DNA from: Comamonadaceae bacterium
GTDB lineage: Bacteria; Pseudomonadota; Gammaproteobacteria; Burkholderiales; Burkholderiaceae_C
Length of the DNA stretch: 33,102 bases
Reading direction: 5' to 3'
NCBI GenBank assembly: GCA_947448885.1
Contig: CANFPJ010000018.1
Span: forward strand, 1-33,102
Shown here: piece after piece, positions 1 to 33,102 of the stretch
How positions within the stretch are numbered: the stretch's first letter is position 1
How the letters are laid out: each line of letters begins with the position of its first letter
The notes under the pieces: generated by a model
Databases searched by the model: none
What the model saw: the letters and a program-made list of their open reading frames with translations, nothing else
Told to the model about the DNA's origin: nothing
Made by a program: the position numbers and the translations under genes

Positions 1-349
1 GCTGACCAGTTTGGATGTGGCCGTCGATCAACTCTGGCACGCCGCACAAACCTGTGAGGCGCGTTGGACGCAAGCCCTGCCCGCCGGTGAACGCGCCCTC
101 ACCGCCCCCACTTGGCCGGTCACCATGACCGACTTGCTAACCGCTTTGGGCGAAATGGACGCCACAGCGCCCCGGCGCTTGCGCTTTGACGCCAACTCGC
201 CACTGCACGATCAATTTGGCCGCTGGCCCCAAGACGTGGCCTTTGATCAAGCAGGCCAATTGGACATACCCAGCGACTGGCAGCGCCACCAAGGCCACTT
301 GGCCCACATGCTGCGAGCGGCCATGACCCCATCAACCACTGAAGCCTGA
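1..349 (+). CDS. C-terminal fragment of NAD-dependent epimerase/dehydratase-like protein (D-erythronate dehydrogenase-like)
   Basis: The reading frame is open from base 2 with no stop upstream, so this is the 3' end of a gene cut by the window edge. About 115 residues are visible. The pattern (AVDQLWHAA, then LTAPTWPVTMTDLLTAL, then RRLRF and a GRWP motif followed by FDQAGQLDI) resembles the C-terminus of extended short-chain NAD-dependent epimerases of the D-erythronate dehydrogenase (DenD) type, where a GWP-FD-A-LG segment closes the protein. This is recognition of a pattern, not an alignment. The Rossmann domain and catalytic YxxxK lie outside the window. The stop is three bases before the ATG of the IlvD/Edd dehydratase, so the two are very likely co-transcribed and translationally coupled. 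That fits a sugar-acid pathway. The family call is moderately uncertain. Confidence 0.5.
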   Translation, partial: LTSLDVAVDQLWHAAQTCEARWTQALPAGERALTAPTWPVTMTDLLTALGEMDATAPRRLRFDANSPLHDQFGRWPQDVAFDQAGQLDIPSDWQRHQGHLAHMLRAAMTPSTTEA

Positions 350-352
350 CCC

Positions 353-2068
353 ATGACCCAACGCCCCCCATTCACCCCACCCGCCCGCTTGAAATCGGCC
401 CAGCTCATCGAAGGCCTGGACCGCACGCCGCACCGAGCTTTTTTGCGCGCCGTGGGCGTGGACGAAGCCGACTTTGGCAAACCCATGATTGGCATCGTCA
501 GCCAACACGGCGAAAACACGCCCTGCTCCATGTCCTTGGGGCCGCAGGCCGACGCGGCGCGGCTGGGGGTGGCCGCGGGCCAAGGGATTCCGGTGCCCTT
601 CACCACGGTGTCGGTGTCGGACGGCTTGTCGATGAACCACAAAGGCATGCGCATGAGCCTGGTCTCGCGCGAACTGGTGGCCGACTCCATCGAGGCGGTG
701 ATGGTCGGCCACGCCTACGACGGCTTGGTGGGTTTTGCCGGTTGCGACAAAACCTTGCCTGGGGTGCTGATGGCCATGGCGCGGCTGAACTGCCCCAGCG
801 TGTTTGTGTATGGCGGGGCCATGCTCCCCGGCCAATGGCGCGGCAAAGACGTGACCATCTTGACCGCTTACGAAGGCGTGGGCGCGGTGATGACCGGCCA
901 AATGAGTGAGGCCGAGTTGGGCGAGTTGGAGCGCCAATGCGCACCCACGGTGGGCTCATGCCCTGGCCAATTCACCGCCAACACCATGGCCATGGTGGCC
1001 GAAACCCTGGGGCTGGCCCTGCCCGGTTCGGCCATGATGCCGGCCGTTTACAGCGAACGCCTGGCCCTGGCGCGTGCGGCGGGTCGGCGCGTGACCGAGA
1101 TTTTGCGCACCGGTGGCCCGCTGCCCCGCGACCTCATCACCCGCGAATCGCTGGAAAACGCCGCAGCTGTCGTGGCCGCCACCGGGGGCTCGACCAACGC
1201 CGGCTTGCACCTGCCAGCCATTGCCCACGAAGCTGGCATTGCTTTCACCTTGGACGATGTGGCCGAGGTGTTTGCGCGCACCCCCTTGATTGCCGATTTG
1301 CAACCCGGTGGGCGTTTTTTGGCGGTGGACTTGCACCGGGTCGGCGGCACCCGGGCGGTGCTCAAGGCCTTGCTCGACGGCGGTCACCTGCACGGCCAAG
1401 CCCTCACCTTGTCGGGCCGCACCCTGGCCGAAGAATTGGCGCACACCCCAGCACCCGATGGCCAAGTGGTGCGCCCCACCACCCAAGCCATCATGGCCAC
1501 GGGCGGCGTGGTGGTGCTCAAGGGCAACCTGGCACCAGACGGCGCCTTGATCAAAGTGGCGGGCTTGAAAAAGTTGGTTTTTGAAGGCCCGGCACGGGTG
1601 TTTGAAAACGAAGAAGACGCTTACGCCGCCGTGTCGGCCAAGCAATACCAGGCCGGCGATGTGCTGGTCATCCGCAACGAAGGCCCCCGCGGTGGCCCGG
1701 GCATGCGCGAGATGCTGGGCGTGACCGCTTTGGTTTACGGGCAAGGCATGGGCGAGCAAGTGGCCCTGATCACCGATGGCCGTTTTTCAGGCGCGACCCG
1801 CGGCATGATGATTGGCTATGTGGGGCCAGAGGCCGCCGCCGGTGGGCCGATAGGCTGGCTGCGCGACGGTGACCGCATCCGCATCGATGGCCAAGCCGCT
1901 CGGCTGGACGTGCTGGTGGACGCAGCCACCTGGGCCCAGCGACAAGCCGAGGCAACCCAGCCACCCGCCGAGCACCTGAGCGGGGTGTTGGAGAAATACG
2001 CCAAACTGGTCTCACCCGCCCGACTCGGCGCGGTCACCCACAGCGGACCGCCGCGACAGCCCAGCTGA
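353..2068 (+). CDS. IlvD/Edd family dehydratase (dihydroxy-acid dehydratase or sugar-acid dehydratase)
   Basis: A 571-aa iron-sulfur dehydratase of the IlvD/Edd family, which removes water from 2,3-dihydroxy acids; in branched-chain amino acid synthesis the product is a 2-keto acid. The three cluster cysteines are C58 (NTPCSMS), C131 (GFAGCDKTLPG) and C203 (GSCPGQFTAN). K133 in the CDK motif is the lysine usually carbamylated to bind magnesium, and the C-terminal TDGRFSG motif carries the serine base. Length is normal for the short IlvD type. The cysteine motifs read CSMSL and GSCPGQFTAN rather than the more usual CNxHL and GSCGGMYTAN, and the upstream partner looks like a sugar dehydrogenase/epimerase. 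A sugar-acid or broad substrate is therefore as likely as a role in valine/isoleucine synthesis. Start: ATG three bases after the upstream stop. Confidence 0.88.
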   Translation: MTQRPPFTPPARLKSAQLIEGLDRTPHRAFLRAVGVDEADFGKPMIGIVSQHGENTPCSMSLGPQADAARLGVAAGQGIPVPFTTVSVSDGLSMNHKGMRMSLVSRELVADSIEAVMVGHAYDGLVGFAGCDKTLPGVLMAMARLNCPSVFVYGGAMLPGQWRGKDVTILTAYEGVGAVMTGQMSEAELGELERQCAPTVGSCPGQFTANTMAMVAETLGLALPGSAMMPAVYSERLALARAAGRRVTEILRTGGPLPRDLITRESLENAAAVVAATGGSTNAGLHLPAIAHEAGIAFTLDDVAEVFARTPLIADLQPGGRFLAVDLHRVGGTRAVLKALLDGGHLHGQALTLSGRTLAEELAHTPAPDGQVVRPTTQAIMATGGVVVLKGNLAPDGALIKVAGLKKLVFEGPARVFENEEDAYAAVSAKQYQAGDVLVIRNEGPRGGPGMREMLGVTALVYGQGMGEQVALITDGRFSGATRGMMIGYVGPEAAAGGPIGWLRDGDRIRIDGQAARLDVLVDAATWAQRQAEATQPPAEHLSGVLEKYAKLVSPARLGAVTHSGPPRQPS

Positions 2069-2115
2069 ACGCGCTCAAGCGGCCGGTCTGACCGCTCTGA
2101 TGGCTGATGCAGGCT

Positions 2116-2133
2116 TAAGCCCCAAGCGGCTTA
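2116..2133. terminator. Possible hairpin between convergent genes
   Basis: TAAGCC and GGCTTA form a perfect 6-bp stem around a 6-base loop in the short gap between the dehydratase and the convergent channel gene. There is no T-tract on either side, so intrinsic termination is only a possibility. Confidence 0.25.
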
Positions 2134-2140
2134 CACGCAT

Positions 2141-3391
2141 TCAAGCCGGCTGTCGCCACTCCAGCGCAGCCACCGCCAGCACCACACCCTGGTCGCGCAG
2201 GGCCTGCAAAACGGCCAAGTTGACCTCTGAGCGCACACCCATCTGGGCGACCATCGGGTCTTTGATCCAATACACCAGGGTGAACTGCAAACCCGCTGGC
2301 GTGACTTCGCGCAGCTGGGCTTGGGGTGCGGGGTCATGGATCACGCGGTCCACCCCCAATGCGGCTTGGACCAAGGCCGCTTGCACCACCGCCACATCGC
2401 TGTCGTGCTTGACCAGCCAGTGGGAACTCAATATCAAACCATCGGCCAAGGTCACTGGGACATCGCGCCTTTGCTTGAGCACCATCCCAGTGGTCAAGTC
2501 TTGGTTGGGCACCACCGCATCTTGGCCATTGGCCCCGCGAATCAAGGTGTAGCGGGTGGTGATGTCCACCACCTGCCCTTCAAATGAATGCATGACGATG
2601 TTGTCGCCAATGCGCAGTGAGCGCTCCAGCAAAATCACAAACCCACTGACGTAATTGGCCGCCAGGTTTTGCAGGCCAAAGCCCAAACCGACGCCCAAGG
2701 CGCCACCCAACACCGACAAAGCGGTGAGGTCCACGCCAATCGCAGACAGCGCAATCACCAACCCCAAAAACATGAGCAAGGCCCGCAACGCGTTGCCAGC
2801 CATTTTGCGCACCGACAAATCCATCACCGCTGGGGCGATCAGGGCGCGTTCGGCCAAGGTGGACAGCCACAAGGACACCATCAGCACCAAGCCGGTGTAG
2901 GCCGCGCCTTGCAGCAAGGTGAGCAAACTCAGCTTGTTCTTGCCAAAAACCAGTTCCACCGCTTCCAACTCATGCAGCAAAGGTTTATCCAAGCCGGTGA
3001 ACCACATGACCAGCGCCAACCACACCAACCATGACACCGAGCGCTCCATCCACTGCACACTGCGCGATTGTGGAAACAAGCCGGTGAGCAAGCGCACCAA
3101 CATGCGTATCACCACCAAAGACAACAGCACCGGCAGCGCCAAGCTCAGCAGCGGCGTTGGGCCATGTGTGGCGGCCAGCGCGCGCAAGCCAAACACCAAG
3201 ACCAGAGCCAAAAAGGGAAACACAAAACCTTTTGTCACCGAACGCCCGGTCCAGCGGGTGTGGCCGCTCATCGCCTGGGACACGCGCCGTGTCAATCCCC
3301 AAGCCACGCCCAAGCACAGCAACAAACCCAACAACTCCAACCACCACAGTGGGTGTTGAACTTCTTGTATCAACTGATCCATGTCACGCAC
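2141..3391 (-). CDS. MscS family mechanosensitive ion channel
   Basis: A membrane channel expected to open under membrane tension and release osmolytes during hypo-osmotic shock. The N-terminal half is a series of hydrophobic segments, roughly residues 15-260. It is followed by the conserved MscS pore helix and beta domain: GGALGVGLGFGLQNLAANYVSG, then LERSLRIGDNI and the VVPNQDLTTG segment. A C-terminal alpha/beta domain follows and ends in EWRQPA. I place the start at a GTG (3391) because GGGAG lies six bases upstream. An ATG three codons later (MDQLIQ) is the alternative, and longer versions have no ribosome binding site. At about 416 aa it is longer than E. coli MscS (286 aa) because of extra N-terminal membrane helices. 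The substrate is not predictable. The 5' end faces the mltB gene. Confidence 0.88.
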   Translation of the reverse strand: MRDMDQLIQEVQHPLWWLELLGLLLCLGVAWGLTRRVSQAMSGHTRWTGRSVTKGFVFPFLALVLVFGLRALAATHGPTPLLSLALPVLLSLVVIRMLVRLLTGLFPQSRSVQWMERSVSWLVWLALVMWFTGLDKPLLHELEAVELVFGKNKLSLLTLLQGAAYTGLVLMVSLWLSTLAERALIAPAVMDLSVRKMAGNALRALLMFLGLVIALSAIGVDLTALSVLGGALGVGLGFGLQNLAANYVSGFVILLERSLRIGDNIVMHSFEGQVVDITTRYTLIRGANGQDAVVPNQDLTTGMVLKQRRDVPVTLADGLILSSHWLVKHDSDVAVVQAALVQAALGVDRVIHDPAPQAQLREVTPAGLQFTLVYWIKDPMVAQMGVRSEVNLAVLQALRDQGVVLAVAALEWRQPA

Positions 3392-3595
3392 GATTGACTC
3401 CCGACAAACAATGCCACCAAATTGCACAAGGGCTGCGGGGCGATCACACTGTGCCACACTTGTGTCGTTGCCCCCTCACCCTGCTTGCTCACCATGCCGC
3501 CTCGCTGCCATTTCAACCCGCCCAGGTGTGCCTGCACCGAAACCCCTGTGCGACAGGCCAAGTCTGGGATTGAAACCTGGCAACGCGGGGTCGCG

Positions 3596-4732
3596 ATGGC
3601 GCAAAGCCATCTGACAATGTCGCGGTGGGCATGGCTTTATGTGCTGGTGGTGACTTTGTGCGCGGCCCCTTGGGCCGTGGCCCAAACGAAAAACAACCCG
3701 ACCAAGGCGTCCGCTTCGGCGCAGCAGCGGGCCGCCAAAGCGGTCAAATCGCAGCACCGCGCCAAAGCGGCCAAGGCACCCACCCATGGCGACACCCCCG
3801 AAGTGCAAGCCTTGTCCGAGCGGCTGGCCCAAGCCCACCAACTGCCACTGCCCTGGGTGCGCCGCCAAATTGCCCACGCTGCGCGTTTGGACAGCTTGTC
3901 GTCACTGGTTTTGCCACCGGCCACCCCCAGTGCCAAAAATTGGCAGGCCTACCGCGAGCGCTTCGTGGAACCGCGCCGCATTGCCGCCGGCCTGGCGTTT
4001 TGGCAACAGCACCGCCTGGCACTGCAACGGGCCGAGAAAAAATATGGCGTGCCCGCCGAGTTGGTGGTGGGCATCATTGGGGTGGAAACTTATTTTGGGC
4101 GGCACATGGGCAACTTTCGGCTGATCGATGCCTTGAGCACCTTGGCCTTGAACTTTCCCACCGAGCACCCTCGGCATGCTGAGCGCAGCGCTTTTTTTCA
4201 AGCCGAACTGGGCCACTTTTTGGCCCAAGCCCATCGGGCTGGGCCCTCGGCCTTGAACACCAAGGGCAGTTATGCCGGTGCCATGGGCTGGCCGCAATTC
4301 ATGCCCTCCAGCGTGGCCCAATGGGCGGTGGATTTTGATGGCGATGGTCGCATCGACTTGGTGCGCAGCCCGGTGGATGCCATTGGTTCGGTGGCCAACT
4401 ACCTGAAATCATTTGGTTGGGTCAGCGGCATGCCCACCCACTACCCCGTTACCCCACCCATGGATCCGGCCCAGCGCGAAACCCTGCTGCTGCCCGACAT
4501 CTTGCCCAGCTTCAGTGCCGAACGCATGACCGAATTGGGCGCCACGCTCCAAGGCCCTGGTTTGCAGCACACCGGCCCCTTGGCCTTGGTGGAATTGCAC
4601 AACGGCGGGCAAGAACCGAGTTATGTCGCTGGGACCGAGAACTTTTATGTGGTCACCCGCTACAACTGGAGCAGCTATTACGCCCTGGCGGTGATTGAGT
4701 TGGCCCAAGCCATCCGCGACGCCCGGCCCTGA
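3596..4732 (+). CDS. mltB: Lytic murein transglycosylase B (MltB/Slt35 family, GH103)
   Basis: Periplasmic enzyme that cleaves the MurNAc-GlcNAc bond of peptidoglycan with formation of 1,6-anhydro ends. After an N-terminal export signal (WAWLYVLVVTLCAAPWAVA, cleavage before QT) and an alanine/lysine-rich linker comes the GH103 domain. The catalytic glutamate is E164 in GVETYFG. The substrate groove motifs KGSYAGAMGWPQFMPSS and a DFDGDGRID loop follow; the loop matches the EF-hand calcium site known in Slt35. Unlike E. coli MltB there is no lipobox cysteine, so it looks soluble in the periplasm. Start: ATG 3596 has a GGGG sequence at suitable distance; ATG 3617 (MSRWAWL) is possible, and a longer frame back to 3422 has no signal-peptide logic. 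It converges on murB with three bases between stops. Confidence 0.9.
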   Translation: MAQSHLTMSRWAWLYVLVVTLCAAPWAVAQTKNNPTKASASAQQRAAKAVKSQHRAKAAKAPTHGDTPEVQALSERLAQAHQLPLPWVRRQIAHAARLDSLSSLVLPPATPSAKNWQAYRERFVEPRRIAAGLAFWQQHRLALQRAEKKYGVPAELVVGIIGVETYFGRHMGNFRLIDALSTLALNFPTEHPRHAERSAFFQAELGHFLAQAHRAGPSALNTKGSYAGAMGWPQFMPSSVAQWAVDFDGDGRIDLVRSPVDAIGSVANYLKSFGWVSGMPTHYPVTPPMDPAQRETLLLPDILPSFSAERMTELGATLQGPGLQHTGPLALVELHNGGQEPSYVAGTENFYVVTRYNWSSYYALAVIELAQAIRDARP

Positions 4733-4735
4733 AGC

Positions 4736-5800
4736 TCAAACCACCACGGGCTCGGGCTCGAGCAGGATGCCAAAGCGTTCGTAAACACTGGTTTGAATGG
4801 CTTTGGCCAGGGTCATCACCTCGCCGCCGGTGCAAGGTGACTCGCGCCCGCCCCGGTTGACCAGCACCAAGGCTTGCTTTTCATACACGCCCGCTTGGCC
4901 CACCGATTTGCCCTTCCAGCCGCAGGCGTCAATCAGCCAACCCGCGGCCAGCTTGATGCTGCCGTCGAGCATGGGGTAATGCACCACGCCCGGGTCGCGG
5001 CCAATGATGTCGGCGCATTGCTCGGGGGTGACACTGGGGTTTTTGAAAAAGCTGCCCGCATTGCCCAGCACGGCGGGGTCCGGCAACTTGGCACGGCGAA
5101 TCTCGCACACCCAGTCAAAAACCTCCATCGCCGTGGGCTGGGTTTGACCGGTGCTGGCCACTTTGCGCTGCAAATCGGCATAGCCCAACAAGGGGCGCCA
5201 GTTTTTGGCCAGCCGAAAGCGCACGCGCAGGATGGCGGCCCGCCCCGCCAAGCCCATGTGGCTGGAACCATGCTGCGATGGATCAGGCCCGTGCTTGAAC
5301 ACCGAATCGCGGTATGCAAAGGCACATTGGGCCGCATCCAAGCTGAAAAGCGCCCCACTGTCCAGGTCCACCGCGTCCAATGAATCAAACACGTCTTGCA
5401 GTTCCAAGCCGTAAGCGCCGATGTTTTGAACCGGTGTGGCACCAACATGGCCAGGGATGAGGGCCAGATTTTCCAAGCCCGGCCACCCTTGGGCCAAGGT
5501 CCAGGTCACAAAGTCGTGCCAGTTTTCGCCGGCCTCGGCCTCCACCCACCAGTGGCGATCGTCCTCGCGCCACAAACGCCGACCCTTGTTTTCCATTTTG
5601 ATGACCAAGGGTTTGACGTCGCCGGTGATGACAATGTTGCTGCCACCACCCCACACAAACTTGGGTTGCCCGTGCCAAACCGGGTCGCGCAGCATGGCTT
5701 GCAAGGCTTCGGTCTGGGTCACCCGCACCAACTGCAGCGCCTTGGCGGCAATGCCAAAGGTGTTGTAGGGCTGCAAGGACACATTCGACTCGATCTTCAT
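4736..5800 (-). CDS. murB: UDP-N-acetylmuramate dehydrogenase MurB
   Basis: Flavoprotein that reduces UDP-GlcNAc-enolpyruvate to UDP-MurNAc with NADPH, the second committed step of peptidoglycan precursor synthesis, in the cytoplasm. The FAD-binding part shows NTFGI near residue 14, WGGGSNIVI near residue 50, and [17 protein letters not shown] near residue 115. The C-terminal substrate domain has [10 protein letters not shown], with the catalytic serine that protonates the intermediate, and IDACGWKGK. At 354 aa with an extended Tyr loop (YRDSVFK) it is of the E. coli (type I) class. The start [16 protein letters not shown] fits that class. It is divergent from yajQ across a 44-bp gap and convergent with mltB, placing two cell-wall genes side by side. 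Confidence 0.95.
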
Positions 5801-5844
5801 GGGAGAATTGTCGCACCCCTGTTTTGACGCTGAGAAGTAACACC

Positions 5845-6330
5845 ATGCCCTCTTTTGACACCGTTTGTGAAGCCGATTTGGTCGAGGTGAAAAATGCGGT
5901 CGACAACGCGGCCAAAGAAATCGCCACCCGTTTTGACTTCAAAGGCACGTCCGCATCGATCGAATTCAAGGACAAAGAGATCACCTTGATTGGGGACGCG
6001 GACTTTCAACTCGATCAAATCGACGAGATCTTGCGCAACAAACTGGCCAAACGCCATGTCGATGTGCGGTTTTTGGACAAAGGCACGGTGCAAAAAATCG
6101 GCGGCGACAAGGTCAAGCAAGTGGTCAAGGTGCGCAATGGCATCGAAGCCGAGGCCGCCAAAAAAATCCAGCGTTTGGTCAAAGACAGCAAAATCAAAGT
6201 GCAAGCCAGCATCCAAGGCGACGCCATCCGGGTCAATGGCACCAAGCGCGACGATTTGCAAGCGGTGATGGCGCTCATCCGAAAAGATGTGCCAGAACTG
6301 CCCTTGAGCTTCAACAATTTCCGGGATTAA
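5845..6330 (+). CDS. YajQ family nucleotide/cyclic-di-GMP-binding protein
   Basis: A 161-aa member of the UPF0234/YajQ family, small cytoplasmic proteins with two ferredoxin-like folds. Some members (Xanthomonas, Pseudomonas) bind cyclic-di-GMP and act as regulatory effectors; the role here is unproven. Typical family signatures are MPSFD at the start, [66 protein letters not shown] and the ending PLSFNNFRD. The start at MPSFDTV is fixed by family convention and by GAGAAG seven bases upstream. The gene is divergent from murB and followed by an unrelated binding-protein gene. Confidence 0.93.
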
Positions 6331-6376
6331 GCGCCTGGTCCGGGGTTGAGGTCAGAACCTTTCCCACCCCATCCCC

Positions 6377-7399
6377 ATGCTTTTTCAACGATCTCCCCCC
6401 CATCACGCACCCGGGTCTTCAGCGCCGGATGCTTGGTCGCGCCGAGATTGCTTGATGGCACTGGCGGCCTGGGCATCGGCGTCCCCCTTGAGGGCCCAAA
6501 CCAAATACCCAGACCGGCCCATCCGGTGCATCATTCCCAATTCGCCCGGTAGCTCCGTGGACACCATCGGCCGCGCCGTGATGACTGAAATGTCACGCTT
6601 GTGCGGCCAAGCCGTGGTGTTGGACAACCGTGCAGGCGCAGCCGGGGCCATTGGGGTCGAGGCCGCCCGCCAGGCCCCAGCGGACGGCTATACCTTGTTG
6701 GTCGGCTCGAGCAGCGCGGTGACCGTGGCCCCTTTTTTACAAAAAGCCGTGCCCTACCAACCCTTGAAAGACTTTGACTTGATTTCATTGATGGGTTTGC
6801 TGCCCAATGTCTTGGTCTGCCACCCCGCATTGCCGGTGAATTCGGTCACGCAATTTTTGGCACTGGCCAAGTCCAAACCCGGGCACATGCGCATGGCCTC
6901 TGCCGGCATGGGGTCTGTCAGCCACTTGGCTGGGGCTGCGCTGCAAGTGCATGGCCGTTTTGAGTCGCTGCATGTGCCCTACCGTGGCGGAAGCCAAGGG
7001 GTGGCCTCCGTGGTTTCGGGCGAAACCGACTGGGTTCTCACCCCCGCACCGGCGGCCATGGGCTTGGTGACGGCCAAGCGCTTAAAAATTTTGGGCCACA
7101 GCATGTCGGCGCAACAACGCCCTTTGGGCGAAACCCCAGCCATTGCCAGCGAGTTGCCCGGCTTTGAGTTTGCCAGTTGGATTGGCTTGATGGGCCCGCG
7201 TGGCCTGCCGCCCAGCACCCTGGCCTTGCTCAATGCGATCGCAGCCCAAGCCTTGAAAAGTGATTCACTCATCAAGGTGTTGGAGATCAACGGCGCCATG
7301 GCGCGGCACACCACGCCCGAGGGTTTCAGGTCATTTTTAAGCCATGACATCGACATCACCCGAGCAGCCGTGCAAGCGGCGGGCATCCAAGCGGAGTGA
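6377..7399 (+). CDS. Bug/TctC family tripartite tricarboxylate transporter substrate-binding protein
   Basis: A 340-aa periplasmic binding protein of the Bug family, greatly expanded in Burkholderiales, which delivers small carboxylates or similar ligands to TctAB-type carriers. Family motifs visible are YPDRPIRCIIPNSPGSSVDTIGR, VVLDNRAGAAGAIGVEAA, ADGYTLLVGSSS, HVPYRGG and LGETPAIASELPGFEF. The N-terminus carries SRRDCLMALAAWASA before an alanine-rich cleavage region, resembling a twin-arginine export signal. No TctA or TctB membrane gene is adjacent, so this is an orphan binding protein, as is common in this group. The first ATG is used; no convincing ribosome binding site separates the choices, so the start is uncertain by up to about 20 codons. 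Ligand unknown. Confidence 0.87.
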   Translation: MLFQRSPPHHAPGSSAPDAWSRRDCLMALAAWASASPLRAQTKYPDRPIRCIIPNSPGSSVDTIGRAVMTEMSRLCGQAVVLDNRAGAAGAIGVEAARQAPADGYTLLVGSSSAVTVAPFLQKAVPYQPLKDFDLISLMGLLPNVLVCHPALPVNSVTQFLALAKSKPGHMRMASAGMGSVSHLAGAALQVHGRFESLHVPYRGGSQGVASVVSGETDWVLTPAPAAMGLVTAKRLKILGHSMSAQQRPLGETPAIASELPGFEFASWIGLMGPRGLPPSTLALLNAIAAQALKSDSLIKVLEINGAMARHTTPEGFRSFLSHDIDITRAAVQAAGIQAE

Positions 7400-7490
7400 T
7401 GCACCCTGGATGGACACCACCTGGCTTGGCCGAGCATCCCGGCCCCATTTTGAAAACCCCGGATGAACTTTTAACCCACGGAGATATCGC

Positions 7491-8408
7491 ATGCCAGTGA
7501 ACAACATTCTTGAAACGATTGGAAAAACGCCCCACATCCGGATGAATCGACTGTTTGGTCCTGACGCTCAGGTGTGGATCAAATCGGAGCGCAGCAACCC
7601 CGGCGGTTCGATCAAAGACCGGATTGCGCTGAGCATGGTTGAACAAGCGGAGGCCACAGGCACCTTGAAGCCAGGTGGGATCATCATCGAACCGACTTCG
7701 GGCAATACCGGCGTGGGTCTGGCGATGGTGGCAGCCGTCAAAGGCTACGAACTGATCTTGGTGATGCCGGACAGCATGTCCATCGAGCGTCGGCGTCTGA
7801 TGCTGGCATATGGCGCCACCTTTGACCTCACGCCGCGAGACAAAGGCATGAAGGGGGCGATTGCCCGCGCTGAGGCCTTGGTGGCCAGCACCCCGGGTGC
7901 ATGGATGCCTCAGCAATTCGAAAATCCGGCCAATATCGATGCCCATGTGCGATCAACGGCAGAAGAAATACTCGCCGATTTTCCCAACGGACTGGATGCC
8001 ATCATCACCGGCGTGGGCACGGGTGGGCACCTGACCGGGTGCGCCAAAGTGCTCAAGCGCCATTGGCCCCAACTGAAGGTGTTTGCGGTCGAACCCCAGG
8101 CATCACCCGTCATTTCGGGTGGCGCCCCTTCGCCACACCCCATTCAAGGGATTGGTGCGGGCTTCATCCCACGCAACCTGGACACCACACTGCTCGATGG
8201 CGTCATTCAAGTCGACGCCGAAGTGGCGCGCGAATACGGCCGACGCGCCGCCCGAGAAGAAGGCATGCTGGTGGGCATATCCAGCGGGGCCACTTTGGCG
8301 GCCATTGCCCAACAATTACCGGCTTTGCCTGTTGGCGCCAAAGTCCTGGGCTTCAATTACGACACCGGTGAGCGTTATTTATCGGTAGAAGGGTATTTGC
8401 CCAGTTAA
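7491..8408 (+). CDS. cysK: Cysteine synthase (O-acetylserine sulfhydrylase, CysK/CysM type)
   Basis: PLP enzyme of fold type II that makes L-cysteine from O-acetyl-L-serine and sulfide in the cytoplasm. The PLP lysine is K42 in [10 protein letters not shown]. The substrate-carboxylate loop is TSGNTG (residues 69-74). [10 protein letters not shown] binds the PLP phosphate, and the C-terminal SSGATLAA holds the serine near the PLP nitrogen. Its 305 aa is the usual length. GGAG lies eight bases before the ATG and supports this start. It is downstream of the Bug gene with a 90-bp gap and probably has its own promoter. The CysK or CysM assignment cannot be settled by eye; GGSIKDR and the lack of CysM-type differences favour CysK. 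Confidence 0.92.
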
Positions 8409-8445
8409 ATCCCGTTTTAAATGCAGTTCTGGGGCATTAAAGGAA

Positions 8446-8826
8446 ATGCCGTTTCGAGCCGATTCTGTTGGTATGAATGCTGAACAATTTATTGAATTTG
8501 CCAACAAGTTTGCACAGGCCAGTGCCAAAACCTCCACCACGGAGATTCAACAAGCCTATGAAGACAACATGGATTGTCTGGCGCGGCCCGGAGAACGGGT
8601 TCTCGTGATCCGAAAGCCTTGGCCCATGGGACAGTGGGGCCAGGTGATTGCATTTCACGAATTGAACCCCTGCTACTTCCGTGTGGAAGTTGACATTGAG
8701 GGCAAACGCTTCAAGATACCTGCCCATGCCTTGACCCGCCGAGCGGGCGCGCCAGACTGTGAGCGGGCAGAGCTGCAATACATCTATTTATTGATGAAAA
8801 TCAACGGCTTGGTTGTCGCAAACTGA
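8446..8826 (+). CDS. Unrecognised small protein with possible SH3-like beta core
   Basis: A 126-aa protein (117 aa if it starts at the in-frame ATG at 8473, MNAEQFIEF) that I do not recognise. It has no signal peptide or membrane segment. The N-terminal third is predicted helical (NAEQFIEFANKFAQASAK, then TEIQQAYEDNMDCLA). The middle is beta-rich with spacing like an SH3/KOW barrel: GERVLVIRKPWPMGQWGQVIAF, then YFRVEVDIEGKRFKIPAHAL. The C-terminus is a short helix (AELQYIYLLMKINGLV). Coding character is good, and no competing frame is better. Neither start has a clear ribosome binding site: AAAGGA lies almost against ATG 8446. It follows cysK by 37 bases on the same strand and may be co-transcribed with it. 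Function unknown. Confidence 0.6.
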   Translation: MPFRADSVGMNAEQFIEFANKFAQASAKTSTTEIQQAYEDNMDCLARPGERVLVIRKPWPMGQWGQVIAFHELNPCYFRVEVDIEGKRFKIPAHALTRRAGAPDCERAELQYIYLLMKINGLVVAN

Positions 8827-8833
8827 TGCATCC

Positions 8834-8863
8834 CCCGGGTACCCAGGTGCTTCCAGACCCGGG
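8834..8863. repeat. Perfect 7-bp inverted repeat between convergent genes
   Basis: CCCGGGT and ACCCGGG flank a 16-base loop in the gap between the unrecognised gene and plsY, which converge here. It could act as a bidirectional, U-tract-free terminator. No function is proven. Confidence 0.35.
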
Positions 8864-8882
8864 CGTTGGGTGGGTCAAAGGC

Positions 8883-9512
8883 CTATGCGCCTTTGGCGCC
8901 GATGCGCGACTCTTTGCCCGCGATCAAACGGGCGATGTTGTCCTTGTGGCGGTACAACAGCACGGCACTCATGGCGCCGATGGCCAGTGCAATGATGGGC
9001 GCGCCTGACCACACCACTTTCGCGCCCAGCAAGTAAAAGGCCGGCGCAAAAATAGCCGCAGCGACAGCGGCCAAGGATGAATAGCGCGAAAAATACGCCA
9101 CGATCAACCACGTGGCCATGGTCGCCAGGCCCAGCCAAAAATCCACGCCAAACAACACGCCCGCTGCGGTGGCCACCCCTTTACCGCCTTTGAAGCGAAA
9201 GAACACCGGCCACACATGACCGACAAAAGCGGCCAAGGCACAAGCCGCGATCAGGGCGTCGGTTCCCATGCCAGGCAGGCGCTGAACCACAAACACGGGC
9301 ACCCAGCCTTTGACGGCATCGAGCAACAGGGTCAACACGGCCGCCGCTTTGCTGCCCGAGCGCAGCACATTGGTGGCCCCCGGATTTTGGCTGCCGTAGG
9401 TGCGCGGGTCTTGCAAGCCCATCATGCGGCTGACGATGACCGCAAACGACAGCGAACCCATCAAATAAGAGGCCACAACTGCCGCCCCTGCTTGGAGGAG
9501 AAAAAAATCCAC
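8883..9512 (-). CDS. plsY: Glycerol-3-phosphate acyltransferase PlsY
   Basis: Inner-membrane enzyme that transfers an acyl group from acyl-phosphate to glycerol-3-phosphate, the first step of phospholipid synthesis in the PlsX/PlsY route. The three conserved motifs are present: GSLSFAVIVSR in loop 1, GSQNPGATNVLRSGSK (glycerol-3-phosphate site) and GHVWPVFFRFKGGKGVAT. About five hydrophobic segments span its 209 residues, the normal length. The start is a GTG (MDFFLLQAG); an in-frame stop lies just upstream and AAAGG sits five bases before the GTG. Upstream on the same strand, a terminator hairpin separates it from the aldo/keto reductase gene, so plsY probably has its own promoter or depends on readthrough. 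Confidence 0.93.
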   Translation of the reverse strand: MDFFLLQAGAAVVASYLMGSLSFAVIVSRMMGLQDPRTYGSQNPGATNVLRSGSKAAAVLTLLLDAVKGWVPVFVVQRLPGMGTDALIAACALAAFVGHVWPVFFRFKGGKGVATAAGVLFGVDFWLGLATMATWLIVAYFSRYSSLAAVAAAIFAPAFYLLGAKVVWSGAPIIALAIGAMSAVLLYRHKDNIARLIAGKESRIGAKGA

Positions 9513-9523
9513 ATCAACCTTTC

Positions 9524-9557
9524 AAAAAACCCGGGGTGTTTGCAGCCCCCCAGCGGG
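9524..9557 (-). terminator. Rho-independent terminator after the aldo/keto reductase gene
   Basis: Read on the minus strand, CCCG then GGG pairs with CCC then CGGG around a loop of about 12 bases, with a two-base bulge, followed directly by six T. It lies 32 bases after the reductase stop and just before the plsY ribosome binding site. Confidence 0.55.
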
Positions 9558-9589
9558 CCGGATGGGTCGCAGGCCGGGTGGCCATCTTG

Positions 9590-10663
9590 TCACTGCGCGG
9601 GGTCACGCAGGTCTTTGCGGATGGCATCGATCTCGGCCAACACGTCTGCCGACAACACCGTGCCCCAGGCGGCCAGGTTTTCTTCCAAGTGGGCCACGGA
9701 GGTGACCCCAATGATGGTGCTGGCCACGCGCCACTGGGTGTAGCAAAAAGCCAAAGCCATTTGGGTCGGGGTCATGCCATTCTTTTGCGCCAAGCTGTTG
9801 TAGCGGCGCGAAGCCGCCAGCGACTCGGGGCGCCCCCAGCGCTGGGCTTTCATGGCGTCAAATTTTCCCAAACGGCCCACAGGCGGGTGGTCACCGCGGA
9901 TGCCCAAGGCGTCGTACTTGCCCGTCAGCGAGCCAAACGCCAAGGGCGAATAAGCCAGCAAAGACACACCCAAGCGGTGCATGGTTTCGTCCAAGGCATT
10001 TTCATAAATGCGGTTGGTCAAGCAATATGGGTTTTGCACCGACACGATGCGCGGCAACCCGTGCTGCTCTGCAAGCCGCACAAACTCATGCACCCCATAC
10101 GGCGTTTCATTCGATAAACCGATGTGGCGCACCTTGCCTTGCTGGACCAGTTTGGCCAAGGCCTGCAACTGCTCGTGGATGGGGGTGGCCGATTTTTCTT
10201 TGCTCGGGTCGTAATACATCATGCCAAAGGCGGGCACATGGCGCTCGGGCCAATGGATTTGGTAGAGGTCAATGACATCGGTTTGCAAGCGCTTCAAGCT
10301 GGCGTCGCACGAGGCCAAAATGTCTGGGGCTGTCATGCCCTCACCCGCACGCACCCAAGGCATGCCCCGCGATGGGCCGGCCACTTTGGTGGCCAACACG
10401 ATGCGCTGGCGCATGCCCGGGTGTTGGGCCAGCCAACGGCCGATGATGGTTTCTGTCGACCCATAGGTTTCGGCCCGGGTGGGCACCGAATACATCTCCG
10501 CCGTGTCGATGAAATTGACCCCCAAAGCCACGGACCGGTCCAAGATGGCGTGGGCAGTGGCTTCATTGACCTGTTCACCAAAGGTCATGGTGCCCAAGCA
10601 AATGGGGGTGACGTGCAAATCGCATTGTCCCAAGCGAACAGGGTTGAGTGAAAGTGGATTCAT
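9590..10663 (-). CDS. Aldo/keto reductase (Tas-like)
   Basis: A 357-aa cytoplasmic NADP(H)-dependent reductase of the (beta/alpha)8 aldo/keto reductase superfamily, resembling E. coli Tas. The catalytic tetrad is visible as D53 and Y58 (FIDTAEMY), K93 (LATKVAG) and H137 (YQIHWPER). The Tas-like insert ETYGSTETIIGRWL follows the tyrosine, and the cofactor phosphate region is near IIGVTSVAHLEENLAA. The start MNPLSLNPVRLGQ is chosen because homology begins directly after it; ATG 10687 is possible and neither has a strong ribosome binding site. It lies between plsY and an acyl-CoA synthetase on the same strand. The physiological substrate is unknown. Confidence 0.88.
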   Translation of the reverse strand: MNPLSLNPVRLGQCDLHVTPICLGTMTFGEQVNEATAHAILDRSVALGVNFIDTAEMYSVPTRAETYGSTETIIGRWLAQHPGMRQRIVLATKVAGPSRGMPWVRAGEGMTAPDILASCDASLKRLQTDVIDLYQIHWPERHVPAFGMMYYDPSKEKSATPIHEQLQALAKLVQQGKVRHIGLSNETPYGVHEFVRLAEQHGLPRIVSVQNPYCLTNRIYENALDETMHRLGVSLLAYSPLAFGSLTGKYDALGIRGDHPPVGRLGKFDAMKAQRWGRPESLAASRRYNSLAQKNGMTPTQMALAFCYTQWRVASTIIGVTSVAHLEENLAAWGTVLSADVLAEIDAIRKDLRDPAQ

Positions 10664-10711
10664 GGTGATGAGTTTACTGTCGGGCATGGGCCAGGGGCCC
10701 AACCCCCGCCA

Positions 10712-12508
10712 TCAGGCCAGGCACAGCCCGGCGCGCTGTTCTTCTTGCAAGCGCAGCACCCGCCTTTGCACCTTGCCCGTGGTGGTCATGGGCAAGGCGT
10801 CGATGAACTCCACATCTTTGGGGTATTCGTAGGGGGCCAACTGGCCACGCACGTGGTGCTGGAGCTCTTGCACCAAGTCTTCAGACGGCGCGAAACCAGC
10901 CGACAACACCACATAGGCCTTGACCACATTGCCGCGTTGCGCATCCGGTTTGGGCACCACGGCGGCATTGGCCACGGCCGGGTGCTTGAGCAAACAGTTT
11001 TCGATTTCGCTGGGGCCAATGCGGTAGCCCGCGGCCTTGAACACATCGTCCGAGCGGCCTTGGTACCACAGGTATCCGTCTGCATCCCGGGTGGCCAAGT
11101 CGCCGGTGCGGCACCAGTCCCCGGTGTATTTGTCGGCCGTGGCCTGGGGATTGCGCCAATAGCCCAAAAAGAAGATCGGGTCTTCACGCCCATGCACATC
11201 GCGGCGGTGCAAGGCCACATCGCCCACCTCGCCCACGGCACACACTTGGCCCAGATCGTTGATGACGTCCACCCGGTGCCCCGGGTAAGGCCGACCCATG
11301 CTGCCGGCACGCGCTGGCCAGCCCACACCGCCAAGGCTGCGGCCGTTCATGGCGCAGTTGCCGACGATGTAATTGATTTCGGTCTGGCCAAACATCTCAT
11401 TGACGGTCACACCCAATTTGTCCTGGCAGTAGGCAAACACCGTGTCGCCCACGGCCTCGCCAGCGCTCATGATGGCTTGCAGCCGCAAGCGGTAGTTCTG
11501 GCGAGGATCGGGAAAGGCCTTCATCATGGCCTTGAGCGCCGTGGGAAACAAAAAGCTGTGGGTCACCCCATGCTGCTGCATGAGGGAAAAGGCCAACTCC
11601 GGGCTGAAGCGCCCGCGCCAAGCCACGATGGGGCGGCCAAAGTACAAGGTGGGCATCAAGGCATCGAGCAAGCCACCCGTCCAGGCCCAATCTGCCGGTG
11701 ACCAAAACACCGCCGCGCTGGAGCGCTCGGCCAAGCTTGCGGCCATGACCGCACCGCGAGGCTGGGTGGTTGTCGGCCAGGGGTGCGCGGGGTCTGGCGT
11801 CACCGCGCCAGGGCCAAAGCCAAACCAGTTTTGGCTGCACACAAAACCAGTCAGGTTGCCGATCATGGCCTGGTGGGGAATCAGCGCGCCCTTGGGCGCC
11901 CCGGTGGTGCCGCTGGTGTAAATCAAGATGGCGGGGTCCTGGGCCAGGGTCGGGCACATGGGGAAATCAGGGGCACCCATGGCGCGCCAATCGGTCAGCA
12001 CCTGGTCGGCTGCAGCCACCCCCGCCCCCAAGCCCACCACATGGCGCAAAGCCGGGGCTTGGTCACGCACCGCCAGGACCCCGGGCAGTGAAGCCGCATC
12101 CACGAACACGGCCACGGCTTCGCTGTCGTGCAAGCGGTACGCCAAGGCCTCGGGCCCGAACAATTGAGACAAGGGCATGGCCACCGCACCCATTTGCAGG
12201 ACGGCGATGTGCACCGCTGCGGTTTCAAAACATTGGGGCAACACCAAAGCCACGCGGTCGCCGCGTTGCACCCCCCAGGCCGTCAATCGGTGGCTGAGCG
12301 CATTGGCCGCCTGTTGCAGTTGGACATAGCTGTGGCGGATGGGCGCTTGCCCCTCGCGGTGCTCGACGATAGCGGCTTGGTCTGCCACTTCGGGCATCTG
12401 GGCCCAGCGCCGGCAACAAACCTCGGCGATGTTGAAATGGGTGGGCACCTGCCACACCAAACCGGTGTGCATGCTGTGGTGGTGATCAACTTGGGAAGAG
12501 GCCTTCAT
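10712..12508 (-). CDS. AMP-dependent acyl-CoA synthetase/ligase
   Basis: A 598-aa adenylate-forming enzyme that activates a carboxylic acid with ATP and forms its CoA thioester. Core motifs are the P-loop YTSGTTGAPKGA near residue 215, the FGQTEINY (A5) region, the GDWCRTGDLATRDADGYLWYQGRSDD segment (A7/A8) with the hinge aspartate, and the C-terminal TTTGKVQRRVL with the catalytic lysine. The order and the VFWSPADWAWTGG segment resemble acetyl- and medium-chain acyl-CoA synthetases of the ACSM/acs-like branch; the acid chain length cannot be read off. Start: ATG 12508, with AAGGA eight bases upstream. This ATG shares a CATG with the ATG of the divergent hydrolase. The last residues reach within 10 bases of the reductase N-terminal region. 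Confidence 0.88.
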   Translation of the reverse strand: MKASSQVDHHHSMHTGLVWQVPTHFNIAEVCCRRWAQMPEVADQAAIVEHREGQAPIRHSYVQLQQAANALSHRLTAWGVQRGDRVALVLPQCFETAAVHIAVLQMGAVAMPLSQLFGPEALAYRLHDSEAVAVFVDAASLPGVLAVRDQAPALRHVVGLGAGVAAADQVLTDWRAMGAPDFPMCPTLAQDPAILIYTSGTTGAPKGALIPHQAMIGNLTGFVCSQNWFGFGPGAVTPDPAHPWPTTTQPRGAVMAASLAERSSAAVFWSPADWAWTGGLLDALMPTLYFGRPIVAWRGRFSPELAFSLMQQHGVTHSFLFPTALKAMMKAFPDPRQNYRLRLQAIMSAGEAVGDTVFAYCQDKLGVTVNEMFGQTEINYIVGNCAMNGRSLGGVGWPARAGSMGRPYPGHRVDVINDLGQVCAVGEVGDVALHRRDVHGREDPIFFLGYWRNPQATADKYTGDWCRTGDLATRDADGYLWYQGRSDDVFKAAGYRIGPSEIENCLLKHPAVANAAVVPKPDAQRGNVVKAYVVLSAGFAPSEDLVQELQHHVRGQLAPYEYPKDVEFIDALPMTTTGKVQRRVLRLQEEQRAGLCLA

Positions 12509-13442
12509 GCGCAAGATCCTTATGATCCAAGGAATGTACCAAGCCCAGAAACCATCCCGCTCCTCGTTTATCCCCATCCGCGGCCTGCCATATCACTTGC
12601 GCGAATGGGGCCAGCGCCAAGCCGGCGAAACACCCCTGGTGCTTTTGCACGGCTGGATGGATGTGTCGGCATCGTTTCAGTTTGTGGTCGACGCCTTGGC
12701 AGCAAATCGCTGGATCGTGGCACCCGATTGGCGTGGTTATGGCCTGAGCGACCCGGGTGCGATCGACAACTTTTGGTTCCCGGACTACCTGGCCGACCTG
12801 GACGCCTTGCTCGACCACCTGTGCCCTGGGCAAAACATCGATTTGGTGGGCCACAGCATGGGCGGGCATGTGTCCATGCTGTACAGCGGCGTTCGACCCG
12901 ATCGCATCCGCCGTTTGGTCAACCTGGAAGGGTTTGGCATGGCGGCCACCGTTCCTGCCCAAGCGCCGGGGCGTTATGCCCAGTGGTTGGACCAACTGCG
13001 CCAGTTGCGGTCGGGCGAGATGGCCCTGCGCCCCTATGCGGATCAGAACGGCGTGGCCGAGCGTTTGATGAAAAACAACCCCCGTTTGTCTGCCGACAAA
13101 GCCCAATGGCTGGCGCCACACTGGGCCGCGCAGCAAGCCGATGGGCAATGGATCATCCGCGGCCACCCAGCGCACAAAGTGGTCAACGCCCAGTTGTACC
13201 AAGTGGAAGAAACCAAAGCCGTTTACCAACGCATCAGTGCCCCCACCTTGGTGGTGCATGCCAGCGACGACAGCTTGCAAACCTGGTGGAAGGGCAAATA
13301 TGGCCGCGAAGAGTTTCACCAACGGGTGAGCGTGGTTCCCCAATTGCAGCACGTCACCTTGCCAGATACCGGGCACATGCTGCACCACGACCAACCCCAG
13401 GCGCTGGCAGACATGATCGAAGCCTTTTTGGCCAGCCCATGA
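12507..13442 (+). CDS. Alpha/beta hydrolase
   Basis: A roughly 311-aa serine hydrolase of the alpha/beta fold. The oxyanion region LLHGWMDVSASF, the nucleophile elbow GHSMGGH, the acid HASDDSLQ and the catalytic histidine LPDTGHMLHHDQP appear in the canonical order. The cap region between the nucleophile and acid is moderate in size. Substrate unknown; it could be an esterase or thioesterase, and its position beside an acyl-CoA synthetase hints at acyl metabolism. Start: ATG 12507 has AAGAG six bases upstream, but ATG 12522 and 12534 are closer to the conserved RGLPYHLREWG and cannot be excluded. Its TGA overlaps the ATG of the next gene (ATGA), a sign of translational coupling. Confidence 0.88.
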   Translation: MRKILMIQGMYQAQKPSRSSFIPIRGLPYHLREWGQRQAGETPLVLLHGWMDVSASFQFVVDALAANRWIVAPDWRGYGLSDPGAIDNFWFPDYLADLDALLDHLCPGQNIDLVGHSMGGHVSMLYSGVRPDRIRRLVNLEGFGMAATVPAQAPGRYAQWLDQLRQLRSGEMALRPYADQNGVAERLMKNNPRLSADKAQWLAPHWAAQQADGQWIIRGHPAHKVVNAQLYQVEETKAVYQRISAPTLVVHASDDSLQTWWKGKYGREEFHQRVSVVPQLQHVTLPDTGHMLHHDQPQALADMIEAFLASP

Positions 13443-14680
13443 GCGCCTGTGATGTGGCCATCGTGGGCGCTGGCGCGGCAGGCTTGTTTTGCGCAGGCAT
13501 TGCGGCCCAGCAAGGTTTGTCGGTGGTGCTGATCGACCACCACCCCAAATTGGCCGAAAAAATCCGCATCTCTGGCGGCGGGCGCAGCAATTTCACCAAC
13601 AAAGACATCGATGCCCAAGCCCCGCACAAGCACTTTTTGGGCGAGAACCCCTTGTTCGCCCGGAGCGCCTTGTCGCGCTACACCGCGCACGACTTCATCG
13701 CCCTGGTGCAAAGCCACGGCATGGCCTTCCATGAAAAACACAAAGGCCAGTTGTTTTGCGACCGCTCATCGCAAGACCTGATCGACCTGCTGTGGCAAGA
13801 ATGCCAACGCGGTGCCCAAGGCGGCAGCGTCGCCTTGTGGCAACCCTGTGGGGTGAAAGCCGTGCGCCACCACCCCGGCCAAAGCCACGCCTACGCGTTG
13901 GACACCGATCGCGGTGAATTGCGTGCTCAGGCCCTGGTGGTGGCCACGGGTGGGCTGTCCATCCCCCAAATTGGCGCCTCAGACTTCGGTTACCGCTTGG
14001 CGGCTCAGTTCAATTTACCCCTGGTGCCCACCCGGCCTGGCCTGGTACCGCTGACCTTTGGCGGGGACGATGGCGCCATATGCGCCCAAATGGCGGGTGC
14101 ATCCCTGCCCGTACACATCTCGACCGGTACCGGCAAAGCCCAGACGGGTTTTGACGAAGACCTGCTGTTCACCCACCGCGGTCTGTCGGGTCCCGCGGTT
14201 TTGCAAATTTCAAGCTTTTGGCAGATGGGCTCGCCCATCGAAGTCAACCTCTTGCCGCACCTCAGCCTGCCCCAAACCTTGGGCCAGGCCAAACAAACCT
14301 CGCGCAAAAGCATTGCCAACGAACTGGCCCAATGGCTGCCCACCCGGCTTGCCAATGCCTGGGTGGCGCGCGACCCCCTCTGGCAGCGCCCCATCAACCA
14401 AGCCAGCGACCGCGCCCTGGAGGGCTTGGCCCAAGCCCTGACGAACTGGGCCTTGCAACCCACCGGGACCGAAGGCTACAAAAAGGCTGAGGTCACGGTG
14501 GGTGGCGTGTCCACCCAAGCTTTGTCGCAAAAGACCATGGAATCGACCCAAAAAGGCCTGTATTTCATTGGCGAGGTGGTCGACATCACCGGTTGGCTGG
14601 GGGGCTACAACTTCCAATGGGCCTGGTCCAGCGCCCATGCCTGCGCCACGGCTTTGGGGGCGGCGCTCAAACCGCTATAA
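13439..14680 (+). CDS. HI0933-like FAD-dependent flavoprotein (NAD(P)/FAD oxidoreductase)
   Basis: A 413-aa flavoprotein of the HI0933/YhiN family, whose physiological reaction is largely uncharacterised. The N-terminal dinucleotide fold is VAIVGAGAAGLFCAG. The family signature is KIRISGGGRSNFTN, followed by LFCDRSSQDLIDLL, then ALVVATGGLSIPQIGASDFGYRLA and LLFTHRGLSGPAVLQIS. The C-terminal KAEVTVGGVS and GLYFIGEVVDITGWLGGYNFQWAWSSA close the FAD site. The true start is MSACDVAIVG, with its ATG overlapping the hydrolase stop. The frame stays open far upstream, but that extension is antisense to the synthetase and not real. The stop codon lies within the -10 box of the rpsU promoter. Confidence 0.92.
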   Translation: MSACDVAIVGAGAAGLFCAGIAAQQGLSVVLIDHHPKLAEKIRISGGGRSNFTNKDIDAQAPHKHFLGENPLFARSALSRYTAHDFIALVQSHGMAFHEKHKGQLFCDRSSQDLIDLLWQECQRGAQGGSVALWQPCGVKAVRHHPGQSHAYALDTDRGELRAQALVVATGGLSIPQIGASDFGYRLAAQFNLPLVPTRPGLVPLTFGGDDGAICAQMAGASLPVHISTGTGKAQTGFDEDLLFTHRGLSGPAVLQISSFWQMGSPIEVNLLPHLSLPQTLGQAKQTSRKSIANELAQWLPTRLANAWVARDPLWQRPINQASDRALEGLAQALTNWALQPTGTEGYKKAEVTVGGVSTQALSQKTMESTQKGLYFIGEVVDITGWLGGYNFQWAWSSAHACATALGAALKPL

Positions 14681-14681
14681 T
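14653..14681 (+). promoter_or_regulatory. Probable rpsU promoter
   Basis: A perfect TATAAT (14676-14681) is preceded at 17 bases by TTTGGG, a weak -35. The -10 box contains the TAA stop of the upstream flavoprotein gene. Transcription would begin near 14688 and give a leader of about 120 bases before rpsU. Confidence 0.6.
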
Positions 14682-14701
14682 GCTGAACTTTGCTGGCAAA
14701 C

Positions 14702-14731
14702 CCCCAACGGCCTGATCACCTGAAGTTGGGG
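14702..14731 (+). promoter_or_regulatory. Leader hairpin upstream of rpsU
   Basis: CCCCAAC and GTTGGGG form a perfect 7-bp stem with a 16-base loop in the rpsU leader. There is no T-tract, so it is unlikely to be a terminator. A smaller hairpin, GGAAA and TTTCC at 14793-14804, sits five bases before the rpsU ATG and contains the only purine-rich stretch there. Regulation by these elements is inferred. Confidence 0.4.
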
Positions 14732-14809
14732 AACAACCGCAGACACGGCTTTGAGGCCCGATCTTCTTCAAAACCCTCTGTTTGCACATCACGGAAACAT
14801 TTCCTACAC

Positions 14810-15022
14810 ATGACCACGATCCGAGTTAAAGACAACGAACCTTTCGACGTTGCCCTGCGCCGCTTCAAGCGCACCATTGAAAAATTGGGCTTGCTCACCG
14901 ACCTGCGTGCCCGCGAGTTTTACGAAAAGCCCACGGCCGAGCGCAAGCGCAAAAAGGCTGCCGCTGTCAAACGCCACTACAAGCGCGTTCGCAGCATGCA
15001 GTTGCCCAAAAAGATGTTCTGA
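14810..15022 (+). CDS. rpsU: 30S ribosomal protein bS21
   Basis: A 70-aa basic ribosomal protein of the small subunit, near the anti-Shine-Dalgarno end of 16S rRNA, needed for efficient initiation on natural mRNAs. The family pattern is clear: [20 protein letters not shown], then [23 protein letters not shown] and a lysine/arginine-rich tail [17 protein letters not shown]. The start is ATG 14810. There is no ordinary ribosome binding site: the nearest GGAA lies 13 bases upstream inside a small hairpin. It has its own promoter and leader, is followed by a strong terminator, and precedes yqeY, matching the conserved rpsU-yqeY neighbourhood of the macromolecular synthesis operon. Confidence 0.96.
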
Positions 15023-15046
15023 GCCTGCGGGCCCCAGCACACACAG

Positions 15047-15077
15047 CCCGCCGGGTTCCGCCCGTGCGGGTTTTTTT
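15047..15077 (+). terminator. Rho-independent terminator after rpsU
   Basis: CCCGC pairs with GCGGG and, inside it, CGGG pairs with CCCG with one bulged T; the loop is five bases and seven T follow. The yqeY ribosome binding site begins eight bases later, so yqeY would be read only by readthrough or from a second promoter. Confidence 0.8.
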
Positions 15078-15095
15078 CATTTTTCAGGAGTTTCC

Positions 15096-15542
15096 ATGAG
15101 CCTCAAAGAACGCATCACCGATGACATGAAAACCGCCATGCGGGCCAAAGACAGCGAACGCCTGGGAACCATCCGCCTTTTGCAGTCGGCCATGAAGCAA
15201 AAAGAGGTGGATGAACGCATTGAGTTGGACGATGTTGCCATCGTGGCCATCGTCGACAAAATGATCAAGCAGCGCAAAGACTCCATCGCCGCCTTTGAGC
15301 AAGCCGCCCGCCAAGACCTGGTGGACAAAGAAAAAACCGAATTGGCGGTGCTCAGCGCCTATTTGCCCGAACGCCTGTCGGCCCAAGAGCTGACCGATGC
15401 TGTTCAAGCCATCGTGAAAGAGTTGGGCGCCAGTGGCCCCGGTGACATGGGCAAAGTGATGGGTGCGGTCAAAACCCGTTTGGCCGGCAAGGCCGACATG
15501 GGTGCTGTGTCGGCAGCCGTCAAAGCCGCCCTGGCCCCTTAA
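15096..15542 (+). CDS. GatB/YqeY domain-containing protein
   Basis: A 148-aa protein made of a single YqeY domain, the same fold as the tRNA-binding tail of the GatB amidotransferase subunit. Its function is not firmly known; a role in tRNA-linked amidation has been proposed from homology. Visible family features are MSLKERITDDMKTAMRAKDSERLGTIRLLQSAMKQ in the helical N-terminal half, then EQAARQDLVDKEKTELAVLSAYLP and GPGDMGKVMGAVKTRLAGKADMG in the C-terminal half. CAGGAG lies five bases before the ATG. A longer frame upstream overlaps rpsU out of frame and is not used. The gene converges on the iron alcohol dehydrogenase, and the two TAA stops share one TTAA. Confidence 0.93.
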   Translation: MSLKERITDDMKTAMRAKDSERLGTIRLLQSAMKQKEVDERIELDDVAIVAIVDKMIKQRKDSIAAFEQAARQDLVDKEKTELAVLSAYLPERLSAQELTDAVQAIVKELGASGPGDMGKVMGAVKTRLAGKADMGAVSAAVKAALAP

Positions 15543-16639
15543 GCCGCTGCGGCGGCCTGAATGAAGTTGCGCCCTCTGGGGCCTTGCAAGGCCCGCTCGA
15601 CCATGTCGCGGGCTTGTTCGGGGCTGACCCCATGGTCCTGGAAGTTGGAGGACACGCCCACTCGGGCCAAGAACCGATCCAAAGCGCTGGCCGGGTCAGT
15701 CTCTTGCGCGCCAAACACCTGCTGCAAGACAGCATCGCGATCGGGTCTCACCCCCCACGCCAAGCGCCACACCATGGGCAAGGTGAAGGAACAAGCCAAG
15801 CCATGTGACAGACCATGTTTCAGGGTCATTTCATAAGAAATGTTGTGGGCCAATGCGGTTTTGGTGTTGGAAAAAGCCAAGCCCGCCAACAAACTGGCGC
15901 GGCTGGCCAAGGTTCTCAGCGCCACGCTGCTGGGGTTGTCGAGCAGTTCGGGCAAATGGCGCACCACGGTCTGCGCCGCTTGCAGGGCCAAGCCATCCGA
16001 CACCGGATTGGCGTTCACATTCCAGATGGCTTCCAAAGCGTGCGACAAGGCATCCAAATTGCTGTCGCGCGTCACCGTGTGCGGCAAAGACAAGGTCAGG
16101 GCCGGGTCCACCAAGGCCGCCTCGGGCCAGGTTTGTGCCAGATGCAAGGAGTACTTTTGATGCTGGGCGGAGGTGCGGTCCCACAAAGTGGCCCAGGGGG
16201 TGACCTCACTGCCGGTGCCGGCCGTGGTGGGCACCGCGATCATGGGCAGCGCCCGGGTGATGGCGGGCGCTTTCCCTTGGGCCAAGGCAGCATGGATTTC
16301 CGCAAAATCACCGCTGGCCACGCCCGGCAAAAACATTTTGGCGCTGTCGAGCACCGATCCACCGCCCACGGCCACCACCACGCAATCGGCGTATTGCTGC
16401 CAAAACCTTGTGTAATGACCGCTCACCCAACTCAGCTCTGGGTTGGGCTGCACATCGTCAATCACCCCCGCCAGATGAGACCCCAACAGTGCCTCGATTT
16501 GGGCCAACAAGCCCGTTTCACGGGCTTGGGGAAAAGTCACCACCACGGCGCGCCGCCCTTTGAGCAATGGGGGCAGTTGGTTCAAAACGCCCCAACCAAA
16601 GGTCACGGCCACAGGGTTGTGAAAATGCCAAGTGCTCAA
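15539..16639 (-). CDS. Phosphonate-associated iron-containing alcohol dehydrogenase
   Basis: A 366-aa group III (iron-dependent) alcohol dehydrogenase. GGGSVLDSAK (residues 92-101) binds the dinucleotide, and PTTAGTGSEVTPWA follows. The metal ligands by family pattern are D196, H200, H265 and H279. It is the last gene of the leftward phosphonate cluster, directly after phnE. From memory, a family of phosphonate-associated Fe-ADHs is defined (TIGR03405), and relatives in phosphonate biosynthesis reduce phosphonoacetaldehyde to 2-hydroxyethylphosphonate. Phosphonoacetaldehyde or 2-hydroxyethylphosphonate is therefore the likely substrate, by inference. The start is a TTG: GAGGT overlapping the phnE stop is well placed for it, and no ATG lies near. 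Its TAA overlaps the yqeY TAA in a convergent TTAA. Confidence 0.88.
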   Translation of the reverse strand: MSTWHFHNPVAVTFGWGVLNQLPPLLKGRRAVVVTFPQARETGLLAQIEALLGSHLAGVIDDVQPNPELSWVSGHYTRFWQQYADCVVVAVGGGSVLDSAKMFLPGVASGDFAEIHAALAQGKAPAITRALPMIAVPTTAGTGSEVTPWATLWDRTSAQHQKYSLHLAQTWPEAALVDPALTLSLPHTVTRDSNLDALSHALEAIWNVNANPVSDGLALQAAQTVVRHLPELLDNPSSVALRTLASRASLLAGLAFSNTKTALAHNISYEMTLKHGLSHGLACSFTLPMVWRLAWGVRPDRDAVLQQVFGAQETDPASALDRFLARVGVSSNFQDHGVSPEQARDMVERALQGPRGRNFIQAAAAA

Positions 16640-16648
16640 TCTTGGACC

Positions 16649-17452
16649 TCAAATGAATTTTTTGCGAATCACCGAAGAAATCAAGTCAATGCTGGTGACA
16701 AACAAAATGATGATCAACAACACCGCGCTGGTTTGCGCGTACTGAAAACCCCGAATGACCTCATACAACACCACCCCAATACCGCCCGCGCCGACCATGC
16801 CCACCACAGAGGCAGAGCGCACATTGGACTCAAAGCGGTACAGTGAATAAGAAATCCACAGCGGCATGACCTGGGGCAAGACACCGTAAACAATTTCTTC
16901 GATGGCCAAGGCCCCCGTCGCACGCACGCCCTCCACCGGTCGGGGATCAATCGCCTCCACGGCTTCTGAAAACAACTTGGCCAAGGTGCCCGTGGTGTGA
17001 ATCCACAAGGCCAACACCCCAGCGAATGGCCCCAAACCCACGGCCACAATGAACAACATGGCAAACACCATTTCATTGATGGCCCGGCAAGCGTCCATCA
17101 ACCGGCGCACCGGTTGATACACCCAGGCGGGAACGATGTTGGAGGAACTCAGCAATCCAAACGGCACCGCACAAACGATGGCCAATACCGTACCCCATAC
17201 GGCGATGTGCAAGGTGGTGATCATTTCCTTGAGATAAATTTCCCAATCGCGAAAGTCGGGTGGGAAAAACTCTTTGGCGTACTTGACCATGTTGTCCGAA
17301 TCGCGGAACAGGTCCATCGGTCGGATTTCTGCACCCTGCCAGGCCCAACCCAAAAAGATCAAAAACGCCGCCCAGGCAAACAGCTGCAGCAGTGACCGCC
17401 CTCCCTGAGGGTCGGCTGGCATGGCGAGGGTGTGGGCGGGCGTCATGCTCAC
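16649..17452 (-). CDS. phnE: Phosphonate ABC transporter permease PhnE
   Basis: A 267-aa inner-membrane permease of a phosphonate ABC importer, acting as partner of PhnC and PhnD. After a first hydrophobic segment ([15 protein letters not shown]) comes a periplasmic part. The BinderProtein-dependent transport core follows, with about five membrane helices: [46 protein letters not shown], and a C-terminal [21 protein letters not shown]. The cytoplasmic EAA loop is [20 protein letters not shown], which contacts the ATPase. The first codon is GTG, overlapping the phnD stop (GTGA); an ATG two codons later is possible. The tight overlap with phnD and the short gap to the alcohol dehydrogenase make one transcript likely. 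Confidence 0.93.
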
Positions 17453-18420
17453 TTGGCCAGCTTGGACAGGTCAGCAAGCTTTTTGTCGATCTCAGCCATC
17501 TTGGCGGTGCGCTCTGCGGGGTTCATTTTTTCATCGCTTTCAAATTTGATGCGATCTTTGTACAACTCCAATTGGCGAATGGGGACCAATTGCAAATCGG
17601 TGGAGTCGCGGAAACCGGCAATTTGCTGCATGTTCTTCAAAATTTCTTTTTCACGCGCATCTTTGCCGTAGCCCAGGACAAACTTTTTGATCGCATCCTT
17701 GGTTTCATTGGGCATGTCTTTTTTCCACACCAAGGGGTCGCGCGGAATCAGCGGCGAGGTCCACAAAATCTTCACTTCAGCATGCTTGACCGGGTCGCGC
17801 ACTTTCAGCTTGTCCAACTCCTCGCTGTTGTTGGTGGCCACGTCGACTTGTTTGTTCAATACGGCCAATAAGTTGGTACCGTGGTTGGCGCTGCGGGTCA
17901 CGCGGAACACGTTCTTGGGGTCCAGCTTTCTTTGGCTGAACACATAGTAGGTGGGCACCAAGGTACCAGAGGTTGACTGGGGATCGCCCAGGCCAAAGGA
18001 CAAGGTCTTGCCGTTGGCAATCATGTCGTCAATCGATTTCAAGGGGCTGTCGCGATGGGTGATCACATAAGAGTAATAGCCTGGGCGCCCATCCAAATCG
18101 ATGAATTGCGCAAACACCTCGCCACCGGCGCGGTCCACCGCCTCAATGGCCGACTTGTTGCCGTGCCAAGCCAAATGAACCTTGCCAAAACGCATGCCCT
18201 CAATGATGCCGGTGTAGTCGGTGGCAAAAAAACCATTGATCTTCATGCCGGTGGCTTTGGCCATGTCGTCCATGAAGGGTTGCCACATCGATTTGAGGGC
18301 GGTGGATGAATCGGTCGAAATGATGCCGAAATTGATTTCTTTCAACGCCTGGGCTTGGGCCGAGGCCATGAAACACAGTGAAGCTGCGGCGGTGAGGAAC
18401 ACTTTGCGCGAGATTTTCAT
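17449..18420 (-). CDS. phnD: Phosphonate ABC transporter substrate-binding protein PhnD
   Basis: A 323-aa periplasmic binding protein for phosphonates. A signal peptide ([23 protein letters not shown]) precedes the mature part starting near [10 protein letters not shown]. The sequence is strikingly like E. coli PhnD, which binds 2-aminoethylphosphonate tightly: [50 protein letters not shown] and [10 protein letters not shown] all fit. The acidic residues that hold the amine in E. coli PhnD (in NNTEN and GDP contexts) are retained here. One visible change is H in LAWHGNKSA, where I recall Y in E. coli. The start MKISRK is chosen because CAGGAG is nine bases upstream; the longer frame back to 18465 lacks a signal sequence. 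It follows phnC by 45 bases. Confidence 0.95.
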
Positions 18421-18465
18421 GATGAATAACTCCTGGAGATCAAGGGTTTGGGAAAGAAAAGTCAA

Positions 18466-19335
18466 TCAAATCGGTTCAAGTTCTAGGGTTTCGGTGCCAT
18501 CCAGCAACTCGTCGACACTGGCGCCATACAAACTGCGCAGGTGCTGGGCTGTGAGGTCAGCGGAGGGGCCGTCATAAATGACCTCACCCATGCGCAGCGC
18601 AATGGTGCGCGGGCAATAGCGCCGGGCAAATTGAACTTGGTGCAAAGAAACCAACACCGTGATGCCGTGTTCGCGGTTGATTTTGGCCAGAATGTCCATC
18701 ACCGTTCTGGCGCTCTCGGGGTCCAACGAGGCAATCGGTTCGTCGGCCAATATGATCTTGGCGTGTTGCACCATGCAGCGCGCAATGGCCACCCGCTGCT
18801 GCTGCCCGCCCGACAAGGTGCTGGCACGTTGATAGGCCAAGCCTTCAATGCCAATCATCCTCAAGGCTTCATAAGCCTCTTGCTTTTCTGCCCAGGTGAA
18901 CTGGCCCAGCAAACTGCGCAACAACGGCACCCGGGGCAACATGCCGGTCATCACATTGGTCAACACATTCATGCGACCCACCAGATTGAACTGTTGAAAA
19001 ATAAAGCCGATATCAGACCTCATTTTTCGAATTTGGCGGTGCACTTGGCCATGGCTTTGCACCGTGTGCGGGCCCACACGAATGGCCCCACTGCCCGCAT
19101 CGGCGGCCAAGAATCCTGACACATGGCGCAAGAGCGTGGATTTTCCGGAGCCAGACGCACCAATCAAGGCCACCATTTCACCGGGCGCCACCGTGAATGA
19201 GGTGTTTTTCAAAGCCACCGCCCCTTGCCCAAAGGATTTGGTGATGTTTTGAATGTCCAAACCGGTTGGGCTGGCGTGCGCTGTGGTGTTCATGGAGGTG
19301 GTGAACTGTTGGTCGCCATGATCGGACTTCTTCAT
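18466..19335 (-). CDS. phnC: Phosphonate ABC transporter ATP-binding protein PhnC
   Basis: The cytoplasmic ATPase that powers phosphonate import with PhnDE. Walker A is GASGSGKST, the Q-loop is FIFQQFNLV, the signature is LSGGQQQRVAIAR, Walker B is IILADEPIASLDPE, and the switch histidine is in VSLHQVQ. The whole resembles E. coli PhnC closely. Homology begins at LDIQNITKSFG, about 25 residues after the first ATG (19335). A second ATG at 19293 (MNTTAHAS) gives 275 aa, and neither has a clear ribosome binding site, so the start is open. Upstream, a 95-bp gap from the flavoprotein gene holds the operator-like palindrome and a possible PHO box. PhnC therefore probably begins a sub-operon phnCDE-adh that can be controlled separately from the genes before it. 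Confidence 0.93.
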   Translation of the reverse strand: MKKSDHGDQQFTTSMNTTAHASPTGLDIQNITKSFGQGAVALKNTSFTVAPGEMVALIGASGSGKSTLLRHVSGFLAADAGSGAIRVGPHTVQSHGQVHRQIRKMRSDIGFIFQQFNLVGRMNVLTNVMTGMLPRVPLLRSLLGQFTWAEKQEAYEALRMIGIEGLAYQRASTLSGGQQQRVAIARCMVQHAKIILADEPIASLDPESARTVMDILAKINREHGITVLVSLHQVQFARRYCPRTIALRMGEVIYDGPSADLTAQHLRSLYGASVDELLDGTETLELEPI

Positions 19336-19351
19336 GACGAATGTGTGACAA
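19334..19351 (-). promoter_or_regulatory. Possible PHO box at the start of phnC
   Basis: On the minus strand TTGTCAC and TCGTCAT are separated by four bases, the 7-4-7 layout of a PhoB box (CTGTCAT repeats); matches are about 6/7 and 5/7. It overlaps the first phnC ATG, which weakens the case unless phnC starts at 19293. Confidence 0.3.
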
Positions 19352-19358
19352 GTTGGTT

Positions 19359-19372
19359 GATTGTTGACAATT
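19359..19372. promoter_or_regulatory. Operator-like palindrome upstream of phnC
   Basis: The minus strand reads AATTGTCAACAATC, containing the perfect inverted repeat ATTGT-CA-ACAAT. The same 14 bases occur between the GntR regulator and phnW (26750-26763). The form TTGT-CA-ACAA fits the TNGT-N-ACNA type of half-sites used by GntR regulators of the FadR/FCD branch. A weak -10 (TAAATT, with TTATCC 17 bases upstream) overlaps it on the minus strand, so binding could block phnC transcription. Confidence 0.65.
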
Positions 19373-19430
19373 TACAGTTGGCGCGGCTCATGGATAACCC
19401 TTGGCAGTGACTTCGGCCATGGGCCCGAAC

Positions 19431-21848
19431 TCACAATAGAGGTGTCAAGTCATGCAGCAGCACCGGGACGGGTTCCCCCCACAACATGGCACTGGCCGCC
19501 TGATGGACCACATCGCGCGCTGCCCAGTCACCCCGCAGATAGGCCATGCCGACACACGCACCGGCCTCATGGCCCCAGCCCACAGAGGTGATTTCACCCA
19601 CGGTTTGCCCATCGATCACCAATGGCTCACCTCCCCACAGGTATGGATCGGGCTGGGTCGCCAGCACCCGAACCAGTTTCTTTTGCAAAGTCGAACCCCA
19701 TTGATCGCGCAAGGCCTGCTGCCCTTTGAAAGGTGGCGTTTTGTCCGCCGGCAAGGTGGATACCATGCGGGCCTCCATGGGCGTCTCGCCCGGCCCCAAC
19801 TCTGGCCCCCAGGCGCGCCGCGCGCGCTCCGTGCGCAGGGCATCGAGTGCGTAGTAGCCCGCATCGCGCAGGCCCAAAGCCGAGCCAGCGGTGTGCAAAG
19901 TTTGGTAAACGTGGCGGGTCATCTCGATGGGCACGTAAAGCTCAAAACCCAAGCCACCCACATAACTCATGCGCGCCACACGCACCCGCGCATGGCCGAG
20001 GTCGATCTCACGCGTGCTGCGCAGGGGCAAGGCGCGCCGAGACACATCGTCCGGGCTGACCCGGGCCATCAACTCGGGCGCCATGGGCCCCATGAGGGAC
20101 AAAACGCTGTACATGGTCGTGACGTCGGTCACGTTGACCCCACTGTGCGGCGCGATGTGGCGGCGAATCCAATCCATGTCCCGCGTGACCTGGGCTGAGC
20201 CGGTGATCAGCAAGAACATATCCGTTGCCAAGCGCAAAACGGTCAAATCACTTTCATGCCCACCCTGATCGTTCAGCATGGGCGTGTACACCATCTGTCC
20301 CACCGGCGTGTCCACATGGCGCATGCACAGGTGTTGTAACAAGGCGGGTGCATCGCGGCCTTGCACCAACAACTTGCCAAAGGATGTTTGGTCGTACAAA
20401 GCCACCGCTTCGCGGGTGGCCGCTTGTTCAGCTTGCACCCATGGCAACCAATCGGGTGTGCCCAATGTGTCGTGCGCAGCGAGGGCGTCCACAGGCTTGA
20501 AGTAATTGACCCGCTCCCAGCCATTTTTGCTGCCAAACACAGCGCCTTTGGCGGCCAAGGCGTCGTAAAGCGGTGAGGTGCGCAGGGGGCGAACAGTTTG
20601 CAACTCTTGGCGCGGCCAGCGCATGGCGTAATGCAAACCCAAGGTTTCGACCGTGCGCTCAGCCAAGGCGCGTCGGTTGCTGGTGAATGGCGCAAAGCGG
20701 CGGATATCCACGTCCCACACATCCACGCTGGGCGCACCTTGCACCATCCATTCGGCCATCAAGCGCCCGGCCCCGCCGGCATTGGCAATGCCGGCCGAAT
20801 TAAAACCAGCGCAAACAAAGTAATGGCGCAGCTCTGGGGCCTCACCCATGATGAAGTTGCCATCGGGGGTGAAGCTCTCAGGCCCATTGAGCAGCATTTT
20901 GATGTCGGCGGTTTCCAGGCAAGGTGTGCGGTGCAAAGCGCTGCGCATCAAGACTTCAAATTGATCCCAATCCTCCCCCAGCAACTGAAACTGAAAGGAG
21001 GCCGGTATCGGGTCCACCCGCCAAGGCTTGGCCACCGGCTCAAAGCCACCCATGACCAAGCCACCCACTTCTTCTTTGTAATAAATGAAGCCATCGGGGT
21101 CGCGCACCACCGGCCACATGGGATGAATACCGTCGATCTTCCCGGTCACCAAGTAAAAGTGTTCGGCCGAATACAGGGGCACATTCACGCCGGCGAGCAG
21201 GCCCAACTGGCGCGCCCACTGGCCCGCGCAATTGACCACCATGTCGCAGCCCACCACACCCGACTGGGTCTGGACGCCTCGCACCTGGCCCTGGGCTTGC
21301 AGCACCCCCGTGACTTCCACCCCTTCAAAGATCTTCACACCACGCTGGCGCGCACCTTTGGCCAAGGACATGGTCAGGTCGGCGGGGTTGGCCTTGCCGT
21401 CCCCTGGCAACCACACCGCACCGCACAGGTCGTCGGTTCGCAACAGGGGCACCCGCTGGGCCACTTCCAGCGGAGAGATGTCGTGCACCTCCACACCAAA
21501 ACTGCTGGCCAAGGCCATTTGGCGCCGCAGCAATTGCATGCGCTCTGGGGTGCGCGCCACCGTGACGCTGCCACACGGGCGCCACCCAGTGGCCAACCCG
21601 GTTTCTTGCTCCAAACGGGCATAGAGTTCGATGCCATAGGTGCTCATGCGCGTCATGCTGCGATTGGCGCGCATTTGCCCCACCAGGCCAGCGGCATGCC
21701 AGGTGGTGCCACTGGTGAGTTGGCCTTGCTCCAACAGCACCACATCGGTCCAGCCCATCAAAGCCAGGTGATAGGCCACCGAACAACCCACAATGCCCCC
21801 GCCCACCACCACCACACGGGCATGCCGGGGCATAGCGATGTCACTCAT
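19431..21848 (-). CDS. Two-domain FAD/folate flavoprotein of the dimethylglycine/sarcosine dehydrogenase family, in a phosphonate cluster
   Basis: An 805-aa protein with a D-amino-acid-oxidase-type FAD domain (about residues 1-380), a linker, and a GcvT-like folate-binding domain (about 425-800). The dinucleotide motif is VVVGGGIVG (residues 13-21). H51 in SGTTWHAAG is the histidine that carries covalent FAD in dimethylglycine and sarcosine dehydrogenases. D534 in MLNDQGGHESDL matches the folate-domain aspartate. Such enzymes oxidatively remove N-methyl groups and pass the one-carbon unit to tetrahydrofolate. Here the gene sits between a permease and phnC inside AEP catabolism genes, so an N-methylated aminophosphonate is a plausible but unproven substrate; sarcosine, dimethylglycine or a betaine derivative remain possible. 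The start MSDIAMPRHAR has a full AAGGAGG five bases upstream, the strongest ribosome binding site in the cluster. Confidence 0.88.
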   Translation of the reverse strand: MSDIAMPRHARVVVVGGGIVGCSVAYHLALMGWTDVVLLEQGQLTSGTTWHAAGLVGQMRANRSMTRMSTYGIELYARLEQETGLATGWRPCGSVTVARTPERMQLLRRQMALASSFGVEVHDISPLEVAQRVPLLRTDDLCGAVWLPGDGKANPADLTMSLAKGARQRGVKIFEGVEVTGVLQAQGQVRGVQTQSGVVGCDMVVNCAGQWARQLGLLAGVNVPLYSAEHFYLVTGKIDGIHPMWPVVRDPDGFIYYKEEVGGLVMGGFEPVAKPWRVDPIPASFQFQLLGEDWDQFEVLMRSALHRTPCLETADIKMLLNGPESFTPDGNFIMGEAPELRHYFVCAGFNSAGIANAGGAGRLMAEWMVQGAPSVDVWDVDIRRFAPFTSNRRALAERTVETLGLHYAMRWPRQELQTVRPLRTSPLYDALAAKGAVFGSKNGWERVNYFKPVDALAAHDTLGTPDWLPWVQAEQAATREAVALYDQTSFGKLLVQGRDAPALLQHLCMRHVDTPVGQMVYTPMLNDQGGHESDLTVLRLATDMFLLITGSAQVTRDMDWIRRHIAPHSGVNVTDVTTMYSVLSLMGPMAPELMARVSPDDVSRRALPLRSTREIDLGHARVRVARMSYVGGLGFELYVPIEMTRHVYQTLHTAGSALGLRDAGYYALDALRTERARRAWGPELGPGETPMEARMVSTLPADKTPPFKGQQALRDQWGSTLQKKLVRVLATQPDPYLWGGEPLVIDGQTVGEITSVGWGHEAGACVGMAYLRGDWAARDVVHQAASAMLWGEPVPVLLHDLTPLL

Positions 21849-21878
21849 CTCAACCTCCTTGATGGCCATGTCCCAGCA

Positions 21879-22721
21879 TCATCCCAAACGCAAGGACATG
21901 ACACCCGCCACCATCGCGCCGGTGCCCAAAAAGCGCAGGCGCGTCCATGGCTCCTTGAGCAACCAAGCGCCCAAAACGGCGGCAAACAACACCGAGGTTT
22001 CCCGCAATGCCGCGACCATGGCCACCGGCGCCAAGGTCATGGCCCACAGTGCAATGGCATAAGACCCCAGCGAAGCCACGGCACCACCCACGGCCACCGG
22101 CCAGCGCTGGCGCACATAGGGCCAAACCTGTCCTTTGCGGTGCAGGAAAACCATCAATGCAAACGGCCAACCATCCAACGCAAACAACAAGGCCACATAC
22201 TGCACCACATTGCCAGACAGGCGTGCACCCTGAGCGTCCACCACGGTGTAGAGGGCTATCAACACCGCATTGCTGAGGGCAAACAAAACGGCTTTGCGGT
22301 TTTGCACCAAGGCCATGCCAGCACCCAGCAACAAGACCCCGCCACAAATCAAAGCCACGCCCAACCAACCCCAGGGGGTCAAGGCTTCCCCCAGCACGGC
22401 CATGGACGCGAGGGCCACCAACAGGGGTGCGGTGCCGCGCATCAAGGGGTAGGTCAAGCCCAACTCGCCGTGCTGGTAAGCGCCGGCCAATGCAAAGTAA
22501 TAACCCACGTGGATGACCATCGAAGCCAGAATAAATGGCCACGCCTGCATGGGGGGTGGCCCGACATAAAGGCAAACAGGGAGTGCCAGAACGGAACACA
22601 GCAAATGGATCAGTGCGGTGTCCAAGGTCTTGTCTTGGCTAGATTTCACCAGCGCATTCCAACTGGCATGCAACAGCGCCCCCAACAGCACAGCGAGCAG
22701 CACTGGCCAGGTGATGGCCAT
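21879..22721 (-). CDS. EamA/DMT family transporter
   Basis: A 280-aa inner-membrane protein with about ten hydrophobic helices arranged as two EamA repeats, the drug/metabolite transporter architecture. Examples are LLAVLLGALLHASWNALVK at the N-terminus, the segment ending the first repeat near LGVALICGGVLLLGAGMAL, and LRETSVLFAAVLGAWLLKEPW near the end of the second repeat. The ligand cannot be predicted; members move amino acids, nucleosides or other small metabolites in or out. The ATG follows the HD-gene stop after a single base, and the gene ends 30 bases before the flavoprotein start, so it belongs to the phosphonate operon. It may import an additional phosphonate or export a toxic product, which is inference only. 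Confidence 0.85.
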   Translation of the reverse strand: MAITWPVLLAVLLGALLHASWNALVKSSQDKTLDTALIHLLCSVLALPVCLYVGPPPMQAWPFILASMVIHVGYYFALAGAYQHGELGLTYPLMRGTAPLLVALASMAVLGEALTPWGWLGVALICGGVLLLGAGMALVQNRKAVLFALSNAVLIALYTVVDAQGARLSGNVVQYVALLFALDGWPFALMVFLHRKGQVWPYVRQRWPVAVGGAVASLGSYAIALWAMTLAPVAMVAALRETSVLFAAVLGAWLLKEPWTRLRFLGTGAMVAGVMSLRLG

Positions 22722-22722
22722 C

Positions 22723-23274
22723 TCAGCTGCTCAGGGCACAGCGACGAACGTGTTGAAGAAAGTGCTGCAGGTCTGGGGTGGGTCGGCCCGCTTGCTTGGC
22801 CTGATCGTCCCAGCGGCGCAAGCGCACCGCATCTTGCGCACCGGGTTGGGCGATGAAGGCCTGCGCTTGCTCGGGCGTGTAAATGCCACCTTGCAATTGC
22901 AAGCTGCGCTTGGAATCAGCAGAGAGGGCATCGTGATAGCGGGTATCCACCGCGCACAAATAACGCTTGGCATCGACGTGCAACTGCACGGCGTTGATCA
23001 CGGATTCAGAAAACAAGCCCCGAAAAAACGGCACGACGCGGTTTTGGTGCACGTCGTCAATGCCATCGGCACTGGGGGTGCCCGCGATGTCGTGCAACAA
23101 ATGACCCAAATCATGGAGCAAGGCAGCGGCCACCAATTCGTCGCCAGCACCCTCTTGTTCGGCCAAATCAGCCGATTGCAAAGCATGCGCCAACATGGTG
23201 ACCGGTTCACCGGCGTATTGCTCATGCCCGCGCTGGGTATAAATGTGCTCAATGTCGTCGATGGTGAGGGCCAT
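22723..23274 (-). CDS. PhnZ-like HD-domain protein (phosphonate-associated HDIG family)
   Basis: A 183-aa HD-domain protein. Its residues line up with those of PhnZ, the mixed-valent di-iron oxygenase that cleaves the C-P bond of 1-hydroxy-2-aminoethylphosphonate. The metal ligands are H30, H54 and D55 (LLHDLGH), H76, H99 and D156/D157 (RRWDDQAK). The substrate-loop pair Y20 and E23 (QYAGEPVT) corresponds to Y24 and E27 of PhnZ as I recall them. No 2-oxoglutarate oxygenase that would supply the hydroxylated substrate is in the window. A phosphonate-operon HDIG family is known (TIGR03276, from memory). It probably oxidises a 1-hydroxyphosphonate and releases phosphate, but this needs testing. 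The start MALTIDDIEH lies ten bases after the phnY stop; longer frames upstream are out of phase with family length. Confidence 0.87.
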   Translation of the reverse strand: MALTIDDIEHIYTQRGHEQYAGEPVTMLAHALQSADLAEQEGAGDELVAAALLHDLGHLLHDIAGTPSADGIDDVHQNRVVPFFRGLFSESVINAVQLHVDAKRYLCAVDTRYHDALSADSKRSLQLQGGIYTPEQAQAFIAQPGAQDAVRLRRWDDQAKQAGRPTPDLQHFLQHVRRCALSS

Positions 23275-23284
23275 GCGTGTCCAA

Positions 23285-24742
23285 TCAAATCCAGGGGATG
23301 GAATAGGTTTTGAGGTTGGTGAAGCTCTTGATGGCTTCTTGCACCCCTTCTTTGTAGCCCAGGCCCGAGTCCTTGATGCCGCCGAAGGGGGTGAGCTCAA
23401 GCCGGTAGCCAGGCACCTCGCGCACATTGACCGTGCCCATGTGCAGTTCATTGACAAAGCGAACGATGTCATCCATGCGGTTGGTGCAAACACCGCTGGA
23501 CAGCCCGTAGGCGGTGCCATTGGCGATGCGAATCGCCTCGTCGATATCGGCAAATCGAATGATGGGCGATACCGGGCCAAAGGTCTCCTCGCGCACCAAG
23601 GTCATTTCTGGACGGACCCGGTCCAGGACGGTGGGCGCGTACAAAGCCCCTTGGCGCTGGTTGCCCAAAAGCAGGCGTGCGCCCTGGCTCACGGCCTCCA
23701 GGACACGCGATTCAAACAATGTGGCCGCGGCTTCGTCAATCACCGTGCCCATGAGGTTGGCTTCATCACGGGGGTCGCCATAGGTCCAAGCCCGGGATTT
23801 CGCCAACACCATTTCCGTGAAAGCGTCGGCCACTTTGTCGTGCACCAACATGCGCTTGACCGCGGTGCAGCGCTGGCCCGAGTTTTTGTACGAACCTTGC
23901 ACCGCCAAGGTGGAGGCTTCATCCAAATCGGCGTCGTCCATGACGATCAGCGGGTCATTGCCGCCCAACTCCAACACCACACGGCGGTAGCCCGCTTTGC
24001 TGGCAATGTATTTGCCAATGGCCACGCCGCCGGTAAAAGTGATCAGATCCACGGCGGGGTGGGTCAACATCTCGTCGGCAATTTCGGCCGGGTCGCCGGT
24101 GATGACTTGCAGCATCTGCGGGGGCAGGCCTGCTTGGTACAGCAAATCAGCGAAATAAATGGCCGAAAAAGGCACCTTCTCGGAGGGTTTGAGCACCATG
24201 CGGTTGTTGGTGGCGATGCTGGGAATGACTTTGTGCGCCACCTGGTTCATCGGGTGGTTGAACGGGGTGATGGCCGTGATCACACCCAGCAAGGGTGAGC
24301 GTTGGGTGTAAACGCGCCGTTGTTTGCCATGGTGGGTCAGGTCGCAGCTGAAAATTTGGCCGTCGTCTTTGAGTACCTCTTGGGCGCCAAACAGCAACAC
24401 ATCGCTGACCCGCCCGGCTTCATACAAAGCATCCTTGATCGCCAAGCCCGATTCGGCGCTGATCAAGTGCGCGATCTCTTGCAGGTGGACCCGGGCCAGT
24501 TCTGCGGTTTTGTTCATGATGGCCGCCCGTTCATAGCGGGTCAGCTGGGGTTGGTATGCGCGTGCCCAGTCAAAAGCTGCGCGCACCTCTTCCAGCGTGG
24601 CTTTGGGCACTGTGCCCAGGACTGTTTGGGTGAAGGGGTTGAAGACATCAATGTGGCGCTCGCGCCCTGCCCCCCATTTGCGCCCAAGGCTGCGCATGGC
24701 GTCAAGCTGGCGCTCTTTGATCAAACCTGGAATATCCATCAT
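23285..24742 (-). CDS. phnY: Phosphonoacetaldehyde dehydrogenase PhnY (ALDH family)
   Basis: A 485-aa NAD(P)-dependent aldehyde dehydrogenase that should oxidise phosphonoacetaldehyde to phosphonoacetate in the cytoplasm. The catalytic cysteine is C292 in NSGQRCTAVKR, with an arginine directly before it as in the Sinorhizobium PhnY (R290-C291 by recollection). The general base is E258 in LELGGND, and the oxyanion asparagine is N162 in TPFNHP. The ending TPFGGIKDSGLGYKEGVQEAIKSF is typical of the family. The start MMDIPGLIKE is supported by CAGGAA about seven bases upstream. The gene sits between phnA and the HD protein. With PhnW producing the aldehyde and PhnA consuming the acid, the assignment is strong. 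The name PhnY is also used for an unrelated 2-oxoglutarate oxygenase; this is not that protein. Confidence 0.93.
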   Translation of the reverse strand: MMDIPGLIKERQLDAMRSLGRKWGAGRERHIDVFNPFTQTVLGTVPKATLEEVRAAFDWARAYQPQLTRYERAAIMNKTAELARVHLQEIAHLISAESGLAIKDALYEAGRVSDVLLFGAQEVLKDDGQIFSCDLTHHGKQRRVYTQRSPLLGVITAITPFNHPMNQVAHKVIPSIATNNRMVLKPSEKVPFSAIYFADLLYQAGLPPQMLQVITGDPAEIADEMLTHPAVDLITFTGGVAIGKYIASKAGYRRVVLELGGNDPLIVMDDADLDEASTLAVQGSYKNSGQRCTAVKRMLVHDKVADAFTEMVLAKSRAWTYGDPRDEANLMGTVIDEAAATLFESRVLEAVSQGARLLLGNQRQGALYAPTVLDRVRPEMTLVREETFGPVSPIIRFADIDEAIRIANGTAYGLSSGVCTNRMDDIVRFVNELHMGTVNVREVPGYRLELTPFGGIKDSGLGYKEGVQEAIKSFTNLKTYSIPWI

Positions 24743-24779
24743 CGCTGTTTCCTGATTGAATGGGATGCCCAAAAGGGAT

Positions 24780-26724
<1,945 letters not shown>

Positions 26725-26726
26725 GT

Positions 26727-26747
26727 GTGAATTGGAGCACAATTCAC
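26727..26747. promoter_or_regulatory. Perfect 8-bp inverted repeat at the regulator start
   Basis: GTGAATTG and CAATTCAC flank five bases, directly before the regulator ATG and three bases from the main operator palindrome. It may be a second binding site or a leader hairpin that tunes regulator synthesis. It is not repeated near phnC. Confidence 0.5.
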
Positions 26748-26749
26748 CC

Positions 26750-26763
26750 AATTGTCAACAATC
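26750..26763. promoter_or_regulatory. Operator-like palindrome between regulator and phnW
   Basis: AATTGTCAACAATC contains the perfect repeat ATTGT-CA-ACAAT and is identical over 14 bases to the site upstream of phnC. On the minus strand it contains a consensus TTGACA, a likely -35 for the regulator gene. Binding here could control both the leftward operon and phnW. Confidence 0.7.
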
Positions 26764-26861
26764 TACAACTGAAAATTTGACATCCATGGATACCTATCGG
26801 CATCTGGCGCTGACCCACTGATTTTTATGAACAATGAGCCACCTTTTTGGATGAAGTTCCC

Positions 26862-27986
26862 ATGACAGCACACCGCGAAGCCATCTTGCTCACCCCCGGC
26901 CCCCTGACCACCAGTTTGCGCACCAAGCTGGCCATGCTCAAAGATTGGGGTTCCTGGGACAGCGACTTCATCGCCATCACCGCCCGGGTGCGCCAAAGCC
27001 TGCTGAGCATCGTGCATGGACACGACAGCCATGTGGTGGTGCCCCTGCAAGGCAGTGGCACCTTCAGCGTCGAAGCGGCGGTGGCCACGGTGGTTCCACC
27101 GGGTGGCCACGTGCTGGTGCTCGACAACGGTGCTTATTGCAAGCGGGCGGCCAAACTCACCCACCTGATGGGGCGGCGCACCACCGTCGTCCCTTTTGCC
27201 GAAGATGCGGCGATCAGTCCCGAGGTGCTGCAATCGCACTTGCTGGCCGACACAAGCATCACCCATGTGGTCATGATCCATTGCGAAACGGGGGCCGGCG
27301 TCCTCAACCCTTTGCAGGCGGTGGCCGATGTGTGCCAAGCCCATGGCAAAGGCTTGATCGTCGACGCCATGAGCTCATTCGCCGCCCTGGAAATCGACGC
27401 CCGAAAAGTGCATTTTGATGCGCTGATTGCGGCCAGTGGCAAATGCCTAGAGGGTGTGCCCGGCATGGGTTTTGTATTCATCCGCAAAGCCATCCTGCCC
27501 CAATGCGAAGGCAACAACAGCTCACTGGCCATGGACCTGCATGACCAATACATCTACATGGAAAAGACCGGCCAATGGCGCTTCACCCCACCCACGCATG
27601 TGTTGGTGGCCTTGAACGAAGCCATTGCCCAGTTTGAGGAAGAAGGCGGACAAACTGCTCGCTTGAAGCGCTACCAAAGCAATTGCCGCACCTTGGTGGG
27701 CGGCATGGCCGAACTGGGTTTCAAACCTTTTTTGGACCCGGCCATCCAGGCGCCCATCATCGTCACCTTCCATGCGCCGGCCGACCCCAGGTACCAGTTC
27801 AAAACCTTTTATGACATCGCCAAAAAGAACGGTTTTATTCTGTATCCCGGCAAACTGACCCAAGTGGAAACCTTCCGGGTGGGTTGCATTGGGGCCATTG
27901 GGCCGGTGGAGATGGCGCAGGCGGTTCATGCCGTTGCCTTGACTTTGAAAGAGGTGGGCATTGCCAGCGCTTCACCTGCGCTGTGA
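26862..27986 (+). CDS. phnW: 2-Aminoethylphosphonate--pyruvate transaminase PhnW
   Basis: A 374-aa PLP enzyme of fold type I (class V) that transfers the amino group of AEP to pyruvate, giving phosphonoacetaldehyde and alanine: the entry step of AEP catabolism. The PLP lysine is K194 in [12 protein letters not shown], the same number as in Salmonella PhnW. D168 (IVDAMSSF) pairs with the PLP nitrogen, and the N-terminal [10 protein letters not shown] and C-terminal [18 protein letters not shown] are family hallmarks. The start [14 protein letters not shown] is supported by a GAAG five bases upstream; a TTG five codons earlier is unlikely. It is divergent from the regulator across a 137-bp control region and converges on the TRAP genes. 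No phnX (phosphonatase) is present; the product is handled by phnY and phnA. Confidence 0.96.
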
Positions 27987-28046
27987 CGGTCAATCGAATG
28001 CGCCATCCAAGCGCAAGGTTCAAAACATGAGGCCTGCACAACCCTG

Positions 28047-29822
28047 TCAGGGCATGCTCCCCAGGTAAGTTGGCAAGCCCAGGGCCACCAGGGGCAGCCA
28101 TGAAATGACCATGGTTCCGATAAAAATCGCCAGCAATGCGGGCAACACGGACTTGGCCACCGTTCGAATCGGCTTTTTAAAGATGGCCGATGCAAAGAAT
28201 ATGTTCATGCCCGCAGGCGGGCATAAAAATCCCATCTCCATATTGGCCAAGAAAATGATGCCGAAGTGGACCGGGTCAATGCCATAGCTCATGGCCAGGG
28301 GCAACAACAAGGGCACCAACACCACGATGGCCGCATAAATTTCCATCAGGGCGCCCGCCACAAACAAAAATACATTCAATGCCAGCAAGAACAGGTATTT
28401 GTTTTGGGTCAGGCCTTGCACCGCATCGATCACCAAATCGGGAATGCCAGCATCCACCAGGTAATTGGTGAGCCCCAAAGCCATGCCCAAAATCAACATC
28501 ACACCCCCAATGATTTGCGCGCATTGGGACAAGCACTCGCCCAACGAACGCCAGCTCAACTCCCGGTGCGCCCATCCCAAGGTCAAGATGGCATAGGCCG
28601 CCGTTAATGCCGCGCTTTCAGTGGGCGTTGCCAAGCCACTGACCAGTGATGCGATGGCCACCACGGGGGCCAAGATTTCCCATTTGGCGCGCCAGATGGC
28701 ACTGCGCACATCGACGGTTTGAGCCACTGGCGGCGGTCCATGGCGAGTGGCCCGCAAATAGCCGCCAAACACCAACAGGCAGATGATCATCACCAGGGCG
28801 GGCACCAAACCCGCCAGAAACATGGTGTTGATGGGCACGCGGGCAATGATGGCGTACATGATCAAGGGCACCGATGGGGCCAGCAAAACGCCCAAGGCGC
28901 TGGCACTGGTGACCAAGCTGATGTCCCGCTGCTCTGGGTAGCCGGCATGTCGCAGCAAGGGCAGCAACAAGCCCCCCAAAGCCAAAATGGTCACACCACT
29001 GCCACCGGTAAAGGCGGTGAAAAATGAGCACAGCACCGTGGCTGCCAGCAACGTGCCAACCAGCCCATGGCCAAAAATCGCCAGAAACAAAACCCCCAAA
29101 CGCTGAACCGCCCCCGTTTTGGCAAACAACAAGCCAGCCAGGGTGAACAAGGGCAAAGCCGGTAAGGACGGGTTGACGGTCATTTGGTATTGCGACAAGG
29201 CAATGGAGGCCAAAGGCAAACCCTCGCTCCAAAACAATGCCAAAGCCAAACCACCCAGCACTGCAAAGATGGGGGCGCCGCAGAGCAAAGCGGCAACCAA
29301 CACAACCATGCATGGCCAGAGCACAAGGACCTCGCCATCCCACCAAGCGGCCAAACCCAAGCCTGCCAGCGGCCAAAGGCATGACCGCGCCCGATCGGCC
29401 CAAGTCGTGCCAGCGCCCTGCCCCGAGAGTTTGATGCCCAAAATCGCGAAACCCAAGGGCATGACGAGTTGCAGCCACCACACAGGCAGGCCATAAGCCA
29501 ATTCTTTGGGTGACTGCATTTCAGATTTGACAAACTGCCAACTGGCCCAGGTCAAACAGCCACAAATCGCGCCGGCGGCCACACGCGCAAACCCTTCGCC
29601 GCCTTCGAACAAGCGGCCCAAACTGGTCAAATGCCCGTGGCGTTGGGCGGCCACCGCACCCCACATGGCCATCACCAAGCCCATGTGCTGCACAAACAAA
29701 GGGGCATTTTCGAAGCCACGCCCTGTGATCGGTCGCCCCACCATCTCGATGAGTGGGATCAGCACCATCAAAGCCAGCGCCACAGCAGCCAGCGCTTCAT
29801 CCACACGGCCCCCATAACGCAT
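28047..29822 (-). CDS. TRAP transporter fused small/large permease (DctQ-DctM)
   Basis: A 591-aa inner-membrane protein that joins the small (Q) and large (M) permease subunits of a TRAP uptake system. The first 165 residues form four helices of the DctQ type (IPLIEMVGRPITGRGFENAPLFVQHMGLVMAMWG, AAQRHGHLTS, WWLQLVMPLGFAILGIKL). The rest is a DctM with about a dozen helices and typical motifs: GAPIFAVLGGLAL, PALPLFTLAGLLFAKTG, FFTAFTGGSGVTILALGGLLLP, PSVPLIMYAI, TPTESAALTAAYAI and MGFLCPPAGMNIFFAS. It uses an ion gradient, not ATP, with ligand supplied by the binding protein encoded just upstream. Its ATG overlaps the stop of that gene by one base (TGATG); a GTG one codon earlier is possible. 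Ligand unknown. Confidence 0.92.
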   Translation of the reverse strand: MRYGGRVDEALAAVALALMVLIPLIEMVGRPITGRGFENAPLFVQHMGLVMAMWGAVAAQRHGHLTSLGRLFEGGEGFARVAAGAICGCLTWASWQFVKSEMQSPKELAYGLPVWWLQLVMPLGFAILGIKLSGQGAGTTWADRARSCLWPLAGLGLAAWWDGEVLVLWPCMVVLVAALLCGAPIFAVLGGLALALFWSEGLPLASIALSQYQMTVNPSLPALPLFTLAGLLFAKTGAVQRLGVLFLAIFGHGLVGTLLAATVLCSFFTAFTGGSGVTILALGGLLLPLLRHAGYPEQRDISLVTSASALGVLLAPSVPLIMYAIIARVPINTMFLAGLVPALVMIICLLVFGGYLRATRHGPPPVAQTVDVRSAIWRAKWEILAPVVAIASLVSGLATPTESAALTAAYAILTLGWAHRELSWRSLGECLSQCAQIIGGVMLILGMALGLTNYLVDAGIPDLVIDAVQGLTQNKYLFLLALNVFLFVAGALMEIYAAIVVLVPLLLPLAMSYGIDPVHFGIIFLANMEMGFLCPPAGMNIFFASAIFKKPIRTVAKSVLPALLAIFIGTMVISWLPLVALGLPTYLGSMP

Positions 29823-30835
29823 CACTTGCGCCCAGATCTGCAGGCTTTGACGTGCTGAAACACTTCGTCAAAGGTTTCAGCAGGCACCAAATTGCCGCGA
29901 ATGCGCGGATAAAGCTTATCGGCCAACTCTTGCCATTCGCGCAATTGATCGGGATTGGGCTTGTTCACCACCAAGCCTCGTTTGCGCATGGCCTCGACCG
30001 CCTCTTCAACCTCTTGGCGGGCTTTGTTGCGAATTTGCACGCCAGCTTTCTCGCCAGCCGTGCGCAAAGCTTGGCGACCCGCTGGGGACATGTCGTCCCA
30101 GACCTTTTGGGTCACCACCAAAGCCCCCACCACCGGGGCCCAATTGATTTCCAACATGTGCGGGACTTTGCCGTAAATTTGAGTGGCCAGGGCAAAGTAA
30201 GGCGTGGAAGGCACCACGTTGATCATGCCGGTTTGGATGGAGGGCAAGATGTCAGTGGTCTCCAAAGGCACGGGTGTGAAGCCCAGGCTTTTCATGATTT
30301 CTTGTTGCTCGCTTTCACCTGCAAACGAGAAGAACTTCATCTTTTTAAAGTCGTCGGGCCGCATCAAGGCGTCTTTGGAGAAAAACCGGACCCAGCCCGC
30401 GTCCCCCCAAGCCAAGACCACGAAGCCTTTGTCCAAAAACTTTTTCTCCATCGAGGTGCGCATTTTTTCGCGCACGTAATCCACCTCTTCCCAGGTTTTG
30501 AACAGCAAAGGGATGGACTGCAAGGCATTGATGGAGGGTTCAATTTCGCTCAAACCGACGATGGACAACAAAGCCCCTTGCAGTTGCCCAATGCGCATGC
30601 GCCGCGCCAACTCTGCCTCGCCACCTTGGGACCCATCAGGGAAAACCACGTACTTGGCATTGCCCCCTTGGGCCTGTCGCCAAGCCTCGCCAATCTCTAA
30701 AAGTTGGCGGTGATACAGAGAATTTTTGGGCGCGAGGGTGCCAATGCGCAAGGGCTTTTCAGAGGCCAGCGCCGATGCCCCCATCAAACCGCACAGCAAC
30801 AAAGCACCGGCATACCGAGCCATTCGATCAAACAT
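29822..30835 (-). CDS. TRAP transporter substrate-binding protein (DctP/TatP type)
   Basis: A 337-aa periplasmic binding protein of the DctP family. A signal peptide (YAGALLLCGLMGASALA) precedes EKPLRIGTLAPKNSLYHRQL. Family features are FPDGSQGGEAELARRMRIGQLQGALLS, LPSIQTGMINVVPSTPYFAL and APVVGALVVTQKVWDDMSPAGRQAL. The signature arginine region that usually contacts a carboxylate is hard to point to by eye: DAGWVRFFSKDALMRPDDFKKMKF replaces the more typical GxRxxT segment. The ligand may therefore not be a simple dicarboxylate. It lies between tatT and the fused permease, an arrangement like the TatT/TatP system described in Treponema pallidum. Confidence 0.9.
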   Translation of the reverse strand: MFDRMARYAGALLLCGLMGASALASEKPLRIGTLAPKNSLYHRQLLEIGEAWRQAQGGNAKYVVFPDGSQGGEAELARRMRIGQLQGALLSIVGLSEIEPSINALQSIPLLFKTWEEVDYVREKMRTSMEKKFLDKGFVVLAWGDAGWVRFFSKDALMRPDDFKKMKFFSFAGESEQQEIMKSLGFTPVPLETTDILPSIQTGMINVVPSTPYFALATQIYGKVPHMLEINWAPVVGALVVTQKVWDDMSPAGRQALRTAGEKAGVQIRNKARQEVEEAVEAMRKRGLVVNKPNPDQLREWQELADKLYPRIRGNLVPAETFDEVFQHVKACRSGRK

Positions 30836-30844
30836 AGGTCTCTT

Positions 30845-31735
30845 TCAAAAAAGATCGTCCATCGTTTCCAACAGCCAAGCGGCGCGGGCGCGCATGACTT
30901 CATTTTCCAAATTTCGGTGCGCAGCGCTGATCCGAATCGCTTCTTTCAGCCATTGCGCGAACAATGCGGCATCTTGCTTGGCCATGGCAATGCTTTCGGC
31001 TTTGGCCACCCAAGGTCCAGCACTTTGGCCCTTGCTTTGCGCAATGGCTTGGTCAAAGTACTTTTCGGCCAAAGCCAGGGAACCGCCTGGGCTGGCCGCT
31101 TCAAAGGTTCCCATCAAGCTCGACAAGCTGCCTCGGCCATGGTCGGGCTTGGTTTCCCATGCCAGCTTGGCCAACTTCATGGCCAAGGGCAGGTCGGCCA
31201 CTGTGTCCGGATCGTCTTTGGACAAGGAAATCATCCCACCCCAAGCGGCAGCGGCCCAATAGGCCACGCCCACTTGCGCCTCCGTCAGGCGCAAAGTTGC
31301 ACTGGGCTCCAATTGCGTCAAGGCTTTGGTAAACCCAGGCGTTGATGTTTCAAGGGCCCACATGGCATGCCTGTGCGCCCTGGCATACAAGCGGGCGGCG
31401 CGCTCCTTCATCTGTTGAGCGGCTTTGGCGTCTTTGGATTGGATTTGGTCGGCCTCGAAAGACACGAATGCATAGGCATATTGGGTGAAACCGGCTGCCA
31501 CAGACTCCGCCAGCTTCAAGTTGCCTGGCGTTTCGCGCAAAACAGATTCCGACAATTTCAGATAAAAAGCACTGGCGTCACGGGCCAAATAAATGTCATC
31601 TTCGAAATCTTGTGCCTGCGAGACCAAGGCATCGGCCACGTTGCTCAAAATAAAAGGGCGAACCGCACACCCCGACAGCGAACCGAGTACCCACAAGGCC
31701 AAACACAAAATAAGGGCTTGCCGAAAGAATTTCAT
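30845..31735 (-). CDS. TatT-like TRAP-associated lipoprotein
   Basis: A 296-aa helical protein starting with a lipoprotein signal (ILCLALWVLGSLSGC; lipobox LSGC), so it should be anchored by a lipid to a membrane facing the periplasm. The body is a series of antiparallel helices with TPR-like spacing: YLARDASAFYLKLSESVLRETPGNLKLAESVAAGF, then RAARLYARAHRHAMWALE and GGSLALAEKYFDQAIAQSKG. This matches the TatT (Tp0956) family, which forms a trimer that binds the partner TatP and may hold a hydrophobic ligand for it. It is first in the operon tatT-tatP-QM, with short gaps. The assignment rests on the gene order and lipoprotein/TPR layout. The substrate is unknown. Confidence 0.85.
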   Translation of the reverse strand: MKFFRQALILCLALWVLGSLSGCAVRPFILSNVADALVSQAQDFEDDIYLARDASAFYLKLSESVLRETPGNLKLAESVAAGFTQYAYAFVSFEADQIQSKDAKAAQQMKERAARLYARAHRHAMWALETSTPGFTKALTQLEPSATLRLTEAQVGVAYWAAAAWGGMISLSKDDPDTVADLPLAMKLAKLAWETKPDHGRGSLSSLMGTFEAASPGGSLALAEKYFDQAIAQSKGQSAGPWVAKAESIAMAKQDAALFAQWLKEAIRISAAHRNLENEVMRARAAWLLETMDDLF

Positions 31736-31774
31736 CTCAAAGATGGGCTGTGCGCATGCCCAAACTCTAGTTTT

Positions 31775-31804
31775 TATTTATGAAAAATTCGTGACATCTG
31801 TCAT
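31775..31804 (-). promoter_or_regulatory. Possible promoter of the TRAP operon
   Basis: On the minus strand ATGACA and TAAATA are 18 bases apart, upstream of the tatT ATG. The -35 overlaps the perfect repeat TGACA-TC-TGTCA (31792-31803) and the PHO-box-like site of ppk2. Confidence 0.4.
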
Positions 31805-31815
31805 GAATTCGCCAT
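31798..31815 (+). promoter_or_regulatory. Possible PHO box upstream of ppk2
   Basis: A perfect CTGTCAT is followed after four bases by TCGCCAT, which matches the PhoB repeat at four of seven places, in the correct 7-4-7 spacing. Placed about 36 bases before the ppk2 ATG, it would make PPK2 phosphate-responsive. The first repeat is also half of a TGACA-TC-TGTCA palindrome, so another regulator could bind instead. Confidence 0.4.
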
Positions 31816-31850
31816 AAACAATAACGATGATGCTTGCAAAGGAGTTTTCC

Positions 31851-32762
31851 ATGAACGACAGGCCATCAATGGACGCAGAGCAATTGCGCAAGATCAGAGA
31901 GGATCTTTTGGACTCCATCGACGAGGAGTTGGAGATGTCGCTGGAAGACGGCGAAGACGAGAATTCTCCTCACGCCAGCCCCGAAGAAAAACAGGCCCGC
32001 GCCACATACTTTCGCGAACTGTTGCGCTTGCAAGGTGAGCTGGTCAAACTGCAAGACTGGGTGGTGGCCACCAAGCAAAAGGTGGTGATTTTGTTTGAGG
32101 GCAGAGATGCAGCCGGCAAAGGGGGCGTGATCAAGCGCATCACCCAGCGGCTCAACCCACGCGTGTGCCGGGTCACCGCCCTGCCCGCCCCCAACGACCG
32201 AGAACGCACGCAGTGGTACTTTCAACGCTACGCGGCGCATTTGCCCGCAGCGGGCGAAATTGTGTTGTTCGACCGCAGTTGGTACAACCGCGCTGGGGTG
32301 GAGCGGGTGATGGGTTTTTGCTCAGACGAGGAGTACGAAGAATTCTTCCGCTCGGTCCCCGAGTTTGAAAAAATGCTGGGGCGCAGTGGCATCAAGTTGC
32401 TGAAGTATTGGTTCTCCATCACCGACGACGAACAACACGCCCGGTTTTTAGGGCGCATCCACGACCCTTTGAAGCAATGGAAGTTGAGCCCCATGGATTT
32501 GGAGAGCCGCCGTCGATGGGAGGATTACACCCGCGCCAAAGAAACCATGATCGAGCGCACCCATATTCCTGAAGCGCCTTGGTGGGTGGTGCAAGCCGTG
32601 GACAAAAAACGTGCACGGCTCAATTGCATTGACCATTTGCTGAGCCAGTTCGATTACCACGAAGTGGCACACGCTGAAATCGCCTTGCCCGCACGGGTTC
32701 GAAACCCCGACTACATCCGCTCGCCGGTTCCCTCGGAAATGATCGTTCCCGAAAAGTACTGA
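31851..32762 (+). CDS. ppk2: Polyphosphate kinase 2 (PPK2)
   Basis: A 303-aa cytoplasmic kinase that transfers phosphate between polyphosphate and nucleotides, typically phosphorylating ADP or GDP from polyphosphate. After an acidic N-terminal stretch (residues 20-45) comes the core. Walker A is EGRDAAGKGG (K90), Walker B is DRSWYNRAG (D141), and the lid region is rich in basic residues (ERTQWYFQRY, then LKQWKLSPMDLESRRRWEDYTRAKE). Its length fits class I, one PPK2 domain. AAAGGAG lies six bases upstream of ATG 31851 and fixes the start; an ATG at 31827 is not used. Upstream is a PHO-box-like site. Its 3' end overlaps the convergent Nudix gene by 52 bases. Confidence 0.93.
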   Translation: MNDRPSMDAEQLRKIREDLLDSIDEELEMSLEDGEDENSPHASPEEKQARATYFRELLRLQGELVKLQDWVVATKQKVVILFEGRDAAGKGGVIKRITQRLNPRVCRVTALPAPNDRERTQWYFQRYAAHLPAAGEIVLFDRSWYNRAGVERVMGFCSDEEYEEFFRSVPEFEKMLGRSGIKLLKYWFSITDDEQHARFLGRIHDPLKQWKLSPMDLESRRRWEDYTRAKETMIERTHIPEAPWWVVQAVDKKRARLNCIDHLLSQFDYHEVAHAEIALPARVRNPDYIRSPVPSEMIVPEKY

Positions 32763-33102
32763 GCACTCAAAACGCCCTGCGCCACCACACAGGCCGCATC
32801 CTTGGAAAAATCGGCCATGCGGATGCGCGCCATCACCTCTGCGGGCGAGAGGCATTCAAACCCACTGACTTCGCCATCGGTGTTGTGGGGAACCACGCCG
32901 TCTGGCAGCAACAGGTTGAAGACCAGCAGCGTCTCATCGTGCCAGCCCTCAGCCTCTGAGCGGGCTGTGGTGATGCGCCCGGCGCGCTGCACCTGCTGCG
33001 CCAAGCTTGGTGCCAAGCCCGCCTCTTCATCCAGCTCGCGCACCGCACACGACAAAATCCCCTCCCCCGCCGCCAGGCCACCTGCCGCCAAGTTGTCCAA
33101 AC
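32711..33102 (-). CDS. C-terminal part of a Nudix hydrolase (DUF4743-like)
   Basis: The gene runs off the right window edge, and only the last 130 or so residues are visible; the leftmost codon read as a start is an internal TTG. The Nudix box is intact: G-x5-E-x7-REL-DEEAGL, in the stretch GGLAAGEGILSCAVRELDEEAGL, which binds magnesium and catalyses cleavage of nucleoside-diphosphate-linked substrates. DNLAAGGL before it and GWHDETLLVFNLLLP after it recall the DUF4743/Nudix family related to yeast Tnr3 and YJR142W, linked to thiamine diphosphate chemistry; this is a moderate call. The last 17 codons overlap the 3' end of ppk2 on the opposite strand. Confidence 0.8.
   Translation of the reverse strand, partial: LDNLAAGGLAAGEGILSCAVRELDEEAGLAPSLAQQVQRAGRITTARSEAEGWHDETLLVFNLLLPDGVVPHNTDGEVSGFECLSPAEVMARIRMADFSKDAACVVAQGVLSAQYFSGTIISEGTGERM

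Follow-up and report, generated by a model that had tools for sequence, protein, structure and literature searches.

N-Methyl-2-aminoethylphosphonate (N-methyl-AEP) is reported to be frequent in nature and not to be usable by PhnW, and in the same report PbfC and PbfD are shown, and PbfB is indicated, to be FAD oxidoreductases that deaminate it (PMC10590968). Another chemistry is represented by flavoproteins in which a FAD domain is fused to a folate domain, as the characterised two-domain relatives dimethylglycine dehydrogenase (DMGDH) and N-methylaminobutyrate demethylase (Mabo) are demethylating enzymes (PMC5082570, PMC6122326, PMC6214936). The two chemistries can also coexist, as one organism demethylates N-methylaminobutyrate by Mabo and deaminates it by Mao (PMC6122326, PMC6214936).

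Here, we describe a locus of a Comamonadaceae bacterium (GCA_947448885.1, contig CANFPJ010000018.1) where a two-domain flavoprotein is encoded within an AEP-degradation cluster. The window, that is the whole stretch of DNA analysed (33,102 nt), was searched for open reading frames and with profiles, and proteins were assigned by NCBIfam profiles with curated cut-offs and Pfam domains with gathering scores. All named genes of the cluster, which spans 15539..27986, are intact frames (Table 1). The hydrolytic PhnWYA pathway is complete and accompanied by PhnCDE, each component scoring above its curated cut-off, which confirms what a preliminary description had observed of the cluster. A GntR-type regulator, PhnR, left unnamed there, is also present. 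The four accessory genes, encoding the flavoprotein, an HD-domain oxygenase, an EamA permease and PsrA, do share the strand of phnA, phnY and phnCDE as had been claimed, but phnW is divergent on the plus strand. The ten minus-strand genes follow the order phnR-phnA-phnY-HD-eamA-flavoprotein-phnC-phnD-phnE-psrA and are separated, with mechanical starts, by 4, 7, 16, 1, 9, 95, 0, -4 and 9 bases, the phnY-HD gap being 10 rather than 16 bases if HD begins at its ATG. Given these short gaps, a single operon is likely from phnR to the flavoprotein gene and possible through psrA; a scan for promoters across the sequence returned 1 against a shuffled mean of 3.4, and one for terminators 19 against 17.7.

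Table 1. Genes of the phosphonate cluster, with coordinates in the window and the evidence for each assignment
Feature	Coordinates	Strand	Evidence
phnW, AEP:pyruvate transaminase	26847..27986, likely start ATG 26862	+	TIGR02326 485 bits, cut-off 401; Aminotran_5
phnR, GntR/FCD regulator	26008..26751, ATG 26724 possible	-	TIGR03338 (PhnR_burk) 279 bits, cut-off 272
phnA, phosphonoacetate hydrolase	24780..26003	-	TIGR02335 616 bits, cut-off 408
phnY, phosphonoacetaldehyde dehydrogenase	23285..24772	-	TIGR03250 838 bits, cut-off 636
HD-domain diiron oxygenase (Phn-HD)	22723..23274, ATG	-	TIGR03276 231 bits, cut-off 215; YxxE and ligand positions aligned
EamA permease, phosphonate-associated type	21879..22721	-	EamA domains; TIGR03340 239 bits, below cut-off 288
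FAD/folate two-domain flavoprotein, proposed N-methyl-AEP demethylase	19431..21869	-	domains, DMGDH/DMGO likeness, residues, phn-linked clade
phnC, phosphonate ABC transporter ATPase	18466..19335	-	TIGR02315 297 bits, cut-off 266
phnD, phosphonate-binding protein	17449..18465	-	TIGR03431 326 bits, cut-off 261
phnE, phosphonate ABC transporter permease	16649..17452	-	TIGR01097 308 bits, cut-off 217
psrA, phosphonate-associated iron-containing alcohol dehydrogenase	15539..16639	-	TIGR03405 479 bits, cut-off 424

The gene content, the fusion of two domains, the conservation of catalytic residues, a clade linked to phn genes, the joint occurrence with PhnA and the lack of overlap with TIGR03329 enzymes lead us to regard it as fairly probable that the PhnWYA pathway is extended here by a folate-coupled N-demethylase producing AEP from N-methyl-AEP. 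We infer the substrate, the position of C-N cleavage, the involvement of folate and the acceptor of the electrons as follows. The FAD domain would oxidize the N-methyl C-N bond of N-methyl-AEP, and perhaps of N,N-dimethyl-AEP, passing electrons to ETF/quinone or to oxygen; the iminium would then react with tetrahydrofolate (THF) in the GcvT-like domain to yield 5,10-methylene-THF and AEP. AEP would in turn be converted to phosphonoacetaldehyde by PhnW, the latter to phosphonoacetate by PhnY, and phosphonoacetate to acetate and phosphate by PhnA.

The domain architecture and residues of the flavoprotein are consistent with such a role. Indeed, the protein (812 aa) is a DMGDH-type fusion of FAD and folate domains, with DAO, FAO_M, GCV_T and GCV_T_C in one chain, all four above their Pfam gathering scores. 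The nearest solved chains are those of DMGDH and dimethylglycine oxidase (DMGO), the similarity to DMGDH spanning the full length at 435 bits, and the structure model has a mean pLDDT of 85.5 and a pTM of 0.85. With the residue register taken from alignments to 1pj5 and 3gsi, Asp541, which aligns with DMGO Asp552, presumably the folate-side acid, is kept in 41 of 42 alignment rows, the remaining sequence (L072) having Glu. His58 at the FAD-linking position, as well as His237 and Tyr263, corresponding to DMGO His225 and Tyr259, are kept in all 42 rows, the FAD-linking His and the His/Tyr dyad being as described in PMC5082570. In a midpoint-rooted tree, where two long branches join in the neighbouring group, the phn-linked sequences form a clade with 99/97 support. 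In 44 columns this clade is fixed, 31 or 32 of its 32 rows agreeing, and the residue is rare in the neighbouring group, where no more than 1 of 7 rows has it; common ancestry could, however, be enough to produce such columns. That neighbouring group, the nearest in the tree, includes genes adjoining purU/folD, ETF and gabT/gabD. In the window's phn cluster, folD, purU and ETF genes were not found; the genome does encode an ETF pair, on a different contig.

The flavoprotein co-occurs with PhnA. An orthologue occurs in 16 of 120 family genomes, and PhnA is above cut-off in all 16 carriers versus 11 of the 104 others (Fisher p 4e-13, genomes treated as independent), the two lying on one contig, at most 8 kb apart, in 14 carriers. 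Among Burkholderiales-type loci with at least 4.5 kb of upstream sequence, phnA or phnY stands upstream of the flavoprotein gene in 41 of 47, so that the arrangement is more than chance. In the 15 Burkholderiales-type genomes where phnA was not seen on the flavoprotein locus, a PhnA match was found in 13 (11 above cut-off, 2 partial) and was absent in two drafts (G136, G137). Alphaproteobacterial-type orthologues, 54-57% identical, have phnW, phnA and phnY nearby in all 7 plasmid stretches examined among 380 matching records. These stretches include Sinorhizobium meliloti, whose strain 1021 carries the orthologue on pSymB about 3 kb from phnW; the S. meliloti pathway was reportedly described by Borisova et al. 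in 2011. The preliminary description had held that absence of the accessory genes from related clusters without pattern would speak against its reading; for the flavoprotein, compared across relatives, that reading is not refuted.

The relationship with other oxidoreductases of AEP clusters bears on which bond would be cut. Of the 16 carriers, 15 have a PhnW above cut-off, compared with 4 of the 11 other PhnA genomes (p 0.002, genomes treated as independent), the one carrier lacking it being a genome that is 76% complete (G112). This is as expected if the product of the flavoprotein is AEP, and yet it weighs little, because plain AEP needs PhnW too. Of 19 genomes with both PhnW and PhnA, 15 have the flavoprotein, two a TIGR03329 aminophosphonate oxidoreductase, none both and two neither; across all 27 PhnA genomes, TIGR03329 is above cut-off in the same number, two, and neither is a flavoprotein carrier. 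The flavoprotein might thus fill the slot of those enzymes and, like PbfC and PbfD, oxidize the C2-N bond of N-methyl-AEP to give phosphonoacetaldehyde and methylamine, its folate domain being inherited and idle. The slot itself is silent on the bond, since PbfC and PbfD occupy it and deaminate. Against such a deaminase stand the near-invariant Asp541, the neighbouring-group relatives adjoining folD/purU, the demethylating activity of the characterised two-domain relatives and the presence of PhnW in almost all carriers, and we consider it unlikely.

By family scores and comparison with one PbfC sequence, the flavoprotein appears to be none of the published PbfB, PbfC or PbfD types. It scores 74 bits against a cut-off of 285 for TIGR03364, the family given for PbfD1 in PMC10590968, and TIGR03329, which probably corresponds to PbfB, gave no match in the genome of the window (G000) at E 1e-30. 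The cluster of Azospirillum sp. B510 rules out identity with PbfC: the protein that we take as PbfC from its position beside phnW (L139) has only PF01266 and, unlike the flavoprotein, no folate domain, and the two are 28.5% identical over the FAD half (28.5-31% across comparisons).

A reading in which the flavoprotein acts downstream is more doubtful still. Here, the HD oxygenase would free phosphate from hydroxylated N-methylated AEPs, and the flavoprotein would demethylate the leftover sarcosine or dimethylglycine. The HD protein, most likely encoded by the frame in Table 1 and not by the 285-aa one, which is too long, scores 119 bits against TmpB and 88 against PhnZ. Aligned to TmpB (6npa) and PhnZ (4mlm), it keeps the YxxE loop, a motif given in PMC8177086, and the six metal-ligand positions H..HD..H..H..D of both. 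It meets its own model, TIGR03276, while scoring 162 against a cut-off of 300 for the TmpB model. Furthermore, 35 of the 41 linked loci with phnA or phnY upstream have its gene close to that of the flavoprotein. However, 12 of 16 carriers and 7 of the 11 other PhnA genomes have HD, which amounts to no association (p 0.41). An HD match is absent in four carriers (G063, G098, G101, G110), and searching the nine alphaproteobacterial-type phn stretches with the flavoprotein at E 1e-8 gave no HD relative. In addition, unlike in the PhnZ/TmpB systems, no 2-oxoglutarate hydroxylase partner was found among the scanned cluster proteins. Two TauD and three PhyH proteins are encoded on other contigs of the genome; none of the four scanned was above an NCBIfam cut-off or identified as a phosphonate hydroxylase, although the profiles may include no model for such an enzyme. 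A tie between flavoprotein and HD oxygenase is therefore not supported, and the latter probably forms an optional branch of its own, freeing phosphate from an alpha-hydroxy aminophosphonate.

Least probable of all is an ordinary dimethylglycine or sarcosine dehydrogenase lying beside phn genes by accident, for which the full-length DMGDH similarity and a 46% identical Paracoccus denitrificans relative whose neighbourhood includes folD, purU and sarcosine oxidase genes would speak, but against which stand PhnA in every carrier, phn linkage in two proteobacterial classes and the clade-fixed columns.

The accessory genes, described as four unassigned genes forming one set, differ in both respects. 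Three of them have phosphonate family models (TIGR03276 for HD, TIGR03405 for PsrA and TIGR03340 for EamA, the last below cut-off). While eamA accompanies the flavoprotein in 39 of the 41 linked loci, PsrA (at least 40% identity) is, outside the window, limited to L024 and L059 among 71 loci. PsrA probably interconverts phosphonoacetaldehyde and 2-hydroxyethylphosphonate; a literature search for an iron-containing alcohol dehydrogenase with PhnW found nothing, and the name PsrA was absent from the papers found. The earlier reading of the cluster, a widened substrate range, is partly supported: well for the flavoprotein, given its co-occurrence with PhnA and lack of overlap with another aminophosphonate oxidoreductase, and plausibly for the HD oxygenase.

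Returning to the proposed demethylase, the flavoprotein shares with DMGDH and DMGO (4pab, 5l46, 1pj5) full-length alignment, domain order, the FAD-linking His and the His/Tyr dyad. The folate-side Asp is common to it and DMGO, whereas rat and human DMGDH have Glu at the aligned place; unlike these enzymes, it resides in AEP clusters and has clade-specific fixed residues. Like PbfB, PbfC and PbfD, it is a FAD amine oxidoreductase that recurs in AEP clusters, with one type per cluster in those examined. We lean towards regarding it as a fourth FAD enzyme type of such clusters, from the DMGDH lineage, which may convert N-methyl-AEP, and perhaps N,N-dimethyl-AEP, to AEP and 5,10-methylene-THF in Burkholderiales and beside S. 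meliloti phnWAY. If so, phosphonate use would be tied to one-carbon metabolism, a second natural phosphonate would enter the same PhnWYA pathway, and users would lose neither the amine nitrogen, retained in AEP, nor the methyl carbon, saved as methylene-THF. The question is directly testable in S. meliloti 1021, which serves as a genetic model and has an orthologue.

A close parallel is Mabo, whose type of reaction is the one proposed here: FAD oxidation of a secondary N-methylamine with an acidic end and transfer of the methyl to THF. A gene of a tobacco-associated Arthrobacter plasmid (L144), probably Mabo itself given its genomic context, encodes a 40% identical protein with the same four Pfam domains and has purU/folD neighbours. 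It lies outside the phn-type clade, in a nicotine/GABA setting rather than a phosphonate operon, whereas the window gene has no adjoining folD/purU. Beside the published deaminating enzymes, a demethylating flavoprotein would represent a second chemical solution to the use of N-methyl-AEP, much as nicotine breakdown has both Mabo and Mao.

The phn genes of the window are read in the order phnR, phnA, phnY, HD-domain oxygenase, EamA permease, flavoprotein, phnC, phnD, phnE and the iron alcohol dehydrogenase gene psrA, with successive gaps, computed from mechanical starts, of 4, 7, 16, 1, 9, 95, 0, -4 and 9 bases. All the genes named in the preliminary description are found as open frames; the accessory genes and the remaining core do share one strand, as stated there, but phnW is divergent. 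The four accessory genes had also been called unassigned, which has to be revised, as phosphonate-associated NCBIfam models exist for three of them. The HD protein exceeds the cut-off of TIGR03276 and PsrA that of TIGR03405, while the EamA permease falls under that of TIGR03340 (239 vs 288 bits); for the flavoprotein, none of the matches listed (25 of 35 families) rises above its NCBIfam cut-off. The HD frame as listed is overlong, the family match beginning at residue 105. The phnR-phnW intergenic region contains the inverted repeat GTGAATTG-GAGCA-CAATTCAC, a possible operator for PhnR. Next to phnW lies a TRAP transporter that includes a TAtT T-component and is retained in locus L024; a PPK2 gene comes after it, and PPK2 lies near the flavoprotein gene in L133, L039 and L043 as well. 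An 850-aa frame has an HI0933-like match only from residue 442, so the true start is probably near 13450.

Coordinates of features in the window and in related loci
Feature	Sequence	Position	Strand
850-aa frame	window	12128-14680	+
phnR to psrA	window	26751 to 15539	-
Flavoprotein	window	19431-21869	-
Likely start ATG of HD protein	window	23274	-
phnR-phnW intergenic region with inverted repeat	window	26700-26790	
phnW	window		+
TRAP transporter	window	28047-31735	-
PPK2	window	31827-32762	+
Na/Pi-like gene	L004	6901-8556	
Dihydrofolate-reductase-family gene	L135	13111-13770	

The flavoprotein has the same four Pfam domains as dimethylglycine dehydrogenase (DMGDH), with rat DMGDH aligning to residues 16-781 (E 5e-129) and Arthrobacter dimethylglycine oxidase (DMGO) to residues 17-787 (E 5e-94), and its AlphaFold2 model, built on a 29-row alignment, has a mean pLDDT of 85.5 and a pTM of 0.85. 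Among 42 aligned relatives, the residue at the FAD-linking position, His58, is invariant, as are His237 and Tyr263, the aligned counterparts of DMGO His225 and Tyr259. Asp541, kept in 41 of the 42 rows, corresponds to DMGO Asp552, which we take to be the folate-side acid; at this position 3gsi differs in having Ala, and rat and human DMGDH in having Glu. For human DMGDH, a covalent His, a His/Tyr dyad and tetrahydrofolate (THF) as methyl acceptor are described in the part of PMC5082570 available.

A scan of genome contigs for flavoprotein relatives yielded 71 loci, 68 of Burkholderiales type. Upstream of the flavoprotein gene, phnA or phnY is present in 41 of the 47 Burkholderiales-type loci with at least 4.5 kb of upstream sequence, and these 41 also carry eamA (39), phnR (37) and HD (35), as sought by tblastn at an identity of at least 40%; L024 retains the entire window arrangement, phnCDE, psrA and TRAP genes included. 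PhnA was searched for in the genomes of 18 loci, 15 of Burkholderiales type and three others, leaving out L041 and L059, the latter with phnCDE-like genes and psrA. Among the 15, PhnA exceeds the cut-off in 11, is matched incompletely in two (G133, G134) and is without a match in G136 (L019) and G137 (L022). Six loci have a long upstream region but neither phnA nor phnY in it; all belong to these 15, and PhnA is found elsewhere in the genome for L036, L050, L056, L057 and L066 and is absent from that of L019. No PhnA above cut-off occurs in the genomes of L071-L073, of other types (33-49% identical). In 14 Burkholderiales-type loci (L004 and 13 others) a Na/Pi-like gene lies between phnY and HD, 30% identical (E 7e-72) to an annotated Na/Pi cotransporter of Ensifer, and annotated genes of this kind head several alphaproteobacterial phnWAY clusters (L132, L133, L134, L135, L136); the gene may export surplus phosphate.

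Across 120 genomes of the family, PhnA exceeds the cut-off in 27. Flavoprotein matches with an E-value of 1e-60 or lower occur in 18 genomes; without two of these, whose matches are 31% and 43% identical, 16 carriers remain. All 16 possess PhnA (Fisher p 4e-13, genomes taken as independent), the two genes lying within 8 kb on one contig in 14 and on separate contigs in G110 and G118. PhnW exceeds the cut-off in 15/16 carriers vs 4/11 other PhnA genomes (p 0.002), and the HD protein, counted at 190 bits or more, is present in 12/16 vs 7/11 (p 0.41).

Four genomes have PhnW and PhnA without the fusion flavoprotein. In two, G018 and G074, a TIGR03329 "putative aminophosphonate oxidoreductase" sits inside the phn cluster; neither protein was found in the parts of G005 and G109 that were read. 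TIGR03329 is above cut-off in 2/27 PhnA genomes and 0/16 carriers; weaker matches (E 1e-30) in 15/27 PhnA genomes, some of them carriers, are taken as paralogues, the highest scoring 217 bits where the cut-off is 633. The 71 flavoprotein loci, of which many are short, yielded no relative of the G018 protein at E 1e-10. In the phn clusters of Variovorax (L142) and Paraburkholderia (L143), chosen from phnW matches on plasmids, such a relative is encoded (76-78% identity) and the window-type flavoprotein is not. The counts in this whole comparison are small.

A tblastn search of plasmids with the flavoprotein gave 380 records, all below 60% identity, of which 15 were examined. Seven of these, at 54-57% identity, come from S. 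meliloti (two), Ensifer (two), Phyllobacterium, Aminobacter and a plasmid entered as Roseateles sp. XES5, and in every one phnW, phnA and phnY lie within about 1 to 10 kb; stretches of Shinella and Ensifer adhaerens also have phnWAY neighbours, but were reached from phnW matches and hence are not independent. In these nine phn-linked stretches no HD, EamA or PhnR relative was found at E 1e-8. In Aminobacter aminovorans (L135) a dihydrofolate-reductase-family gene, a possible folate link, lies directly upstream of the flavoprotein gene. The cluster on the Roseateles-labelled plasmid (L136, NZ_CP084754.1; flagged UNVERIFIED_ORG) is of the rhizobial form, which makes transfer or mislabelling likely.

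For the eight plasmid relatives of 48% identity or below, neither phnW nor phnA has a relative on the stretch. The neighbours of these eight genes are purU, folD and succinate-semialdehyde dehydrogenase in an Arthrobacter from tobacco; ETF, purU, folD, gabT and gabD in Sphingobium; ETF, purU, folD and ETF-QO in Agrobacterium; ETF, with purU at greater distance, in R. leguminosarum; and sarcosine oxidase, folD and purU in Paracoccus denitrificans; around the other three, the stretch shows neither folD nor purU. In a midpoint-rooted maximum-likelihood tree, 32 phn-type rows group together at 99/97, and 27 of them have phn genes on the locus; among the five exceptions (L003, L019, L036, L050, L066) PhnA is missing from the genome only for L019. 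The neighbouring group of seven rows comprises the folD/purU/ETF types, a second Paracoccus and L071, and its inner order is unsure because two long branches meet there.

Among the remaining accessory proteins, the HD protein retains the YxxE and ligand positions, so that it probably acts as a diiron oxygenase on an alpha-hydroxy aminophosphonate. The window cluster shows no partner hydroxylase, and the HD substrate may be supplied from outside. psrA and phnCDE occupy the place of another ABC transporter found in most relatives, 50-53% identical to Ensifer genes annotated as a putative 2-AEP transporter. phnA adjoins psrA in L076, L077 and L097; two of these genomes (G085, G116) are without the flavoprotein, and the third (G042) has its gene beside its other phnA copy. 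PhpC-type enzymes of AEP operons are suggested, in the part of PMC9381506 available, to make 2-hydroxyethylphosphonate; for the window PsrA the reverse direction is equally possible.

The literature search, covering its sources in part, did not turn up a DMGDH-type enzyme acting in AEP breakdown; one paper that names both AEP and dimethylglycine dehydrogenase does so in other contexts. The word "folate" is absent from the main text of PMC10590968, whose accessible part describes 260 PF01266 sequences gathered from AEP clusters; relatives of the flavoprotein may be unnamed among these. Of the worked precedents seen, the nearest is the breakdown of N-methylaminobutyrate by nicotine degraders, where, in the portions available of PMC6122326 and PMC6214936, Mabo demethylates the substrate and Mao deaminates it to methylamine, the Mabo product being given as methylene-THF (PMC6214936) or hydrogen peroxide (PMC6122326). 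PbfC and PbfD, as far as PMC10590968 was available, are counterparts of the deaminating side. Since the window flavoprotein shares its architecture and residues with the demethylating side, represented by Mabo, most weight is placed on a reaction, its substrate suggested by context and analogy, in which it would convert N-methyl-AEP to AEP and methylene-THF.
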